Assembly: GCF_000759435.1 (NCBI RefSeq)
Contig: NZ_JRJG01000008.1
Span: 1-64,000, forward strand
Length of the DNA stretch: 64,000 nucleotides
Source of the DNA: Hoeflea sp. BAL378
GTDB taxonomy: Bacteria; Pseudomonadota; Alphaproteobacteria; Rhizobiales; Rhizobiaceae
Direction: 5' to 3'
Shown: in pieces, positions 1-64,000 of the stretch
Numbering within the stretch: position 1 is the stretch's first letter
How the letters are laid out: each line of letters starts with the position of its first letter
Notes under the pieces: generated by a model
Database searches by the model: none
Told to the model about the DNA's origin: nothing
The model's input: only the letters and a program-made list of their open reading frames with translations
Translations under genes and position numbers: made by a program

Positions 1-43
1 CATAATCCGCGTGTCGGGGGTTCGAGTCCCTCTCCCGCTACCA
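1..43 (+). tRNA. tRNA-Met (CAU), 3' portion only
   Basis: The window opens exactly at the anticodon CAT. From there the elements are: rest of the anticodon loop (AA), anticodon stem 3' strand TCCGC, variable loop GTGTC, T-stem GGGGG, T-loop TTCGAGT, T-stem CCCTC, acceptor strand TCCCGCT, discriminator A, and an encoded CCA at 41-43. The pattern fits an elongator tRNA-Met rather than tRNA-fMet or the tRNA-Ile with a CAT gene anticodon, judged by the CATAATCC context and the variable loop. The 5' half lies outside the window, so identity rests on half the molecule. Confidence 0.85.
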
Positions 44-469
44 AAATTATTGGTTGCAAACAAGGATTTGGAGTGGATTTGCCGTCAGGCGGTCGGGTCA
101 ACATTTTAGAATCTTCCCTCTCCTACCCTTTGCCTACCATTTTCGAATAGCCCTTGGCCTGCCCCTGGCTCCGTGTTCGAGACTGTAGCGCTCTCACAGC
201 ATGACACCCGGCGGCGGTTCTCCTTGCCGCCGGTCAAGAGGTTTGTGCGCGAGGTCCTCTCGCGTCCATCCTGCCTATCCGCGCCCGAACAGGGCGCTTC
301 TTCCGAATGAGCTTCGAAAGACCCTGTCTGGTCCATCACGCAACGTAACTGCCTGACTCTTAAAGTTTGGCAGACGTGGCGAACAAGCTGGTTCCGGGCG
401 CGTTTAGGCCTTAATCGCAGTGCAGCATTTTCTCGGTTTCACGAATGCAGTGCATGACAGGATAGGTAT
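44..469. other. Intergenic region, tRNA-Met to ndvA
   Basis: I find no convincing gene in these 426 bases. Two perfect GC-rich hairpins sit close together: arms at 208-215 and 226-233 (CCGGCGGC/GCCGCCGG), and arms at 248-253 and 259-264 (CGCGAG/CTCGCG). Neither is followed by a T-run, so neither looks like an intrinsic terminator. An 8-base direct repeat GCAGTGCA occurs at 417-424 and 447-454, 30 bases apart, just before ndvA. No integrase or attachment-site duplication is visible after the tRNA. Confidence 0.4.
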
Positions 470-2248
470 TTGTCTCTCTTAACGATCTACATGCGGACGA
501 TGCGGCAACTGGCTGAGGAAGGCTGGAGGGTGGGCGCGATCTGCGCGGCCAATGTGGCGCTGGCGGTGATCATGATCGCCGAACCGATTCTCTTCGGGGA
601 AATCATCCAGTCCATCGCCAACGGCACAGATCTCGTGTCGCGGATTGTCCTTTGGGCCGCCTTGGGGTGTTTCAACATCATAGCCCTGGTGCTGGTCGCC
701 CGCGGCGCCGACCGGCTCGCCCACAAGCGGCGCTCCGGCGTGCTCACCGAGTCGTTCGAGCAGGTGATGTCGATGCCGATGGCCTGGCATCATCGCCAGG
801 GCACGTCGCAGGTGCTGCACACCCTTCTTCGCGCCATCGAGACGCTGTTCACGCTGTGGCTCGGCTTCATGCGCCAGCATCTGGCAACGGTGGTCACGCT
901 GGTCCTGCTGGTGCCCACCGCGCTGACGCTTGACTGGCGCATGGCCCTGGTGCTGGGCGGCCTTGGCGCCTCCTATGTGGCGATCAACCGGCTGGTGATG
1001 AACCGGACGAAGGCCGGCCAGGCCCAGGTGGAGCAGCATTACCATCGGGTCTTCTCCCATGTGTCCGATTCGATCGGCAATGTTTCGGTCATGCAGAGCT
1101 ATGGCCGCGTGACCCAGGAAGCGGAAGCGCTGCGCCGCTTCACCGACAATCTTCTGAACGCCCAGTACCCGGTGCTGAACTGGTGGGCGCTGGGCAGCGC
1201 GCTGCAGCGGCTTGCGGCCACCATCTCCATGACGATCGTGCTCGTTATCGGCGCGGTGCTGGTCCAGCGCGGCGAGATGCGCATCGGCGACATCGTCGCC
1301 TTCACCGGCTTTGCCGGCCTGCTGATCGGCCGGCTGGACCAGGTCACCGGCTTCTTCAACGAGATCTTCGAGGCGCGCGCGCGGCTGGAGCCGTTCTTCG
1401 CGCTCAAGGATTCGGTCGCCGAACGGGCCGACAGCAAGGGCGGCCTGAGCGTGGACCGTCTCAGGGGGCATGTCAGCTTCGACAAGGTCTCGTTCCAGTT
1501 CCCCGGCAGCGGGGCGGGCGTGCACGACATCAGCTTCGAGGTGCCGGCCGGCAAGACCGTCGCCATTGTCGGCCCCACCGGCGCGGGCAAGACCACCCTG
1601 ATCAACCTGCTGCAGCGCGTATTCGACCCTGACAGCGGCAGCATTCGCATCGACGGCATCGACGTGCGCGACATGACGCGTCTTTCCCACTGCCATCAGA
1701 TTGCCGCGGTGTTCCAGGAGGCCGGGCTGCTCAACCGGACCATCGAAGAAAACATCCGCATCGGCAAGACCGACGCCTGCAATGAGGAAGTCCACGCGGC
1801 GGCCGTGGCTGCCGCGGCGAAGGACTTCATTCTGTCCAAGCGCGAGGGCTATGACACCCTTGTCGGCGAACGCGGCGCCCAGTTGTCGGGTGGCGAGCGT
1901 CAGCGCATCGCGATCGCCCGCGCCGTGCTCAAGGATGCCCCCATCCTCGTGCTGGACGAGGCGACCAGCGCGCTCGATGTGGAGACCGAACAACTGGTCA
2001 AGAGCGCCATTGACCGGCTCCGCAAGGACCGGACAACCTTCATCATCGCCCACCGCCTCTCGACCGTCTGCGATGCCGACCTGGTGATCTTCGTCGATCA
2101 CGGGCGGATCATCGAATTCGGCGAGTTCCAGCAACTGGCAAATCGCGACAACGGACGTTTCGCGGCGCTGTTGCGCGCAAGCGGGCTGCTGGGAACCAAG
2201 GACCGGCTTCACGCCGTCGATCCGCAGCCCCTGTCGGAATCGGCGTAA
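470..2248 (+). CDS. ndvA: Cyclic beta-1,2-glucan ABC exporter (NdvA/ChvA)
   Basis: Half-size ABC exporter of 592 residues, which is the usual NdvA/ChvA length. It is expected to work as a homodimer in the inner membrane and move cyclic beta-1,2-glucan to the periplasm. The N-terminal six-helix domain covers about residues 15-300. The ATPase domain carries Walker A GPTGAGKTT (368-376), the signature LSGGE (473-477) and Walker B LVLDE (492-496). The start is a TTG at 470, chosen because the resulting N-terminus (M-S-L-L-T-I-Y) matches the family and an AGGATAGG stretch lies upstream. The stop is 4 bases before opgC, and the glucan synthase gene ndvB follows in the same direction, which supports the substrate. 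The family assignment is secure. Confidence 0.93.
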   Translation: MSLLTIYMRTMRQLAEEGWRVGAICAANVALAVIMIAEPILFGEIIQSIANGTDLVSRIVLWAALGCFNIIALVLVARGADRLAHKRRSGVLTESFEQVMSMPMAWHHRQGTSQVLHTLLRAIETLFTLWLGFMRQHLATVVTLVLLVPTALTLDWRMALVLGGLGASYVAINRLVMNRTKAGQAQVEQHYHRVFSHVSDSIGNVSVMQSYGRVTQEAEALRRFTDNLLNAQYPVLNWWALGSALQRLAATISMTIVLVIGAVLVQRGEMRIGDIVAFTGFAGLLIGRLDQVTGFFNEIFEARARLEPFFALKDSVAERADSKGGLSVDRLRGHVSFDKVSFQFPGSGAGVHDISFEVPAGKTVAIVGPTGAGKTTLINLLQRVFDPDSGSIRIDGIDVRDMTRLSHCHQIAAVFQEAGLLNRTIEENIRIGKTDACNEEVHAAAVAAAAKDFILSKREGYDTLVGERGAQLSGGERQRIAIARAVLKDAPILVLDEATSALDVETEQLVKSAIDRLRKDRTTFIIAHRLSTVCDADLVIFVDHGRIIEFGEFQQLANRDNGRFAALLRASGLLGTKDRLHAVDPQPLSESA

Positions 2249-2252
2249 CGCG

Positions 2253-3542
2253 ATGGGTGCTGCAGCCAAAATCACCTTTTCGGGGAAACGTGCACCTTCC
2301 GGGCAAGTGGCCGAATTGAAATCGCCGCCGGCGAGCCCGCGACCTCAGGCCCGGGACACGAGGATCGATGCACTCAGGGCGTTCTGCCTCATCACGATTT
2401 TCATCAATCATGTGCCCGGCAATCCGTTTGAGCTCTTCACATCCAAGAATTTCGGCTTTTCCGACGCCGCCGAAGCCTTTGTGCTGATCTCGGGCGTCTC
2501 CGCCGCCTATGCCTACGGATTGAAGTTCCAGCCAGGCAACCGGTTGCTCACTTCCATCCGGGCGTGGCGGCGCGCAGGAGTGCTCTACGTCGCCCATCTT
2601 GTGTCGACGCTGGTGACGCTCGCCGTCTTTGCCGGTTTCTCGCTCTACTTTGCAGCACCCGGACTGCTCGACAGCATCAATATCGGGCCGGTGATCGCTG
2701 ACCCGGTCCGCGGGCTCGTGGGGCTCGTCACGCTCGGACATCAGCTCGGATACAACAATATCCTGCCGATGTATGGCGTGATCCTGCTGATCCTGCCGCT
2801 GCTGCTGCTGCTTGCCCAGGGGCGCATCGCCCCGATGCTCGCCGTTTCGGGCGCGCTGTGGCTGGCCTGCGGACTGTTTGCGGTGGCGCTTCCCACCTTT
2901 CCCGGCGGCAATTTCTGGTTCATCAACCCGTTGTCGTGGCAGTTCCTGTTTGTCATCGGCATCGCCGCAAACATGCATGTGCGGCGCGGCGGCAGGATTC
3001 CGGTTTCGCTGACGTTGCAGGTCGCGAGCATCCTCTATTTGCTGCTGTCGCTTGCCTGGGTGAAAGTGCCTTTCTGGGGCGTGGACATTTCCTTCGGCCT
3101 GCCCGCGGTTCTCACCGGGTTCGACAAGACGTTCCTGTCGGTTTCGCGGCTCGGGCATGTCCTGGCGATGGCCTATCTTCTGGCCACCGTACCGGCGCTG
3201 TCCAACATCTGGCGGGTGACGCACCGAAATCCGCTCGCGGTCATGGGCCGGCATGCCCTGCCGGTGTTCATCGCCGGCACATTGCTGGCGATGCTGGCGC
3301 AGGCCTGGACATTCACGCACCAGAGCGGAGCGACGGCGCTCGGCCTGGTGGTTGTTGCCGGCCTCGTCGTGCAGGCGGCGCTCGCCTACTATCTCGAATG
3401 GCTCGAAAGCCTGAGGGCGGCGGCCAGGCGTCCTGTGGGCACCCTGCAGATGGTTGCCTCCTCCGACAAGCCGCTGTCCGCCGGCGTCCCGGGGCCGGAG
3501 GCGCGGCAAGGCAGAGCCGCTCCGGTGCGTGTTGCGTCGTGA
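2253..3542 (+). CDS. opgC: OpgC-family membrane protein, probable periplasmic glucan acyl (succinyl) modification
   Basis: Polytopic protein of 429 residues with the OpgC signature near the N-terminus: R-I-D-A-L-R-A, then I-N-H-V-P-G-N-P, then a G-F-S-D-A-A-E-A-F-V-L stretch. About ten hydrophobic segments follow to residue 390, then a polar tail. OpgC proteins place succinyl or related groups on osmoregulated periplasmic glucans in Caulobacter, Rhodobacter and relatives. The gene begins 4 bases after ndvA ends, so it is probably translationally coupled to it, and the glucan synthase lies downstream. I infer that it decorates the cyclic glucan. The donor and the exact group cannot be read from sequence. 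A later start is possible, because residues 1-30 are variable and polar. Confidence 0.85.
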   Translation: MGAAAKITFSGKRAPSGQVAELKSPPASPRPQARDTRIDALRAFCLITIFINHVPGNPFELFTSKNFGFSDAAEAFVLISGVSAAYAYGLKFQPGNRLLTSIRAWRRAGVLYVAHLVSTLVTLAVFAGFSLYFAAPGLLDSINIGPVIADPVRGLVGLVTLGHQLGYNNILPMYGVILLILPLLLLLAQGRIAPMLAVSGALWLACGLFAVALPTFPGGNFWFINPLSWQFLFVIGIAANMHVRRGGRIPVSLTLQVASILYLLLSLAWVKVPFWGVDISFGLPAVLTGFDKTFLSVSRLGHVLAMAYLLATVPALSNIWRVTHRNPLAVMGRHALPVFIAGTLLAMLAQAWTFTHQSGATALGLVVVAGLVVQAALAYYLEWLESLRAAARRPVGTLQMVASSDKPLSAGVPGPEARQGRAAPVRVAS

Positions 3543-3911
3543 TCCGCGGGATCCCGGTCATGGCGCCTGGGGTGAGGGGAGCCGGATGTCGTCGGCTCCA
3601 ACCGCTCGGCGCGGAGCTGCGGCAGAACCCGGTGGGTGTGCTCGCCGAAGGCCATGACGACGGCCGGTCTGAACGGAGGGATCCAATTTCGTCAGGATAG
3701 TGACGAGACCGGAATGAAAGCCAGTGAAGGGCTCGTAGCTGATTCCGCCCGACTTGGGCTGCCTTGCCGTAAATTTGCCGATCTCTTGCTTTGAAGGGAA
3801 CCTCCCGGGCATGCCGATCGTTCTGGCAAGAGAGTTGCATGCCGACCGTTATTGCAAAAAAAAAGGCAGCCGACCGTATTGGACCGGCGCCGAACTCGAA
3901 GGGACTATCAT
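3543..3911. other. Intergenic region, opgC to the small ORF
   Basis: No gene is supported in these 369 bases. A hairpin with arms 3579-3584 and 3593-3598 (GAGCCG/CGGCTC) lies near the opgC end without a T-run. The right third contains the phased 28-base repeat annotated separately and a run of nine A at 3856-3864. A promoter for the small ORF and ndvB may lie here, but I cannot point to a clear -35/-10 pair. Confidence 0.35.
3813..3896 (+). repeat. Three phased copies of a degenerate 28-base repeat upstream of ndvB
   Basis: The core GCCGAYCGT begins at 3813, 3841 and 3869, exactly 28 bases apart each time. Copies 1 and 2 also share the preceding GCAT and the following T, and stay similar through a GCAA-purine-rich stretch. 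Copy 3 keeps mainly the core and an ATTGG stretch. The array ends 16 bases before the start of the small ORF. It may be a regulator-binding array or a leftover tandem duplication. Confidence 0.6.
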
Positions 3912-4106
3912 ATGGAATGGGATCAGATTACCAGCAGTTGGGCCGCCATGACCAATCGCCTCCGCAGCGACCGGATCGCGAACCTGAGCTATGGCGGCGG
4001 GTCGCAAGACCTGCGCCGCACGCTGAGAACAGTCGGCGCGGACACCAGCGACAGTCTGCCTCCGGCACCCGCCGTCACCGAAGATGGTGTGCGGCCTAAT
4101 CAGTGA
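3912..4106 (+). CDS. Small protein of unknown function, coupled to ndvB
   Basis: Predicted 64-residue protein starting M-E-W-D-Q-I-T-S-S-W-A-A-M. The ATG at 3912 is preceded by GAAGGGA about nine bases upstream, a good ribosome-binding site. Its stop codon overlaps the ndvB GTG start in a GTGA arrangement at 4103-4106, which is typical of translational coupling. The N-terminal third is amphipathic with two Trp residues. The rest is Arg-, Gly- and Pro-rich and probably disordered. No signal peptide or membrane segment is visible. I do not recognise a family. The coding case rests on the ribosome-binding site and the exact overlap. It could instead be a leader ORF that matters mainly for ndvB translation. 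Confidence 0.55.
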   Translation: MEWDQITSSWAAMTNRLRSDRIANLSYGGGSQDLRRTLRTVGADTSDSLPPAPAVTEDGVRPNQ

Positions 4107-7100
4107 CACCGAAGTTTCCCGGTCAATTCGCCGCTGCTGACGTTATCGCCGGAGTACGGGCTCGCATGCCCGCCGGCTGGCGCCGTGCGCCTGCGCCACC
4201 GTGGAACGACGAAGCGGTGATCCGTGCCGACCTGTTCGGCGCCGAACGCCTGGAACACCATGCCATTTCGCTGGCCAAGGCACAGCCCGTCACCGAGCAT
4301 GCCGTTCGCGTCCTCCCGCTGAGCACTCGCGTAAGGGACAATTCGAAGGTTCTGCTGTCGGCCTACAGATCCTGCACGCAGGCGCTGGCGGCCGGCCAGA
4401 CCGTGACGCCGGCCACCGAATGGCTGCTCGACAATTATCATATGGTCGAGCGTCAGCTCGAGCAGATCGCGCGAGACCTGCCGCCGGGCTACTACCGCCA
4501 GCTTCCGAAGCTGGCGACAGGCCCGTTTGCCGGTTACCCGCGTGTCCTGGGCATTGTCTGGGCCTATGTGGCGCACACCGACAGTCTTTTGAACGGCCCC
4601 GTCTTCGCCCGCTTCGTGCGCGCCTACCAGACTGTCGACCCCCTGACGATCGGCGAGCTTTGGGCGCTGGCCATCACCCTGCGCATTGTGCTGATCGAGA
4701 ACATGCGCCGGTTGGCCGAACAGATCATCTCGGCCCAGCGGATGAGGCTGGCCGCCGATGAGCTGGTGGACCGCGTCATGAGCCGAAAGGCCTCGGCAGG
4801 ATCGCCCTATCCGGCCTATCAGGCCCTGGCCGAGGCGAACGAGGCGCTGGACGGAGCGCGGATCCCGGAGATCATGGCGGCGCGGATCGCCCAGCGGCTG
4901 CGCGGCTTCGATACGGCGGATACGCCGCTGCACGACTGGCTGCAGGACCGGCTGGGGCAACAGGGCCTGACGATGGACGATGTGGTGGAGCATGCCCAGT
5001 TCCGGCAGGGCGCCTCCAACGTCACGATGCGCAACATCGTCACCAGCATGCGGCTCATTGCCGAGTTGGAGTGGCCGGATTTCTTCGAAGAAGTCAGTCT
5101 TGTCGATGCGAGATTGCGTCAAGGGTCGGATTTCGCGGCAATGGATTTCGCCACCCGCGACCTCTACCGCACCGAAATCGAGCTTCTGGCGCGCGGTTCG
5201 GGCATGACGGAGGTGGCGGTTGCCGAGGCCGCGCTGACCTTGGCGGCGTCCGGAGACACGCCCGCCACGCGGGATCCGGGCCACTGCCTGATCGGACCGG
5301 GGCGAAGCACGCTTGAACACACCATCGGATACAGGCCGGGGCCGGCTCTGCGGCTGCGGCGAACGGTCGGGCGGTTTGGTCTTGGCGGCTATCTGCTGGC
5401 GATCGGACTTGCCAGTTTTCTCATTCTCTGGGCCAGCATGGACCTGGCGGTGGCGCAGACGGGGGCTCCCGGATGGCTTGTCGTGATCCTGGCCCTGGCA
5501 ATGCTTGGCCCGGCCTTCGCGGCAGCGAGCGCGCTGGTCAACCTCGCGGTCACGCGAACGGTCGCGCCGCGGCGGCTGCCGGGGATGGACCTCGTCGATG
5601 GCATTCCGCCCGAGCTGCGCTCCCTGGTCGTGGTGCCTGTGCTGCTCGACACCGTCGAGGATCTGGCGGGCTGCATCGAGCGGCTGGAGGTGCATCATCT
5701 GTCGAGCACGGGCGGAGCGCTCCATTACGCGATTCTGTCCGACGGCCCGGACAGCGCGACCGAAACCCGGCCGCAGGACGCCGAGCTGATTGCCGAGGCG
5801 ACGCGCGCGATCGCACGGCTCAACGCAGCCTATCCATCGCCTGAGGGAGACCGGTTCCTGTTCCTTCATCGCCACCGGCTGTGGAATCCCTCCATGGGCG
5901 TCTGGATGGGATGGGAGCGCAAGCGCGGCAAGCTGATCGAGCTCAACCGGCTCCTGCGCGGCGCCGACGACACGAGCTTCATGGCGCCCTGCGCGGTGCC
6001 GAAGGATGTCCGCTTCGTCATCACGCTCGATGCCGACACGCGGCTCCTGCGCGACACCGTCCGGCGGTTGATCGGCAAGCTTGCCCATCCGTTGAACGCG
6101 CCGCATGTCGATCCCGACCTCGGCTGGGTGACGCAGGGCTACGGCATCCTGCAGCCGCGGGTGACGCCCGCCCTTCCGGTCGGCGGGGAGGGGTCGCTCT
6201 ATCAGCAGATCAATGCCAGCCATGGCGGGATCGACGCCTATGCGTCCGCGATTTCCGATGTCTATCAGGATCTGTTCGGCGAAGGCTCGTTCACCGGCAA
6301 GGGCATCTACGACGTCGATGCCTTCGAGGCGGCGCTGGAAGGCCGGATTCCCGATAACACCATGCTCAGCCACGATCTGTTCGAGGGCAACCTCGCGCGC
6401 GCGGCCTTGGTGTCCGACATCGAAGTGGTCGAGGACTTTCCGGCCCGGTACGATGTGTCGGCGCGCCGGCAGCACCGCTGGGTGCGCGGCGACTGGCAGT
6501 TGCTGCCCTGGCTTGCCGGCCTCGCCGGCCGCTCGGCCGACGGCCGCAGCCCGGTGTTCGGACTCGGTCGCTGGAAAATCATCGACAACCTGCGCCGGTC
6601 GCTCACCGCACCGCTGACGCTTGCGGCGCTCGCGGCGGGATGGCTGCTGCCTTTCCCGGCCGCGGCCCTCTGGACAGCCATGGTGCTGGCCATGCTGGCC
6701 TTGCCCTTTGTGCTGCCGCTGCCGTTCGCCCTTCTGCCCGGCCGGGCCGGGATCACCGCGCACAGCCATCTGGCAGCCCTTGCCGCCGACGCGTGGACGG
6801 CGATGTGGCGGATCGCGATGGAGATCATGTTCCTCCCCGACACGGCGGCGCGGATGGCCGATGCGATCCTGCGCACGGCTTGGCGGCTTGGCGTGTCGCG
6901 CAGGAACCTGCTCGAATGGGTGACGGCGGCCCAGGCGGCGCGAAGCCGGAGACCCGGAGTTGCGGAGCAATACCGGTTCATGGCCGCTGGCGTCGCGCTC
7001 GGCGGTGCGGTGACGGCTGCAGCGGCGTTTCTTAATCCGTCGGCCTGGCCGGTGATCCTGCCGTTCGCGCTGGCGTGGCTCGCAAGCCCCGTCGTTGCCC

Positions 7101-10100
7101 ACCGCATCAGCCGGCCCAGCAAGCCGCGCGAGGCCGAACGACTCGGCGTGAGCGAGATCCAGAGCCTGCGCCTCATCGGGCGCAGCACCTGGCGGTTCTT
7201 CGAAACCTTCGTGTCGACAGACGACAATGACCTGCCGCCGGACAATTTCCAGGAGACGCCGCAGCCGATGCTGGCGCGCCGCACCTCTCCCACCAATATC
7301 GGCCTCTATCTGCTGGCCACCACCGCCGCGCATGATCTGGGCTGGATCGGGCGCGCAGAGGCGGTCTCGCGGCTGGAGCGGACGCTCGCCACGGTGCAGC
7401 GCATGCCGAAGTTCCGCGGGCATCTCTACAACTGGTACGCTACCGATGATCTGCGCGTGCTGGAACCGGATTATGTCTCCTCGGTGGACAGCGGAAATCT
7501 CGCCGGACACCTGATCGCCGTCGCCCAGGCCTGCGCGGAATGGCAACGGGAACCGGCCGCGGAGGCCGACTGGCGCGCCGGCCTGGCCGATTGCCTGCTC
7601 CTGGCCGAATGCGCGTTCAGCGCCGAGGCATCGCCGGAGGACGAAGTCCTGGCCAGTCTGCTTGGAGAACTCGTGGAAGCGGCCTCCCGGCAGGCGCCGC
7701 TCGATCGGCTCCTGTCTCTGAGCCTCGCCGCGGCCACCCAGGCCCGGTCGATCGTGCAGCCCGACTCCGAGGCGGGCTTCTGGATCGAGGCCGTGCACAA
7801 CTGTCTGGCCGGCCACGCGGCCGACCGCGACATGGCCCTTGCGCCGCGCCTGGCGGCCGTTGAGAAGCTTGCGCGCGACCTGGCGCTGGCAATGGATTTC
7901 GCGTTTCTGCTCGACCGGGACAAGAAGCTTCTGTCGATCGGGTTCTCGGTGACGGCCAACCAGCTCGATCCGAGCTGCTACGATCTTCTGGCCTCCGAAG
8001 CGCGGCTGGCGAGCCTGTTCGCGATCGCCAAGGGCGACGTCGAAACCCGCCACTGGTTCCGCCTTGGCCGCGCGGCCACGCCGCTGGGCGCCGGCTCGGC
8101 CCTCATCTCCTGGTCGGGGAGCATGTTCGAGTATCTGATGCCGTCCCTGGTGCTGCGTGCCCCGGAAGGCTCGGTGCTGGCGGAGACAAACCGGCGGATC
8201 GTCGATCGCCAGCGGTCCTATGGCACGATGCTGGATATCCCGTGGGGGATTTCCGAATCCTCCTACAACGCCCGCGATCTGGAAATGACCTACCAGTACT
8301 CCAATTTTGGCGTGCCGGGCCTGGGCCTGAAACGCGGCCTGAGCGAGAACCGTGTCGTCGCTCCCTATGCCACCGGCCTGGCCGCGATGGTCGCGCCCGT
8401 CGAGGCGCTGAAGAACTACAAACGTCTGAGCACGCTTGGGGCCGAAGGACGGTTCGGGTTCTACGAGGCTGTGGATTTCACCGCCTCCCGCCTTCCCACG
8501 GGAACGGATTTCGCCGTCATTCGCAGCTTCATGGCGCATCACCAGGGCATGACGATCACCGCGATCGCCAATTGCGTGCAGGGTGGCCGGCTCAGGTCAA
8601 GGTTCCATGCCGAGCCCATGATCAAGGCCGTGGACCTCCTGTTGCAGGAACGCGTGCCGCGCGATGCAAACGAAGCGCCGCCGCGGGCCGAGGAAATGCA
8701 GGTGGCGGCGCATGAGCCCGACCACGTGCCGGCGGTGCGGCCGTTCCCGTCGCCCGCGACGGCGGCGCCGACCGCGCATCTTTTGTCGAACGGAACCTAT
8801 GGGGTGATGCTGACGCCCACCGGCGCCGGCTTCAGCCGCTGGCGCGGCCTTGCCGTGACCCGCTGGCGCGACGACCCGACGACGGCGGGGCACGGATCGT
8901 ACATCCTCGCGCGCGATCGCGTGTCGGGATCCTCCTGGTCGGCCGCATTGCAGCCAAGCGGCGCCGACCCGGAGAGCCACCAGGCGGTGTTCAGCGAACA
9001 TCAGGCTGCCTTCACGCATCAGCGCGACAAGTTGAAGACCCACACAGAAATGGTCGTCTCGGCGGAAGACGACGCCGAGGCCCGTCGCGTGACGCTGACC
9101 AACACCGGCCAGACCGCGCGCGAGATCGATCTGACCTCCTACGCGGAACTGGTGCTTGCCCCGCTTGCCTCGGACATCGCCCACCAGGCCTTTTCCAAGA
9201 TGTTCGTGGTGACCGATTTCCTGCCTGAGCTCGGCGTCCTGATCGCCACCCGCCGCCGGCGCTCGCCGTCGGACCCGGAAGTCTGGGCCGCGCATATCGC
9301 CGTGGTCGAAGGCACCGAGGCTGCGCCCATCCAGTTCGAGACGGACCGGGCCCGCTTCATCGGGGCGGGGCGCAGCCTTGCCTCCGCCGCCATGGCACAG
9401 TCGGATTTGTCGCAGACGACGGGCACGGTGCTGGATCCGATCTTTGCCATCCGGCGCTCGGTCACCGTCCCCGCCGGCGGCATGGCGCGGGTCACGTTCT
9501 GGACCATCGTGGCGGATGATCCCGAAATCCTGCTCCATCTGGTCGACCGCCACCGCGATCCCTCGGCCTTTGACCGCGCGGTCACGCTGGCCTGGACGAA
9601 GGCGCAGGTGCAGTTGCGGCACCTGGGCATGACCCAGGCGACAGCCACCGATTTCCAGCGGTTGGGCGGCATGCTCGTTCGCGGCGATGCCGGCCTGCGG
9701 GCGCCCGCCGCCAGCGTCATCACGGGCGCAGCGCCGCAATCGAGCCTGTGGCCGCACGGCATTTCCGGCGACCTGCCGATCATCCTGTTCCGGATCGAGG
9801 ACGCCGAGGATGCGCCCAAACTGCTTGAGGTCCTGGCCGCCCATGAATTCCTGCGCATGCGGCAGCTTGCCGTCGATCTGGTGATCCTCAACGATCGGTC
9901 CGCGTCCTATGTCCAGGATCTGCAGACCCGGATCGAGCAGGCCGTGCGGTCGGCCGGCATGCGTCCGCGGGCGGGCACGCCTTCGGGCAGAAACGACGGC
10001 GCGGTTCATGTGCTTCGCCGGGACCTGATCCCGGCCGATTCGCTCGCCTCGCTTGTTGCGCTCGCCAGCGTCGTGCTGGTGGCCCGGCGCGGCAGCATCG

Positions 10101-12610
10101 GCCAGCAGATCGACGCAGCTTCGCGGCCCGTTGTCACGGAACGGCCCGCGCTTGCGGCCTCCCGGCCTGCGTTCCGGATCACGTCCGGCTCCTTCGACGC
10201 CTCTGCGCTGGAGTTCTTCAACGGCACCGGCGGCTTTGCCGAGGATGGACGGGAATATGTCGTTGCCCTGCGCGGCGGCCAGACCACGCCGGCGCCGTGG
10301 ATCAACGTGATCGCCAATCCGGGTTTCGGATTCCAGGTGTCGGCGCTTGGCAGCGGTCATGTCTGGGCCGAGAACAGCCGCGAGAACCAGCTCACCCCCT
10401 GGTCGAACGATCCCGTTACCGATCCGCCGGGCGAGGCGGTCTACCTGCATGACCTCGACAGCGGCCATACGTGGACGCCGACGGCGCTGCCGATCCGCGA
10501 CGGCGGACTCTATGTCGCCCGCCACGGCTTCGGCTACAGCCAGTTCGAACACTCCGCCCATGGCATCGATTCAACCATGGTGCAATTCGTGCCGATGGAC
10601 GATCCGGTGCGGATCACAAGGCTGACGCTGGGCAATAGCTCGGATCGGGTCAGGTCGCTTTCGGTGACCACCTATGCCGAATGGGTGCTCGGGCCGTCGC
10701 GCGGCGCCACCGCCCGCCACATCATCACCAGTCTCGACAGCGAGACCGGCGCGATCCTCGCCCGCAATCCGTATTCGACCGCCTTTCCGGGGCGGTTCGC
10801 CTTTGCCGATCTGGGCGCTGAAACCAGCAGCTTGAGCGCCGATCGGGCCGAAGTGCTGGGAACCGGCGGCAGCATGGCCGCGCCCGCCGGCATCGGCGCC
10901 GAGCCGCTCTCGGGCCGCACCGGGCCGCTGCTCGATCCCTGTGCGGCGCTGCAGCGGCGGGTGACGCTCCAACCCGGCGAGACGATCGAGATCGTCGCTC
11001 TGATGGGGCAGGCGGAGAGCCCCGATGCCGCCCGCGAGCTGATCCTTCGCCATCGCGCCGCCGACCCGGCGGCCACTCTCGAGGCCGTCAGGAAGCACTG
11101 GCATGAACTCCTGGACGCCGTTCAGGTGACCTCGCCGGACCGGGCGATGGACATCATGCTCAACGGCTGGCTGCTCTACCAGACACTCGCCTGCCGGATC
11201 TGGGCGCGCGCCGGTTTCTATCAGGCCAGCGGCGCCTTCGGGTTCCGCGACCAGTTGCAGGACGGGATGGCGCTGACGGCGCTGCGGCCGGACATGACGC
11301 GGGCGCATCTGTTGCGCGCGGCCTCGCGGCAGTTTCCCGAAGGCGACGTTCAGCACTGGTGGCTGCCCCATTCCGGGCAGGGCGTGCGCACCCGCATTTC
11401 CGATGACCGAGTCTGGCTGGGCTATGCCGTGGCGCAATATATCGCCGTCTCGGGCGATACGGCCGTGCTCGACGAGCAGGTGCCGTTCCTCGAAGGCCCC
11501 GCGTTGCTGCCTGGCGCCCATGACGATTTCTTCCTGCCGTCCGTCTCGCCGCTGCAGGCGAGCCTGTTCGAGCATTGCGCCCGCGGCCTCGACCAGGCGG
11601 TCGAACTCACCGGCGAAAACGGAATGCCGCTGATTGGCACCGGCGACTGGAACGACGGCATGAACCGGGTGGGCGAACACGGGCAGGGGACCTCGGTCTG
11701 GCTGGGCTGGCTGCTGATCACCACGATCGACGCCATGGCGCCCTTTGCCGATGCCCGCGATCCGGCGCGCGCCCTGCGCTGGCGCCAACATGCGACGGCG
11801 GTGCGCGAAGCGATCGAGCGCGATGGCTGGGACGGGAAATGGTACCGGCGCGGCACCTATGACGACGGCACGCTGCTGGGCTCGGCCACGTCGCAGGAAT
11901 GCCGGATCGACAGCCTTGCGCAGACCTGGGCAGTGCTGTCGGGCGCGGCTGATCCGACCCGCGCGGCGACCGCCATGGCTTCCATGAGCGAGCACCTGAT
12001 CCGCCCCGATCCGGGCCTCGCGCTGCTGTTTACCCCGCCCTTCGATGCCTCGCCGCAGGACCCGGGCTATATCAAGGGCTACCCGCCGGGACTGCGCGAG
12101 AATGGCGGCCAGTACAGCCACGCGGCGATGTGGGCGATCCTAGCCCAGGCCAGGCTCGGCGACGGAGATGCCGCGGGAGCCTTGTTCTCGATGCTGAACC
12201 CGATCCATCACGCGCTCACCCCGGAAGATGCGGCGCGCTACAAGGTCGAGCCCTATGTGGTTGCGGCCGACGTCTATTCCACCGCGCCGCACGAGGGCCG
12301 CGGCGGCTGGACCTGGTACACCGGTTCGGCCGGCTGGATGTATCGCGCCGGCATTGAAGGGCTTCTCGGGCTCACGCGCGCGGGCGAGACCCTCCGCCTC
12401 GATCCCTGTTTCCCGAAGGCCTGGCCGGAGGTCAGACTGGTCGTCCGCACGGGCGAATCGAGCGTGTCGATCACGATCGACAATTCTGCGCGAACAGGCC
12501 GCAACATTGTCTCGGCAATGCTGGATGGCGTAGCCCTTCACCCCGAGAACGGGCAGATCGTCCTGGCTCCGTCCGCACCGTCGCATCGGCTTACGGTCCG
12601 GCTTGGCTGA
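4103..12610 (+). CDS. ndvB: Cyclic beta-1,2-glucan synthase (NdvB/ChvB)
   Basis: A 2835-residue inner-membrane enzyme, normal for NdvB/ChvB/Cgs, that builds cyclic beta-1,2-glucan from UDP-glucose and feeds NdvA. The N-terminal soluble part keeps the P-P-G-Y-Y-R-Q-L-P-K-L motif. Membrane helices lie near 430-490, 830-880 and 955-1000. Between them is the GT84 glycosyltransferase, with D-A-D at 643-645 and Q-H-R-W ending at W793. After the last helices comes a glycoamylase-like/transglycosylation (cyclising) region, with a D-I-P-W-G-I-S-E-S motif around residue 1380. The C-terminal GH94 phosphorylase-type domain, which controls chain length, keeps GDWNDG at 2514-2519. The GTG start is supported by the overlap with the preceding small ORF. 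No frameshift or missing motif was seen. Confidence 0.95.
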   Translation: MTPKFPGQFAAADVIAGVRARMPAGWRRAPAPPWNDEAVIRADLFGAERLEHHAISLAKAQPVTEHAVRVLPLSTRVRDNSKVLLSAYRSCTQALAAGQTVTPATEWLLDNYHMVERQLEQIARDLPPGYYRQLPKLATGPFAGYPRVLGIVWAYVAHTDSLLNGPVFARFVRAYQTVDPLTIGELWALAITLRIVLIENMRRLAEQIISAQRMRLAADELVDRVMSRKASAGSPYPAYQALAEANEALDGARIPEIMAARIAQRLRGFDTADTPLHDWLQDRLGQQGLTMDDVVEHAQFRQGASNVTMRNIVTSMRLIAELEWPDFFEEVSLVDARLRQGSDFAAMDFATRDLYRTEIELLARGSGMTEVAVAEAALTLAASGDTPATRDPGHCLIGPGRSTLEHTIGYRPGPALRLRRTVGRFGLGGYLLAIGLASFLILWASMDLAVAQTGAPGWLVVILALAMLGPAFAAASALVNLAVTRTVAPRRLPGMDLVDGIPPELRSLVVVPVLLDTVEDLAGCIERLEVHHLSSTGGALHYAILSDGPDSATETRPQDAELIAEATRAIARLNAAYPSPEGDRFLFLHRHRLWNPSMGVWMGWERKRGKLIELNRLLRGADDTSFMAPCAVPKDVRFVITLDADTRLLRDTVRRLIGKLAHPLNAPHVDPDLGWVTQGYGILQPRVTPALPVGGEGSLYQQINASHGGIDAYASAISDVYQDLFGEGSFTGKGIYDVDAFEAALEGRIPDNTMLSHDLFEGNLARAALVSDIEVVEDFPARYDVSARRQHRWVRGDWQLLPWLAGLAGRSADGRSPVFGLGRWKIIDNLRRSLTAPLTLAALAAGWLLPFPAAALWTAMVLAMLALPFVLPLPFALLPGRAGITAHSHLAALAADAWTAMWRIAMEIMFLPDTAARMADAILRTAWRLGVSRRNLLEWVTAAQAARSRRPGVAEQYRFMAAGVALGGAVTAAAAFLNPSAWPVILPFALAWLASPVVAHRISRPSKPREAERLGVSEIQSLRLIGRSTWRFFETFVSTDDNDLPPDNFQETPQPMLARRTSPTNIGLYLLATTAAHDLGWIGRAEAVSRLERTLATVQRMPKFRGHLYNWYATDDLRVLEPDYVSSVDSGNLAGHLIAVAQACAEWQREPAAEADWRAGLADCLLLAECAFSAEASPEDEVLASLLGELVEAASRQAPLDRLLSLSLAAATQARSIVQPDSEAGFWIEAVHNCLAGHAADRDMALAPRLAAVEKLARDLALAMDFAFLLDRDKKLLSIGFSVTANQLDPSCYDLLASEARLASLFAIAKGDVETRHWFRLGRAATPLGAGSALISWSGSMFEYLMPSLVLRAPEGSVLAETNRRIVDRQRSYGTMLDIPWGISESSYNARDLEMTYQYSNFGVPGLGLKRGLSENRVVAPYATGLAAMVAPVEALKNYKRLSTLGAEGRFGFYEAVDFTASRLPTGTDFAVIRSFMAHHQGMTITAIANCVQGGRLRSRFHAEPMIKAVDLLLQERVPRDANEAPPRAEEMQVAAHEPDHVPAVRPFPSPATAAPTAHLLSNGTYGVMLTPTGAGFSRWRGLAVTRWRDDPTTAGHGSYILARDRVSGSSWSAALQPSGADPESHQAVFSEHQAAFTHQRDKLKTHTEMVVSAEDDAEARRVTLTNTGQTAREIDLTSYAELVLAPLASDIAHQAFSKMFVVTDFLPELGVLIATRRRRSPSDPEVWAAHIAVVEGTEAAPIQFETDRARFIGAGRSLASAAMAQSDLSQTTGTVLDPIFAIRRSVTVPAGGMARVTFWTIVADDPEILLHLVDRHRDPSAFDRAVTLAWTKAQVQLRHLGMTQATATDFQRLGGMLVRGDAGLRAPAASVITGAAPQSSLWPHGISGDLPIILFRIEDAEDAPKLLEVLAAHEFLRMRQLAVDLVILNDRSASYVQDLQTRIEQAVRSAGMRPRAGTPSGRNDGAVHVLRRDLIPADSLASLVALASVVLVARRGSIGQQIDAASRPVVTERPALAASRPAFRITSGSFDASALEFFNGTGGFAEDGREYVVALRGGQTTPAPWINVIANPGFGFQVSALGSGHVWAENSRENQLTPWSNDPVTDPPGEAVYLHDLDSGHTWTPTALPIRDGGLYVARHGFGYSQFEHSAHGIDSTMVQFVPMDDPVRITRLTLGNSSDRVRSLSVTTYAEWVLGPSRGATARHIITSLDSETGAILARNPYSTAFPGRFAFADLGAETSSLSADRAEVLGTGGSMAAPAGIGAEPLSGRTGPLLDPCAALQRRVTLQPGETIEIVALMGQAESPDAARELILRHRAADPAATLEAVRKHWHELLDAVQVTSPDRAMDIMLNGWLLYQTLACRIWARAGFYQASGAFGFRDQLQDGMALTALRPDMTRAHLLRAASRQFPEGDVQHWWLPHSGQGVRTRISDDRVWLGYAVAQYIAVSGDTAVLDEQVPFLEGPALLPGAHDDFFLPSVSPLQASLFEHCARGLDQAVELTGENGMPLIGTGDWNDGMNRVGEHGQGTSVWLGWLLITTIDAMAPFADARDPARALRWRQHATAVREAIERDGWDGKWYRRGTYDDGTLLGSATSQECRIDSLAQTWAVLSGAADPTRAATAMASMSEHLIRPDPGLALLFTPPFDASPQDPGYIKGYPPGLRENGGQYSHAAMWAILAQARLGDGDAAGALFSMLNPIHHALTPEDAARYKVEPYVVAADVYSTAPHEGRGGWTWYTGSAGWMYRAGIEGLLGLTRAGETLRLDPCFPKAWPEVRLVVRTGESSVSITIDNSARTGRNIVSAMLDGVALHPENGQIVLAPSAPSHRLTVRLG

Positions 12611-12704
12611 CGGATACTGACGGATTGGGTGAGTGTCTGGCGGTTGTTCCGCATGCAGGCTGACGCAAGTGGGCCAGTCTCGGCGGACGCCGCTTCGGCT
12701 GCCC

Positions 12705-13520
12705 TCACAACATCCCGCCCTGCGCGGCCTGGTAAACCGTCCGCACTGTCGGCTGGAAACCAAGGCTTCGCGCGAGCGACGCATCGACATGGAGGTACCA
12801 TGGATTTTGCATCGCCTCGGCCGAGGGCTCCATTTTCTCTCCCACCAATCCCACCAGTTCATAGACCGTCGTCGGCGCTTCATCGGCTATGTTGACGATC
12901 CGGGCATCGAAGCTGCCTGCCAGCGCCATTCCCATCGCTGTTGCAATATCGCGATGGTGTATTGTGCTCATCCGATTGGCGGGATGGAAGCCGGCGGCGG
13001 CCAGGTGCTTTGGCAGCATCTCAAGGTGACCGTCGCCATCGCCATACACGAACGGGAACCGTAAGATAGACCAGTTCAAGCCACTCTCGCGCAGCAGTTT
13101 CTCGGCTGCGACCTTGCTGGCGGGGTAGGCTTGTTCCGGCTCGACACTATCCGTCTCCCGGCCGGGCTGGGTCGAGTTCCTGTTATAGACATTCGACGTA
13201 CTCGCCATGATGAAGCGAGCGTCACGGGCATCAGCTTGCACGGCGGCGATCAGATTGCGGGTGCCCTCCAGATTACTCCTCCATATCAGATCGGTATCCG
13301 GGCTGCGAAAGACGGCGGCAAGGTGCACAATCGCCGAAACACCCCGAACAGCTTCCGACAGCGTCGTAGGGTCGAGAATGTCGCCGGTTACGCCCGTTGC
13401 GCCCGGGGGGCAGGTTTTCCCTGTCCGCAGCAGCAGCCGGCAATCAAGCCCTGCTTCCACCAACCGCGGAACAAGCCGCTCGCCGACAAGGCCTGTCGCT
13501 CCAGTTATCAGGATTGTCAT
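12705..13520 (-). CDS. NAD(P)-binding epimerase/dehydratase (extended SDR)
   Basis: A 271-residue Rossmann-fold protein. It begins M-T-I-L-I-T-G-A-T-G-L-V-G, with the glycine-rich TGxxGxxG nucleotide motif, and has the catalytic pattern YPASK after an A-S-T-S-N-V-Y strand. That combination marks the extended short-chain dehydrogenase/NAD-dependent epimerase family. The ATG at 13520 was chosen over upstream codons because the nucleotide motif should be N-terminal and GAAAGG lies about ten bases before it. It begins 4 bases after the MarR-type gene ends, so the two form one operon, and the regulator probably controls it. The substrate is unknown. Sugar-nucleotide epimerase, terpenoid/steroid dehydrogenase-like or quinone-reductase-like roles are all possible. 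Confidence 0.8.
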   Translation of the reverse strand: MTILITGATGLVGERLVPRLVEAGLDCRLLLRTGKTCPPGATGVTGDILDPTTLSEAVRGVSAIVHLAAVFRSPDTDLIWRSNLEGTRNLIAAVQADARDARFIMASTSNVYNRNSTQPGRETDSVEPEQAYPASKVAAEKLLRESGLNWSILRFPFVYGDGDGHLEMLPKHLAAAGFHPANRMSTIHHRDIATAMGMALAGSFDARIVNIADEAPTTVYELVGLVGEKMEPSAEAMQNPWYLHVDASLARSLGFQPTVRTVYQAAQGGML

Positions 13521-13524
13521 GAGC

Positions 13525-13980
13525 TCATACCTTTCCCGAGAGGGTTTGCAGCCGCTCGGTCGCCAGTCGAAGGACGCGGATCGTCGTGGCCAGATCGGCC
13601 TCGGCGATGCCGTCAAAAGCAGCCTGGTGAATAAACGAAAGGTCCGGGAGTTCGCGCCACAGGGCCTCGCCCGAACGCGTGAGTGTCAGAAGACGCTGGC
13701 GCTGGTCTTCCCCGTCCGAGGTCTGCTGGACCAGCCCTTTGCGAACGAGCGTGGCGATGATCCCGCTCAATGTCGCCCGTTCGAGCTCTAGCGCACGCCC
13801 GAGATCGCGCTGCACCGTCGGACCGGAATTTGCGAGATGCCAGAGAACGTACCACTGCGTGGAACCCAGATCGTATGGTCGCAGCGTCGTGTCCATCACG
13901 GCCCGTCCGGCAAAGTAGCATCGCTTTGTCCATGCCCCCACAGTCCGATAGCCTGCGTCTCGTTCGTCCTGCATATCCAA
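13525..13980 (-). CDS. MarR-family transcriptional regulator
   Basis: A 151-residue winged-helix protein with the MarR layout: an N-terminal dimerisation helix, a helix-turn-helix around residues 50-85 (V-Q-R-D-L-G-R-A-L-E-L-E-R-A-T-L-S-G-I-I), then the wing with G-E-D-Q-R-Q-R-L-L-T-L-T. It is the first gene of a two-gene unit with the downstream epimerase. A strong palindrome overlaps its promoter (13991-14036), which predicts autorepression relieved by a small ligand, as in other MarR systems. The ligand is unknown. ATG codons at 13980 and 13974 are both usable starts. Confidence 0.85.
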   Translation of the reverse strand: MDMQDERDAGYRTVGAWTKRCYFAGRAVMDTTLRPYDLGSTQWYVLWHLANSGPTVQRDLGRALELERATLSGIIATLVRKGLVQQTSDGEDQRQRLLTLTRSGEALWRELPDLSFIHQAAFDGIAEADLATTIRVLRLATERLQTLSGKV

Positions 13981-13990
13981 ATTCCTAGTT

Positions 13991-14036
13991 CGTTTGCTAC
14001 CATGCGATTATTGCAAGGTAACAAACGAAATGTCAA
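13991..14036 (-). promoter_or_regulatory. Promoter with palindromic operator for the marR-epimerase operon
   Basis: Reading the minus strand, TTGACA (14031-14036) is followed after 18 bases by AATAAT (14007-14012), five of six matches to a -10 box. An imperfect inverted repeat covers the -10 and spacer: plus-strand arms CGTTTGCTACCATG (13991-14004) and CAAGGTAACAAACG (14014-14027), which match at 12 of 14 positions when one is reverse-complemented. A bound regulator would block RNA polymerase, so this is the likely MarR operator. Confidence 0.7.
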
Positions 14037-14221
14037 GGGTCGGCCGCCGCTGCCCTGGCGGAGGTGTCGTTGATTGCTGGCAGGCCCGCGACCGCGATTG
14101 GCTTGGAGACCGTCGGCGGAATGTCAGCTTGCCGGGTTCGGTCCCGTCTTCCGGGAAATTCCCGCGATCGAACTGATAACTATTAAGCGATTTCGCGATA
14201 TCGGTTCATCTTTGCGTCATA

Positions 14222-14236
14222 TTGTGCATTGCACAA
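14222..14236. promoter_or_regulatory. Perfect 15-base palindrome upstream of nasT
   Basis: TTGTGCA-T-TGCACAA is a perfect inverted repeat with a one-base centre, ending 26 bases before the nasT ATG. It may be an operator or a leader hairpin. The half-site TGCACAA resembles an NtrC half-site, but the arms are in the opposite order to the NtrC consensus, so I do not assign it to NtrC. Confidence 0.45.
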
Positions 14237-14262
14237 ACATCGTAACTGCGCAGAATACGGGC

Positions 14263-14862
14263 ATGGTTGAGCGTTTGCCGTCAGTGCTGATCATTGATGA
14301 AAACACCACCCGCGCTTCGATCATCGAGGCGGGGCTGTCGGCGGCCGGGCACACCAGGGTCACGGTCATCAATGAAATGCACGGCATCGCCGCCAAGATC
14401 GCTCTGCACGAGCCGGACGTGATCGTCATCGATCTGGAAAACCCCAACCGGGACATGCTCGAGAGCATCTTCCAGCTTTCGCGGGCGGTGAAACGGCCGA
14501 TTGCCATGTTTGTCGATCGGTCCGACACCGAAGCCATGCAATCGGCGATCGATGCCGGGGTGTCGGCCTATGTCGTCGACGGCCTGCGCCAGGAGCGGGT
14601 GAAGAGCATCCTCGATATGGCGATCAGCCGGTTCAATGCATTTTCCAGGCTCGAGCGCGAACTCGAGGAAGCCCGGGGGGCGCTGGAGGAACGCAAGGTG
14701 ATCGACCAGGCCAAGGGTCTGATCATGAAGTCACGCGGTGTGGACGAAGCCACCGCCTACAAACTGTTGCGCAAGGCGGCGATGAACGGCAACCGCAAGA
14801 TCGTCGATGTGGCCGAAAGCCTCGTGATGTCGGCGCGACTGCTTGGCGATGAGGGCAAGTAG
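14263..14862 (+). CDS. nasT: NasT, ANTAR-domain antiterminator for nitrate assimilation
   Basis: A 199-residue RNA-binding response regulator. Residues 5-120 form a receiver-like domain (V-L-I-I-D-E-N start, V-I-D-L-E-N-P strand). A coiled linker lies around 125-150. The C-terminal ANTAR domain carries the diagnostic D-Q-A-K-G-L-I-M and A-Y-x-L-L-R-K-A-A motifs. NasT binds a hairpin in the leader of nitrate assimilation mRNA and prevents termination, while NasS holds it inactive until nitrate or nitrite is present. The ATG at 14263 gives the family length and places the receiver strand at the N-terminus. An earlier in-frame start would add about 63 residues without homology. nasS begins at the very next base after the stop. 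The likely target leader is at 16293-16382. Confidence 0.93.
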   Translation: MVERLPSVLIIDENTTRASIIEAGLSAAGHTRVTVINEMHGIAAKIALHEPDVIVIDLENPNRDMLESIFQLSRAVKRPIAMFVDRSDTEAMQSAIDAGVSAYVVDGLRQERVKSILDMAISRFNAFSRLERELEEARGALEERKVIDQAKGLIMKSRGVDEATAYKLLRKAAMNGNRKIVDVAESLVMSARLLGDEGK

Positions 14863-16092
14863 ATGATGACAGAACTCAGCGCCGGGTTTCTTCCGCTCAC
14901 CGACAGCGCGATCCTGATTGCGGCGAAGGAACGCGGCTTCGCGCATGACGAAGGCATCGCGCTCGATCTGGTCCGGGAGACGTCGTGGGCCAATGTCCGC
15001 GACAAGCTGGCCGTCGGCCAGTTCGAAATCGCCCATTCCCTGGCGCCGATGCCGATCGCGGCCAATCTGGGCCTGACGCCGTTCGACACGCGGCTGATCG
15101 CGCCGATGGCGCTGGGCCTGGGCGGCAACGCGATCACCGTGAGCAATCGCCTGCTGGCCGGGATGAAGCAGCAGCAGGACTTTACGATGCTGAACGCCCG
15201 GGAAGTGGGGGCGGCGCTCGCCCGGCATGTCAGGGCCGGCCTGCGCGAGGGCCGCAAACGGCTGCAGTTTGGCGTTGTGCATCCCTTCTCCGGGCATAAT
15301 TTCGAGCTGCGCTACTGGCTCAGCGCCAGCGGCATCGCGCCCGAGAGCGATATCGAGATCGTCATCCTGCCGCCGCCGCTGATGGCCGATGCGCTGGCCA
15401 CGGGACAGATCGATGGCTACTGCGTCGGCGAGCCCTGGAACACCGTCGGCGTCGCCAAGGGCGCAGGCCACATCGTTGCCGCCAAGTCCTCGATCTGGGC
15501 CTCGAGCCCGGAGAAGGTCCTGGCCGTGCGCGAGGATTGGGCGGAGGAGAACCCCGCCACGCTTCACGCCCTGCTGCGCGCGCTCTACCGGTCGGCGGAA
15601 TGGTGCGGCCAGCCTGAAAACCATGCAGACCTCGCGGATATGCTGGCTTCGCCCCGGTATCTGGGGCAACCCGCGGGCGTGATCCTTCCCGCGCTTGACG
15701 GCTCGATCCTCCGTCCGTCGGCCACCGGCCGGACAGACCCGGCGGCAACGCCGGATTTCTTCCAGCCCCACAGCAGGGCCGCGACCTTCCCGTGGCAAAG
15801 CCATGCGCTGTGGTTCTACTCGCAGATGGTCCGCTGGGGCTATGTCGACCACACCGCCGAGCATGCCAGCATCGCGCGCCACACGTTCCGGCCCGACATC
15901 TATCGAAGCGTTCTCTCGGCGATCGACGTGCCGGTGCCCTCGGCCAATTCCAAGGTGGAAGGCGCCCTCAGCCGCACCATCGCGGTGGGCGCGTCCTCCC
16001 GGGTTCTCTATCTTGGCCCGGACGGCTTCTTCGACGGCTCGATCTTCGATCCGGACCGGCTCGATGCCTATATCGAGAGCCAGAAGGCGTAA
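14863..16092 (+). CDS. nasS: NasS, nitrate/nitrite sensor that sequesters NasT
   Basis: A 409-residue protein related to the nitrate-binding lipoprotein NrtA but without a signal peptide, so it is cytoplasmic. It shares clear blocks with the NrtA of this window, including [20 protein letters not shown] and Q-M-x-R-W-G. In Paracoccus, Azotobacter and Bradyrhizobium, NasS binds nitrate or nitrite and then releases NasT. It follows nasT directly, consistent with a two-protein sensor unit. Start: ATGATG at 14863, so either ATG may be used. The lack of an export signal together with the nasT neighbour makes NasS preferable to a transport binding protein. Confidence 0.92.
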   Translation: MMTELSAGFLPLTDSAILIAAKERGFAHDEGIALDLVRETSWANVRDKLAVGQFEIAHSLAPMPIAANLGLTPFDTRLIAPMALGLGGNAITVSNRLLAGMKQQQDFTMLNAREVGAALARHVRAGLREGRKRLQFGVVHPFSGHNFELRYWLSASGIAPESDIEIVILPPPLMADALATGQIDGYCVGEPWNTVGVAKGAGHIVAAKSSIWASSPEKVLAVREDWAEENPATLHALLRALYRSAEWCGQPENHADLADMLASPRYLGQPAGVILPALDGSILRPSATGRTDPAATPDFFQPHSRAATFPWQSHALWFYSQMVRWGYVDHTAEHASIARHTFRPDIYRSVLSAIDVPVPSANSKVEGALSRTIAVGASSRVLYLGPDGFFDGSIFDPDRLDAYIESQKA

Positions 16093-16151
16093 CGGATCTG
16101 GTGGACATTGCCGCGGATTGAATGATTTTTAGACACCGGCCCTTGCTGCCT

Positions 16152-16168
16152 TGCACAATCGCTGCGCA
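16152..16168. promoter_or_regulatory. NtrC-like enhancer site upstream of the nrtA promoter
   Basis: TGCAC-N7-GCGCA over 17 bases matches the NtrC dyad TGCAC-N7-GTGCA except for one base. Its centre is about 86 bases upstream of the GG of the sigma-54 promoter, a suitable enhancer distance. Only one such site was seen, so this is a candidate only. Confidence 0.4.
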
Positions 16169-16180
16169 GCGCGAAATTTG

Positions 16181-16203
16181 CCGGACCGGGCGCGCCGGTC
16201 CGG
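16181..16203. repeat. Perfect 9-base inverted repeat after nasS
   Basis: Arms CCGGACCGG (16181-16189) and CCGGTCCGG (16195-16203) flank a five-base loop. There is no T-run, so it is not a classical terminator. It could end or stabilise the nasTS transcript, or bind a protein upstream of the sigma-54 promoter. Confidence 0.5.
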
Positions 16204-16244
16204 ATTGCCCTGAAACACAACGATAATTTCCACCGAATTGAAAC

Positions 16245-16260
16245 TGGCACGCTGTTTGCT
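16245..16260 (+). promoter_or_regulatory. Sigma-54 (RpoN) -24/-12 promoter of the nitrate operon
   Basis: TGGCACGCTGTTTGCT matches the sigma-54 consensus TGGCAC-N5-TTGCW at every fixed position. GG (16246-16247) and GC (16258-16259) are separated by exactly ten bases. It points toward nrtA. Transcription would start near 16270, just upstream of the antitermination leader. Confidence 0.85.
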
Positions 16261-16292
16261 TCGCTTAATTCAGCTTTCCAAGGCTGACATCC

Positions 16293-16328
16293 GGATCCAA
16301 TGACGGGTCCTATCCAGGCAACGCCGCC
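16293..16328 (+). promoter_or_regulatory. NasT (ANTAR) recognition hairpins in the nrtA leader
   Basis: Hairpin P1 has stem GGATCC (16293-16298) and GGGTCC (16305-16310), six pairs including one T-G, around the hexaloop AATGAC. The loop has A at position 1 and G at position 4, the known ANTAR requirement. After a six-base linker, a shorter candidate P2 (GGC/GCC, 16317-16319 and 16326-16328) encloses the hexaloop AACGCC, again with A1 and G4. P2 overlaps the left arm of the terminator, so forming P2 would prevent termination. P1 is convincing. P2 has only three pairs and is tentative. Confidence 0.75.
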
Positions 16329-16382
16329 AAACCGAAGTTTCCCGCATCCTCCCGCGGGGCTTCCGGTTTGGCGGCTTTTTTT
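16323..16382 (+). terminator. Intrinsic terminator (attenuator) in the nrtA leader
   Basis: Twelve perfect stem pairs, GCCGCCAAACCG (16323-16334) with CGGTTTGGCGGC (16364-16375), are followed at once by seven T (16376-16382). It lies between the sigma-54 promoter and the nrtA start, so it must be bypassed for expression. The left arm overlaps the putative NasT hairpin P2. Confidence 0.9.
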
Positions 16383-16416
16383 ATTGCGGTCACCGCACCG
16401 CCAAAGGAGACAGCGA

Positions 16417-17796
16417 ATGACCATCAGGTTCAAACGGCGTACCGCTCTCGCAATAGGCGCGCTGGCCCTGGCTTCGGCCACCATGCTGACGCCCGCCCGT
16501 GCCGAAATGCTCGATGTCGAAAAGGACGAACTGAAACTGGGCTTCATCAAGCTCACGGACATGGCGCCGTTGGCGATCGCCTACGAGAAGGGCTATTTCG
16601 AGGACGAAGGCCTGTTCGTCACGCTCGAGCCGCAGGCGAACTGGAAGGTGCTGCTCGACCGGGTCATCACCGGCGGGCTCGACGGCGCCCACATGCTGGC
16701 CGGCCAGCCGCTGGCCGCCACCATCGGCTTCGGCACCAAGGCGCACATCGTCACCCCGTTCTCGATGGACCTCAACGGCAACGGCATCACCGTGTCCAAC
16801 GAGGTCTGGGAGTTGATGAAGCCGCATCTGGAGAAGGGGCCGGACGGCAAGCCGGTGCATCCGATCAAGGCCGAGGCCCTGAAGAAGGTCGTCGACAAGT
16901 TCAAGGCCGAGGGCCGGCCCTTCAACATGGGCATGGTGTTTCCGGTCTCCACCCACAATTACGAATTGCGCTACTGGCTGGCCTCGGGCGGCATTCACCC
17001 CGGCTTCTATTCGCCGTCCGATGCGTCCGGCCAGATCGGCGCCGATGCGCTGCTCTCGGTCACCCCACCGCCACAGATGCCGGCAACGCTCGAAGCCGGC
17101 ACGATTGACGGCTATTGCGTTGGCGAACCCTGGAACCAGGCAGCCGTGTTCAAGGGCATCGGCGTCCCGGTGATCACCGATTACGAGATCTGGAAGAACA
17201 ATCCGGAAAAGGTCTTCGGCCTGACCAAGGAATTCACCGAGAAATATCCCAACACCACGCTCGCGCTGACCAAGGCGCTGATCCGGGCGGCGAAATGGCT
17301 CGACGAGAACGACAACGCCAACCGCGCCGAAGCGGTCGAGATCCTGTCGCGCTCCGAATATGTCGGCGCCGACGCCGAAGTCATCGCCAATTCGATGACC
17401 GGCACATTCGAATATGAAAAGGGCGACAAGCGCGAGGTGCCCGATTTCAACGTCTTCTACCGGTACTACGCCACCTATCCCTACTATTCGGACGCGGTCT
17501 GGTACCTGTCGCAGATGCGCCGCTGGGGACAGATTTCCGAAGCCAGGTCGGACGAATGGTTCGATGAGACCGCCAGGTCGGTCTACCTGCCGGAGATCTA
17601 TCTCAAGGCCGCGAAAATGCTCGTCGAGGAAGGCAATGCCGACGAGGCGGACTTCCCCTGGGACACGGACGGATACCGCGCGCCGACGCCTGCCGCCGAT
17701 ATCATCGATGGCATCGCCTATGACGGCCGGAAGCCCAACGACTATCTCAAAAGCCTGACCATCGGCCTCAAGGGCGATGAAGTCGCCGGCGGCTGA
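16417..17796 (+). CDS. nrtA: Nitrate ABC transporter substrate-binding protein (NrtA/NasF type)
   Basis: A 459-residue periplasmic protein. The N-terminus [14 protein letters not shown] ending in P-A-R-A is a typical signal peptide. The mature part carries the nitrate-binding family blocks [18 protein letters not shown] and [11 protein letters not shown]. The ATG at 16417 sits seven bases after the AGGAGA box and gives the signal peptide, so I chose it over upstream in-frame codons inside the attenuator. First structural gene of the nitrate operon, controlled by RpoN and NasT. Nitrite, or less likely cyanate or bicarbonate, could be an additional ligand, but the neighbouring reductases favour nitrate. 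Confidence 0.92.
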
Positions 17797-17813
17797 GTGG
17801 TCCCTCGACGCCT

Positions 17814-17839
17814 GCGGAGCGCCAGGTCCGGCGCTCCGC
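17814..17839 (+). other. Perfect 10-pair hairpin between nrtA and nrtB
   Basis: Arms GCGGAGCGCC (17814-17823) and GGCGCTCCGC (17830-17839) enclose a six-base loop, with no T-run. Such hairpins after binding-protein genes often protect the upstream mRNA and raise binding-protein output over permease output. That role is inferred here. Confidence 0.65.
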
Positions 17840-17873
17840 CCGGGAAATCTTCTAGATCCAAGGATTTGAAACG

Positions 17874-18941
17874 ATGGCCAACGCCACCGACACTGCACAC
17901 ATCGATCTGACCGGCCGCGAGAAGGTCTTTTCCGCCATCACCAGGGCCAGCGGCTGGCTCGATGCGCTGGGCTTCTCCTGGCTGGTGCCGATCCTGCGCA
18001 TGCTCGCCGGCGACAGCCCGCGCACCCAGCTCGCTGAACTCAAGCGCGTGCTTCTCATTCCGCTCCTGGGCATCCTCGTCTTTCTGCTGGCCTGGGGCGT
18101 TCTGGCGCCAAGGGTGCAGACCTCGCTCGGCGCGGTTCCGGGTCCGGTCGAAGTCTGGGAGCAGGCGGGAAATCTCTGGGATGACCATGTGGCCGAGCGC
18201 GAGAAGGCGGCCGAATTCTATCTCCGCCAGGACCAGCGCAACGAAAAGCTGGTGGCGGCAGGCAAACAGCCGAAATTCCGCACCTATACCGGCAAGCCGA
18301 CCTATGTCGACCAGATCGTCACCTCGCTGTTCACCGTCGGCCTCGGCTTCGGCATCGCCACGCTGATTGCGGTTCCGCTGGGAATAGGCTCCGGATTGTC
18401 GCGCAGCTTCAACGGCGCCATCAATCCGCTGATCCAGATCTTCAAGCCGGTGTCGCCCTTGGCCTGGCTGCCGATCGTCACCATGATCATTTCGGCGACC
18501 TATGCCACGCCCTATGACTGGATGCCGAAGTCGCTGCTGATCTCGGCGGTCACGGTGACGCTGTGCTCGATGTGGCCGACGCTGATCAACACCGCGCTCG
18601 GCGTGGCCTCGGTCGACAAGGACCTGATGAATGTCAGCCGCGTCCTGCAACTGCCGACCTCCAGGACCATCACCCGCGTGGTGCTGCCCTCGGCGCTGCC
18701 ACTGATCTACACCGGCCTCAGGCTGTCGCTGGGCGTCGGCTGGATGGTGCTGATCGCCGCCGAAATGCTGGCGCAGAACCCCGGTCTCGGCAAGTTCGTC
18801 TGGGACGAGTTCCAGAACGGCTCGTCGCAGTCGCTGGCCAAGATCATGGTTGCGGTGCTGACCATCGGCATCATCGGCTTCATGCTCGACCGGCTGATGT
18901 TCGCGCTGCAGCGCGCCTTCACCTTCTCGGCCAACCGTTAG
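17874..18941 (+). CDS. nrtB: Nitrate ABC transporter permease (NrtB)
   Basis: A 355-residue inner-membrane permease of the binding-protein-dependent family. Residues 1-60 are polar, a first helix lies near 62-80, and a soluble stretch rich in charged residues runs to about 145. The core permease domain (about 150-345) contains the EAA-type loop V-D-K-D-L-M-N-V-S-R-V-L-Q-L-P and the conserved G-W-M-V-L-I-A-A-E-M-L. It is longer at the N-terminus than cyanobacterial NrtB. It lies between the binding protein and the ATPase gene, which starts nine bases after its stop. Confidence 0.9.
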   Translation: MANATDTAHIDLTGREKVFSAITRASGWLDALGFSWLVPILRMLAGDSPRTQLAELKRVLLIPLLGILVFLLAWGVLAPRVQTSLGAVPGPVEVWEQAGNLWDDHVAEREKAAEFYLRQDQRNEKLVAAGKQPKFRTYTGKPTYVDQIVTSLFTVGLGFGIATLIAVPLGIGSGLSRSFNGAINPLIQIFKPVSPLAWLPIVTMIISATYATPYDWMPKSLLISAVTVTLCSMWPTLINTALGVASVDKDLMNVSRVLQLPTSRTITRVVLPSALPLIYTGLRLSLGVGWMVLIAAEMLAQNPGLGKFVWDEFQNGSSQSLAKIMVAVLTIGIIGFMLDRLMFALQRAFTFSANR

Positions 18942-18950
18942 GGGGATGGG

Positions 18951-20711
18951 ATGACTATTCTCGAAATATCAGGCCTGTCGAAATCCTTTGGCGAGGGCGC
19001 CGGCCGCACCGAAGTGCTCAGCAACATCAACCTCAAGGTGGCCGAGGGCGAATTCATCGCCATCGTCGGCTTCTCCGGATCTGGCAAGACCACGCTGATC
19101 TCGCTCTTGGCCGGGCTGATCAAGCCGGATCTGGGCGGGGTGATCTTCCGGGGCCACGAGGTCGACAGCCCGGGACCGGAGCGCGGCGTGGTGTTCCAGT
19201 CCTACTCGCTGATGCCGTGGATGACGGTTGCGGGCAATGTCGGCCTGGCGGTCGACAGCGTGTTCAGGAAAAAGTCCCGCGCCGAGCGGGGGCAAATCGT
19301 CGACAGATACATCGACATGGTTGGGCTCGGCCATGCCCGCGACCGCAAGCCGGCCGAACTGTCGGGCGGCATGCGGCAGCGGGTGGCCGTCGCCCGGGCG
19401 CTGGCCATGCAGCCCGAGGTGCTGCTGCTCGACGAGCCGCTGTCGGCGCTCGACGCGCTCACCCGGGCCAAATTGCAGGACGAGCTGGCCGACATCTGCC
19501 AGAAGGAAAAGAAGACCATCATTCTGATCACCAATGATGTCGACGAGGCCATTCTCCTGGCCGACCGGATCATCCCGCTCAAGCCAGGCCCGAACGCCAC
19601 GCTGGGACCGGATTTCCGGGTCGACATCGCCCGGCCGCGCGACCGCGCCGGGATGAACTCGGACGAGGATTTCATCCGGCTTCGCGGCGAGATCACCAGC
19701 TATCTGATGGAGGTGGGCGCCGAGCGCGGCTCCGAAGCCGAACGCACCATCGTGCTGCCCAACATCGTGCCGATGTCGCTCGGCAGGGAGAGGCTCCCCA
19801 AGGCCTATGTCGAGGCGTCGACCGCAGTGAGGGCCGACAGTTTCCTGGAGTTCAGCCAGCTCAAGAAGGTCTATCCGACGCCCAAGGGACCGCTGACGGT
19901 CGTCGACGGCTTCGAGATGAAGATGAAGAAGGGCGAGTTCACCACGCTGATCGGCCATTCCGGCTGCGGCAAGTCGACGGTGCTGTCGATGGTCGCCGGC
20001 CTCAATCCGATCACCGAAGGGGCGATCATTCTCGACGGGCGTCACATCACCCAGGCCGGGCCCGACCGCGCCGTGGTGTTCCAGGCGCCGTCGCTGATGC
20101 CATGGCTGACGGCCTACGAGAATGTGGCGCTCGGCGTCGACCGGGTCTATCCCCATGCGTCGAAGGCCGAGCGCAACGACGTGGTGGAATACTATCTGCA
20201 GCGCGTCGGCCTGCTCGACTCCATGCACCGCCCGGCGCTCGACCTTTCCAACGGCATGAAGCAGCGCGTCGGCATTGCGCGGGCCTTCGCGCTGTCGCCG
20301 AAGCTGCTGCTGCTCGACGAACCCTTCGGCATGCTCGACAGCCTGACCCGCTGGGAATTGCAGGACGTGCTGATGGATGTCTGGAAGCGCACGCAGGTCA
20401 CCGCCATCTGCGTCACCCACGATGTCGACGAAGCCATCCTGCTGGCCGACCGGGTGGTGATGATGTCGAACGGGCCGAACGCCCGCATCGGCAACATCAT
20501 GGCGGTGGATCTGGAGCGTCCGCGTTCGCGCAAGGCGCTGCTCAATCACCCCGATTACTACGCCTATCGGGAAGAGCTGCTCGAATTCCTCGCGGCCTAT
20601 GAAGGCGGGGCGAACCCGTCCCAGCTCCAGTTGAAATCCATCTCAGAAAAACGGTCCGCACGCGTCGCCCGCCAGAAAAGCGCGGCTGCCCGTCTGACCG
20701 CAGCGGAGTAA
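18951..20711 (+). CDS. Nitrate ABC transporter ATP-binding protein with two fused ATPase domains
   Basis: A 586-residue protein holding two complete ABC ATPase domains in tandem. Domain 1 has Walker [10 protein letters not shown] (40-48), the signature LSGG starting at residue 137, and Walker B LLLDEP. Domain 2 has Walker [10 protein letters not shown] starting at residue 335, a variant signature L-S-N-G-M and Walker [12 protein letters not shown]. Both resemble the NrtC/NrtD nitrate subfamily. In cyanobacteria the two ATPases are separate, and NrtC carries an NrtA-like tail instead. Here one chain probably supplies both nucleotide sites to the NrtB pair. The LSNGM signature is also seen in nitrate-type ATPases, so it need not mean inactivity. 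It starts nine bases after nrtB and ends four bases before nirB. Confidence 0.9.
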
Positions 20712-20715
20712 TCCC

Positions 20716-23169
20716 ATGACCGAGAAACAGAAGCTTGTCGTCATCGGCAATGGCATGGCGCCGGGACGGATGCTCGAGCACCTGTTCGAAGCGGCGCCGG
20801 ACGCCTTCGACGTGACCATTTTCAACGCCGAACCGCGCGTCAATTATGACCGCATCATGCTGTCGCCGGTGCTGTCGGGCGAGAAGAGCTTTGAAGACAT
20901 CATCATCCATGGCGATGGCTGGTACATCGAACACGGCGTGATGCTCTACAAGGGCCACAAGGTGGTGGAGATCGACCGGCAGGCAAAGACCGTCAGGTCA
21001 GAGCACGGCGAAGTGGCGAGCTATGACAAGCTGGTCATCGCCACCGGCTCGGCGCCGTTCATCATTCCCGTTCCCGGCCACAATCTGCCCGGCGTGCTGA
21101 CCTACCGCGATCTCGACGATGTCGATGCGATGCTGCTTGCGGCGCAATCGCGCGGCAAGGCCGTCGTCATCGGCGGCGGTCTGCTGGGCCTCGAAGCCGC
21201 GGCGGGCCTCAAGGAACGGGGCATGGATGTCACCGTCATCCACCTGATGCCGACGCTGATGGAGCGTCAGCTCGATCCCGCCGCCGGCTACCTGCTCGAG
21301 CGCGAACTTGAAAGCCGCGGCATCAGGGTCATCACCAGGGCCAGCACCAAGAAGATCCTCGGCGAGACACGGGTCGAGGGCATCGAGCTGGAGGACGGTA
21401 CTGTGATCCCGGCGACGCTGGTGGTCATGGCCGTCGGCATCAGGCCGAGCGCCGCCCTGGCCAAGGAGGCCGGGCTTTCCGTCAATCGCGGCATCGTCGT
21501 CAACGACAGCATGCAGACCAGCGACCCCGATATCTACGCGCTCGGCGAATGCGTCGAGGTCAACGGCAATGTCTACGGCCTGGTCGCCCCGCTCTACCAG
21601 ATGGCGGAGGTGGCAGCCTCCCATCTCACCGGCGATAATTCCCGGCGTTTCGTCGAGACCTCGACGGCGACCAAGCTCAAGGTCACCGGCATCAATCTCT
21701 ATTCGGTCGGCGATTTCACGGAGGCTGAGGACCGAGAGGAGATCGTGCTGCGCGATGCCGCGGCCGGCGTCTACAAGCGGCTGGTGCTCAAGGACAACCG
21801 CATCCTCGGCGTGGTGCTCTATGGCGAGACCGCCGATGGCGCCTGGTTCTTCGATCATCTGAAAAAACAGACCGACATCTCGGAGATGCGCGAGACCCTG
21901 ATCTTTGGCCAGGCCTATCAGGGAGGGTCCCAACTGGACCCTATGGCGGCCGTTGCAGCCTTGCCGGATAATGCGGAAATCTGCGGCTGCAACGGCGTGT
22001 GCAAGGGAAAGATCACCGGCGCCATCACCTCCAGGGGCCTCAAGGGGCTCGACGATGTCCGGGCCCACACGAAAGCGTCGGCCTCCTGCGGCACCTGCAC
22101 CGGCCTGGTCGAGCAATTGCTGTCGCTGACCCTGGGCGACGCCTACAATCCGGCCGCTGTGACGCCGATGTGCGGATGCACCGGGCTTGGTCATGACGAT
22201 GTGCGCCGCCTGATCAAGGCGAAAGAGTTGAAGACCATTCCGGCGGTGATGCAGGAGCTCGAATGGACCACCTCCTGCGGCTGCGCCAAATGCCGTCCGG
22301 CGCTCAACTATTATCTGGTCTGCGACTGGCCGGACGAATATGCCGACGACTACCAGTCGCGCTTCATCAACGAGCGCGTCCACGCCAACATCCAGAAGGA
22401 CGGCACCTATTCTGTGGTGCCGCGGATGTGGGGCGGCATGACCTCGTCAAAAGAGCTGCGCGCCATCGCCGATGTCGTCGACAAGTTCAACATTCCGGCG
22501 GTCAAATGCACCGGCGGCCAGCGCATCGACATGCTCGGCATCCGCAAGGAGGACCTGCCCGCGGTCTGGGCCGATCTCGGCAAGGCCGGCTTCGTCTCGG
22601 GCCAGGCCTATGCCAAGGGCCTGCGCACCGTCAAAACCTGCGTCGGCACCGACTGGTGCCGCTTCGGCACCCAGGATTCCACCGGCCTCGGAATCAAGCT
22701 TGAGAAGTTCATGTGGGGCTCGTGGACCCCGGCGAAGCTGAAAATGGCGGTCTCCGGCTGCCCGCGCAATTGCTCGGAAGCCACCTGCAAGGACATCGGC
22801 GTCATCTGCGTCGATTCGGGCTATGACATCCATTTCGCCGGCGCCGCCGGTCTCGACATTAAGGGCACGGAGGTCCTCGGCCACGTGAAGACCGAGGACG
22901 AGGTGATGGAACATGTCGTGGCGCTGGCACAGATGTACCGCGAGCAGGGCCGCTATCTCGAGCGCATCTACAAATGGGCCAAGCGCATCGGCCTGGATGA
23001 GATCCGCCGCCAGATCATGGACGAGCCCGACAGGCGCAAGGCCTATTACGACCGCTTCGTCTTCAGCCAGAAATTCGCCCAGGTCGATCCCTGGTCCGAG
23101 CGTGTCTCGGGCAAGGACAAGCACGAGTTCAACCCGATGGCGACACTCACACTGGAGGCGGCGGAATGA
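20716..23169 (+). CDS. nirB: Assimilatory nitrite reductase large subunit, NAD(P)H-dependent
   Basis: An 817-residue cytoplasmic enzyme reducing nitrite to ammonium with NAD(P)H. The order is: an FAD/NAD(P) oxidoreductase domain (about 1-300, with the N-terminal V-V-I-G-N-G-M-A and the second motif V-V-I-G-G-G-L-L-G-L-E-A); two BFD-like iron-sulfur regions with C-G-C-N-G-V-C-K-G and C-G-C-A-K-C; then the siroheme/[4Fe-4S] domain. The cluster cysteines C642, C648, C682 and C686 keep the C-x5-C and C-x3-C spacing of sulfite/nitrite reductases. The stop overlaps the nirD start (ATGA). In Paracoccus the equivalent protein also supplies electrons to nitrate reductase, which is plausible here. Confidence 0.94.
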   Translation: MTEKQKLVVIGNGMAPGRMLEHLFEAAPDAFDVTIFNAEPRVNYDRIMLSPVLSGEKSFEDIIIHGDGWYIEHGVMLYKGHKVVEIDRQAKTVRSEHGEVASYDKLVIATGSAPFIIPVPGHNLPGVLTYRDLDDVDAMLLAAQSRGKAVVIGGGLLGLEAAAGLKERGMDVTVIHLMPTLMERQLDPAAGYLLERELESRGIRVITRASTKKILGETRVEGIELEDGTVIPATLVVMAVGIRPSAALAKEAGLSVNRGIVVNDSMQTSDPDIYALGECVEVNGNVYGLVAPLYQMAEVAASHLTGDNSRRFVETSTATKLKVTGINLYSVGDFTEAEDREEIVLRDAAAGVYKRLVLKDNRILGVVLYGETADGAWFFDHLKKQTDISEMRETLIFGQAYQGGSQLDPMAAVAALPDNAEICGCNGVCKGKITGAITSRGLKGLDDVRAHTKASASCGTCTGLVEQLLSLTLGDAYNPAAVTPMCGCTGLGHDDVRRLIKAKELKTIPAVMQELEWTTSCGCAKCRPALNYYLVCDWPDEYADDYQSRFINERVHANIQKDGTYSVVPRMWGGMTSSKELRAIADVVDKFNIPAVKCTGGQRIDMLGIRKEDLPAVWADLGKAGFVSGQAYAKGLRTVKTCVGTDWCRFGTQDSTGLGIKLEKFMWGSWTPAKLKMAVSGCPRNCSEATCKDIGVICVDSGYDIHFAGAAGLDIKGTEVLGHVKTEDEVMEHVVALAQMYREQGRYLERIYKWAKRIGLDEIRRQIMDEPDRRKAYYDRFVFSQKFAQVDPWSERVSGKDKHEFNPMATLTLEAAE

Positions 23170-23498
23170 ACGCGATGACGCAGACATGGGTCAAGGTCGG
23201 CAGGATCGGCGATATTCCGCGGCGCGGCGCGCGCTGCGTCAAGAATGGCGACATGAGCATCGCCATCTTCCGCACAGCCGACGACCGGGTGTTCGCCCTG
23301 GAGGACAAATGCCCGCACAGGAACGGTCCCCTGAGCCAGGGCATCGTCCATGACGGCTGCGTCACCTGTCCCTTGCACAATTGGGTGATCAGCCTCGAAA
23401 CCGGCGCGGCTCAGGGAGCCGACGAGGGACAGACGCTGTCGATCCCGGTCCGGCTCGAAGGCGACGAGATCGTCCTCGGCATTGGCGGCCTGGCATGA
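23166..23498 (+). CDS. nirD: Nitrite reductase small subunit, Rieske-type (NirD/NasG)
   Basis: A 110-residue Rieske [2Fe-2S] protein with C-P-H-R-N-G and C-P-L-H-N-W, the full C-x-H and C-x2-H ligand set, unlike enteric NirD which has lost it. It overlaps nirB by four bases and nasA by four bases, so all three should be made together. In Paracoccus denitrificans a Rieske ferredoxin at this position (NasG) carries electrons between the NADH-oxidising nitrite reductase and nitrate reductase. The retained ligands suggest the same role here. ATG at 23166; a second ATG four codons later is possible. Confidence 0.9.
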   Translation: MNAMTQTWVKVGRIGDIPRRGARCVKNGDMSIAIFRTADDRVFALEDKCPHRNGPLSQGIVHDGCVTCPLHNWVISLETGAAQGADEGQTLSIPVRLEGDEIVLGIGGLA

Positions 23499-26170
23499 GC
23501 GACAGTCCGGCCCCGACTGTCAAGACGACATGCCCCTATTGCGGGGTGGGCTGTGGCGTTCTGGCGACCCTGGAGGAGGGCGGCGCCGTCACCATCAAGG
23601 GCGACCCGGACCACCCCGCAAACCTTGGCCGCCTGTGCTCCAAGGGTTCGGCGCTCGGCGAGACCATCGATCTCGACGGGCGCCTGCTCACTCCGGAAAT
23701 CGCGGGCGACCGCGCCACCTGGGATGAGGCGCTGGACCTCGTCGCCTCGAAATTTGCGCAGGCAATCGCCGAACACGGACCCGACAGCGTCGCCTTCTAT
23801 GTCTCGGGCCAGCTCCTGACCGAGGATTATTACGTCGCCAACAAGCTGATGAAAGGTTTTATCGGCTCGGCCAATATCGACACCAATTCGCGGCTGTGCA
23901 TGGCGTCATCGGTCGCCGGTCACCGCCGCGCCTTCGGCTCCGACACGGTGCCGGGCACCTATGAGGATCTGGAGCTTGCCGATCTCGTGGTGCTGACCGG
24001 GTCCAATCTCGCCTGGTGCCACCCGGTTCTCTACCAGCGCATCGCGGCCGCCAAGGCCGCGCGTCCGGAGATGCGGGTTGTGTTGATCGATCCGCGCCGC
24101 ACCATGACCGCCGATATCGCCGATCTGCATCTGGCGATTGCGCCCGACGGCGATGTCGGCCTGTTTCTCGGGCTGCTGGCCCACCTTGCGGACAACGGCT
24201 TTGTCGACGCGGCCTATGTCGGCGCGTTCACCACCGGCCTAGAGGATGCCCTGGCCATCGCGCGCGCGCAGGATCTGGCCGGCCTGGTCTCGCAGACCGG
24301 GTTGCCTGTGGCCGAGCTCGAGGCGTTCTTGGCGCTGTGGGCGGCAAGCGAAAAAGTGGTCACGGTCTACAGCCAGGGCGTGAACCAGTCCTTGTCCGGC
24401 ACGGACAAGGTCAACGCCATCATCAATTGCCACCTGGCAACCGGCCGCATCGGCAGGCCCGGCATGGGGCCGTTTTCCGTGACCGGCCAGCCCAACGCCA
24501 TGGGCGGCCGCGAAGTCGGCGGCCTCGCCACCACGTTGGCGGCCCACATGGACATCGAAAACCCCGCGCACCGCGACCGGGTCCAGCGCTTCTGGAAATC
24601 GCCGGTCATCGCCACGAAGCCCGGTCTCAAGGCGGTCGACCTGTTCGAGGCGGTGGGCGACGGGCGGATCAAGGCGCTCTGGATCATGGCCACCAACCCG
24701 GTCGATTCGATGCCGGACGCAAGTGCGGTCGAGGCGGCGCTCAAAGCCTGCCCCTTCGTGGTCGTCTCCGACCTGATGGCCGAGACCGACACGATCCGGC
24801 ATGCGCATGTCAGACTGCCGTCGCTGGGATGGGGCGAGAAGGACGGCACGGTGACCAATTCCGAACGCCGCATCTCGCGCCAGCGCGCCTTCCTGCCAGC
24901 ACCAGGCGAGGCGAAGGCCGACTGGTGGCAGATGGCTCAAGTGGGCAAGCGCATGGGCCATGGCAAGGCGTTCGATTTTGCCAATGCCGCGTCCATCCTG
25001 CGCGAATACGCCGCCCAGACCGCGTTCGAGAATGATGGCGCGCGCGACCTCGATATCGGCGCCTGCGCCGGCATGGACGACGATGCCTATGAGGCGCTCG
25101 CCCCCTTCCAGTGGCCGAGACCGGCGGATCAGCCGGATCCGGCAACCGGGACGCGTTTTTTCGCCAAGGGCGGCTTTTTCACCAAGGACCGGCTGGCGCG
25201 GTTTGTAGCGGTCGAGCCGGCGCGCCAGGGAAGTGCGTCCGCCGATTTTCGCTTCACGCTCAACACCGGCCGGGTTCGCGACCATTGGCACACGATGACA
25301 CGCACCGGCAAAAGCGCCCGCCTGTCGGTTCATGTCACCGAGCCGTTCGTTGAAATTCATCCACGTGACGCCCAGGCGCTCGGAATAGAAGCTGAAGATC
25401 TGATGCGGGTGACGAGCGTGCGCGGCGAGATCATCGTCCGGTCGCTGATCACCGATCGGCAGCGGCAAGGCAGCCTCTTCGTGCCGATGCACTGGACCGA
25501 TCAATGGGCGTCGGGCGCCCGTGTCGACCGGCTGGTGGCGCCCGAGGTCGATCCGGTCTCCGGGCAGCCGGCGTTGAAGGTCACGTCCGCGGGGGCCACG
25601 AGGTTCGAGGCGAGCCTCCATGGCTTCGTTGTCAGTCGCGTCAAGCCGGTCATGCATCATGCGGATTACTGGGCCGTCGCGCGCGCGCAGGGCGGTTGGC
25701 GCGCCGAGTTCGCGATGGCCCAAGCCCCCACGGCGATCCAGGAGTTCATCTACGCCCTGCTGGGCCTCGATCCGGCGACGCCGCTGTTGTCGTTCACCGA
25801 CCCCAGGGGCGGACTGACCCGGCACGCCGCCTTTGACGGGGTTCACCTGGCAGGTGCGGTCTATCTGTCGGAGCGGCCGGTGGCTGTGTCGCGTAGCTGG
25901 GCCGTTGACCAGCTCGACCAGGAGTTCGCCAACCTGTCGTCACGCTGGCGGGTGATCGCCGGGCGCCCGGCCAATGATATGCCGGACAAGGGCGCCATCG
26001 TCTGCGCCTGCATGAATGTCGGCATCAATGACATTGTCGGCGCCATCCGCGGCGGCTGCGCCAGCCTCGACGCCATTGCCGGCACCACCGCCGCCGGCAC
26101 CAATTGCGGCTCCTGCAAAGCGGAGATCAAGGTCATTCTCGATGAACATCAGATCCTTGCAGCGGAATAG
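23495..26170 (+). CDS. nasA: Assimilatory nitrate reductase catalytic subunit (NasA/NasC)
   Basis: An 891-residue molybdopterin enzyme reducing nitrate to nitrite in the cytoplasm. The N-terminal [4Fe-4S] site is C13, C16, C20 and C48 (C-P-Y-C-G-V-G-C). The molybdopterin-dinucleotide domains follow, with typical stretches such as G-R-I-G-R-P-G-M-G-P-F and T-G-R-V-R-D-H-W-H-T-M-T-R-T. A C-terminal BFD-like iron-sulfur module has C837, C839, C871 and C874. The absence of a signal peptide agrees with an assimilatory role. The ATG at 23495 overlaps the nirD stop; an earlier in-frame start lies inside nirD and adds unrelated sequence. No separate flavoprotein donor gene is present, so electrons probably come through NirB/NirD. 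Confidence 0.94.
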   Translation: MSDSPAPTVKTTCPYCGVGCGVLATLEEGGAVTIKGDPDHPANLGRLCSKGSALGETIDLDGRLLTPEIAGDRATWDEALDLVASKFAQAIAEHGPDSVAFYVSGQLLTEDYYVANKLMKGFIGSANIDTNSRLCMASSVAGHRRAFGSDTVPGTYEDLELADLVVLTGSNLAWCHPVLYQRIAAAKAARPEMRVVLIDPRRTMTADIADLHLAIAPDGDVGLFLGLLAHLADNGFVDAAYVGAFTTGLEDALAIARAQDLAGLVSQTGLPVAELEAFLALWAASEKVVTVYSQGVNQSLSGTDKVNAIINCHLATGRIGRPGMGPFSVTGQPNAMGGREVGGLATTLAAHMDIENPAHRDRVQRFWKSPVIATKPGLKAVDLFEAVGDGRIKALWIMATNPVDSMPDASAVEAALKACPFVVVSDLMAETDTIRHAHVRLPSLGWGEKDGTVTNSERRISRQRAFLPAPGEAKADWWQMAQVGKRMGHGKAFDFANAASILREYAAQTAFENDGARDLDIGACAGMDDDAYEALAPFQWPRPADQPDPATGTRFFAKGGFFTKDRLARFVAVEPARQGSASADFRFTLNTGRVRDHWHTMTRTGKSARLSVHVTEPFVEIHPRDAQALGIEAEDLMRVTSVRGEIIVRSLITDRQRQGSLFVPMHWTDQWASGARVDRLVAPEVDPVSGQPALKVTSAGATRFEASLHGFVVSRVKPVMHHADYWAVARAQGGWRAEFAMAQAPTAIQEFIYALLGLDPATPLLSFTDPRGGLTRHAAFDGVHLAGAVYLSERPVAVSRSWAVDQLDQEFANLSSRWRVIAGRPANDMPDKGAIVCACMNVGINDIVGAIRGGCASLDAIAGTTAAGTNCGSCKAEIKVILDEHQILAAE

Positions 26171-27629
26171 CAATCCGCGCCCCGGGGCTTCGGACCAACG
26201 CCTGGCCGCACTGGCGACCCTGCCGGTGTTCTACAAGCTGTACGGCAGGACGGCGCTCGTCGCAGGTGGGTCGGACGCGGCGGCGTGGAAGGCTGAACTG
26301 CTGGCGGCAGCCGGGGCCGAGGTCCATGTCTTTGCCGAGCAACTCGATCCGGCCTTCCTCTCTCTCATCGCCCGGCCGTCCGTCTCCGGCGCATTCGTCT
26401 GGCACCAGCGACCCTGGTCGGGCGATAGCTTCAAGGGAATGCAGATCGCGATCTGCGACGCCGCGACCGAAGGCGAAGCCCAGGCGTTTTCCTGCGCGGC
26501 GCGCGCCGCCGGGGTCGCCGTCAACGTCATCGACAAACCGGCCTGGTGCGACTTCCAGTTCGGCTCCATCGTCAACCGCTCGCCGGCGGTCATCGCGATC
26601 TCGACCGATGGCGCGGCGCCGATCCTCGGTCAGGCCATCCGCCGCCGCATCGAAACGCTCATCCCGCCGTCGTTGGCGAAATGGGCGCAACTGGCCCACA
26701 CCATCCGCGGAGCGGTCAATGAGCGGCTGGCGCCAGGCGGCGCGCGCCGCGCGTTCTGGGAAGGGTTTGTCGACCGGGCGTTCGGCGCGGAGCCGACCGG
26801 AGGCACCGCACGGCAGTTGCTTGCCGGCGCCGATGCGCTCGGCCGGTCGACTTCGCACCGGACGGGCAGGGTCACGCTTGTGGGCGCCGGTCCGGGGGAC
26901 CCCGAACTGCTGACGCTCAAAGCCGTCCGGGCGCTGCAGGCAGCCGATGTCATCCTGTTTGACGACCTTGTCTCGGCGGACGTGCTGGAACTGGCGCGCC
27001 GCGAGGCAAAACGCATGCTTGTGGGAAAACGCGGAGGGCGGGAGAGTTGCAGGCAGGACGACATCAACGCCACCATGATCAAGCTCGCCAAAGCCGGCAA
27101 GCATGTGGTGCGGCTGAAAGGCGGAGATCCGATGATCTTCGGCCGCGCAGGGGAGGAAATCGCCCGGCTTCAGGATGAAGGCATTGCCGTCTCGGTGGTT
27201 CCGGGCATCACCGCGGCGCTGGCGATGGCCGCGCAACTGGGGGTGTCACTGACCCACCGCGATCATGCCCAGTCGGTCCGCTTCGTCACTGGCCACAGTC
27301 GCAATGGCGAGCTGCCGGCGGATCTCGACTGGGCCGGAATCGCCGACGCCAGAACCACAACCGTCTTCTACATGGGCGGACGCACGGCCGGGGCGATCGC
27401 GACACGGCTCACCGAAAAGGGCATGGATCCATCAATGCCGGTTGTGATTTCAAGATCCGTCGCCCGAAAGGGCTTTGTCTGCTGGACGGGGACGCTCCGG
27501 GATCTTGCCAGGGGCATGGCAATCGTCGGCTACGACGAACCTGTGCTTATCGGCGTGGGCCCGGTGTTCGCAGGCCTGAACGAAGGGCAAATCGGCGTCC
27601 CCTCCCGTCTTGCGTCGCTGACGCCGTGA
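26142..27629 (+). CDS. cysG: Siroheme synthase (CysG-type bifunctional protein)
   Basis: A 495-residue protein. Residues 25-230 form the precorrin-2 dehydrogenase/ferrochelatase-like half, with the family's L-P-V-F-Y-K-L and V-A-G-G-S-D nucleotide-binding segment. Residues 245-485 are a uroporphyrinogen-III C-methyltransferase with V-G-A-G-P-G-D-P-E-L-L-T, R-L-K-G-G-D-P-M-I-F-G-R and V-V-P-G-I-T. It makes the siroheme needed by NirB, which explains its place at the end of the operon. The start at 26142 overlaps nasA by 29 bases. It was chosen because the longer frame from 26016 adds a Pro/Ala-rich stretch read from within nasA. In domain 1 the second glycine-rich residues differ somewhat from E. 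coli CysG. Confidence 0.92.
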   Translation: MNIRSLQRNSNPRPGASDQRLAALATLPVFYKLYGRTALVAGGSDAAAWKAELLAAAGAEVHVFAEQLDPAFLSLIARPSVSGAFVWHQRPWSGDSFKGMQIAICDAATEGEAQAFSCAARAAGVAVNVIDKPAWCDFQFGSIVNRSPAVIAISTDGAAPILGQAIRRRIETLIPPSLAKWAQLAHTIRGAVNERLAPGGARRAFWEGFVDRAFGAEPTGGTARQLLAGADALGRSTSHRTGRVTLVGAGPGDPELLTLKAVRALQAADVILFDDLVSADVLELARREAKRMLVGKRGGRESCRQDDINATMIKLAKAGKHVVRLKGGDPMIFGRAGEEIARLQDEGIAVSVVPGITAALAMAAQLGVSLTHRDHAQSVRFVTGHSRNGELPADLDWAGIADARTTTVFYMGGRTAGAIATRLTEKGMDPSMPVVISRSVARKGFVCWTGTLRDLARGMAIVGYDEPVLIGVGPVFAGLNEGQIGVPSRLASLTP

Positions 27630-27686
27630 ACGACCGCAATCCCCGCAGTCTCGCTCTCGTGGGATGAACGTCGCCAACTTCGGACA

Positions 27687-27723
27687 GAGCGGCTTCCTGC
27701 CGCTCGACGACGGACACCGTCGT
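27687..27723. terminator. Two tandem perfect hairpins between convergent cysG and copZ
   Basis: Hairpin one has arms GAGCGGC (27687-27693) and GCCGCTC (27699-27705). Hairpin two has arms ACGACGG (27707-27713) and CCGTCGT (27717-27723). No T-run follows on either strand. Their position between converging genes suggests a role in transcript ends. Otherwise I see nothing in the 200-base gap. Confidence 0.4.
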
Positions 27724-27831
27724 TCAGCAAGAGCACATGGCCCGAGGAGATCCGCGCAGGAGAAAGGCCACCCTGGAGAGGACGGCTCTTCCCCTTTTGC
27801 GCTGAATGCAGGGATTGCATTGCCTGTCGCG

Positions 27832-28032
27832 TTACGCGGCTTCCCGCGAAGCGGGATAACCTGCATCCGCAAGAACGCTCTCGATGTCGGCGCGGCCCGC
27901 CGATGTCTCGACTTCGATCTTGCGGTTCTCGGGGTCGGCCTTGACCACGGCGGCCGGATCGACCGACTGGATGGCCTTGGTCACGCTTCGGGCGCAGCCG
28001 AAGCAGGTCATGGTGTCGATGTGGAATTGCAT
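27832..28032 (-). CDS. copZ: Copper chaperone, heavy-metal-associated domain (CopZ)
   Basis: A 66-residue single HMA domain with the metal-binding motif M-T-C-F-G-C near the N-terminus and the usual beta-alpha-beta pattern. Such proteins carry Cu(I) in the cytoplasm to the CopA ATPase encoded divergently. The ATG at 28032 follows a strong AAAGGAGG at a proper distance; the longer open frame would add ten polar residues. A CueR-type promoter lies directly upstream. Phe in place of the common Ala/Gly or His within the CxxC is a mild variation. Confidence 0.9.
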   Translation of the reverse strand: MQFHIDTMTCFGCARSVTKAIQSVDPAAVVKADPENRKIEVETSAGRADIESVLADAGYPASREAA

Positions 28033-28062
28033 CTTTGCCTCCTTTGTTTCCTGGCGAGACAA

Positions 28063-28093
28063 GAGGTGGGCGTTCCCAGCATGGGAGGGTCAA
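28063..28093 (-). promoter_or_regulatory. CueR-type promoter/operator of copZ
   Basis: On the minus strand, TTGACC (28088-28093) is followed by a 19-base spacer (28069-28087) that holds the dyad CTCCCA...TGGGAA, then CACCTC (28063-28068). The overlong 19-base spacer with a central dyad is the hallmark of MerR-family activation. The -10 box is weak. It shares the TTGACCCTCC block with the copA and cueR sites. Confidence 0.7.
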
Positions 28094-28211
28094 GTGGGGA
28101 CAAGCAGATTTTTCGAACACAGGCCTCTCCCCGATTTTCCGGTCGTCCCGGGTATTCGGAACGCGCGCGCGAGGCCGCGGCAGACGATGGCAGAAGGGTG
28201 AAAATTATCGC

Positions 28212-28242
28212 TTGACCCTCCCATCATGGGAGATCCCATGAC
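28212..28242 (+). promoter_or_regulatory. CueR-type promoter/operator of copA
   Basis: TTGACC (28212-28217), a 19-base spacer with the perfect dyad CTCCCAT-CATGGGAG, then CATGAC (28237-28242). Same architecture as the copZ and cueR sites, pointing to copA 35 bases downstream. Confidence 0.75.
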
Positions 28243-28277
28243 TTGGCGCATCCAAACGAAACCGAAGGGGTTTCACC

Positions 28278-30743
28278 ATGAATGCGCCAGCCAATTTCTC
28301 CCGGGAGACCGTCTCCCTTGCCATTGAAGGCATGACCTGCGCCTCCTGCGTCGGTCGTGTCGAACGTGCCTTGAAGGCCGTTCCCGGCGTTCTCGATGCC
28401 AGCGTCAACCTCGCAACCGAAAGCGCCGAGGTTCGCGTCGCCGGTCCGGTCGTCCGGGCTGACCTGATCCGTGCCGTCGAGAGCGCCGGCTATGCGATCG
28501 CGACATCGACCATCGAGCTCGCCATCGACGGCATGACCTGCGCCTCCTGCGTCGGCCGTGTCGAACGGGCATTGCGCGCCGTGCCGGGCGTGACCGGGGC
28601 CACCGTCAATCTGGCGAGCGAACGGGCCACCATCAAGGGCAGCGCCGATGCAGCCGCACTGATCGCCGCGGTCGCGGAAGCGGGCTATGACGCACGCCCC
28701 GTGGATCGGGGCGCGGCTGCAAATGCCGAAGCGGAGGCGCAAAAGGACGGGGAGCGTCGCATCCTGTCGCGGGACCTTGCGCTTTCGGCGGCGCTCACCG
28801 CGCCGGTCTTCGTGCTCGAAATGGGCAGCCATGTCATCCCGGGCATGCACCACCTGATCGCGTCGACCATCGGCATGGGCACGATCTGGCTGATCCAGTT
28901 CGTGCTGACCACGCTGGTGCTCGGCTTCCCCGGCCTGCGCTTCTACCGGAAGGGCATTCCGGCGCTGCTGCGTGCCGCGCCCGACATGAACAGTCTCGTT
29001 GCTGTCGGCACGCTCGCCGCCTACGTCTATTCCCTTGTCGCGACCTTCGCTCCGGGCTTGCTGCCTGCAGGCACGGTGAACGTGTACTACGAGGCCGCCG
29101 CGGTGATCGTGACGCTGATCCTTCTGGGACGGATGCTCGAGGCGCGGGCCAAGGGGCGCACCTCCGAGGCGATCAAGCGGCTCGTCGGACTGCAGGCCAA
29201 GACCGCCCGTGTGCGGCGCGACGGCGCCGTGGTCGAGATCGAGGTGGTCGACGTCGCGCCGGGAGACATCATCGAAATGCGTCCAGGCGAGCGTGTTCCC
29301 GTGGACGGCGAGGTGATAGAGGGCGAAAGCTGGATCGACGAATCGATGATCACCGGCGAACCGATCCCGGTCGCCAAGGCTTCGGGCGCCTCCGTCACCG
29401 GCGGCACGGTCAACCAGACCGGCGCGTTCGCCTTCCGCGCAACCGCTGTCGGCGGCGACACGATGCTGGCCCAGATCATCCGCATGGTCGAAGCGGCGCA
29501 GGGCTCCAAGCTGCCGATCCAGGGGCTCGTCGACAAGATCACCATGTGGTTCGTGCCGGCCGTGATGGCGCTGGCCGCGCTGACGTTCGGGGTGTGGTTT
29601 GTCTTCGGTCCCGACCCGGCGCTGACCTTTGGCCTGGTCAATGCCGTCGCAGTCCTCATCATCGCCTGCCCCTGTGCCATGGGTCTCGCCACGCCGACCT
29701 CGATCATGGTGGGCACGGGCCGCGGCGCCGAACTGGGCGTTCTGTTCCGCAAGGGCGACGCCCTGCAGGGGCTGCAGGATGCGAAGGTCGTCGCTCTCGA
29801 CAAGACAGGAACGCTAACCGAAGGCAAGCCGACGCTGACCGATCTCGTCCTGGCGGATGGGTTCGACCGGGCCGGGGTCTTGTCGCGGGTTGCCGCCGTG
29901 GAGGCGAAGTCCGAGCATCCCATCGCCCGGGCGATCGTCGAAGCGGCGGAGGCGGAGGGCCTGTCCCTGCCGACGCTGACGGGCTTCGACAGCGTGACCG
30001 GCTTTGGCGTGACCGCCGAGGTGGACGACATCCGCATCGAAATCGGCGCCGACCGGTTCATGGCCAGGCTCGGGCATGACGTGAGCCGGTTCGCGCAGAC
30101 GGCCGCGCGCCTCGCCGACGAAGGCAAGTCGCCGCTCTACGCCGCCATCGGCGGGCACCTCGCCGCGATCATCGCAGTTGCCGACCCGATCAAGGAGACG
30201 ACGCCGGATGCGATCCGCGCGCTCCATGCGCTGGGCCTGAAGGTCGCGATGATCACCGGCGACAACCGGCGCACGGCGGAGGCCATCGGGCGGAGCCTCG
30301 GGATCGACGAGATCGTGGCCGAGGTCCTGCCCGACGGCAAGGTGGCGGCCATCAAGCGCCTGAAGGCGCTGGGGGCAGTGGCCTTTGTCGGCGACGGCAT
30401 CAACGACGCCCCGGCGCTGGCCGAGGCGGATGTGGGTCTCGCCATCGGCACCGGAACGGATGTGGCCATCGAGGCCGCCGACGTGGTGCTGATGTCCGGA
30501 AGCCTCAAGGGCGTGCCGACCGCCATCGCGCTCAGCCGGGCGACGATGCGCAACATCCGCCAGAACCTCTTCTGGGCATTCGCCTACAATGCGGCGCTGA
30601 TTCCGGTCGCCGCGGGCGTGCTGTGGCCGGTTGCCGGGATCCTGCTGTCGCCGGTCTTCGCCGCCGGCGCCATGGCCTTGTCGTCGGTCTTCGTCCTCGG
30701 CAATGCGCTGCGCCTTCGCGGGTTCAAGCCATCCATGGCCTGA
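28278..30743 (+). CDS. copA: Cu(I)-exporting P1B-type ATPase (CopA)
   Basis: An 821-residue inner-membrane copper pump. Two N-terminal HMA domains bind metal through C21/C24 and C88/C91, both in M-T-C-A-S-C-V. Eight membrane segments are expected. The actuator loop has M-I-T-G-E-P. The membrane metal site is C-P-C at 464-466, typical of copper ATPases. The phosphorylation site D508 lies in D-K-T-G-T-L-T, and the hinge is G-D-G-I-N-D-A-P. The CueR-type site upstream and the CopZ and CueR neighbours support copper over other metals. Silver is also a likely substrate. Confidence 0.95.
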
Positions 30744-30751
30744 CCGCACCC

Positions 30752-30774
30752 CTTCCCCGGCCTGTCCGGGGAAG
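30752..30774 (+). other. Perfect 9-pair hairpin between copA and the glutaredoxin-like gene
   Basis: Arms CTTCCCCGG (30752-30760) and CCGGGGAAG (30766-30774) enclose a five-base loop. A CT-rich stretch rather than a T-run follows. It may weaken or process the transcript into the next gene. Confidence 0.5.
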
Positions 30775-30811
30775 CGCCCTCTCTTCCGAGTTTCATCCAA
30801 GGAGACATGCC

Positions 30812-31072
30812 ATGAGCGACACTGTTGTTGTGTATTCCACCCCGACCTGCTCCGATTGCCGTTCGCTGAAGTCCTGGCTGGCGCGGGTCGGAATCGATTA
30901 CGACGAGCGTGACCTCACCCAACAGGCGGTGATGGAGGATGCCAAGCGGCGCTTCGGTGTCCGCGTCGCCCCGATCACCGAAATCGGCGCCTGGTTCAGC
31001 TACGGCGCCTTCGCGGACCAGAAGCCGCGGATCGAAGCCCATCTCAGGGAATTGGGACAATGGCCGCTCTGA
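30812..31072 (+). CDS. Glutaredoxin-like protein
   Basis: An 86-residue thioredoxin-fold protein starting M-S-D-T-V-V-V-Y-S-T-P-T-C-S-D-C. The Cys pair sits at the head of helix 1 as C-S-D-C, and V-A-P-I-T-E follows in place of the usual cis-Pro T-V-P motif. ATG at 30812 after AAGGAGA. It follows copA by 69 bases and is probably co-transcribed, so it may help manage thiols or copper under copper stress, or help load chaperones. The exact partner is unknown. Two short extensions around F-S-Y-G-A-F differ from classical glutaredoxin. Confidence 0.8.
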   Translation: MSDTVVVYSTPTCSDCRSLKSWLARVGIDYDERDLTQQAVMEDAKRRFGVRVAPITEIGAWFSYGAFADQKPRIEAHLRELGQWPL

Positions 31073-31103
31073 CCTTCGATCCCGCGCGTTTTGCCGGCCG
31101 CCG

Positions 31104-31559
31104 TCAACCGGCGACCGCGAAACTCGCGCGTGAAGTCTTGGTCCGCCGTGGCTTCGGCGGCGCCTCTTCTTCCTCGGCGCTCAAACCGCTCAGGATCGGG
31201 CAGTCGGGCCGATTGTCGCCATGACAGTGATGCGCCAGATGTTGCAGCGTGCCGATCATCTCGTCGAGTTCGCGGCGGCGTCGCTCCAGTTCGCGGACAT
31301 GGTTCAAGGCCAGCGATTTGACATCTGCGCTGGCGCGGCTTCCATCCTCCCAGAGATCCAGAAGGGAAGAGATCTGCTTGACCTGAAAACCCAGGTCACG
31401 GGCGCGGCGCACGAAGCGCAGCATCGAGATGTCCTTCTCGGAATAGACGCGATAGCCCGAATAGGCCCGCGATGCGGGGCGCACGAGGCCGATGTCATCA
31501 TAGTAGCGCAGCATCTTCACCGATATGCCGGTTGCCTTCGAGGCTTCACCGATGTTCAT
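31104..31559 (-). CDS. cueR: Copper-responsive MerR-family regulator (CueR)
   Basis: A 151-residue MerR-type activator. The N-terminal winged helix (M-N-I-G-E-A-S-K-A-T-G-I-S) is followed by the R-Y-Y-D-D-I-G-L block, a long dimerisation helix and the metal loop C-H-G-D-N-R-P-D-C-P. The two cysteines are eight residues apart, as in E. coli CueR C112/C120, the signature of Cu(I)/Ag(I) sensing. A 25-residue acidic then basic C-terminal tail follows. ATG at 31559 with a GGAG box upstream. It converges with the glutaredoxin gene. Its own promoter carries the same type of operator, so it probably regulates itself. Confidence 0.92.
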   Translation of the reverse strand: MNIGEASKATGISVKMLRYYDDIGLVRPASRAYSGYRVYSEKDISMLRFVRRARDLGFQVKQISSLLDLWEDGSRASADVKSLALNHVRELERRRRELDEMIGTLQHLAHHCHGDNRPDCPILSGLSAEEEEAPPKPRRTKTSRASFAVAG

Positions 31560-31602
31560 GACGCAGCTCCTTTTTAGTTCCGGATTGGACGTGATCGGAG
31601 AC

Positions 31603-31633
31603 ATTCTGAACCTTCCAGCCATTGGAGGGTCAA
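31603..31633 (-). promoter_or_regulatory. CueR-type promoter/operator of cueR
   Basis: On the minus strand, TTGACC (31628-31633), a 19-base spacer containing CTCCA...TGGAAGG, then CAGAAT (31603-31608). It has the best -10 box of the three copper-locus sites. Confidence 0.75.
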
Positions 31634-31767
31634 CAGGCTTTCTGCGTAATCGTTCTGAGGGAACTCGAAAAGGCGTTTGCGGTATATTTTGCGACTACGG
31701 TTTGGCTTGAACCCAAGTCAGCGAACCTGGAGGAAATTGTCGCCTTCGCCGGCTTTTTTGCGCCAGG

Positions 31768-32358
31768 TCATTCACCTGCGTCCCGTCGAATGATGGCTTG
31801 GACCATCATGTACAGGGCGTCGACCGATAGGCTGTCCTCGATTTCGCTGCGCCGGAGATTCTGGCGGAGTGCGATGCCATCGAAGGCGAGCATCAGCGAA
31901 TGGGTCAGCGCCTCGCGTTCGGTCGGATCGGAACCGGGCAGGGCGGTTCCGATCATCTGGTGAATGCGCGACATCGTCCAGAGCAGCAGATCGGGACTGT
32001 ATTCGTCTCCGGCCTTTGCCGTGGCGAGAGCCTGAACCAGTGTCAGGGTCTGGCCGGAGCGGTCGGCGGCTATTCCATGGATGAGGCCGTCGATCAGCGC
32101 GCGCAGTCTTGCCTCAGGCGTGTCCTGCGCCTCCACCCGCGCTTCCAGGTCAAGCACCTTGGAGCGCAGCCATGGGTCGAAGACGGCAAAGGCGATTTCG
32201 AATTTCGACGTGAAATAGACATAGACGTTGGATTGGGAGGTGCCGGCGGCCCGGGCGATGCTGCCTATCGTCGTGGCGATGTAGCCCTTCTCCACGAAGA
32301 GCTTTTGCGCGGCTTCCAGAAGTGCCTGTCGGACCTGCTCGCTTTTCTGGCGCGCCAT
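31768..32358 (-). CDS. TetR-family transcriptional regulator
   Basis: A 196-residue regulator. The N-terminal helix-turn-helix has the TetR pattern L-L-E-A-A-Q-K-L-F-V-E-K-G-Y, then T-I-G-S-I-A-R-A-A-G-T-S-Q-S-N-V-Y-V-Y-F. The C-terminal ligand domain is unlike well-known subfamilies. ATG at 32358 with GGGAG upstream; the longer frame would cover the operator region. It is divergent from the Mo-hydroxylase operon, and two identical-type palindromes lie in the shared gap, so it is the likely repressor of that operon and of itself. The inducer is probably the substrate of the pathway. Confidence 0.88.
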   Translation of the reverse strand: MARQKSEQVRQALLEAAQKLFVEKGYIATTIGSIARAAGTSQSNVYVYFTSKFEIAFAVFDPWLRSKVLDLEARVEAQDTPEARLRALIDGLIHGIAADRSGQTLTLVQALATAKAGDEYSPDLLLWTMSRIHQMIGTALPGSDPTEREALTHSLMLAFDGIALRQNLRRSEIEDSLSVDALYMMVQAIIRRDAGE

Positions 32359-32389
32359 TTCGAACTCCCATTGATGGATGTCCTTGAGT

Positions 32390-32448
32390 GAATGACATTC
32401 GCTATTGACAAAATCAAGGTGCGCGCCTTCTATTAAAGAATGGCATTC
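32390..32448. promoter_or_regulatory. Two perfect palindromes, probable TetR operators, around a promoter
   Basis: GAATGACATTC (32390-32400) and GAATGGCATTC (32438-32448) are perfect 11-base palindromes of the form GAATG-N-CATTC, centres 48 bases apart. TTGACA at 32405-32410 lies between them, with a 4/6 match to a -10 (TCTATT) 18 bases further on, pointing to the Mo-hydroxylase operon. Binding both sites would cover this promoter. Confidence 0.75.
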
Positions 32449-32559
32449 GCTTAAATGCCAAACCAGTGCGACCATGACCGGGAGACGCCCCTTGCCCCGA
32501 CCACGAAAGCCGCATTCATTGCGCACGAGTCCGCTCCGTCATGACGGAGGCGGCGCAGC

Positions 32560-33012
32560 ATGAAGATCGAGGGAAACTTCGAGGTCGACCACCCCCGCGC
32601 GGAGGTCTGGGACAAGATCCGCGACCCGCAAGTGATGGGCGGCTGTATCCCGGGATGCGACTCGGTCGAACAGGTGGATGACACCTCCTACCGGGTCAAG
32701 GTCTCGGTGAAAGTCGGTCCCATCAAGGCGCATTTCAACCTGTCGGTCGAGGTGCTCGAAGAAGACCCTCCGCACACCATCGTGTCCCGGACCTCGGGCG
32801 AGGAGGGAACCCGCTCGAGCGTCGTGAACTCCGACAACGTGGTGCGTCTGGCGGAGACCGGGACGGGCGGTACGCGGGTCGACTACATCGCCGATGTCTC
32901 GGTGACCGGCCGCCTGGGCAAGTTCGGGCTCGGCATTTTCCGCAAGAAGGCCGACCAGTTGGCCGAGCAGTTCGTCGTCAATTTCCGGGACAGGCTGGGG
33001 GTGGCTCAATGA
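32560..33012 (+). CDS. CoxG-like SRPBCC protein
   Basis: A 150-residue helix-grip (SRPBCC) protein of the carbon monoxide dehydrogenase G type. It starts M-K-I-E-G-N-F-E-V, has C-I-P-G-C about 35 residues in, and ends in an amphipathic helix. CoxG-like proteins accompany molybdenum hydroxylases and are thought to help membrane association or maturation. First gene of the operon, preceded by GGAGG. It ends four bases before the end of the overlap into the FAD-subunit gene. A classical CO role is not implied, because the large subunit lacks the CO-type loop. Confidence 0.83.
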   Translation: MKIEGNFEVDHPRAEVWDKIRDPQVMGGCIPGCDSVEQVDDTSYRVKVSVKVGPIKAHFNLSVEVLEEDPPHTIVSRTSGEEGTRSSVVNSDNVVRLAETGTGGTRVDYIADVSVTGRLGKFGLGIFRKKADQLAEQFVVNFRDRLGVAQ

Positions 33013-33854
33013 GTGTTGTTCTCTCACCCGGCAGCGTCGAAGACGCCGTCGCGATGCTGGCCGAGCATGCGGAGGCGATGCCGCTGGCCGGCGGCGCGAC
33101 GCTGGTCGCCATGCGCAATGCGGGGCTGGTGGAGCCGACGCATCTGATCAACCTGGACTGCATCGCAGAACTGCGCGGCATTGAGCGCGACACGACCGGC
33201 GGCATCCGTATCGGGGCGATGACGCGCCACTGCGACACGGCCGCCTGCAATGACCTCACCGGCAGCCTGCTGGTCCTGCGGCGGGCGGCCGGCATGATCG
33301 CCAACCGCGTGGTGCGCAACATGGGCACCATGGGGGGCTCGGTCGCCAATGCCGATCCTGCCGCAGACTACCTGCCGGCGCTCGCCTGTTGCGACGCGGT
33401 CCTGGAAGTCGCCGGACCCGAAGGCAGGCGGAAGATTTCGATCCACGACTATGTGCAGGGCTGGTACGAGACGGCGCTCGAACAGGGCGAGATTATCACC
33501 GCCATCACTCTGCCCGCACCGGTCGCCGCGCCTTCGGCCTATCGCAAGATCGCGCGGGTGACGGGCGATTATGCCACCGCGTCCTGCGCCATGGCGCTCG
33601 ACCCTGACGGCAAGGGATTGCGCGCGGCGATCGGCGCCTGCGGCCCGGGCCCGCTCCGGGATCGCGATGCAGAAGCCGTGCTTCGGGGCAGGCTGGACGA
33701 CCCCGAGGCGGTCCTGGACTTTGCTGCCTGCCTGGCAGCCCTTGCCGATCCCCTCGATGACGTGCGCGGCAGCGCGGAGTACCGGCTGCGCCTGATCCCG
33801 CGGCTCATCACGTCGGTCCTTTCCGAGATCGCACTGCAGACGGAGGTGGCATGA
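33009..33854 (+). CDS. Molybdenum hydroxylase FAD-binding (medium) subunit
   Basis: A 281-residue FAD-binding subunit of the xanthine oxidase/CO dehydrogenase family (CoxM type). It carries the two FAD motifs, A-G-G-A-T (as P-L-A-G-G-A-T-L-V) near residue 28 and N-M-G-T-M-G-G-S-V-A-N-A-D-P-A-A-D near residue 107. It passes electrons from the iron-sulfur subunit to an external acceptor. Overlaps both neighbours by four bases, as expected for co-translated subunits. Confidence 0.9.
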   Translation: MSVVLSPGSVEDAVAMLAEHAEAMPLAGGATLVAMRNAGLVEPTHLINLDCIAELRGIERDTTGGIRIGAMTRHCDTAACNDLTGSLLVLRRAAGMIANRVVRNMGTMGGSVANADPAADYLPALACCDAVLEVAGPEGRRKISIHDYVQGWYETALEQGEIITAITLPAPVAAPSAYRKIARVTGDYATASCAMALDPDGKGLRAAIGACGPGPLRDRDAEAVLRGRLDDPEAVLDFAACLAALADPLDDVRGSAEYRLRLIPRLITSVLSEIALQTEVA

Positions 33855-34330
33855 TGTCGAAGAAGATCCTGCACAGCCTGAACCTGAACGGGGAAGAGGT
33901 CGAAGTGGCGACCCCGGCCGGCGCCACGCTTCTGGAGACCATGCGCGAGGACCTGCGGATCCTCAGTGCCAAGCGCGGCTGCAACCAGGGTGTGTGCGGT
34001 GCCTGCACGGTGCTGATCGACGGCAAGCCGGTTCGCGCCTGCCTGACGCTGACTGCGCGGTGCGAAGGCCACGCCGTCCAGACCATGGAGGGCATGGGCG
34101 GGGACCGGGTGATGGCCACGCTGCAACGCCACATGGTCGAGAGCGGCGGCGTGCAATGCGGCTTCTGCACCTCCGGTATCCTGATCTCCGCCCGTGAATT
34201 GCTCGAAGAGGATCCTGCTCCCAGCCGCGCGGCGGTGAAGACCGCACTGTCGGGCAACATCTGCCGCTGCACCGGCTATCGCACGATCGTCGACGCTGTC
34301 TGCAGCGCGGCCGAGGAGTTGGCCCAATGA
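33851..34330 (+). CDS. Molybdenum hydroxylase [2Fe-2S] (small) subunit
   Basis: A 159-residue iron-sulfur subunit (CoxS type). The plant-ferredoxin-like cluster uses R-G-C-N-Q-G-V-C-G-A-C and a later cysteine. The second cluster uses C-G-F-C and G-N-I-C-R-C-T-G-Y. Both sets are complete. It links the molybdenum centre to the FAD subunit. It starts ATGATG at 33851, overlapping the FAD subunit, and ends overlapping the large subunit. Confidence 0.93.
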   Translation: MMSKKILHSLNLNGEEVEVATPAGATLLETMREDLRILSAKRGCNQGVCGACTVLIDGKPVRACLTLTARCEGHAVQTMEGMGGDRVMATLQRHMVESGGVQCGFCTSGILISARELLEEDPAPSRAAVKTALSGNICRCTGYRTIVDAVCSAAEELAQ

Positions 34331-36657
34331 GCCTTGTCCAGCCTGATCCCGTCTTCGTCGGCGGCAGCGTCGGCAAGTCCATCGCCAAACCGGACAATCT
34401 CGAGAAAGTCCAGGGCCGCGCCGAATACATCGCCGATCTCTACCGCCCCGGCATGTTGCATGGAGCCATCCTCGCCAGCCCGCATGCGCACGCCCGCATC
34501 CGCGGCTACGACCTGACCGAGGCGCTCAATGCTCCAGGCGTCGTGGCGATCGTCACGGGCGATGACGTCGGCGACGGCCGCATGGGCGCCTTCATCAAGG
34601 ATGAACACGCAATTGCCCGCGGCAAGGTGCTTTATGTCGGCGAACCCGTGGCGGCGGTGGCAGCGCGAACCGAACAGGAGGCCCGCCACGCCTGTCGCCT
34701 GATCAAGGTGGACTACGAGGAACTGCCGGCCGTGCTCTCGCCCGAAGAAGGCCTGGCCGATGGCGCGCCGGTCCTGCACGAGCGTCTCGCCGACTACATC
34801 AAGGTCTTCGACGCGGGCTCGGCGGGAAATCTCTGCAGCCGCACCGAATTGAGCGAAGGCGATGTGGAGTCCGCCTGGGCAGATTGCGACGTGATCGTCG
34901 AGGGGGAATACACCACCCAGGCGCAGGCGCATGTCTCGATGGAGCCCTGCGGGGCGCTGGCGGATGTCGATGCAAATGGCCGCGTCACGCTCTGGTCGGC
35001 CAACCAGTCGGTGTTTCGTGTCCAGGCCAATGTCTGCGAGAGCCTGAGCCTGCCGATGTCGAAGCTGCGCTGCCTGACGCCCCGCGTCGGCGCGGGCTTC
35101 GGCAACAAGATGGAGGCGCATATCCAGCCGATCACCGTCGCGCTCGCCTTGAAGGCGAAGCGACCGGTGAAACTGATCATGACGCGCGAGGAAGACTTCG
35201 AGATGGTCCGCGCGCGCCACCCGTTCCGGGTGCGGATGAAGACAGGGGCGAAGGCCGACGGCACCCTGGTGGCGCGCGAATGCGAGGTCCTGGTGGATTG
35301 CGGCGCCTTCGCCGACGACAGCCCGGGGGTGATGGGATACAGCCTGCTGATGTGCGGCGGGCCGTACCGGATCCCGAACCTGAAAGCCTCGGGCAGGCTT
35401 GTCTACACCAACAAGCTGCGCTTCGGCGCGTTCCGCGGTTTCGGCAATCCGCAGGTGCTTTTCGCCGGAGAGCAGCAGATCGACGAGATCGGCGACAGGC
35501 TCGGCCTCGACCCCTTCGCGATCCGGCGCAAGAACATGCTGCGGGAGGGGGACCAGTGGTTCGTCGGGCCGCGGATCGGCTCCAACGGACTGGCGCTCTG
35601 CCTGGACGCAGTCGAAAAGGCCGCCAAGGGGCCGCGCGCCGACGGCAGCCCGCGCAATTTCGGCCTCGCCGTCACGGCCCATATTTCGGGTCTGTTGGGC
35701 ACGGGTGCGATCGTGCGCATGCTCGAGGACGGAACGATTTCGCTCAATACCGGGGCAACGGACATCGGCCAGGGCTCGGATACGGTGCTGGCGCAGATCT
35801 GCGCCGAAGAGCTCAAGATGCCCTTCGATCAGGTGGCGGTCGCAAGTCCCGACACGGACGGCTCCCCCTACAACTGGGGCACCACGGCGTCGCGTGTCAC
35901 CTATACGACGGGCCGCGCGGTGCGGGCCGCCGCCAAACAGGTGGTCGATCAGGCCATGAGCCACGCCGCCGAAATGCTGGAATGCCCGATCGACGATCTG
36001 GAACTGCGCGAGGGCGGACGGATCGGCCGACGCGGCGCCAACACGGATGTGACCTTCGCCCAGATTTCCGGACGCGCCCACTGGGCCGTCGGTGGACCGC
36101 TGGTGGGTAGCCAGACGCTGGTCTACGATGAACCGACCCATGACCCCAAGCGCGCCATTGCGCTGGGCCTGCCTTTCCCCCGCATCGGTGTGTTCAGCTT
36201 CGCGGCCCTTGGCGTCGACGTCGATGTGGACGACACCAGCGGGCAGGTGACCGTGCAGGAAGTATGGTCGGCCGCCGACGTCGGGCGTGCCATCAATCCG
36301 CGGCTGGTCGAGGTGCAGTTGCACGGCGGCTTTGTGCAGGGGCTCGGCTATGCGCTTTACGAGGAAATGGTCTGGGATGGGGCGCGGCTCGCGAACCCGT
36401 CGCTGATGGACTACAAGGTGCCGACCTCGCGCGATGTGCCCGACGCGATCCACACCTTCATCATCGAGGATCCCGATCCGAGCGGTCCATTCGGCGCGAA
36501 GGGTGCCGGCGAGATCGGCCTCAACGCCGCGGCCGGTGCAATCGCCAATGCCGTCGCCAAAGCCACCGGTGCGCGCCATTCGCATCTGCCGCTCACCGGT
36601 GAGCGCGTGCTCGCGGGCATGCTCGACTCCGGCACGTCGTCGGAGCGGTCTGCATAA
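34327..36657 (+). CDS. Molybdenum hydroxylase large (molybdopterin) subunit
   Basis: A 776-residue catalytic subunit of the xanthine oxidase family. Molybdopterin contacts include G-A-G-F-G-N-K and the C-terminal G-A-K-G-A-G-E, whose Glu (residue 729) is the conserved base. The active-site loop reads A-F-R-G-F-G-N-P-Q, not the A-Y-R-C-S-F-R of form I CO dehydrogenase, so a CO role is unlikely. Related enzymes hydroxylate aldehydes, purines, nicotinate, quinoline-type heterocycles or aromatic acyl-CoA. The substrate here is unknown. An importer, a cupin and an FAD monooxygenase downstream suggest the first oxidation step of a catabolic route. Confidence 0.9.
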   Translation: MSLVQPDPVFVGGSVGKSIAKPDNLEKVQGRAEYIADLYRPGMLHGAILASPHAHARIRGYDLTEALNAPGVVAIVTGDDVGDGRMGAFIKDEHAIARGKVLYVGEPVAAVAARTEQEARHACRLIKVDYEELPAVLSPEEGLADGAPVLHERLADYIKVFDAGSAGNLCSRTELSEGDVESAWADCDVIVEGEYTTQAQAHVSMEPCGALADVDANGRVTLWSANQSVFRVQANVCESLSLPMSKLRCLTPRVGAGFGNKMEAHIQPITVALALKAKRPVKLIMTREEDFEMVRARHPFRVRMKTGAKADGTLVARECEVLVDCGAFADDSPGVMGYSLLMCGGPYRIPNLKASGRLVYTNKLRFGAFRGFGNPQVLFAGEQQIDEIGDRLGLDPFAIRRKNMLREGDQWFVGPRIGSNGLALCLDAVEKAAKGPRADGSPRNFGLAVTAHISGLLGTGAIVRMLEDGTISLNTGATDIGQGSDTVLAQICAEELKMPFDQVAVASPDTDGSPYNWGTTASRVTYTTGRAVRAAAKQVVDQAMSHAAEMLECPIDDLELREGGRIGRRGANTDVTFAQISGRAHWAVGGPLVGSQTLVYDEPTHDPKRAIALGLPFPRIGVFSFAALGVDVDVDDTSGQVTVQEVWSAADVGRAINPRLVEVQLHGGFVQGLGYALYEEMVWDGARLANPSLMDYKVPTSRDVPDAIHTFIIEDPDPSGPFGAKGAGEIGLNAAAGAIANAVAKATGARHSHLPLTGERVLAGMLDSGTSSERSA

Positions 36658-36715
36658 CCAACAATAAAAAGATCAACACGGCCTACGGAACAGGGCCAAA
36701 AGAGGAGAGAAGAGC

Positions 36716-37900
36716 ATGAAAGGACCAACAAGGCTGGCTTTTGCTGCGCTCGGCGCGGTCATGGGCCTGATGGCGGGGGCTGCGGTCGCGCAGGACCCGG
36801 TGACCATCGGCTATTCGATTGCGCGCACCGGCATCTATGCCGCCGCCGCGCCTTCGCAAGAGAACTCCTACAAGCTGTGGCAGACACAAGTGAACGCCGA
36901 GGGCGGCCTGCTGCTGCCCGGCGGCGAACGGCGCCCCGTCGAATTCGTGAGCTACGACGACCAGTCCAACCCCGCCAATACCGTGCGCATCTATGAAAAG
37001 CTGATCACCCAGGACAAGGTCGATCTGCTCGCCGCCCCATGGGGAACGCCGATGCATCTGGCGCTTGCGCCGGTGCTGCAGCGGTTCAAGATGCCGATGG
37101 TGGGCAATACCGCCGCCTCCGTGCAGTTGCGCACCGTGGCGCCCGGTTACATCTGGTTTCCCACCTCGGCGATTCCCGATGCCATGGGCGCGGAACTCGC
37201 CAAGATGATGAAGGCCAACGGCGTCACGAGCGCGGCGCTTCTTGCCAATGAGCTGCCCTATTCCCAGGAGTTCCGCAGCTTCCTGATCCCGGCGCTTGAA
37301 GAAGCCGGGATCGAGGTGAAGGTCGACGAGAGCTATCCGCCGGACATCAAGGACATGACCTCGATGCTCGTCCAGGTTCGCGATGCCGCTCCGGACGCGG
37401 TCGTGGCGATGACCTACCCCGCCGATGCCTTCCTGTTCGCAGGGCAGGCCAAGGAACTCGGACTCAAAGCGCCTTTCGTCCTGTCGCTGATCGGTCCGAC
37501 CATCGATGCCTATCGCAAGGCCAACGGGACGGCGGTCAACGGCATCGTTTCCTCCGCGCACTGGTCGGCCCAGGCCGACAAATGGCCCAAGGGGCGGCCG
37601 TTCTTCGACGCCTATGTCAGCGCGTTCGGCGAAGAACCCGACGCGCTCGATTCCGCCCTCTCCTACATGTCCATGGAGATCCTGCAGCAGGCCGTGGCCA
37701 AGGCAGGGCTCGATCCCGAGGCGCTGCGCGAGGCGATCGCGACCGGCAGTTTCGACACGATCAACGGCGAGGTCCGTTTCGAAGGCGTGCAGAACGTGGT
37801 GACGCCCACGGGCTTCGTCCAGATCCAGGACGGCAAGATCGAACTTGTCTGGCCCGAGTCCGTCAAGACCGCTGACTACGCCCCCAAGCAGGGCTGGTAA
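36716..37900 (+). CDS. ABC transporter substrate-binding protein, branched-chain amino acid (LivK-like) type
   Basis: A 394-residue type I periplasmic binding protein. The signal peptide runs from M-K-G-P-T-R through a hydrophobic core to A-V-A-Q at about residue 24. The mature start V-T-I-G-Y-S-I-A-R-T-G and the hinge L-I-T-Q-D-K-V-D-L-L are family features. Preceded by a GAGGAGAGAAGAG box. This family binds branched-chain amino acids but also aromatic acids, amides and urea. Placement behind a molybdenum hydroxylase suggests it binds that pathway's substrate. Confidence 0.87.
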   Translation: MKGPTRLAFAALGAVMGLMAGAAVAQDPVTIGYSIARTGIYAAAAPSQENSYKLWQTQVNAEGGLLLPGGERRPVEFVSYDDQSNPANTVRIYEKLITQDKVDLLAAPWGTPMHLALAPVLQRFKMPMVGNTAASVQLRTVAPGYIWFPTSAIPDAMGAELAKMMKANGVTSAALLANELPYSQEFRSFLIPALEEAGIEVKVDESYPPDIKDMTSMLVQVRDAAPDAVVAMTYPADAFLFAGQAKELGLKAPFVLSLIGPTIDAYRKANGTAVNGIVSSAHWSAQADKWPKGRPFFDAYVSAFGEEPDALDSALSYMSMEILQQAVAKAGLDPEALREAIATGSFDTINGEVRFEGVQNVVTPTGFVQIQDGKIELVWPESVKTADYAPKQGW

Positions 37901-37906
37901 TCAGAA

Positions 37907-37932
37907 GGCCCCGTCCGCCTGCGGGCGGGGCC
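37907..37932 (+). other. Long GC hairpin after the LivK-like gene
   Basis: The arms 37907-37918 and 37921-37932 can form 11 stem pairs, including one T-G, around a four-base loop. No T-run follows. It resembles the hairpins after nrtA and potD in this window. Confidence 0.6.
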
Positions 37933-38010
37933 GCCTCTCGTTCCAATCCGACCCGTGCCGGGCGTTGCCCCGTGCCTTGCCCCCGTCTGAGCTACGGATA
38001 AAGGATCGTC

Positions 38011-38898
38011 GTGGATACGTTACTGTCAGGACAACTGCTGTTCGCTGCGCTCGTTTCGGGATCGCTCTACGCACTTGTCGCGCTCGGGCTGAACCTGGTC
38101 TACGGCACGCTGCGGCTGCTCAACATCGCCCACGGCGATCTGGTCATGATCGGCGCCTACACGGCCTTCTGGATGTTCTCTCTCTTCGCCGTCCCGCCCC
38201 TGGTCTCGCTTGTCCTCGCCGCCGCACTCTGCGCGCTTCTGGGCTGGGCCGTGTATGCGGGCCTCTTCCGCCGGATGCTGGCCAAGCCCGACCTCGCAAA
38301 GCGGGTCGAGGCCAATTCGCTGATCCTGTTCTACGGCATCTCGGTGATCCTGCAGAACCTGACGGCACTTGCCTTTTCCTCGACCTCGCGCGGCTATCAG
38401 TACCTTGACACCGTCATCACCTGGCAGGGCATCAGCATGACCGGCAACCGGCTCCTGTCGCTCGGCGTGGCCGCCACCATTTGTTTCGGCACGCTGCTGT
38501 TCCTTCGCTTTCACCTCTTCGGCTGGGGGCTCAGGGCCGTGATCGAGCGGCGCGAGGCGGCGCAGGTCGTTGGCGTCAACCTGAACCGCGTCCAGCTTCT
38601 GACCATCTGCGGCGGCTTTGCCGTGGCGGGGATGGCGGGCGTGCTGGTGAGCATGACCGAACAGATCACGCCGTTCATGGGCTTCCCTTTCACCATCGTG
38701 GCGTTCGTGGTGATCATCATCGGCGGCCTCGGCAATATCGGGGCGGGGATTCTCGCCGGCTTCTGCCTGGGTCTGGTGGAGACCTTCGGCATCGCGCTGA
38801 CCTCGCCGGGCTACCGCTCGATCCTGATCTACGGGTTGTTTGTTGGCGTGCTGATGGTCCGGCCCGAGGGCATCTTCACCAAGGCGGTGCGGTCGTGA
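38011..38898 (+). CDS. ABC transporter permease, LivH type
   Basis: A 295-residue inner-membrane permease with about eight helices and the LivH start L-V-A-L-G-L-N-L-V-Y-G-T-L-R-L-L-N-I-A-H-G-D. It also has the conserved G-L-G-N-I-G-A-G-I-L-A-G near the C-terminus. The start is GTG at 38011 after AAAGGA. The stop overlaps the LivM-type ATG by one base. It pairs with the next gene to form the membrane channel for the LivK-like protein. Confidence 0.9.
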   Translation: MDTLLSGQLLFAALVSGSLYALVALGLNLVYGTLRLLNIAHGDLVMIGAYTAFWMFSLFAVPPLVSLVLAAALCALLGWAVYAGLFRRMLAKPDLAKRVEANSLILFYGISVILQNLTALAFSSTSRGYQYLDTVITWQGISMTGNRLLSLGVAATICFGTLLFLRFHLFGWGLRAVIERREAAQVVGVNLNRVQLLTICGGFAVAGMAGVLVSMTEQITPFMGFPFTIVAFVVIIIGGLGNIGAGILAGFCLGLVETFGIALTSPGYRSILIYGLFVGVLMVRPEGIFTKAVRS

Positions 38899-39797
38899 TG
38901 CGGCTCGGCTCAGCCCTCTGGATCGCCCTTGCCGGCTTCGGTGCAGCGGTTCCCTTTTTCGGCAGCACCTACCTGATGGGCGTCGTCTTCCAGGTCGCAA
39001 TGTGGATTGCCCTTGCCCAGAGCTGGTCGATGCTCTCTGCAACGACAGGCTATCTCTCGCTTGGCCATGCGGTGTTTTACGGGGTCGGGGCGTATGTCTG
39101 TGTGCTGCTCACGGGCATTATTCCGTTCGAATTTGCCATTCTTGCCGCCGCCGGATCCGCGGCGCTGTTTGCAGCCCTGATCGGCCTCCCGGTGCTGCGG
39201 GTTCGCGGGCCGTATTTCGTGATCCTGACCTACGGCCTGTCGGAACTGGTGCGCCACGTTGTCATGCGGATTGAGTCCGCGCTCGGCAGCTTCGGACGGA
39301 TGATCTTCGACGTGCCGGCACAGGAGGTGCTGCTTTGGTGGATGGTCGGCCTTGCCGTGCTGGCGACGCTTGGCGCCTACGCCATCCGCCACTCGCGCTT
39401 TGGAGCGGGCCTGGCAGCCATACGGGAAGACGAGGTGGCAGCCCAGACGATCGGCGTTCCGGTGACGCGGCTCAAGCTTCTGGCCTTCATCGCCTCTGCC
39501 GCCATTCCCGGCGCGGTGGGCGGTCTTGCCCTGCTGCGCACCAGCTATTTCGAGCCGGCGCAGGCCTTCGATCCGGTGATTTCCTTCACCATCGTCACCA
39601 TGGCACTCGTCGGCGGCACCGACAGCGTTCGCGGCCCGATCCTCGGCGCGATGGGCTTTGCGCTTCTTTCCGAGCTTCTGTGGTCGACCCTGCCGCAACT
39701 TTACATGATCGTTCTCGGCCTGACCCTGATCGTCTTCGTTCTCTTCGTCCCGCGCGGCCTTTCGGGGCTCGTCGGGCGCATCGGGGGGGCACGGTGA
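38898..39797 (+). CDS. ABC transporter permease, LivM type
   Basis: A 299-residue permease, the LivM partner. It has L-S-L-G-H-A-V-F-Y-G-V-G-A-Y near residue 50, the R-G-P-Y-F-V-I-L-T loop and A-I-R-E-D-E-V-A-A characteristic of this subunit. The ATG at 38898 was chosen because it directly follows the LivH stop; the longer open frame reads through LivH. It overlaps the next ATPase gene by one base. Confidence 0.9.
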   Translation: MRLGSALWIALAGFGAAVPFFGSTYLMGVVFQVAMWIALAQSWSMLSATTGYLSLGHAVFYGVGAYVCVLLTGIIPFEFAILAAAGSAALFAALIGLPVLRVRGPYFVILTYGLSELVRHVVMRIESALGSFGRMIFDVPAQEVLLWWMVGLAVLATLGAYAIRHSRFGAGLAAIREDEVAAQTIGVPVTRLKLLAFIASAAIPGAVGGLALLRTSYFEPAQAFDPVISFTIVTMALVGGTDSVRGPILGAMGFALLSELLWSTLPQLYMIVLGLTLIVFVLFVPRGLSGLVGRIGGAR

Positions 39798-40516
39798 TGA
39801 CGCTTCTCGATATCAAGGGGGTGAGCAAGCGCTTTGGCGGCCTGATGGCGCTCAGCGACGTCAGCCTGCAGGTGAACAAGGGTGAAATCTTCGGCCTCAT
39901 GGGCGCAAACGGCGCCGGCAAGACCACGCTGTTCAGCGTCATCGCCGGGCATATCCCGCCCACGACCGGGGAGGTTGTCTTCGATGGCAAGCGCCTGGCC
40001 GGTCTGTCGCCCGACCGCATCTGCCGCCTCGGCCTGTGCCGAACCTTCCAGATCGTGCGCCCCTTCGCAGGCCTCTCCGTGGCCGAAAACCTGCGTGTCG
40101 CCGCCCTATATGGCCGCGCGCGAAAGCTCTCGGCCACAGAAGCCGCGCAGATCGTGGACGACGCGCTGGACGCCGTGGGCCTTGCGGACCGGCGTCATCT
40201 CGATGCGGGACGGCTTACATTGTCCGGGCAGAAGCGGTTGGAAATCGCCCGTGCGCTGGCGACGGGCGCGCAACTGGTGATGCTCGACGAGGTGATGGCG
40301 GGACTCAATCCCACGGAGGTTGGCACCATGCTCGACACCCTGCGCCGTCTGCGGACCGAGCGGGATCTTACCTTCGTCATCGTCGAGCACGTGATCGGAG
40401 CGCTGATGACGCTCTCGGACCGTATCCTGGTGCTCGATCACGGCGAGTGCATTGCCTTCAGCACTCCCGAGGAAATCGGCCGGAACGAGCGCGTCGCGGA
40501 GGTGTATTTCGGATGA
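39797..40516 (+). CDS. ABC transporter ATP-binding protein, LivG type
   Basis: A 239-residue ATPase with Walker A G-A-N-G-A-G-K-T-T near residue 36, the LivG-type Q-loop region F-Q-I-V-R-P-F, signature L-S-G-Q-K and Walker B V-M-L-D-E-V-M-A-G-L-N-P-T-E, which is the hallmark of LivG. Start ATG at 39797 (GTG at 39794 is also possible). Overlaps the LivF-type gene by four bases. Confidence 0.9.
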   Translation: MTLLDIKGVSKRFGGLMALSDVSLQVNKGEIFGLMGANGAGKTTLFSVIAGHIPPTTGEVVFDGKRLAGLSPDRICRLGLCRTFQIVRPFAGLSVAENLRVAALYGRARKLSATEAAQIVDDALDAVGLADRRHLDAGRLTLSGQKRLEIARALATGAQLVMLDEVMAGLNPTEVGTMLDTLRRLRTERDLTFVIVEHVIGALMTLSDRILVLDHGECIAFSTPEEIGRNERVAEVYFG

Positions 40517-41229
40517 TCGCCCCCATGCTCTCGGTTCGTAATCTGCGCGCGGCCTACGGGCCGGTGCAGGTGCTGTTCGACGTCGATTTCGACGTCGCCC
40601 CAGGCAGCGTCACAACCCTGATCGGCGCCAATGGTGCAGGGAAGACGACGATCATGAAATCGGTCGCCGGGCTGATGATGCCCATCGGTGGCGCGATCCT
40701 GTTCGAAGGGCGCGACATCACGCGGGCGCCCAGCCACGACCGGGTCAATTCCGGCCTGTCGCTGATCCCCGAAGGGCGGCTGGTCTTTCCCGGCATGACC
40801 GTGGAGCAGAACCTGCGCCTCGGAGCCATCGCGCCCGCGGCGCGTTCAGGCCACTCGGAGATGCTGGCCGACGTCTTCCGCCGCTTCCCGCGGCTCGAGG
40901 AGAGACGCAGCCAGCATGCCGGACTCATGTCGGGCGGAGAACAGCAGATGCTTGCGCTCGGACGGGGGTTGATGGCCCGGCCGCGCCTGATCCTGATGGA
41001 TGAACCCACGCTCGGATTGGCGCCGGTGATGGTGAAGCAGGTCTTCGAGACCATCAGGGAACTGCGCGCATCCGGCTTCACCATCCTGCTCGCCGAGCAG
41101 AACGCCAGGGTCGCTCTGGAACTCGCCGACCAGGCCTATCTCCTGGAAAACGGCCGCGTTGCGCTGTCGGGACCGGGCGCAGAACTGCTCGATTCGCACG
41201 ATGTGCGGCGCGCCTATCTGGGGATGTGA
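40513..41229 (+). CDS. ABC transporter ATP-binding protein, LivF type
   Basis: A 238-residue ATPase. Walker A G-A-N-G-A-G-K-T-T is near residue 37, the L-I-P-E-G-R motif typical of LivF near 85, signature M-S-G-G-E-Q-Q-M-L-A-L-G-R, and Walker B L-I-L-M-D-E-P. ATG at 40513 overlaps the LivG stop (ATGA). It completes a five-gene LivKHMGF-type importer sitting within the Mo-hydroxylase unit. Confidence 0.9.
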   Translation: MIAPMLSVRNLRAAYGPVQVLFDVDFDVAPGSVTTLIGANGAGKTTIMKSVAGLMMPIGGAILFEGRDITRAPSHDRVNSGLSLIPEGRLVFPGMTVEQNLRLGAIAPAARSGHSEMLADVFRRFPRLEERRSQHAGLMSGGEQQMLALGRGLMARPRLILMDEPTLGLAPVMVKQVFETIRELRASGFTILLAEQNARVALELADQAYLLENGRVALSGPGAELLDSHDVRRAYLGM

Positions 41230-41272
41230 GGGAAATGGACACCGACACCGATCATCATCGAAAGGATCCCGG

Positions 41273-41581
41273 ATGCGCTTCGTAGCCATCTTCTTCGACG
41301 ACGTGCAACCGGCGCAGATCGATCCCGGCCTGACCCGGGACCACTTCGACTATCTCGCCGGTTGCAGCGACCGCATCACCGACGCGGGCGGACTGCGCGA
41401 AGGCGCCGATCTGCCCTTCTGCGGCTCGCTTTGGGTGATCGAGGCGGAAAGCCTCGCCGAAGCACAGGCGCTCGCCGACGGCGACCCCTATTGCAAGGCC
41501 GGGCTGAGGCCCGACTACCGCGTGCTGCAGTGGAACCGGGCACCCCTGCCCAAAAGACCGACTGATACAGGAAAGGAATGA
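41273..41581 (+). CDS. YCII-family protein
   Basis: A 102-residue ferredoxin-like-fold protein of the YCII type: M-R-F-V-A-I-F-F-D-D start, a conserved His in R-D-H-F-D-Y-L, an Asp-Ala-Gly-Gly turn, and the Y-C-K-A-G-L motif. Family members include small dehalogenase- or lactonase-like enzymes and many of unknown role. ATG at 41273 after AAAGGATCC. It lies three bases before the cupin gene, so it probably acts in the same pathway, perhaps on a reactive intermediate. Confidence 0.8.
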   Translation: MRFVAIFFDDVQPAQIDPGLTRDHFDYLAGCSDRITDAGGLREGADLPFCGSLWVIEAESLAEAQALADGDPYCKAGLRPDYRVLQWNRAPLPKRPTDTGKE

Positions 41582-41584
41582 GCC

Positions 41585-42031
41585 ATGAGTAGCCCAGACG
41601 GTACAGAAGTGATGGTATTCACCCCTAAGAACAAGACCGAGGCCAAGCAGGGCATGCCGCAGTTCTTCGGTGTCTCCGAGAACTCCACCGGCGCCAAGCA
41701 CCTGTCCCTGAATGTCACCGCCTTTGGTCCCGGCGGACGGGCCAAGTCGCATCGCCACAAGGACTACGAGACCGCGATCTACACGATGTCCGGCAAGATC
41801 GTGCTGCTGCACGGGCCCAATCTCGAAAACGAAAGCCTGATGGAGCCGGGAAGCTTCTGCTTTATCCCCGCCGAGGTGCCGCACATGGCGTTCAATCTGT
41901 CCGAGAGCGAGCCTGCCACCGCGCTCACCGCGCGGAACGATCCACGCGAGCAGGAAAATGTCGTCCTGATGCCCGAGCTCGACACCGAAGAGCTCGACGC
42001 GCGTGTCGCCAGGCGCCGGGCGGAGGGCTGA
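41585..42031 (+). CDS. Cupin-domain protein
   Basis: A 148-residue single cupin barrel. Motif 1 appears as S-H-R-H-K-D-Y-E-T, giving the usual His, His, Glu metal ligands. Motif 2 is P-G-S-F-C-F-I-P-A-E-V-P-H, giving the third His. A metal centre is therefore likely. It could be a dioxygenase, isomerase or sensor. Its position between the YCII protein and an FAD monooxygenase makes ring opening or isomerisation plausible but unproven. Confidence 0.82.
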   Translation: MSSPDGTEVMVFTPKNKTEAKQGMPQFFGVSENSTGAKHLSLNVTAFGPGGRAKSHRHKDYETAIYTMSGKIVLLHGPNLENESLMEPGSFCFIPAEVPHMAFNLSESEPATALTARNDPREQENVVLMPELDTEELDARVARRRAEG

Positions 42032-42034
42032 ACC

Positions 42035-43279
42035 ATGAAGGTCATCATTGTCGGCGGCGGCATCGGCGGTCTCACCGCCGCGCTCTATCTGCACAAGCAC
42101 GGTGTGCCCTGTCAGGTTTTCGAGAAGGCGCCCGAGATCCTGCAACTGGGCGTCGGCATCACCATGCTTCCCCACGCCATCAGCGCGATGAACGAACTGG
42201 GGCTGATGGAGCGGCTCGATGCGCTGGGCGTGCGGACCGACCGGATGATCTTCCGAACCCGCGGCGGCCAGGAAGTCTGGAACGCGCCACGCGGCCTGGC
42301 CGCGGGCTATGACGTTCCGCAGATCACCGCGCACCGCGCCGACATCCATCGGGTTCTGCTCGACGCCGTGGCCGAGCGGTTGCCCGAAGGGACGCTGGCC
42401 CTCGATGCGGCCTTCGATGGCGTGGAAGACAGGGGCGATGGCGTCTCGGTCACCTTGCGCCGAAGCGACGGCAGCACCTTCACGGCCGAGGGCGACGTGC
42501 TGATCGGCGCCGACGGCATCCATTCCGCCGTTCGCCGCCACCTGAAGCCGGACGAGGGTGCCCCGCGCTGGTCGGGGCTGATGCTCTGGCGCGGGTCGGT
42601 GGACTGGCCGAAGGTGCTGGACGGGCACACGATCATCAACAGCGGCGGCACCAGCCGGAAATTCATCTTCTATCCGATCGGTCCCGGCAAGACGCCGGAG
42701 ACCCAGTTGATGAACTGGGCCTGCGTGGTCCGGCAGGCAGATCCCGGCGCGCCCGCGCCCGGACGCGAGGACTGGAACCGCGAGGCGCAGGCAGAGGTTC
42801 TGCATCCGATCCTTGAGGACTTCACCGTGCCGGAGACGGACATCCGCGCGATGGTCGATGCCACGCCGGTGTTCTGGGACTTCCCGATGTGCGACCGCGA
42901 TCCGCTTGAGACGTGGACACGCGGCCGCGTCACGCTTCTGGGCGATGCGGCCCACCCGATGTATCCGTTTGGCGCCAACGGTTCCGCACAGGCCATTCTC
43001 GATGCGCGGGCGCTGGGGCGGCTGTGTGGCGCTGGCGGCGATCCGGCGGCGATCCTGCTGGCCTACGAAGCCGAACGGCTTTCCTCCGTCAACGAGGTTG
43101 TGGCCGGCAACCGGACCGGCGGCCCGGAGCGCGTGATTGACGAGGTTGAAGCCCGCATCGCTGACCTGCCCGGGCAGAAGTTCGAGGATATAGAGGCGAT
43201 CCTGCCGTTCAAGGAACGGGATGCGATCGTCAACGGCTACTCAAGGCTTGCAGGCTTTGCCACCGAACAGATGCGGTGA
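42035..43279 (+). CDS. FAD-dependent aromatic monooxygenase (PHBH fold)
   Basis: A 414-residue flavoprotein. The N-terminal G-G-G-I-G-G-L-T-A-A-L dinucleotide motif, a central D-G motif (I-G-A-D-G-I-H-S-A-V-R) and the late L-G-D-A-A-H-P-M-Y-P-F-G-A-N-G motif define the class A flavin monooxygenases. The G-A-N-G-S-A-Q-A-I-L-D stretch is close to the phenazine hydroxylase PhzS group. It hydroxylates an aromatic or N-heteroaromatic ring using NAD(P)H and O2. Last gene of the unit, three bases after the cupin. The substrate is presumably made by the Mo-hydroxylase. Confidence 0.88.
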   Translation: MKVIIVGGGIGGLTAALYLHKHGVPCQVFEKAPEILQLGVGITMLPHAISAMNELGLMERLDALGVRTDRMIFRTRGGQEVWNAPRGLAAGYDVPQITAHRADIHRVLLDAVAERLPEGTLALDAAFDGVEDRGDGVSVTLRRSDGSTFTAEGDVLIGADGIHSAVRRHLKPDEGAPRWSGLMLWRGSVDWPKVLDGHTIINSGGTSRKFIFYPIGPGKTPETQLMNWACVVRQADPGAPAPGREDWNREAQAEVLHPILEDFTVPETDIRAMVDATPVFWDFPMCDRDPLETWTRGRVTLLGDAAHPMYPFGANGSAQAILDARALGRLCGAGGDPAAILLAYEAERLSSVNEVVAGNRTGGPERVIDEVEARIADLPGQKFEDIEAILPFKERDAIVNGYSRLAGFATEQMR

Positions 43280-43584
43280 CCCCACGTTTTCCGTTGGCGG
43301 TGGAGGAGTTCGAGGCCGCCTTCAGCGATCTCGACATCGCGCATCGTCCAACCAAACCGCGGCATCGCTTTCCTGCCGAGATCATCGCGCATGCCGCAGG
43401 GCTCTCTCACCGCTTCCGGCTGCGCCTGCGGGACGTCGAGGACCCACTTGCCGAGCGCGAGATCGATGTCGCATCTCAAACGGTGTCGGAATGGGCCGCG
43501 AGATCCGGGCGCAATAGCCAGGTTGTCAAACCTTGGATTTCGTGGCTTACAAAATGGGTGAGCACCTTGTTTAATGAGCGCTGA
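43276..43584 (+). pseudogene. Decayed N-terminal fragment of an IS6-family transposase
   Basis: Residues 30-73 of this frame (about 43363-43497) read H-R-F-P-A-E-I-I-A-H-A, then R-L-R-D-V-E-D-P-L-A-E-R, then V-S-E-W. This matches the N-terminal helix-turn-helix region of IS6/IS26-type transposases. The DDE catalytic domain is absent, and the sequence after W73 does not continue the family. No terminal inverted repeats are visible. The apparent GTG start overlaps the monooxygenase stop by chance. It is probably an old insertion remnant. Confidence 0.6.
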
Positions 43585-43709
43585 GACGTTGCCGAGCGTT
43601 TCGTGCAACGGGACGCGCCGGACCCGGTTTTGGACGTCGTTCGCGGAGTGCCAGGAAAACCGAAGGCTCTGCACCGAACTCCTTACCAGACGCGGCGGAG
43701 GCTCCGATC
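43585..43709. other. Gap between the IS6 remnant and the LuxR-type gene
   Basis: I see no recognisable gene or motif in these 125 bases. They may contain further decayed transposase sequence and the promoter of the LuxR-type regulator. Confidence 0.3.
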
Positions 43710-44564
43710 GTGGCTGGAGACATGCACAATCGTAAGCCATTTTTTGGGAATGCGGGATTGAGCAGCACACAGCGAGGGAATGAAAATTTCCTCCATGAGA
43801 CGGCGACAGACTTGCCTCGCGCGATAGCCGCGATCAACACGGCTGACTTTTTTCCGGCAATTCTTGATTACATGCGAAAGATCGTGCCGTTCAGCGGCGC
43901 CTTCATCACGCGACTGCACAGGAACCGGCCGCCGGACCATATCTATGACAATGTCAGGGTCGAGCGGCACCGCGATGTCGTCGACCAGTACCTGGACAGT
44001 GCCTATCTTCTCGATCCCGTGTACGACGTCTTCCTCTCCGGCCGGACCCATGGCGCGATGCGGTTGCGCGACATCGCACCGGACCAGTTCATGCGGTCGA
44101 CCTATTACCGCCGCTACTACCGGAACATCGCGCTCAGGGACGAAATGGCCATCCTGGTTCCGCAAGGCGAGGGTGCGGTCTTCTTCTCGCTCGGCCGGCT
44201 CGGGGATGAGCCGCGCTTCAGCGCCCGGTCCGTGCGGGCGTTTGAGGCCAGGATCGATGTCATAGCCGCTCTCACCGGCAAGCATTTCGAGCGCGGCCAC
44301 ACCACACCGGTCCATGCAGGGACCGCACCGGCCGATCGGACGCTGACTGCGGCGCTCGATGCCTTCGGCGAAGGAATCCTGACTGCCCGCGAACGCGAGG
44401 TGGCAACGCTCATTCTCAAGGGCCACTCGTCGGCGTCGGTTTCGGCGATGGCCGGCATCACGGTCGGCACCGTCAAGATCCACCGGAAGAACATCTACCG
44501 GAAGCTTTCGATTTCCTCGCAATCCGAACTCCTGTCGAACTTCCTGCGCTCGGTCCTGAGCTGA
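43710..44564 (+). CDS. LuxR-family transcriptional regulator
   Basis: A 284-residue regulator. The C-terminal helix-turn-helix (about 225-280) has L-T-A-R-E-R-E-V-A-T-L-I-L-K-G, then T-V-G-T-V-K-I-H-R-K-N-I-Y-R-K-L. The N-terminal 200 residues are an uncharacterised sensor-like domain with many aromatic and Arg residues. It lacks an obvious autoinducer-binding domain, and there is no luxI. GTG at 43710 or ATG at 43722 may be the start. It lies just upstream of the polyamine-type importer and hydrolase genes and is their probable activator. Confidence 0.85.
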   Translation: MAGDMHNRKPFFGNAGLSSTQRGNENFLHETATDLPRAIAAINTADFFPAILDYMRKIVPFSGAFITRLHRNRPPDHIYDNVRVERHRDVVDQYLDSAYLLDPVYDVFLSGRTHGAMRLRDIAPDQFMRSTYYRRYYRNIALRDEMAILVPQGEGAVFFSLGRLGDEPRFSARSVRAFEARIDVIAALTGKHFERGHTTPVHAGTAPADRTLTAALDAFGEGILTAREREVATLILKGHSSASVSAMAGITVGTVKIHRKNIYRKLSISSQSELLSNFLRSVLS

Positions 44565-44660
44565 ACGGCCTATCCCCTTCGGGGTATTTACCCGCGCGCA
44601 CCCGGCTCCTAGCCTTCTTGCATGGATGGTGAGCCAGATCGGCGGGGGCGGATTTTACGG

Positions 44661-45767
44661 ATGACCGGAACAGAAATCGCCAGAGACCGGAAGGCCGCGG
44701 TGTCGGCAAGGGCCCTGTCAAAGACCTTCGGACAGGGAGAGTTCGCGGTCACCGCGCTCGACAGCGTCGAACTCGACATTTTCGAGAACGAGTTCTTCAC
44801 GCTGCTCGGTCCGTCCGGCTGCGGGAAGACAACCCTGCTGCGGCTGATCGCGGGCTTCGAACTGCCGACACACGGGTCGATCGCGCTGCAGGGGCAGGAT
44901 ATCACGGACAAGCCGCCGCACCGGCGTCCGATCAACACGGTTTTCCAGAACTACGCGCTGTTTCCGCACATGACGGTGGCCGAGAACATCGGTTTCGGGC
45001 TCAGGATGCTCGGCAAGCCGGCGGCGGAGATCAGACAAACGACCGAGCGGATGCTGGCGCTGGTTCAGCTTGAGGCCATGGCCGGACGCCGGATGGACCA
45101 GCTTTCGGGCGGCCAGCAGCAGCGCGTGGCGCTGGCCCGGGCGCTGGCGCCGGCGCCCAAGGTGCTGCTGCTCGACGAGCCGCTGGCGGCACTCGATCTC
45201 AAGCTGCGCAAGAACATGCAGCTCGAGCTGAAGAGCCTGCAGGCAGAGACCGGCATCACCTTCGTGTTCGTGACCCACGACCAGGAAGAGGCGCTCACCA
45301 TGTCGGACCGGATCGCGGTGATGAAATCCGGCAAGATCCTGCAGACCGGCACGCCGCGCGACATCTATGACCGTCCGACGCACCGGTTCGTGGCCGATTT
45401 CATCGGCGACATCAACATTCTCGAAGGAACGCTCGAACACACGGACGGCGATCTGGCGAGGGTGCGGCTGAAAGACGGGACCAGGGTTTCCGCGCATCTC
45501 GGAACGGCATCGGCACGGTCGGGCGAGGTCAGCGTGGCGATCAGGCCCGAGAATGTCCGGCTGGCGGGCGCGGCCGAGGCACCGACGCTCACCGGCGTTC
45601 TCGAGACCATCGTCTATTTCGGCGCGGCGACAAATCTCCACCTTCGGCTCGGAACCGGCGAGGAAATCGTGGTCCGCAATCCGGGCGCGGTCGACGAAGG
45701 CCGGTACCAGCCCGGCGCCACCATCGGCGCCGTCCTGCAGCCCGAGCTGATACGGGTGCTGGAATGA
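44661..45767 (+). CDS. Polyamine-type ABC transporter ATP-binding protein (PotA-like)
   Basis: A 368-residue ATPase. Walker [11 protein letters not shown]-loop [11 protein letters not shown], signature [15 protein letters not shown] and Walker [12 protein letters not shown] are all present. A C-terminal TOBE/OB domain starts near residue 250, as in PotA. The start at 44661 gives the family N-terminus; ATG at 44622 would add 13 polar residues. Overlaps the permease gene (ATGA). The substrate may be a polyamine, an opine or an amide-like cation, judged by the hydrolases downstream. Confidence 0.9.
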
Positions 45768-46702
45768 GCGACCGGGAGGCCCAGACGGCGCTTGCGGCGG
45801 CGATCGCCCAGAACCGGCGCAACGAGCGCCTCACCCGGGCCTGGCTGCTTGCCCCGGCGCTGACACTCATCCTCGCCATCAGCATCCTGCCGCTCGCAAT
45901 CACCGTCGTCTATTCGTTCCTGACGCCGGGCACCTATGGCGGTGTGACCTGGGAATTCAGCACCGACAGCTACGTGCAGTTCCTGTTCCAGCGCGACATC
46001 TTCGATGATTCGCTGGTCTTCAACTCCGCCTATGTGTCGATCTTCCTCAGGTCGATCGGGCTCGCACTGGGCGCCACGCTGGGCGCGCTCATCCTTGGCT
46101 TTCCGACCGCCTATTTCATTGCGACGAAGCCGCGCGAGCAGCGCAACATCTGGCTGTTCCTGATCACGCTGCCGTTCTGGACCAACCTGCTGATCCGCAC
46201 CTACGCCATGCTGCTGATCATCCGCGACGAAGGCCTCATCAACATCATGCTGATGAAGGCCGGGATCATCTCGTCGCCGCTGACCATCCTTTACACCGAC
46301 ACCGCGGTGTTCATCGGCCTGATCTACTCGTTTCTGCCGTTCATGGTGCTGCCGATCTACGCGAGCCTCGAGAAGCTGGACTTCAGCCTGGTCGAGGCCG
46401 GCTACGATCTCTATGCAAACCGGCTGAAAGTGCTGTTTCATGTCATCGTTCCGCTGGCCAAGCCCGGAATTGTCGCCGGCTGCATCCTGGTCTTCATCCC
46501 CGGTCTCGGCGCCTACATCACGCCCGAACTGCTGGGCGGCGGCAAGAAGCTGATGATCGGCAACATGATCGCCATGCAGTTCGGCGCCTCGCGCAACTGG
46601 CCTTTCGGCTCGGCAGCCGCGCTGATCCTGATGGCGCTGGTCATCCTGGTGCTGCTGGCCAATGCCCTCGCCGCGAGAAAGGGAGCCTCGAGGAATGGCT
46701 GA
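45764..46702 (+). CDS. Polyamine-type ABC permease (PotB-like)
   Basis: A 312-residue inner-membrane permease with six predicted helices. The EAA loop is near residue 205-230 ([15 protein letters not shown]), and [11 protein letters not shown], typical of PotB-type subunits, also appears. It overlaps the ATPase gene by four bases and the second permease by eight bases. Confidence 0.9.
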
Positions 46703-47549
46703 CCCGACCACGGCAATGCCGGCATCACCAGAACCGCGCCGCCGCCGGAGGCCGGCCCGGGATCTCAAGGCGATGCCCGGGTTCACAGCAACCGCCTGGC
46801 TGTGCATCGTTGCGCTCTACCTGCCGATCCTGGTGCTGATCGTTTTTTCCTTCAACGAGAACCGGTCGGTGGTGCTGTGGACGGGATTTTCGCTCGACTG
46901 GTACGCCAAGGCGCTGGAGAATGACGGGATCCGCCATGCGGCCTGGGTGTCGGTCAAGATCGCGCTGTTTGCCACGGTCATTTCGACGATCGCCGCCACC
47001 ATGGCGGCGCTGGCGACGACCCGGACAAAGAAGTTCGCCGGCCAGGGGCTGGTCTACGGGATCATCAACCAGCCGCTGATGATCCCCGAGATCGTCACGG
47101 CCATCGCAACGCTGTCGCTGTTCGCGCTGGTCAAGAAGATCACCGGGCTTACCGGCATCGGCTACCTGATGCTGGCGCATGCGGCCTTCTGCATTCCGTT
47201 TGCCTACATGCCGATCCGCGCCCGGCTCGAGACCATGACGCTGACGCTGGAACAGGCCGCGGCGGATCTCTACGCGCCGCCGCTGAAGGTCTTCACCCTT
47301 GTGACGCTGCCGCTGCTCGGTCCCGGCATCGTTGCCGGCGCGATGCTCGCCTTCGTCGTTTCGCTCGATGACGTGATCATCACCCTGATGATTGCCGGAC
47401 CGGGGGAGACCACGCTTCCCATCTACATTCTCGGCGCCATCCGGCGCGGGGTCACGCCCGAGATCAATGCCGTCTCGACCATCCTGGTCGCGGTCTCGGT
47501 TCTGCTGGTCATGCTGCTGTTTGTCGTGCAGCGGCGCATGCAGCGATAG
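46695..47549 (+). CDS. Polyamine-type ABC permease (PotC-like)
   Basis: A 284-residue permease, the PotC-type partner. It has a basic N-terminal stretch, then helices starting with L-C-I-V-A-L-Y-L-P-I-L-V-L-I-V-F-S-F-N. The EAA loop reads L-E-Q-A-A-A-D-L-Y-A-P-P, and S-L-D-D-V-I-I-T is typical. ATG at 46695 follows GAGG; an upstream in-frame ATG lies inside the previous gene. Confidence 0.9.
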   Translation: MADPTTAMPASPEPRRRRRPARDLKAMPGFTATAWLCIVALYLPILVLIVFSFNENRSVVLWTGFSLDWYAKALENDGIRHAAWVSVKIALFATVISTIAATMAALATTRTKKFAGQGLVYGIINQPLMIPEIVTAIATLSLFALVKKITGLTGIGYLMLAHAAFCIPFAYMPIRARLETMTLTLEQAAADLYAPPLKVFTLVTLPLLGPGIVAGAMLAFVVSLDDVIITLMIAGPGETTLPIYILGAIRRGVTPEINAVSTILVAVSVLLVMLLFVVQRRMQR

Positions 47550-47578
47550 GACGGAAAAAAGGAAAGAGAGGAACAAGG

Positions 47579-48610
47579 ATGAAAACCGTATTGAGGCTTC
47601 TCGCCACCGCATCCGCCGTGGCATTCGCGTCGTCTGCGGCCATGGCCGCGGGCGAACTCAACATCTACAACTGGGGCAATTACACCTCGCCCGAGATGAT
47701 CAAGAAGTTCGAGGAAAAGTTCGACGTCAAGGTCAACCTGGACGGCTATGATTCGAACGAGGCGATGCTCGCCAAGGTCAAGGCGGGCGACACCGGCTAC
47801 GATATCGTCGTGCCGGGCGACTACATGGTCAAGGTGATGATCGGCGAAGGCCTGCTCGAGGAAGTCAAGCCGAACACGATGGAGAACTTCAAGAATGTCG
47901 ATCCGAAATGGGTCGATGTCTGGTGGGATCCGGGCCGCAACTATTCGGTCCCCTACCAGTGGGGCACCACCTCGTTCACCGTCGACACGGCCGTCTATGA
48001 CGGCGACATCGACACGCTGGCCCTGCTGTTCGATCCGCCGGAAGTGCTCCAGGGCCGGATCAACATGCTCAACGACATGAACGACGTGATCAATGCCGGC
48101 CTGCGCTATCTCGGCTACGGACGCTGCAACGGCAACCAGGACGAACTGCGCGAAGTGCTTGCCCTGCTCTCCAAGGCCAAGCCGCACTGGCGGACGATGG
48201 ACTATGCCGTGATCGAGAAGCTCACCTCCAAGGACGTCGACATCAGCCAGAGCTGGAACGGCGCCGCCATGCGGGCCCGGGCGCAGCGGCCGACGCTGAA
48301 ATACGCCTATCCGAAAGAGGGCTTCACCGGCTGGATGGACAATGTCGCCGTGCTCAAGGGCGCGCCCAATCTCGAAAACGCCAAGCTGTTCATCAACTTC
48401 ATGATGGAGCCGGAGAACGCCGGATTGACGTCGAACTTCGCCCGCTATGCCAACGGCATCCTGGGCAGCGACAAGTTCATGGAGCCGGAGATGCTCTCCG
48501 CGCCCGAGATCGTCATGCCCGCCGGTGCTCCCGAACCGGACTTCGTGACGCCTTGCCCGCAGGAAGTCGTCGATCTGTACAACAAGATCTGGACCCAGCT
48601 TAAGCAGTAG
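47579..48610 (+). CDS. Polyamine-type ABC substrate-binding protein (PotD-like)
   Basis: A 343-residue periplasmic protein. The signal peptide ends near A-A-M-A-A (residue 24), followed by the PotD-like start L-N-I-Y-N-W-G-N-Y-T-S-P. The G-Y-D-I-V-V-P-G-D-Y block and V-P-Y-Q-W-G-T-T are family signatures. Preceded by AGAGAGGAACAAGG. The ligand could be spermidine, putrescine or a related compound. It is followed by a strong hairpin and then the hydrolase genes. Confidence 0.9.
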   Translation: MKTVLRLLATASAVAFASSAAMAAGELNIYNWGNYTSPEMIKKFEEKFDVKVNLDGYDSNEAMLAKVKAGDTGYDIVVPGDYMVKVMIGEGLLEEVKPNTMENFKNVDPKWVDVWWDPGRNYSVPYQWGTTSFTVDTAVYDGDIDTLALLFDPPEVLQGRINMLNDMNDVINAGLRYLGYGRCNGNQDELREVLALLSKAKPHWRTMDYAVIEKLTSKDVDISQSWNGAAMRARAQRPTLKYAYPKEGFTGWMDNVAVLKGAPNLENAKLFINFMMEPENAGLTSNFARYANGILGSDKFMEPEMLSAPEIVMPAGAPEPDFVTPCPQEVVDLYNKIWTQLKQ

Positions 48611-48619
48611 GCCCGAACC

Positions 48620-48644
48620 CGGCGCGCGGGCCGCCCGCGCGCCG
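48620..48644 (+). other. Perfect 11-pair hairpin after the PotD-like gene
   Basis: Arms 48620-48630 (CGGCGCGCGGG) and 48634-48644 (CCCGCGCGCCG) enclose a three-base loop, followed by TCCCCC and no T-run. A partial block or 3'-end protector for the importer mRNA is likely. Confidence 0.65.
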
Positions 48645-48662
48645 TCCCCCACCAGAGAAAGT

Positions 48663-49901
48663 ATGTCCATGTCCGACACCGGAAAGGTTGAACCGGTTAT
48701 GCCCAGGACCGCCCGGCAACTGGGGATCATGCAGGGGTTTCCTCCCCCGCCGGAGAAGCGCCCGACGCTTGCCAACTGGGACCTTCCACCTTTCAACCGC
48801 TGGGCATTCCAGAATGTCCGCAGCCTGATACCGACGGTGGACGTGTTCCGCGGCTTCGGACCGGCGAGTGCTTTGGCTGAAGCGCCGGAGGAACTGGGCG
48901 AAATCCGGTTCGAGCGCGAGAATGGCGCGACCGTGTCCCTCGACCGCTTCCTGGGCGAGAGCTATGGCGATGCCTTCCTGGTGATGTACAGGAACCGCAT
49001 TGTCTTCGAGCGCTATCTCAACGGCATGGCGCCGCAAACGCTGCATCTGTCGCAGTCCGTGGCAAAATCCGTCGTCGGTCTGCTGACCGGAATTCTCGCA
49101 TCCGATGGCATGGTCGACCTGCATGCGCCGCTGGCAGACATCGTGCCCGAGCTGGCGCAGTGCGGCTATGCCGACGCGACGCTCGACCAGGTGCTCGACA
49201 TGCGCTCGGGCGTCCGCTTCACCGAGGACTACAACCTGCCGGGCAGCGACATGACCCGGATCGACATCGCCTCCGGCTGGCGCCCGCATGTCGCCAACGC
49301 ACCGCGCCCGACGATCCGCGAGGTGATCCTCAGCCTGCCGAAGCTCAGGCCGCATGGCGGGGCGTTCGAATACCGCTCGATCGAGACGGACGTCGTCGCC
49401 TGGGTGCTGGAACGTGCCGCCGGCAAATCCCTTGCCGAACTGGTGAGCCAGCATCTGTGGCAACCCATCGGCGCGGATCGCGATGCCTATTTCACCGTCG
49501 ACGAAGCTGGCACCGCGCTTGCCGATGGCGGCTTCAACGCGACACTGCGCGACTATGCGCGCCTGGGGATGCTGATGCTCGGCAGCGGGTGGGCCAACGG
49601 GCGGCAGGTTGTCCCGGCAGCCTGGATCGATGGTATCCGCAGCGGCAACCGGGAGGTCTTTGGCGATCCCTACACAGCCGTCCTGCCGGGTGGAGCCTAC
49701 CGCCGCTTCTGGTGGATCCGCGACGCGGACAGGGGCGACATCTGCGCCCGCGGCGTGTTCGGCCAGTTGATCTACGTCGATCCCAAGATCGAATTGCTGG
49801 TGGTAAAGCTGTCGACCTGGCCGGATTATGTGATTCCGTCGCTGACCCGTGACACGTTCCGCGCCATCGACGCGATCCGGTCGGCGGTGAGCGAGCCGTA
49901 A
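48663..49901 (+). CDS. Serine hydrolase of the beta-lactamase/NylB family
   Basis: A 412-residue penicillin-binding-fold hydrolase. The active-site S-x-x-K is S132-V-A-K135 in the context L-S-Q-S-V-A-K-S. A Y-R-S-I-E-T-D segment follows, as in 6-aminohexanoate-dimer hydrolase (NylB) and class C-like esterases/amidases. No signal peptide, so cytoplasmic. Likely an amide or ester hydrolase rather than a beta-lactamase. It follows the importer and precedes an amidohydrolase, which together suggest breakdown of an imported amide. The starts at 48663 and 48669 are both ATG. Confidence 0.82.
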   Translation: MSMSDTGKVEPVMPRTARQLGIMQGFPPPPEKRPTLANWDLPPFNRWAFQNVRSLIPTVDVFRGFGPASALAEAPEELGEIRFERENGATVSLDRFLGESYGDAFLVMYRNRIVFERYLNGMAPQTLHLSQSVAKSVVGLLTGILASDGMVDLHAPLADIVPELAQCGYADATLDQVLDMRSGVRFTEDYNLPGSDMTRIDIASGWRPHVANAPRPTIREVILSLPKLRPHGGAFEYRSIETDVVAWVLERAAGKSLAELVSQHLWQPIGADRDAYFTVDEAGTALADGGFNATLRDYARLGMLMLGSGWANGRQVVPAAWIDGIRSGNREVFGDPYTAVLPGGAYRRFWWIRDADRGDICARGVFGQLIYVDPKIELLVVKLSTWPDYVIPSLTRDTFRAIDAIRSAVSEP

Positions 49902-49950
49902 ACCTGCGGGATCTTGAGGTGAGAACGACAACAGGCAAGGGAATTGAGCC

Positions 49951-51618
49951 GTGGCACTTGCAGATCTGATCATTACCAACGGGGCTGTGCTGACCATGGA
50001 TCCGGATCTGCCACGGGCGGAGGCGGTGGCGGTCACGGACGGCCGCATCGTCGCTGTCGGCTCGGCTTCGGAGGTTGCCCGCCTCGCCGGAGCCGGCACA
50101 CAGGTCATTGATGCCGGCGGGGCGACAGTGCTGCCCGGCTTCATCGAAAGCCACATGCACCTGTTCATCGGCGGCGCGGAGCTTCAGAACCTGCAGCTCG
50201 ATGGATGCGCAGACCTCGAGATTCTTTCCAGCGAGTTGACCGCTTTCGCGGCCACCAGGCCGGATGCGCCGCTTCTCGTCGGACAGGGTCCGGATTACGG
50301 GATTTTCGGCGACACGGCGCCGCGCCTGGTTCTCGACCGGATCCTGCCCGGCCGGCCGGTGGCGTTGATGGCCCACGATCACCATACGGTCTGGGCCAAC
50401 ACCGCAGCACTGGAAGCGGCAGGCGTGCTGCACGGGCTCGAGACCTCAGACGGGCACGAGGTGGTGATGGGCGCCGATGGCCTGGCCACGGGCACCTTGC
50501 TGGAACCGGAGGCCTACAGTTCGGTGATGCGGCTCGGCGGACAGGAGCGGACCATGCTGGGCCTGGCAAGCGGCCGCGAACCGGACTCCGCCCCCTCATC
50601 CGCCGAGCGCGCCATTGACCTCGCCCATCTCAAACGCGGGCTGGCGCACGCGGCGCGACACGGCATCACCTCCATCGTCAACATGGACGGCAATGTCTAC
50701 ACGCTGGACCTGCTCGAAGAGCTCCGCGCGGCGGGGGAGTTGACCGCCCGCGTGCGGGTGCCGTTCCACTATGTGCCCGACATGAAGCCCGATGACCTTG
50801 AGACCGCGCTCACCATGCGGGCCCGCTGGTCGGATGAGTGGCTGGCGTCGGGCTTCGTGAAATTCTTCATGGACGGCGTCATCGACAGCCGCACCGCCTT
50901 CATGAAGCACGATTACCCGGGTCAGGCTGGATACCGCTCGCACGGGCGGTTTTCGGCGGAGACATTCGCCGCGCTCGCGACGCGGATCGATGCGATGGGA
51001 CTGCAGATCGCGGTGCATGCGATCGGTGACGCGGCGGTGGCCCGGGTGCTGGACGGCTATCAGGCGGCGCGCGCGGCCAATGGCGCTTCCGGCCTGCGTC
51101 ATCGCATCGAGCATCTCGAACTGGTCGATGACGCCGATTTCGCCCGCATCGCCGAGCTTGACGTGGTCGCCTCTATCCAGCCGCCGCATGCGCCGGGATG
51201 CAGCGGCCTGCCGCTGGAGCCGACCCTGGGCAATATCGGCCGTGACCGGTGGGGCGACGCCTTTGCCTGGCAGAAGATCGCCGCCACTGGTGCCGCGATC
51301 GCGCTGGCGTCCGACTGGCCGGTGTCGGACATCTCGGTTCTCAAGGGCATCCACGCGGCCGTGACGCGGGCCGCCTGGACGGCGGACGTGCCGGATCAGC
51401 GGTTCTCGCTCGATGCCGCGCTCAGGGGCTATACGCTCGGCGGCGCCTATGCCGAGCGGAGCGACAGCTACAAGGGCTCGCTGGAGGTCGGCAAGGTGGC
51501 GGATCTGGTGATCCTCGACCGGGATCTCGCGGTCATCGCCGATCACGACGAGATCAGGCATGCTGCGGTCACGGTCACGATCTGCGGCGGACGGGTGGTG
51601 TTCCGGGCCGGAGACTGA
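49951..51618 (+). CDS. Amidohydrolase family 3 protein (YtcJ-like)
   Basis: A 555-residue metal-dependent hydrolase. It has an N-terminal small domain (A-D-L-I-I-T-N-G-A-V-L-T), the H-x-H metal site in E-S-H-M-H-L, and the later H-A-I-G-D and H-R-I-E-H blocks, then a C-terminal return to the small domain (G-K-V-A-D-L-V-I-L). The YtcJ/NfdA group cleaves N-acyl or formamide bonds. GTG at 49951 follows AAGGGA. Probably acts after or beside the NylB-like enzyme on the imported substrate. Confidence 0.85.
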   Translation: MALADLIITNGAVLTMDPDLPRAEAVAVTDGRIVAVGSASEVARLAGAGTQVIDAGGATVLPGFIESHMHLFIGGAELQNLQLDGCADLEILSSELTAFAATRPDAPLLVGQGPDYGIFGDTAPRLVLDRILPGRPVALMAHDHHTVWANTAALEAAGVLHGLETSDGHEVVMGADGLATGTLLEPEAYSSVMRLGGQERTMLGLASGREPDSAPSSAERAIDLAHLKRGLAHAARHGITSIVNMDGNVYTLDLLEELRAAGELTARVRVPFHYVPDMKPDDLETALTMRARWSDEWLASGFVKFFMDGVIDSRTAFMKHDYPGQAGYRSHGRFSAETFAALATRIDAMGLQIAVHAIGDAAVARVLDGYQAARAANGASGLRHRIEHLELVDDADFARIAELDVVASIQPPHAPGCSGLPLEPTLGNIGRDRWGDAFAWQKIAATGAAIALASDWPVSDISVLKGIHAAVTRAAWTADVPDQRFSLDAALRGYTLGGAYAERSDSYKGSLEVGKVADLVILDRDLAVIADHDEIRHAAVTVTICGGRVVFRAGD

Positions 51619-51642
51619 GAGCCGGCGGTAGAAGGCGGAACC

Positions 51643-51660
51643 GGCGGGATTTTGCCCGCC
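51643..51660. terminator. Hairpin between the convergent amidohydrolase and flavin reductase genes
   Basis: Stem GGCGGG (51643-51648) with CCCGCC (51655-51660) and loop ATTTTG lie between the two converging genes, with further GC pairing possible on both sides. No clear T-run, so a bidirectional terminator role is only likely by position. Confidence 0.45.
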
Positions 51661-51675
51661 GCCGGTCCCGCAGTG

Positions 51676-52212
51676 TCATTCCGCCAGGCCGCGGAAGGCG
51701 CCGTTCCAGTAGATCATCGCGCCCTGGCCGGGACGGGTACGGATCTCCCGCACCCGGCCGATGATGATCGAATGGGTCGCGCGGTCGATCATCTCCTCGA
51801 CCGTGCAATCGATGCCCACGGCCGCGTCTTCCAGCAGCGGCGCGCCGGTCGTGGCCTTGATCCAGGACGCCCCGGCATAGCGCTCTGGCCCCTTGGCGCC
51901 GCCGAAGCCGGTGAAGCGCTCGGCCACCGCCTGATGACCCGCACCCAGCGCCGACCAGCCGAAGCAGCCATATCGCTCGATCAGCGGCCATGTGGACGAG
52001 GCGCGATTGACGCAGGCCAGCAGCAGCGGCGGATCGGCCGACAGCGAGATGGCGGATGTCACCACCAGCCCCGACCGGTCGTCGCCGCTCCCTGCGGTCA
52101 GCACGCTGACATTGCCGACGAAATTCCGCATGGCGTCGCGGAATTCGCCTGCCGAGGGCGGACGCTCGCCGGCGTCCGCGCCTCCCTCGCGCTCAGCGGA
52201 TGCCGGCGGCAT
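51676..52212 (-). CDS. Flavin reductase-domain protein (RutF/HpaC-like)
   Basis: A 178-residue flavin reductase-like protein with F-R-D-A-M-R-N-F-V-G-N-V-S-V-L-T near the N-terminus and V-T-S-A-I-S-L-S-A-D-P-P-L-L-L-A-C-V-N-R, the family core. It would reduce FMN with NAD(P)H for the monooxygenase encoded just upstream. The start at 52212 overlaps the monooxygenase end by 20 bases; the longer open frame reads from inside that gene in another phase. Confidence 0.85.
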   Translation of the reverse strand: MPPASAEREGGADAGERPPSAGEFRDAMRNFVGNVSVLTAGSGDDRSGLVVTSAISLSADPPLLLACVNRASSTWPLIERYGCFGWSALGAGHQAVAERFTGFGGAKGPERYAGASWIKATTGAPLLEDAAVGIDCTVEEMIDRATHSIIIGRVREIRTRPGQGAMIYWNGAFRGLAE

Positions 52213-53284
52213 CGAGCTTGGGCAGGACGGTGTCGCGGAAATAGGGGAATTCCTTGACGTAATCGACGAAGGACAGGGTGGTGCCGGCGAACCCGGCGCG
52301 GTGCAGCGACAGGATGCCTTCGGCCACCTGGTCCGGCGTGCCGATGAGAGGGAAGCCGCCATGGCCCATGGCGAAGCGGTCGCGGATCAGCGCCAGCAGA
52401 TCATGCGGGAAGCTGTGCGCATGGGCGAACTGCAGCCGCACGAGATTGTCGACGGCTTCCCAGTCGGCATGGGTCTTGGCGGTGTGCTCGAGATAGGCAA
52501 GCGCCTCCTCCTCGGTGGGACGGCAGATGACATGGGAGAAGGTCAGCACATCGACCTTGCGGCCCTTGGCCTTGGCCTGGTCCTTGAGCTCCCGGATCTC
52601 CTCGGTCGAGCGCGCCAGGTCGATCGCCGGGGTGAACAGGAAATTGGCGTTGTCGGTGGCGAATTCCCGTCCCTGCGGCGAGCCGGCGGCATTGATGATC
52701 GGCACCGAGCCGCGGACCGGCAGCGGGTCCCCGTGCACGCCCTTGAGCTTGAAATAGGCGCCGTCCCAGTCGAAATAATCTTTCGACGCCCAGAGCTTGC
52801 GGACCACGTCGAACCATTCCTGCGCGTAGCCGTAGCGGGTTTCGTGATCGTCCGGCAGGGTCAGGCCAAGCGCCTCGTATTCGGGCTTGTTCCAGCCCGC
52901 GACGATGTTCAGTCCGGCGCGGCCATTGCCGATATGGTCGATCGTGGCGATCTGCTTGGCCACCACCACGGGGTGATTGGCCGCCGTGTGGATGGTGGCG
53001 AAAACCGAGATGGTCTTGGTGGAGGCCAGCAGTCCGGCCGCCCAGGTCATGGTTTCAAGCACGCCGCCGTGAAAATCGGTCTCGCCGCCATAGCCGATCC
53101 AGCGGGCGATCGGCAGCATGAAGTCAATGCCGGCCTCGTCGAGCAGATGGCCGAGGGCCAGGTTGTTTGCCCAGGAATTGTCCCACCGTTCCTCGACCTT
53201 GGTCACGCTCATCCCCGATGAGCAGTTCGAGGAGAATGTCCCCAGCAGAAAGCGGTAATCCGCCAGCATCATGTTCCTTGTCAT
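52193..53284 (-). CDS. Luciferase-like FMN-dependent monooxygenase (RutA-like group)
   Basis: A 363-residue TIM-barrel flavin enzyme of the bacterial luciferase-like family. R-W-I-G-Y-G-G-E-T-D-F, I-A-T-I-D-H-I-G-N-G-R-A-G-L-N-I-V-A-G-W-N-K-P-E-Y and the later G-T-P-D-Q-V-A place it near RutA, SfnG and alkanesulfonate-type enzymes. Together with the adjoining flavin reductase it forms a two-component oxygenase. Substrate unknown: pyrimidine-like, sulfone/sulfonate or nitrogen heterocycle are options. ATG at 53284 with AAGGAA upstream. Divergent from a winged-helix regulator. No other rut genes are nearby, so it should not be called rutA. Confidence 0.85.
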   Translation of the reverse strand: MTRNMMLADYRFLLGTFSSNCSSGMSVTKVEERWDNSWANNLALGHLLDEAGIDFMLPIARWIGYGGETDFHGGVLETMTWAAGLLASTKTISVFATIHTAANHPVVVAKQIATIDHIGNGRAGLNIVAGWNKPEYEALGLTLPDDHETRYGYAQEWFDVVRKLWASKDYFDWDGAYFKLKGVHGDPLPVRGSVPIINAAGSPQGREFATDNANFLFTPAIDLARSTEEIRELKDQAKAKGRKVDVLTFSHVICRPTEEEALAYLEHTAKTHADWEAVDNLVRLQFAHAHSFPHDLLALIRDRFAMGHGGFPLIGTPDQVAEGILSLHRAGFAGTTLSFVDYVKEFPYFRDTVLPKLDAAGIR

Positions 53285-53314
53285 CGTCGCTGTTCCTTTA
53301 TTGGTTTAATTTAT

Positions 53315-53329
53315 GATAGAAAGTCTATC
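53315..53329. promoter_or_regulatory. Inverted repeat in the LLM/regulator divergent gap
   Basis: GATAGA (53315-53320), AAG, TCTATC (53324-53329) is a perfect 6-base inverted repeat in an AT-rich gap, 30 bases from the monooxygenase start. Likely operator of the adjacent winged-helix regulator. Confidence 0.55.
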
Positions 53330-53340
53330 TTAAAATCCGA

Positions 53341-53368
53341 TTGCGTCAATAAGCTTTAGGCGTAAAAT
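53341..53368 (+). promoter_or_regulatory. Candidate promoter of the winged-helix regulator
   Basis: TTGCGT (53341-53346) and TAAAAT (53363-53368), 16 bases apart, lie 24 bases before the ATG at 53393, with a GAGGAG ribosome-binding site between. Reasonable but unverified. Confidence 0.4.
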
Positions 53369-53392
53369 TTAATCGAGATCGAGGAGCAACCC

Positions 53393-53947
53393 ATGACCAA
53401 CGGCCCCATGCCGCCCGAAGACGAGCCGGCGCCTGGCGCACTGGACTATCGCTGGCATCTGGCCAGGAGCGACATCGAGGTCGGCACGACGGAGCTGGAG
53501 TTCGCGCTGATGCGGACTTTCGAAGGCTTCGGGCGCTGGCAATCGGAATGTCTGGCGGGCGTGGTCGATTTTTCGGCCTCCGGCCCCGAGAACGCGCTTC
53601 TGCACATCATCCGCATGAATGAGCGGCCGAAAACCATCAAGGACCTGGCGCGGCTGACCAACCGCGATGATGTCCCCAACATACAGTATAGCCTGCGCAA
53701 GCTGATCGGTGGCGGGCTGGTTCACCGCCAAGGCTCCGGCCGCTCGGGCGTGACCTATCAGGTCACCGACCGGGGCCGCGCCGTCACGGAAGCCTATGGC
53801 GATTTGCGCCGGCGCCTGCTGATCGCCGCCGTCGCCGATGTTCCCGACCTGGCCGAGCGGTTGCGTGCGGCGACACAGACGCTCAACCTGCTCTCGGGCA
53901 TTTACGAGGAAGTCTCGCGCGTGGCGGCGACTCACCGCCGCCGCTGA
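53393..53947 (+). CDS. Winged-helix (MarR-type) transcriptional regulator
   Basis: A 184-residue protein with a central winged helix-turn-helix (about 75-130: I-K-D-L-A-R-L-T-N-R-D-D-V, then Y-S-L-R-K-L-I-G-G-G-L-V) and flanking helices, as in MarR-like dimers. The first 15 residues are acidic and Pro-rich. GAGGAG precedes the ATG. Divergent from the luciferase-like monooxygenase and probably its regulator through the inverted repeat in the gap. Confidence 0.82.
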   Translation: MTNGPMPPEDEPAPGALDYRWHLARSDIEVGTTELEFALMRTFEGFGRWQSECLAGVVDFSASGPENALLHIIRMNERPKTIKDLARLTNRDDVPNIQYSLRKLIGGGLVHRQGSGRSGVTYQVTDRGRAVTEAYGDLRRRLLIAAVADVPDLAERLRAATQTLNLLSGIYEEVSRVAATHRRR

Positions 53948-54000
53948 AGCGCGGCGAGGCCGGTGATGCCCGCGCGGCAAAGGGCGGCGGCCGGCCGGCC

Positions 54001-54438
54001 CTAGAGGTATTGGCGCTCGACGTCCTCGCAGGAATAGCCGAGCGCGGCCAGGCCCTCGGCCAGGTGGTCTCCCATCAGCGGATCGCCGAGAAGATAGTCG
54101 GCGGTGCGGCTGTTGTGGGCCCCGGCGGCCTCGAGGCGGAGCTCGGTCCATTCGCTTGCGTCGTAATCGTCGCGGCCAAGCCAGGTGAGGGCCACGAGGT
54201 CTATCTGCTCGTCAACCGACAGGTCGTCGATCAGGGAGCGGATCTCCTGCTCGACCGGATCATCCGGCGTGTCTTCCAGCACCGCGATCTCCGCGTCGTC
54301 GGAAGGGTTGGAGCCCGAATCCGGGTCCGTCCCTTCCTCCTTCACGTCAAATTCCCTGGCCTTCATGATGAGGAAACAGACCTTGTCGACCGGGATCTCG
54401 ATGGCGACCTGGTCTGGATCGCCGCTGTGATGTTTCAT
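54001..54438 (-). CDS. DUF3775-domain protein
   Basis: A 145-residue acidic protein. Its core I-P-V-D-K-V-C-F-L-I-M-K-A-R-E-F-D-V-K, the repeated Asp-rich middle and the C-terminal A-H-N-S-R-T-A-D-Y-L-L-G...S-C-E-D match the DUF3775 family of alphaproteobacteria. Function unknown. No signal peptide, membrane segment or metal motif. ATG at 54438 after AGAAGGCGA; the longer open frame adds 19 polar residues. Stands alone between a regulator and an APH/AAA protein. Confidence 0.8.
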   Translation of the reverse strand: MKHHSGDPDQVAIEIPVDKVCFLIMKAREFDVKEEGTDPDSGSNPSDDAEIAVLEDTPDDPVEQEIRSLIDDLSVDEQIDLVALTWLGRDDYDASEWTELRLEAAGAHNSRTADYLLGDPLMGDHLAEGLAALGYSCEDVERQYL

Positions 54439-54626
54439 TGCTGTTCGCCTTCTGCCGTTGCCGGTTGATACTCCGCGGCTGCCGCCATCGCCCACTCTGG
54501 AACGGCCCGACCGATTGGTAAAGACCCGGCGGCACCCGAATCCGCGCCCGCCCGTTGGCGCCGCGGCTTTTCACCCTCGCGGGGCAGGGCGCGTTAGAGA
54601 CAGGCGCCGCGCGATCCCGTCTGCGC

Positions 54627-56153
54627 TCAGGCCTGGGCAAGCGTCGCCGCGACCGATCGCACGACTTCGTCCAGCGCGCCGCCGGCGTCGATCCGGGTCC
54701 AGTTCACAGGCCCGGTCCCGCGCTCGAGCTGGGCGTGCAGCACCGCGGCATCCGCGTCGGAGGCGTCGGCGGTGCGGGCGGAGACGCGGCGTTCGAGCGT
54801 GGCGGGGTCGGAGTAGAGCCAGATGCCGGCGAAGGGGACCCGCAGACGGCCGGCCAGCCCGGCGACGGCCTGGCGATCGGCCGCGGCGAGGAAGGTCGCG
54901 TCGACGATGACGCTGTGCCCGGCCAGAAGGACCTGCTCCGCCGCGTCCATGAGCCGGGCGTAGAGCGCGCGGTTGGCCTCGGCCCGATAGGCTTCGGCGG
55001 GCAGGCGGGCGAGCGGCTCGACACCGAACATCGCCTTGCGCTCCAGGTCGCTGCGCAGATGGACGGCGCCGGGAGCCGAGCCCAAGGCCGGCGCGGTGCG
55101 GATCGACACCGCGGTCTTGCCCGAGCCGGAAAGCCCGCCGACGGCCACCAGCCTTGGCGGCAGGGGGGTGAGGAAGTCGATCGCCTGCTTCAGGTAGCTC
55201 CTCGCCTCGCGGACGATGGCGTCGTCGACGGCGCCGGACAGGGTCTGCACCGCGACCATGGAGCGGATCGCGGCGCGGATGCTCAGGAACAGCGGCTGCG
55301 CGGCGAGCCCGGTGAAATCCCGCGATGTCCGCAGATAGCTGTTCTGCAGGATGTTGGCTTGCCCGGCCAGTCCCCGGTGCAGCAGATCCATCACCAGGAA
55401 GGCGAGGTCGTACCAGGTGTCGCAGGTCCCCAGCCGCTCGTCGAACTCGAGCGCGTCAAAGGGCACCGGCCGGCCGTCGATCATGACCATGTTCTTCAGG
55501 TGCAGGTCGCCGTGGCATCGGCGCACGCGCCCCTCGCTCGCACGGCGCGACAGCAGCGGCGCGACCGCGCCGAAGCCCCGGTCCGTGCGCCTGAAATACT
55601 CCGCCAGCCTGTCCTCTCCCAGAGTCGATCGCATCGGGGCGAAGGCCTCGCGCAGCTCCGCGATGATGTCCCGTATCAGAAGCGCGCCATCGTCGGGGCG
55701 TCGCTCGGCGGCCTCGTGGAGACCGGCGATGACCTGGCCCAGCCTGTCGGCGAGATCGGTCGTGAGCTTGCCGGCGTCGGCGATGGAGGTGAGCTCGTCC
55801 TCGCGACGGAACCGGTGCATCCGCAGGGCATATTCCACCGGTTCCCCCTGGCCGTCGAGGGCCAGCCGGCCGGAGCTGTCGCGGGTGATCGCCACCACGC
55901 GGTCATAGATCGCGGGAGCCGACGGGGCGTTGAGGGCGAATTCCTGGGCGATGACCTTGCGGCGGTCGTCAAGCGTGCTGAAATCGAGGTAGTTATACCT
56001 GACCGCCCGCTTGATCTTGAACGCCCAGTTGCCGGCGAGGAACACGTGGGCCGAGTGGGTGGTGATCATTTCGACCGGCGTGTCGACGCCATGGGTGGCC
56101 GGGTCGCGGAGGAATCGAACGGTTTCCGTCTGATCGGTCGGATCCGGCGTCAC
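54627..56153 (-). CDS. Two-domain protein: APH-like phosphotransferase plus AAA/kinase ATPase
   Basis: A protein of about 508 residues. The N-terminal half resembles aminoglycoside phosphotransferases, with the Brenner-type C-H-G-D-L-H-L-K-N motif and a following F-D-A-L-E-F-D. The C-terminal half has a P-loop G-L-S-G-S-G-K-T-A near residue 345 and resembles zeta-toxin/AAA_33-type kinases. This fusion is widespread in proteobacteria, with no established substrate. The start used is GTG at 56153, where the family-like T-E-T-V-R-F-L begins; an upstream ATG at 56246 would add 31 residues. An aminoglycoside resistance role should not be assumed. Confidence 0.8.
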   Translation of the reverse strand: MTPDPTDQTETVRFLRDPATHGVDTPVEMITTHSAHVFLAGNWAFKIKRAVRYNYLDFSTLDDRRKVIAQEFALNAPSAPAIYDRVVAITRDSSGRLALDGQGEPVEYALRMHRFRREDELTSIADAGKLTTDLADRLGQVIAGLHEAAERRPDDGALLIRDIIAELREAFAPMRSTLGEDRLAEYFRRTDRGFGAVAPLLSRRASEGRVRRCHGDLHLKNMVMIDGRPVPFDALEFDERLGTCDTWYDLAFLVMDLLHRGLAGQANILQNSYLRTSRDFTGLAAQPLFLSIRAAIRSMVAVQTLSGAVDDAIVREARSYLKQAIDFLTPLPPRLVAVGGLSGSGKTAVSIRTAPALGSAPGAVHLRSDLERKAMFGVEPLARLPAEAYRAEANRALYARLMDAAEQVLLAGHSVIVDATFLAAADRQAVAGLAGRLRVPFAGIWLYSDPATLERRVSARTADASDADAAVLHAQLERGTGPVNWTRIDAGGALDEVVRSVAATLAQA

Positions 56154-56336
56154 CGTGGTCCCACCCCGGCCCGAGCATTCGTCATCGCGTGCATCAATGG
56201 ACAATCCCCGTTTGCGCCTGCCGGTGTCAGCTTGAGTCCGATGCATCCGCCGGTCAAGCCGCGTTTTCGTCGCGGCTTCGCGGAGCTGCGGCGAGGCGGC
56301 AAGGCCGCCCTGGCCGGCGCAAGCGGATCCCCGGCC

Positions 56337-57035
56337 CTAGACCTGCGGCCGGTCGGCCGTTCCATCGCTTGCCGGGTAGCGGATCATTGCCGCCAGCAGC
56401 ACCCCGAAGGCGAGGCAGTTGGTGATGTGCCAGAGGAAATGGGTGCCCGCGGGAAACATCCCGCAGAGCGGGATGTCGAGGCTGCGGAAGGAGAAGGACA
56501 GCACGAACAGGCCCGCTGCGATCGCGATCAGCCGGAGCGAGGGGTGCCGTTCCCGCCACAGCATGCGCCCCCCGGCGACAGCCACGAGCAGGGCCGGCAG
56601 ATACTGGGTCGACCCGGAGACGGTGTCCCCCACCATGTGCGTGCCGCGCAGCGACAGCACGAGGCCGGCGATGAAGACGGTGATGCCGAGCACCAGGGCG
56701 AGGGGCACGCCGGCCAGGCGCCGTGGCGAGTTCCGCAGCGCGAAGGCTCCGTAGACAGCGACGAAGCCCCAGATCGGCAGCACATCGGCCAGTTCCGCCC
56801 AGCGGGTGGCAAAGGTGTGCAGCAAGAGCGAGCCCACGCTGATGGCGATCGCCAGGCCCATCAGGGCCATCACCCCGGGAGTGACCGCGTGGCGGCGCAT
56901 GACATGGAGGAAGGCAAGGAGGCTGATGGCCAGGACAAGCAGGCTCGACAGCGCGTTGAGCGGCTCCCCGAGGAGGCCGGGAGCAAGCCGTTCGCAATAG
57001 GCGCCGGTGATCGGCTCGTTCCAGTCAATGGTCAT
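56337..57035 (-). CDS. Ceramidase-like (alkaline ceramidase/CREST) membrane protein
   Basis: A 232-residue integral membrane protein with about seven hydrophobic segments. Its start D-W-N-E-P-I-T-G-A-Y-C-E, the H-T-F-A-T-R-W-A-E-L-A-D motif in helix 3 and the C-terminal G-T-H-F-L-W-H-I-T-N motif supply the Ser/His/Asp set expected of the ceramidase-like (CREST) hydrolases, where a zinc ion is held by three His. ATG at 57035 is the family start. It may act on sphingoid lipids or other membrane amides. Divergent from an MlaC-like gene. Confidence 0.8.
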   Translation of the reverse strand: MTIDWNEPITGAYCERLAPGLLGEPLNALSSLLVLAISLLAFLHVMRRHAVTPGVMALMGLAIAISVGSLLLHTFATRWAELADVLPIWGFVAVYGAFALRNSPRRLAGVPLALVLGITVFIAGLVLSLRGTHMVGDTVSGSTQYLPALLVAVAGGRMLWRERHPSLRLIAIAAGLFVLSFSFRSLDIPLCGMFPAGTHFLWHITNCLAFGVLLAAMIRYPASDGTADRPQV

Positions 57036-57258
57036 GACGGATGCCGGACGAAGCCTTGCGGCGGTGGTACCGATGGGAGCATGCCCAGCCTGCCTTGGAC
57101 CATTGGACAACAGCCGCCAGTGGTCTTTTTCTTTGCGCATTAGTGGCAGCCCGCCTATGATGTCAAGCACGCAGTCGAGCGGCCATCGGGCGTGTCTGTC
57201 GCACCCCATTGGCAAGGCCATGACCGTTCAAAACTGCGGCGTGCTTTCCGGGGTGTTG

Positions 57259-57891
57259 ATGTCCTCTTGGTTGAAATGTGCAGTGCGGCGCACGGCTCCG
57301 GCCGGGCGGAGCGCCGTCGCGAAGGCCGCGATGCTGGCGCTGGTTCTTGTCCCCTTTCTGGCCCCGCGGGAGACCGCGGCCGCCGGTCTCGACGGCGCGA
57401 TCGCCGCGGTGGAACGGATCCATGCGACGACCGTCGCCTCCGCCGGTGCGCCGGTGGCGCGGCTGGCGGCGCTGCTCGAGAGCCATCTCGATCTCGCCGA
57501 GATTTCCAGGAAGGTGGGCGGCAAGGCCTGGGATGGCGCGTCGGCGGCGGAGAAGCGCAAATTCACCCTGGTGCTGCGCGATGTCATGGCCATCGAGCTC
57601 GGCCGCCGCATCCGGCCCGACGATCGGCTGCAGGTTTCCGGCGCCAGGCCGCTCGGCCATGCCGATGTCGTGGTTCTGTCCTCGCAGATACGCGCCGACG
57701 GCAGCACCCGGCGGATCGACTGGAAGATGCGCCCGTGCGGGGCCGGCTACTGCCTGTATGATCTCATCGGCAACGGGGCGTCGCTGACCCTTGCCCGCCG
57801 GGACAATTATGCCGCGCGGCTGCGCGCGCTCGACGGATCGCTTGCCGCGCTGACGCGCCAATTGCGGGCCGAAATCGACGGCCGGACCTGA
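57259..57891 (+). CDS. MlaC/Ttg2D-like phospholipid-binding periplasmic protein
   Basis: About 210 residues. The signal-type N-terminus runs from a basic stretch through A-M-L-A-L-V-L-V-P-F-L-A and ends near E-T-A-A-A. The mature part has the MlaC/ABC-toluene pattern: H-L-D-L-A-E-I-S-R-K-V-G-G-K-A-W, then V-L-R-D-V-M-A-I-E-L-G-R. MlaC proteins carry phospholipid across the periplasm for the MlaFEDB importer. Here the next genes encode a MacB/LolCDE-type ABC pair instead. ATG at 57259 or 57220 may be the start. Function inferred from fold only. Confidence 0.75.
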   Translation: MSSWLKCAVRRTAPAGRSAVAKAAMLALVLVPFLAPRETAAAGLDGAIAAVERIHATTVASAGAPVARLAALLESHLDLAEISRKVGGKAWDGASAAEKRKFTLVLRDVMAIELGRRIRPDDRLQVSGARPLGHADVVVLSSQIRADGSTRRIDWKMRPCGAGYCLYDLIGNGASLTLARRDNYAARLRALDGSLAALTRQLRAEIDGRT

Positions 57892-57900
57892 GGCCGCCGC

Positions 57901-58599
57901 ATGCCGCACCTGGTGGAACTCCGAAATTGCCGTCGCGACTATGACAACGGCCGCATCGTCGCCCTCGACGACGTCTCGTTCACGGTGGCGCGCGGCGATT
58001 TCATCGCCATCACCGGTCCGAGCGGCAGCGGCAAGTCGACGCTGCTCGACATCCTCTGCGGGCTCGAGGAGCCCAGCGCCGGCGAGGTGCTGTATGACGG
58101 GCGTCCGGTGCGGGGCAGGACGGCCTGGGCGCGGCTTCGCGCGGCGCGGATCGGCTTCGTGTTCCAGTCCTTCCACCTCATTCCGGCGCTGACGGTGGCC
58201 GAGAACATCGAGATCGCCATGCTGTGGCAGGGCCTCCCGGCGCGGGGACGCGCGAGCCGCGTGACCGAGCTGCTCGACCGGCTCGGCCTCGGCGATCGCC
58301 GCGCGCAGCATCCGATGCAACTGTCCGGCGGCGAGCGCCAGCGCGTGGCGGTCGCGCGGGCGCTTGCCAACCGGCCGGAGCTGATCGTCGCCGACGAACC
58401 CACCGGCAGCCTCGACAGCCGCTCGGGCGCCGACATCATCAACCTGCTCGAGGATCTGCGGCGCACGGCCGCGATCACCATCGTCCTCGTCACGCACGAC
58501 CGGTCGATCGCCGAGCGCTGCGCCCGGCGCGTCGAGCTGGTCGACGGCCGGATCGCATTCGACAGCGCGCGTGAGCCCGTGCCGGAGGCGCATCCATGA
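57901..58599 (+). CDS. ABC transporter ATP-binding protein, MacB/LolD type
   Basis: A 232-residue ATPase. Walker A G-P-S-G-S-G-K-S-T, Q-loop F-Q-S-F-H-L-I-P-A-L-T, signature [15 protein letters not shown] and Walker B I-V-A-D-E-P-T-G-S-L-D are intact and typical of the MacB/LolD/FtsE branch. It overlaps the permease gene by four bases and lies nine bases after the MlaC-like gene, so the three form an operon. Confidence 0.9.
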   Translation: MPHLVELRNCRRDYDNGRIVALDDVSFTVARGDFIAITGPSGSGKSTLLDILCGLEEPSAGEVLYDGRPVRGRTAWARLRAARIGFVFQSFHLIPALTVAENIEIAMLWQGLPARGRASRVTELLDRLGLGDRRAQHPMQLSGGERQRVAVARALANRPELIVADEPTGSLDSRSGADIINLLEDLRRTAAITIVLVTHDRSIAERCARRVELVDGRIAFDSAREPVPEAHP

Positions 58600-59714
58600 A
58601 TCTGCTAACCCTGCCGGCCCGCAATCTCCTGTCCCAGAGGATGCGCTCGGCGCTCACCGTGCTGGGCATCGCCGTCGCCGTCGGCAGCTTCATCGCGCTG
58701 ACCGGGCTGACGCGCGGCCTGCAGGACGGCTATGCCCAGGGCGTCGGCGACGTCGGCGGCGATTTTGTCGTCGCCCAGCGCGGCACCTACAGCCTGGTCA
58801 GCAGCTCGATTTCCGAGGAGCTGGTGGAGAGGCTGGATGCGGTCCCCGGCGTCGAGGAAGCAGCCGGCATCATCCTGTCGATCGCGGAGGTCGACGACGA
58901 GGCCAACATCTTCGTCGCCGGCTGGCCCGACGGCAGCTTCCTGTGGCGGTCGCTGGTCCTGGAGCAGGGGGTGGCGCCCGTCGGCGACCGCGAGGTGGTG
59001 CTCGGCCGCGCTGTTGCCGAGGCGCTCGGCAAGACGGTCGGCGACGAGATCCTTATCCAGTACGAGCCGTTCCGCGTCGCCGGCATTTCGGTGCCCGATT
59101 CGGTGTTCAACCAGAATGTTGCCGTCGCCCGGCTGCCCGGCCTGCAGGAACTGTTCGGGCGGCCCGCCAGCGTGTCGCTGGTGCAGGTGCGGCTGGCCCG
59201 TCCGGTCGACGCCCGCCAGGCGGCCGGCGTCAAGGCGGCGCTCGCCTCGGTGTCGCCGGTGATCGAGGTGAGCGACAGCGCCGAGTTCGCCCAGAACATG
59301 GATTTCGTCAAGACGGTCGATGCGATCACCTCGGCGGTCTCGCTGGTGATGATCCTCGCCTCGTCGATCCTGGTGGCGAACACGCTGCTGATGTCGGTGT
59401 CGGAGCGGGTGCAGGAATTCGGCATTCTAGCCGCGATCGGCTGGACGCCGGCGCGCATCCGCCTGCTCGTGGTGGTCGAGGGGGTGATGCTGTGCGTGCT
59501 CGGCAGCCTGTTCGGCATCGGCCTCGGCGTGGCGGCGATGCATCTGGTCTCCTGGCTCAGGATCTCGGCCGGCCTGCTGGAGCCCTATCTGTCGGTCGCC
59601 ATCGTCGCGGAAGCGCTGACCTGGGTCATGCTGATCGGGCCGCTCGCCGCGCTCTATCCGGCCTGGCGGGTCACCCGCGCCCCACCCTCCGCCGCCTTGC
59701 GCGGCGTTCGCTGA
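58596..59714 (+). CDS. MacB/LolCE-type (FtsX-like) ABC permease
   Basis: A 372-residue permease with one N-terminal helix (about 18-38), a large periplasmic domain of about 200 residues, and three C-terminal helices in the FtsX core (from about residue 250, with A-A-I-G-W-T-P). This layout fits MacB, LolC/E and related mechanotransmission proteins that act on periplasmic substrates. ATG at 58596 overlaps the ATPase stop. A lipid or lipoprotein substrate is suggested by the MlaC-like neighbour. Confidence 0.88.
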   Translation: MNLLTLPARNLLSQRMRSALTVLGIAVAVGSFIALTGLTRGLQDGYAQGVGDVGGDFVVAQRGTYSLVSSSISEELVERLDAVPGVEEAAGIILSIAEVDDEANIFVAGWPDGSFLWRSLVLEQGVAPVGDREVVLGRAVAEALGKTVGDEILIQYEPFRVAGISVPDSVFNQNVAVARLPGLQELFGRPASVSLVQVRLARPVDARQAAGVKAALASVSPVIEVSDSAEFAQNMDFVKTVDAITSAVSLVMILASSILVANTLLMSVSERVQEFGILAAIGWTPARIRLLVVVEGVMLCVLGSLFGIGLGVAAMHLVSWLRISAGLLEPYLSVAIVAEALTWVMLIGPLAALYPAWRVTRAPPSAALRGVR

Positions 59715-59944
59715 ACCCTTGCACCCCGCTTCGGCCGGATGGTCCGCCGGGTTTCGATTTTTCCGGGAACATTTTCCGCGTCCTTGCGGTTGCAAGGAAC
59801 GTGGCGATGAGACGCTGATCCAACCTCAAATAAGATCCGCAGTGATCAAGACACTTTGGTCAACAACCGTCATTGCGTCGTCCGTCACGTCGGGGAGCGC
59901 CGCCGGCACGATCCCGCTCGCTTGTCTTGTCGCGGCAGTGAACT
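59715..59944. other. Gap between the MacB-type permease and ubiV (convergent)
   Basis: No supported gene in 230 bases. It holds a hairpin (CCTTGC, 59782-59787, with GCAAGG, 59792-59797) and a GGAAC at 59766. A 37-codon frame from about 59841 has no ribosome-binding site or recognisable family and was not called. Confidence 0.35.
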
Positions 59945-60856
59945 CTAGCTGCTAGCTGCGAGCCGTTGCGCCGCGCCCGACCAGTCGACGCCGGCGCGGC
60001 CGGTGAGGAAGCCGTCGGCATATTGGCCGCCCGGGGCCCGGGGCAGGGCGGCGGCGGACAGCGCCTCGGCGTCGATACGTCCGTCGATCAGGTCGCGGAA
60101 CAGCGTGCAGACGTCGAGGAAGCCCTCGGCCTGGGGCGACAGGCGCAGCGCCGCGACGCCGGCCGCCGCAAGGCCCGGCAGTTGATTGGCGGCGTTGGCG
60201 CAGGTCGCCGACAGCGTCTGGACGCCGTTGACCGCGAGGAATTTCTCCCCGTCGAGCGTGTCGACGGCGCGGCCGTCGGGATCGGCGTTGCAGATGAACT
60301 GGCAATTGTCCTTGGCCCGGTCGTGCAGGCGGGCGTGGTAGCAGCGCGCCGAGATCGCCAGCGGCAGGCGCCCCCAGGCCCAGGCCTCGATGGCGACGGG
60401 CGCCGCCCCTGCCAGGATGGCGACGGAGGCGAGCGGCAATTCCGGCGGCAGGCAGATGCTGCGGGCGCCGCGCGCCTGCAGCCAGCGCACCGTGCTTTCA
60501 TTGTAGACATTGACCAGCGGGCCCACGGAGAAGGCCGCGCCGGCGGGCAGGTGCGGCAGCGCCGAGAGGTCGTTGACCTCGATCTCGAGGCCCATGTCGA
60601 CGAGGTCCTCGGTGAGCTTGCGTTCGCGCTTGAGCGTGATCAGCGCCAGGCTGGTCATGACCACGCGCTTGCCCGCGGCCTGCAGCCGCTCGATCACCTC
60701 GGGAAACCGGGTCTGGTAGAACGGCAGGCGCTTGGAGCACACGAGTTCGCCCAGCACCACGGTGTCGACCGGGGCCTCGTCGGCGAGGCGCAGGTAGAAA
60801 TCGCGCCAGATGGCGGCGTCCCAGAAGAACTGGTTGGGCCCGACTGTGAGTTGCAT
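59945..60856 (-). CDS. ubiV: UbiV, O2-independent ubiquinone hydroxylation protein
   Basis: A 303-residue U32-peptidase-like protein. Iron-sulfur ligands C40, C172, C185 and C189 match the UbiV cysteines of E. coli (39, 180, 193, 197) in pattern: L-G-E-L-V-C and R-C-Y-H-A-R...N-C-Q-F-I-C. With UbiU it hydroxylates the quinone ring when oxygen is absent. ATG at 60856 gives the family start M-Q-L-T-V-G-P. Last gene of the ubiT-ubiU-ubiV minus-strand operon. Confidence 0.92.
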   Translation of the reverse strand: MQLTVGPNQFFWDAAIWRDFYLRLADEAPVDTVVLGELVCSKRLPFYQTRFPEVIERLQAAGKRVVMTSLALITLKRERKLTEDLVDMGLEIEVNDLSALPHLPAGAAFSVGPLVNVYNESTVRWLQARGARSICLPPELPLASVAILAGAAPVAIEAWAWGRLPLAISARCYHARLHDRAKDNCQFICNADPDGRAVDTLDGEKFLAVNGVQTLSATCANAANQLPGLAAAGVAALRLSPQAEGFLDVCTLFRDLIDGRIDAEALSAAALPRAPGGQYADGFLTGRAGVDWSGAAQRLAASS

Positions 60857-60931
60857 GTGCCTCGTATCCTCTTTCGCGGTCCTTGGTTTCTCGGTCCCTG
60901 GAAACACGCGCGGGGGTTTCCTAAGACCGGT

Positions 60932-61912
60932 CTATCTCCACGTCTTGCGATAGGCGCCGGTGGTGGCGGCCTGGCCTTCGGTGAGGCTTGCGAGCGTGCC
61001 CGGCGGCACCGGCCTGCCGGCCGCCACGGCCTCCACCGCGGTGCGGAAGCTGCGCACCACCTGGGCGACATAGGCGCGCGAGCGCTGCCGCCCCTCGATC
61101 TTGAGCGCAGTGACGCCGGCCTTGGCGAGCGCCGGGATCAGGTCCTTGGCATCAAGGCTGCTCGGGTCCTCGAACACATGGCCGGTCATGTCGCCGCTCT
61201 GGAAGCAGCCCTTGCACAGCGTCGGGTAGGGCGCCGGCTCGTCCTTGGCGTTGCGCTGGATGGTGTATCCGCCCAGCCTGGCGTCGAGCGCGCCCTTCGT
61301 CTCGACATACTGGACATGGGAGGGCGGCGAACAGACGCCGTTCATGTTGGGGGACTTGCCGGTGATGTAGGAGGAGAGCGAGCAGCGCCCCTCTGCCATC
61401 ACGCAGAGCCCGCCGAAGACGAAGACCTCGGTCTCCACGTCGATCTCGCGGTTGATGGCGGTGATCTCGGCCACGGTGAGAACGCGCGGCAGCACCACGC
61501 GGCGCACGCCGAAGGCGGTGGCGTAGAAGTTGATCGCGTCCGGATTGGCGGCGGCCGCCTGCACCGAAAGATGGCGCCTGAGGTCCGGATGGTGCTCGGC
61601 CGCGTGCGCGAGCAGGCCCAGATCCGCCAGGATCACCGCATCGACATCCGCGGTCTCGGCATCCGCCACCGCGCGGTGCCAGAGCCCTTCGGCGCCGGCG
61701 CGGGGAAAGGTGTTGATCGCCACCAGCACCTTGGCGCCGCGGCGGTGCGCATAGTCCACGCCCTGGGCCAGTTCCTCGCGGCTGAAATTGAGGCCGGGGA
61801 AGTTGCGCGCATTGGTCTCGTCGGCGAAGCCGCAATAGATGGTGTGGGCGCCGGCGTCGACAGCGGCGCGCAAGGCCGCAGGCGTGCCGGCGGGGCAGAC
61901 AAGCTCCATCAT
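60932..61912 (-). CDS. ubiU: UbiU, O2-independent ubiquinone hydroxylation protein
   Basis: A 326-residue U32-peptidase family protein. C170, C177, C194 and C233 align with the four iron-sulfur ligands of E. coli UbiU, in C-V-M-A-E-G-R-C, N-G-V-C-S-P-P and T-L-C-K-G-C. The start M-M-E-L-V-C-P-A-G overlaps the ubiT stop by four bases, so translation is coupled. It forms a pair with UbiV for anaerobic hydroxylation in ubiquinone synthesis. The longer open frame adds an unrelated Arg/Pro-rich stretch. Confidence 0.93.
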   Translation of the reverse strand: MMELVCPAGTPAALRAAVDAGAHTIYCGFADETNARNFPGLNFSREELAQGVDYAHRRGAKVLVAINTFPRAGAEGLWHRAVADAETADVDAVILADLGLLAHAAEHHPDLRRHLSVQAAAANPDAINFYATAFGVRRVVLPRVLTVAEITAINREIDVETEVFVFGGLCVMAEGRCSLSSYITGKSPNMNGVCSPPSHVQYVETKGALDARLGGYTIQRNAKDEPAPYPTLCKGCFQSGDMTGHVFEDPSSLDAKDLIPALAKAGVTALKIEGRQRSRAYVAQVVRSFRTAVEAVAAGRPVPPGTLASLTEGQAATTGAYRKTWR

Positions 61913-62445
61913 GGCCGCGCCTCCGCCCGGCGCAGCGGCATGCCGGTCCGGCGTTCGGCCAGGTCGATGAAGGGCATCAGGAGGCGGCCGAAGGGTCCCG
62001 ACAGGCCGGCGATTTCGGCGCCGAGATCCAGTTCGCAATCGTCGATGGCGTTCCTGAGCGCCAGCGCCGCGGAGGTGTCGCCGTCGATCACCAGGTCGCG
62101 GGAGAAAAACAGCGCGTCGCCGTCCCAGGTGCCGTGCACCAGGCCGAGCAGGGCGGACAGCGGCCCGGCGATGCGGGCGTCGGCCCTGGGCGGGTCGCGG
62201 TGCAGGGTGATGCGCATCGCGGTCGGATGCGGGCGCAGCAGCAGCGTGACCGGCAGGTCGGTCGGCGCGATGGCGAAGCTGGAATCGACATAGGGGCCGA
62301 GGCGGCTGATCAGACCCGGGTGACGGGTGACCAGCCGCCGCGCCAGCACCGTCAGCGCCTGGGCAATCGGCGCCAGCGGTACAAAGCTCAAGGGCTTTGC
62401 CAACAGCGACGGAACGGTCGGGAATGGCGTATGGATATCGGACAC
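61909..62445 (-). CDS. ubiT: UbiT, SCP2-type lipid-binding protein of anaerobic ubiquinone synthesis
   Basis: A 178-residue protein with an SCP2-like domain (about 45-150) preceded by a hydrophobic, Pro-rich N-terminus. In E. coli UbiT binds ubiquinone intermediates for the UbiUV step. First gene of the minus-strand operon. A TTGA-N6-TCAA box lies 63 bases upstream of its ATG, with its centre 41.5 bases before a plausible start site, which predicts activation by an FNR/FixK-type regulator at low oxygen. Confidence 0.88.
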   Translation of the reverse strand: MSDIHTPFPTVPSLLAKPLSFVPLAPIAQALTVLARRLVTRHPGLISRLGPYVDSSFAIAPTDLPVTLLLRPHPTAMRITLHRDPPRADARIAGPLSALLGLVHGTWDGDALFFSRDLVIDGDTSAALALRNAIDDCELDLGAEIAGLSGPFGRLLMPFIDLAERRTGMPLRRAEARP

Positions 62446-62507
62446 TTAGGCCTCAAGGTGAACTCCGGAGCGTATCTTGAGTCTAATCCGGCGGCGGGGC
62501 GGTCGGG

Positions 62508-62521
62508 TTGATTTAAGTCAA
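62508..62521. promoter_or_regulatory. FNR/FixK-type box between ubiT and ubiD
   Basis: TTGATTTAAGTCAA fits the TTGA-N6-TCAA consensus. On the ubiT side a -10-like TAGACT (plus-strand 62480-62485) puts the box centre at -41.5, the class II activating position. On the ubiD side a weaker TAACAC (62544-62549) is at the mirror distance, so both directions may be controlled. Confidence 0.75.
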
Positions 62522-62677
62522 CTCAATGCGCGAACGGCGCTGCTAACACCTCAGGACCCAATGCCTGTCGCGCCAACCGGCTTTCGTTGCCGCGCGCGGC
62601 CAGCATTGACCCAAATTCGTGCAGCGGCCGAAGCGCCCCCGAGGCGAGAGGCGGCGCTGCAAGCCACGGGAGCCATC

Positions 62678-64000
62678 TTGGACGCGATCCACCGCCATCT
62701 GCCGGTCTTTTCGACCCTGCGCGCCTTTCTCGACTGGGCCGAGGCGGGCGGCGACCTGGTGCGGGTCGCCCAGCCTGTGGCGACGCGCCATGAGATCACC
62801 GCGGTGCAGATGAAGGTGCTCGCCGCCGGCGGACCGGTGCTGAGATTCGACCAGCCGGTGCTGGCTGACGGCCGCATGTCGAAGATGCCGGTGATCACCA
62901 ATCTGTTCGGCACCCGCCGCCGCGTTGCCGCGGGCCTGGGCCTTCTGCCCGAACAGGTCGCCGATTTCGGACAGTTTCTGGCGGACCTGCGCACGCCCGC
63001 CCCGGTCGATGGCATGCGCGACGCTCTGTCGCGCTGGCCGATGCTGAAGGCGGCGCTCAGCACAAGGCCCAAGGTGTTGCGCAAGGCCCCGGTGCAGGAG
63101 GTGGTCGACACCGCGCCGGATCTGGACAGCCTGCCGGTGCAGACCTGCTGGCCCGGCGACGGCGGGCCGCTCGTCACCTGGCCGGTGGTGCTCACCCGTC
63201 CGCACGGCAGCGAGGCGCAGGATGTGGCGCGCTACAATGCGGGCGTCTATCGCGCGCAGGTCATGGGCCGCGACCGGCTGATCCTGCGCTGGCTGGCGCA
63301 CCGCGGCGGTGCGGCGCATCATCGCGGCTGGGCGCGGGCGGGCGAGAAGATGCCGGTGGCGATCGTGCTCGGGGCGGACCCGGCGACGCTGCTGGCCGCC
63401 ACGCTGCCGCTGCCCGAGACCGTGTCGGAACTCGCCTTTTCGGGCGTGCTGCGCGGCGAGCGCACCGAGCTGGTGCCCGCCCGCACCGTGCCGCTCCTGG
63501 TGCCTGCCCATGCCGAAATGGTGCTCGAAGGCTGGGTCTCGCCGACCGAGACCGCGCCCGAGGGACCTTTCGGCGACCACACTGGCTACTACAACGCGGT
63601 CGAGCCGTTCCCGGTGATGCAGGTGACGGCGCTGACCCACCGCCGCAATCCGCTCTATCTGTCCACCTCGACCGGGCGTCCGCCGGACGAGCCGTCGGTC
63701 ATCGCCGAAGTGTTCAACGAACTGGTGCTGCCGGTGATCCGCCAGCAGATCCCCGAGGTCACCGATCTCTGGCTGCCGCCGGCGGCGTGCTCCTACCGCA
63801 TCGCCGTGGTCGCCATCGACAAGCGCTATCCGGGCCAGGCGCGCCGGGTGATGATGGCGCTGTGGGGCATGCTGCCGCAGTTTTCCTACACCAAGATGAT
63901 CATCGTGGTCGACGCCGGCATCGACGTGCGCAACTGGGACGACATCGCCTGGGTGATGGCGACGCGGATGGATCCGGGCCGGGATGTGCTGATGCTCGAC
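62678..64000 (+). CDS. ubiD: UbiD, 3-polyprenyl-4-hydroxybenzoate decarboxylase (partial, cut by window end)
   Basis: The 441 codons seen run open to the end of the window. The frame has UbiD features such as V-I-T-N-L-F-G-T, A-R-Y-N-A-G-V-Y-R-A-Q-V and the E-G-P-F-G-D-H-T-G-Y-Y motif of the prenyl-FMN decarboxylases. It removes the carboxyl group in ubiquinone synthesis and needs UbiX-made prenyl-FMN. The likely start is TTG at 62678 after GGGAG, since no in-frame ATG gives the family N-terminus. The gene continues beyond the window. Confidence 0.88.
   Translation, partial: MDAIHRHLPVFSTLRAFLDWAEAGGDLVRVAQPVATRHEITAVQMKVLAAGGPVLRFDQPVLADGRMSKMPVITNLFGTRRRVAAGLGLLPEQVADFGQFLADLRTPAPVDGMRDALSRWPMLKAALSTRPKVLRKAPVQEVVDTAPDLDSLPVQTCWPGDGGPLVTWPVVLTRPHGSEAQDVARYNAGVYRAQVMGRDRLILRWLAHRGGAAHHRGWARAGEKMPVAIVLGADPATLLAATLPLPETVSELAFSGVLRGERTELVPARTVPLLVPAHAEMVLEGWVSPTETAPEGPFGDHTGYYNAVEPFPVMQVTALTHRRNPLYLSTSTGRPPDEPSVIAEVFNELVLPVIRQQIPEVTDLWLPPAACSYRIAVVAIDKRYPGQARRVMMALWGMLPQFSYTKMIIVVDAGIDVRNWDDIAWVMATRMDPGRDVLMLD

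Follow-up and report, generated by a model that had tools for sequence, protein, structure and literature searches.

The window (the whole stretch of 64,000 nucleotides that was analyzed) contains 12 co-directional genes which, by their open reading frame coordinates, occupy exactly positions 32560–43279 of the plus strand behind a divergent TetR-family gene. A sequence-only reading had described twelve tightly packed same-direction genes here, and the coordinates and Pfam domains confirm that description. The successive gaps and overlaps are –4, –4, –4, 58, 110, –4, –1 (or –4), 8 (or –4), 43, 3 and 3 bases, where the alternative values reflect start-codon choices. Similarly tight spacing was found in 8 other loci with the full gene set; the sole odd value, –166 between coxM and coxS in locus L077, is probably due to the start codon chosen by the script. 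In order, the twelve genes carry the domains COXG; FAD_binding_5 and CO_deh_flav_C; Fer2 and Fer2_2; Ald_Xan_dh_C and MoCoBD_1/2; Peripla_BP_6; BPD_transp_2 (twice); ABC_tran (twice); YCII; Cupin_2; and FAD_binding_3. The next genes beyond the cluster, a LuxR gene followed by a pot-type transporter, lie outside the unit. An Rfam search of 31–45 kb of the window gave no match. No maleamate amidase or maleate isomerase family occurs among the twelve genes; elsewhere in the genomes, hits to the maleate isomerase family PF17645 are uninformative: at E 1e-3, 11 of 12 genomes have a match, and 10 exceed the cut-off (96 and 64 bits in G000).

The first four genes encode a CoxG-like protein (32560..33012; COXG, E 8e-24) and three Mo-hydroxylase subunits: a CoxM-like medium (FAD) subunit (33009..33854; FAD_binding_5, E 3e-46), a CoxS-like small subunit with two 2Fe-2S clusters (33851..34330; Fer2_2, E 1e-26, and Fer2) and a CoxL-like large (Mo-pterin) subunit (34327..36657; MoCoBD_1/2 and tree). 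According to the domain search, CoxM, CoxS and CoxL carry the domains of a Mo-containing α-hydroxylase, which is their predicted activity. CoxL has the motif AFRGFGNPQ, and from knowledge of the family we take its Glu729 to be the probable catalytic residue. Its best PDB match is the α subunit of 4-hydroxybenzoyl-CoA reductase (1rm6, E 1e-114), but it falls far under the cut-off of the corresponding model (546.6 versus 994.55 bits). The same holds for the CO dehydrogenase (CODH) large-subunit models TIGR02416 (315.7 versus 991 bits) and NF040766 (333 versus 950) and for the XdhA/PucD equivalog models of xanthine dehydrogenase (498 versus 780 and 462.5 versus 783.65 bits). Because these scores lie below the model cut-offs, all three named chemistries (CO, xanthine and 4-hydroxybenzoyl-CoA) were rejected.

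The following five genes form a complete Liv/HAAT importer, consisting of a LivK/HAAT-type periplasmic binding protein (36716..37900; Peripla_BP_6, E 4e-57), a LivH-type permease with a GTG start (38011..38898; BPD_transp_2), a LivM-type permease (38895..39797; BPD_transp_2), a LivG-type ATPase (39797..40516; ABC_tran) and a LivF-type ATPase (40513..41229, starting at 40513 or 40525; ABC_tran, read from 40525).

The last three genes encode a YCII protein, a cupin and a flavin monooxygenase. H24 and D71 of the YCII protein (41273..41581; YCII, E 8e-12) are among the residues invariant in 9/9 orthologues, and its predicted fold is closest to TftG (4lbp; Foldseek, E 1e-7), a 5-chloro-2-hydroxyhydroquinone dehydrochlorinase. 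TftG acts on a polyhydroxylated ring; it shares 26% identity with the YCII protein, and no chlorinated substrate is implied. The monocupin (41585..42031; Cupin_2, E 4e-9) had been credited with a full ligand set, and indeed the 3-His/1-Glu metal site (H56, H58, E62 and H100) is invariant in 9/9 orthologues. The same kind of site also occurs in cupins other than dioxygenases, and nothing in the sequence marks this one as a dioxygenase. A fold search with its predicted model, which was poor (pLDDT 62), gave no significant match. At E 1e-20 the cupin was found in only 5 of 385 genomes of the class, its own included, and no neighbors are common to the eight annotated plasmid neighborhoods of its relatives, which come from a total of 66 matching plasmid records.

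The final gene encodes a group A flavin monooxygenase (42035..43279), which exceeds the cut-off of NF005720 (PRK07538; 485.6 versus 400 bits), a model named 'hypothetical protein'. Its best PDB matches are 2rgj and 3c96 (E 6e-77 and 7e-77), both named 'flavin-containing monooxygenase', which we take to be PhzS; on that assumption, the earlier description of the enzyme as PhzS-like agrees with the search. PhzS acts in phenazine biosynthesis, and the match is at the family level only. NicC (8uiq and 5eow, E about 1e-37) comes next among the PDB matches. Relatives at 1e-80 occur in 96 of 397 genomes of the order, the best outside the window reaching about 53%, and at 29 loci of such relatives (L019–L047, flanks of at most 1.5 kb) no cupin or YCII gene adjoins.

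The TetR gene and its junction with the operon

The TetR-family gene (31768..32358, minus strand; TetR_N, E 6e-13) has its likely start at MARQKSE (32358), a start codon picked by comparison, and an orthologue is present in 8/8 full-cluster loci. The first operator-like palindrome, GAATGACATTC (32390..32400), was found by a motif search of the window and is followed by TTGACA (32405..32410, plus strand), the probable –35 box of the operon promoter; the second, GAATGGCATTC (32438..32448), came from a motif search of the window and genome. The sequence-only reading omitted both the divergent TetR gene and these paired palindromes, which belong to the unit. No complete sigma-70 site emerged from a scan for consensus promoters.

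The pattern GAATGNCATTC has 2 matches in the window versus 0.12 expected, and none of 100 shuffled sequences contained 2. Exact GAATGNCATTCGCT occurs in the genome only as palindromes 1 and 2, with one-mismatch versions at three other places, and GAATGACATTC is present at the TetR/operon junction of 9/9 window-type clusters. A search of 68 sequences (1.28 Mb) with the strict motif GAAYGNYATTCGNTATTGAMA yielded 20 matches, one per sequence and all at the TetR/operon junction, with TTGACA after the first palindrome in each. Palindromes conserved across homologues at a divergent promoter are operator-like, and we regard them as the predicted operator of a TetR-controlled operon.

Recurrence of the cluster, its NicX-type sister form and gene histories

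The same gene order had been proposed as a search target in other genomes. We scanned 84,980 species genomes by CoxL alignment and obtained 67 loci, a lower bound because the scan used two short peptide patterns. The identical 13-gene order was found in 8 of the 67 loci, which is more than chance; all 8 are Rhodobacterales-type records, with 61–95% identity per gene. In the fetched flanks, outside genes were common to at most 2 of the 8 loci and none was common with the window. The 12 operon genes and the divergent TetR gene are one unit of 13 genes.

A different form accounts for 43 of the 67 loci: these combine the same regulator and Mo-hydroxylase families with a homologue of NicX, the 2,5-dihydroxypyridine dioxygenase, and usually also with an α/β-hydrolase. 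At the chosen identity limits and within the 67 loci, the two sets of downstream genes are exclusive: YCII, cupin and monooxygenase occur in 8/8 window-type and 0/43 NicX-type loci, whereas the NicX type occurs in 43/43 NicX-type and 0/8 window-type loci and the hydrolase in 39/43 versus 0/8. A whole-genome search with the sister form's NicX type was positive in 6/6 NicX-type genomes and 0/8 window-type genomes, two of which hold only a homologue of 35–37%; the same query gave no match in the window's own genome. The sister form's NicX type is a separate subfamily; its distant homologues from genomes of Variovorax and Gemmobacter reach 33–37%.

The NicX-type protein matches NicX 7cn3 at E 2e-67. 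The Fe ligands (H265, S302, H318 and D320), taken from the available portion of PMC7910607, are kept in 39/39 full-length rows from the 43 loci, the counts leaving out three partial sequences and one probably with a stop in its reading. In the same 39 rows Gln replaces the substrate-contacting Glu177 of NicX, and two rows lack His189; the sister clusters may therefore not act on plain 2,5-dihydroxypyridine. We also compared CoxL between the forms, using 39 of the 43 NicX-type loci (two truncated and two further loci were left out). Only positions 633 and 737 had one residue throughout the 9 window-type rows and another in 85% or more of the 39 NicX-type rows, so that the product is probably alike, namely a dihydroxypyridine-like N-heterocycle. 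The NicX-type rows vary near the motif (N/V at position 374 and G/S at 726), and this form may thus not be uniform in substrate.

In the CoxL tree, a single clade (support 100) unites the 9 window-type rows; it lies inside the NicX-type rows, with L073 and L074 as sister (97; quick method). The TetR tree also places L074 as sister to the window type (100/96), but puts the TetR of L073 elsewhere, and coxGMS backs the grouping with L073/L074 at just 89/90. LivK and LivHMGF reject this grouping in chosen subsets of 27 and 28 rows (p-AU 0.002 and 2e-5, respectively). The importer accordingly has a separate history and could bind a different ligand; for this part of the cassette, the tests reject inheritance from the NicX form. 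What the computations establish is that the unit is conserved, that its junction carries a motif, that the Mo enzymes are closely related and that the two modules are exclusive in these loci.

The cluster was probably acquired by transfer. A CoxL relative occurs in 3 of 397 genomes of the order, its own included, and the window's CoxL falls inside the Rhodobacterales-type rows of the tree. Among 8 same-genus genomes (LuxR at least 79%), 6/6 fetched relatives have LuxR with the pot genes but without the cluster. The window's left neighbors, MerR and a metal ATPase, are not beside LuxR in these six, so that no clean empty site could be seen. Neither G+C content nor GC3 distinguishes the cluster.

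Proposed pathway and alternative explanations

The sequence-only reading had envisaged an uptake-and-oxidation pathway for an aromatic or N-heterocyclic compound. A single co-regulated pathway of this kind, with an N-heterocycle as its substrate, is well supported by the conserved unit, the operator-like junction motif and the NicX-type sister clusters. We consider it somewhat probable that the locus is a transferable N-heterocycle catabolic cassette, probably of hydroxypyridine type, with an exchanged ring-opening module. TetR would repress the operon from the two palindromes on either side of the –35 box and release it in response to an inducer, and the Liv-type importer would bring the compound into the cell. 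Judging from the enzyme class and the sister clusters, CoxGMSL would then hydroxylate a carbon beside the ring nitrogen with water. In the sister clusters the product would be handed to the NicX-type dioxygenase and the α/β-hydrolase; in the window's lineage this module would have been replaced by YCII, cupin and monooxygenase. The PhzS-like enzyme might add a further ring hydroxyl with O2, the YCII protein might process an intermediate of polyhydroxylated or quinoid type, and ring opening might fall to the metal cupin. The sequence of Mo-dependent hydroxylation with water, O2-dependent hydroxylation and cupin ring opening is plausible; substrate identity, step order and ring opening by the cupin are what we infer from the results above. 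Since the sister module resembles NicX and every xanthine dehydrogenase model scores under its cut-off, pyridine-type substrates look likelier than purine-type ones. Homarine was considered because the hosts are Rhodobacterales-type; none of the papers listed by a literature search described homarine genes in its title or the beginning of its abstract.

The nic, pic and nicotine-VPP clusters degrade pyridines through 2,5-dihydroxypyridine by the NicX route. They share with the window a Mo-hydroxylase for α-hydroxylation and with the sister form a NicX type having all four Fe ligands, but unlike them the window's form lacks a NicX type or dedicated hydrolase and has YCII, cupin, a PhzS-like monooxygenase and a Liv importer. 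In the fungal hxn nicotinate pathway, as described in the available text of PMC9304392, a monooxygenase also acts on 2,5-dihydroxypyridine instead of ring cleavage: HxnV turns it into 2,3,6-trihydroxypyridine, a product that was not detected. However, HxnV belongs to the phenol 2-monooxygenase type, and reduction and hydrolysis of the ring follow; the words 'cupin' and 'YCII' are absent from that text. The kpi 4-hydroxypyridine pathway of Arthrobacter IN13 similarly combines an FAD_binding_3 monooxygenase, KpiA, with a subsequent ring opener outside the NicX family, although KpiC belongs to the amidohydrolase family and the monooxygenase is the first enzyme (available text of PMC7356986, from which 'cupin' is absent). 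The earlier statement that the gene set is not recognizable as a described pathway is compatible with our literature search of openly licensed PMC papers, a weak negative.

The steps might be ordered differently, with the Mo enzyme acting on an unhydroxylated pyridine or pyridine carboxylate, the monooxygenase yielding 2,5-dihydroxypyridine as NicC does and the cupin serving as a non-homologous NicX replacement. We judge this unlikely. The rank of NicC directly after 2rgj/3c96 speaks for it, as does the need of β-hydroxylases for an α-hydroxyl para to the site (available text of PMC6525221), which the Mo enzyme would supply; however, the Mo subunit is near-alike between the forms, yet the 43 NicX-type loci contain no monooxygenase relative (at least 40% identity), so that NicX-type hosts would need a β-hydroxylase elsewhere. 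It is also doubtful that the window-type cluster serves an unrelated substrate, either another N-heterocycle or a carbocyclic aromatic, for which the regulator and oxidase were re-used and the importer and downstream genes newly recruited. The separate history of the importer and the wholly different downstream enzymes would fit such recruitment, and the strict junction motif is found in 7/9 window-type but only 13/43 NicX-type loci, being missing from 30 and replaced by a clearly different palindrome in L092, L100, L113 and L133. Against this, those 13 loci do carry a closely similar motif, as does the sister locus L074 apart from one deviation, and consistent Mo-subunit differences are few. 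Finally, the Cox-type families and the coxG gene could indicate a CODH- or XDH-like enzyme that oxidizes CO or, generically, aldehydes or purines and whose neighbors are unrelated to it, but this is very improbable: besides the CODH and XDH scores far under their cut-offs, AFRGFGNPQ aligns with a differing loop in CODH 8uem, and importer and oxygenases accompany the Mo enzyme in 8/8 full-cluster loci.

Returning to the cassette with an exchanged ring-opening module, we tentatively suggest, as a possibility short of probable, that dihydroxylated N-heterocycles are opened independently of NicX by an undescribed module of YCII, cupin and PhzS-like monooxygenase, in which the cupin would be a ring-cleaving oxygenase of a new kind. 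On this view, bacteria would exchange entire ring-opening modules (NicX and hydrolase; YCII, cupin and monooxygenase; perhaps HyuAB and CoA ligase) while keeping the regulator and Mo-hydroxylase as a conserved front end. The two cassette forms offer a testable comparison: their regulators are related, their junction motifs similar and their Mo enzymes much alike, but their ring-opening enzymes differ. The junction motif also provides a handle for finding further members. If the proposal is correct, one first product would serve both forms, functions could be assigned to a small cupin and a YCII protein, and the NicX type would not be the sole aerobic route through a dihydroxypyridine-like compound in these bacteria.

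Extent and distribution of the gene set

The twelve genes described by the sequence-only reading were recovered at the place it had given, all on the + strand, from the coxG ATG at 32560 to the flavin monooxygenase (fmo) stop at 43279, and its gene names matched the family-scan results. A divergent tetR precedes the operon; its start, set at 32358 by comparison with relatives, leaves ~200 intergenic bases before coxG. That reading had also proposed a search for the same gene order elsewhere. We scanned 84,980 species genomes, using an aligned set of nine CoxL proteins and two peptide patterns, and obtained 67 loci, a lower bound because the scan relied on the two patterns. The full order (tetR, coxG, M, S, L, livK, H, M, G, F, ycii, cupin, fmo) is common to the window and eight of these loci, with per-gene identities of 61–95%, in Tropicimonas, Roseivivax, Pseudooceanicola, Chachezhania, Albibacillus, two Gemmobacter and an uncultured Rhodobacteraceae.

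We compared flanks of up to ~7.5 kb on the left and ~3.4 kb on the right of the complete-order loci (far shorter for L069). The window's flanks had no gene in common with those fetched; several genes were common to the two Gemmobacter loci only, and one more pair, between L070 and L106, was weak (34%). The limits of the unit are therefore the thirteen genes. To the right of the window's cluster, a LuxR and pot-type transporter block occurs without the cluster in all six relatives fetched (eight relatives had the LuxR gene at ≥79%). In this stretch (43710–51618), the LuxR regulator gene is followed by genes for a pot-type ABC transporter, a beta-lactamase-family protein and an Amidohydro_3 protein; the LuxR and pot genes are common within the genus. 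The window also holds a nitrate-assimilation-like stretch (14863–27629), with two NMT1-like proteins, an ABC permease and ATPase, a nitrite/sulphite reductase and a sirohaem synthase-type gene.

A sister form with a NicX-type dioxygenase

In most of the 67 loci the front end (regulator and Mo-hydroxylase families) is shared but YCII, cupin and monooxygenase are absent. Forty-three encode a homologue of NicX, 2,5-dihydroxypyridine 5,6-dioxygenase (PDB 7cn3, E 2e-67), and an alpha/beta-hydrolase was detected in 39 of them. Gene content was counted in the 31 NicX-type loci that extend ≥3.5 kb upstream and ≥6 kb downstream of coxL: the hydrolase lies within ~100 bases of the coxL end in 30, livK is present in 30 and tetR in 29, and at 40% identity YCII, cupin and monooxygenase are missing from all 31.

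The Fe ligands of NicX, given in PMC7910607 as His265, Ser302, His318 and Asp320, were kept in all 39 full-length NicX-type rows, and His189 in 37, while Gln occupied the position of the substrate-contacting Glu177 in all 39. The protein at L130:7103-8182, from a NicX-type locus, matched no Pfam or NCBIfam model at E 0.01. A second homologue (36–37%) was found elsewhere in three of six NicX-type genomes searched. Because of the Glu177-to-Gln change and this second homologue in some hosts, we label the protein a putative NicX-type subfamily, whose substrate may be plain 2,5-dihydroxypyridine or another compound. Genome searches found the NicX type in all six NicX-type hosts and in none of eight window-type genomes (of nine; that of L069 was left out), the two Gemmobacter genomes having only a 35–37% homologue. 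At L181 and L182, in Gemmobacter genomes, a distant NicX relative (33–37%) lacks Glu177 and the DEPGR stretch and keeps the Fe ligands; it is perhaps another subfamily.

Sixteen loci have neither downstream module, three of them being contigs shorter than 6 kb. At 60% identity, HyuA was found in five, HyuB in six and a CoA-ligase-type gene in five of the 16. At L085, L094, L103, L104, L118 and L119, hydantoinase-type HyuA/HyuB, often with the CoA-ligase-type gene, lie beside the same Mo-hydroxylase family, and these genes possibly constitute a third downstream module.

Gene histories and the junction motif

In a CoxL tree of 68 rows (quick method, SH-aLRT only), the nine window-type rows formed a single clade (100), whose sister comprised the NicX-type clusters L073 and L074 (97). 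The TetR tree agreed on L074 as sister (100/96), but not on L073; coxG, M and S together gave a support of 89/90, not starred, for window-type rows with both. Between the nine window-type and 39 NicX-type CoxL rows, only positions 633 and 737 combined invariance in the former with a different residue in at least 85% of the latter. The motif positions, picked from family knowledge, held the same residue in both forms, barring a few single departures and positions 374 and 726, which vary among NicX-type rows themselves. Holding the nine rows with L073/L074 was rejected for LivK (p-AU 0.002, 27 rows) and for LivHMGF (p-AU 2e-5, 28 rows). The cassette is thus a mosaic: its regulator and oxidase trace to one line, its importer derives from a different line within a single importer family, and the downstream trio is new. 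The labels of L087, L090 and L099 (Verrucomicrobiales, Mesoflavibacter) clash with their grouping among alphaproteobacterial clusters, and the CoxL proteins of L087 and L090 are near-identical; the three are probably mislabelled or mixed MAGs.

The tetR/operon junction contains two perfect palindromes, GAATGACATTC at 32390 and GAATGGCATTC at 32438, with a TTGACA box between them. For GAATGNCATTC, we counted 2 matches compared with 0.12 in shuffles; the longer exact form GAATGNCATTCGCT has no further genome sites beyond the junction and occurs with one mismatch at three other places. Every one of the nine window-type clusters has GAATGACATTC in its junction. The strict motif GAAYGNYATTCGNTATTGAMA gave 20 hits in 1.28 Mb, one each in 20 of 68 sequences (7/9 window-type, 13/43 NicX-type), and the junction of the sister L074 carries it with one deviation. 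A different palindrome occurs at some NicX-type loci (L092, L100, L113, L133). The motif thus connects some members of the two forms and leaves others out.

In a sample of 397 genomes of the window's order, a search at E 1e-180 found CoxL in three: the window's own, one with a NicX-type cluster (G115, 72%) and one at 47%. The window's CoxL row falls inside Rhodobacterales-type rows, which makes transfer of the cluster into this host likely. Among the relatives fetched, a clean empty insertion site was not found, and the base composition of the cluster is not distinct.

Proposed chemistry

In enzymes of the Mo-hydroxylase class, the oxygen added to the ring derives from water, and the Mo-hydroxylase here would add such a water-derived oxygen. 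Pyridine alpha-hydroxylation is usually performed by this class, according to PMC6525221. Because no other oxygenase is among its shared genes, the starting compound of the NicX form would already be hydroxylated, by analogy with the 3-hydroxypyridine route in that paper.

In the window form, the flavin monooxygenase would add one further hydroxyl. A precedent is Aspergillus HxnV, for which PMC9304392 proposes conversion of 2,5-dihydroxypyridine to 2,3,6-trihydroxypyridine, a product undetected there. The kpi genes for 4-hydroxypyridine likewise combine a flavin monooxygenase with a ring-opening enzyme from a family other than that of NicX (PMC7356986). An alternative order, in which the monooxygenase makes 2,5-dihydroxypyridine and the cupin replaces NicX, is possible but less likely. 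The cupin has a full and invariant ligand set; its model was poor, and a fold search with that model as query returned no significant matches. The model of the YCII protein (pLDDT 77) is closest in fold to TftG (E 1e-7, TM 0.72, 26% identity), an enzyme of a hydroxyhydroquinone, and this likeness suits a predicted step on a polyhydroxylated ring. Two relatives of the monooxygenase, 49% and 41% identical, occur in the window's own genome (G000:C38:124703-125908 and C144:2588-3808).

Among the openly licensed papers that our literature searches listed, no title or abstract opening describes this gene set. The cluster represents a variation on N-heterocycle catabolic clusters already known, and no new category.
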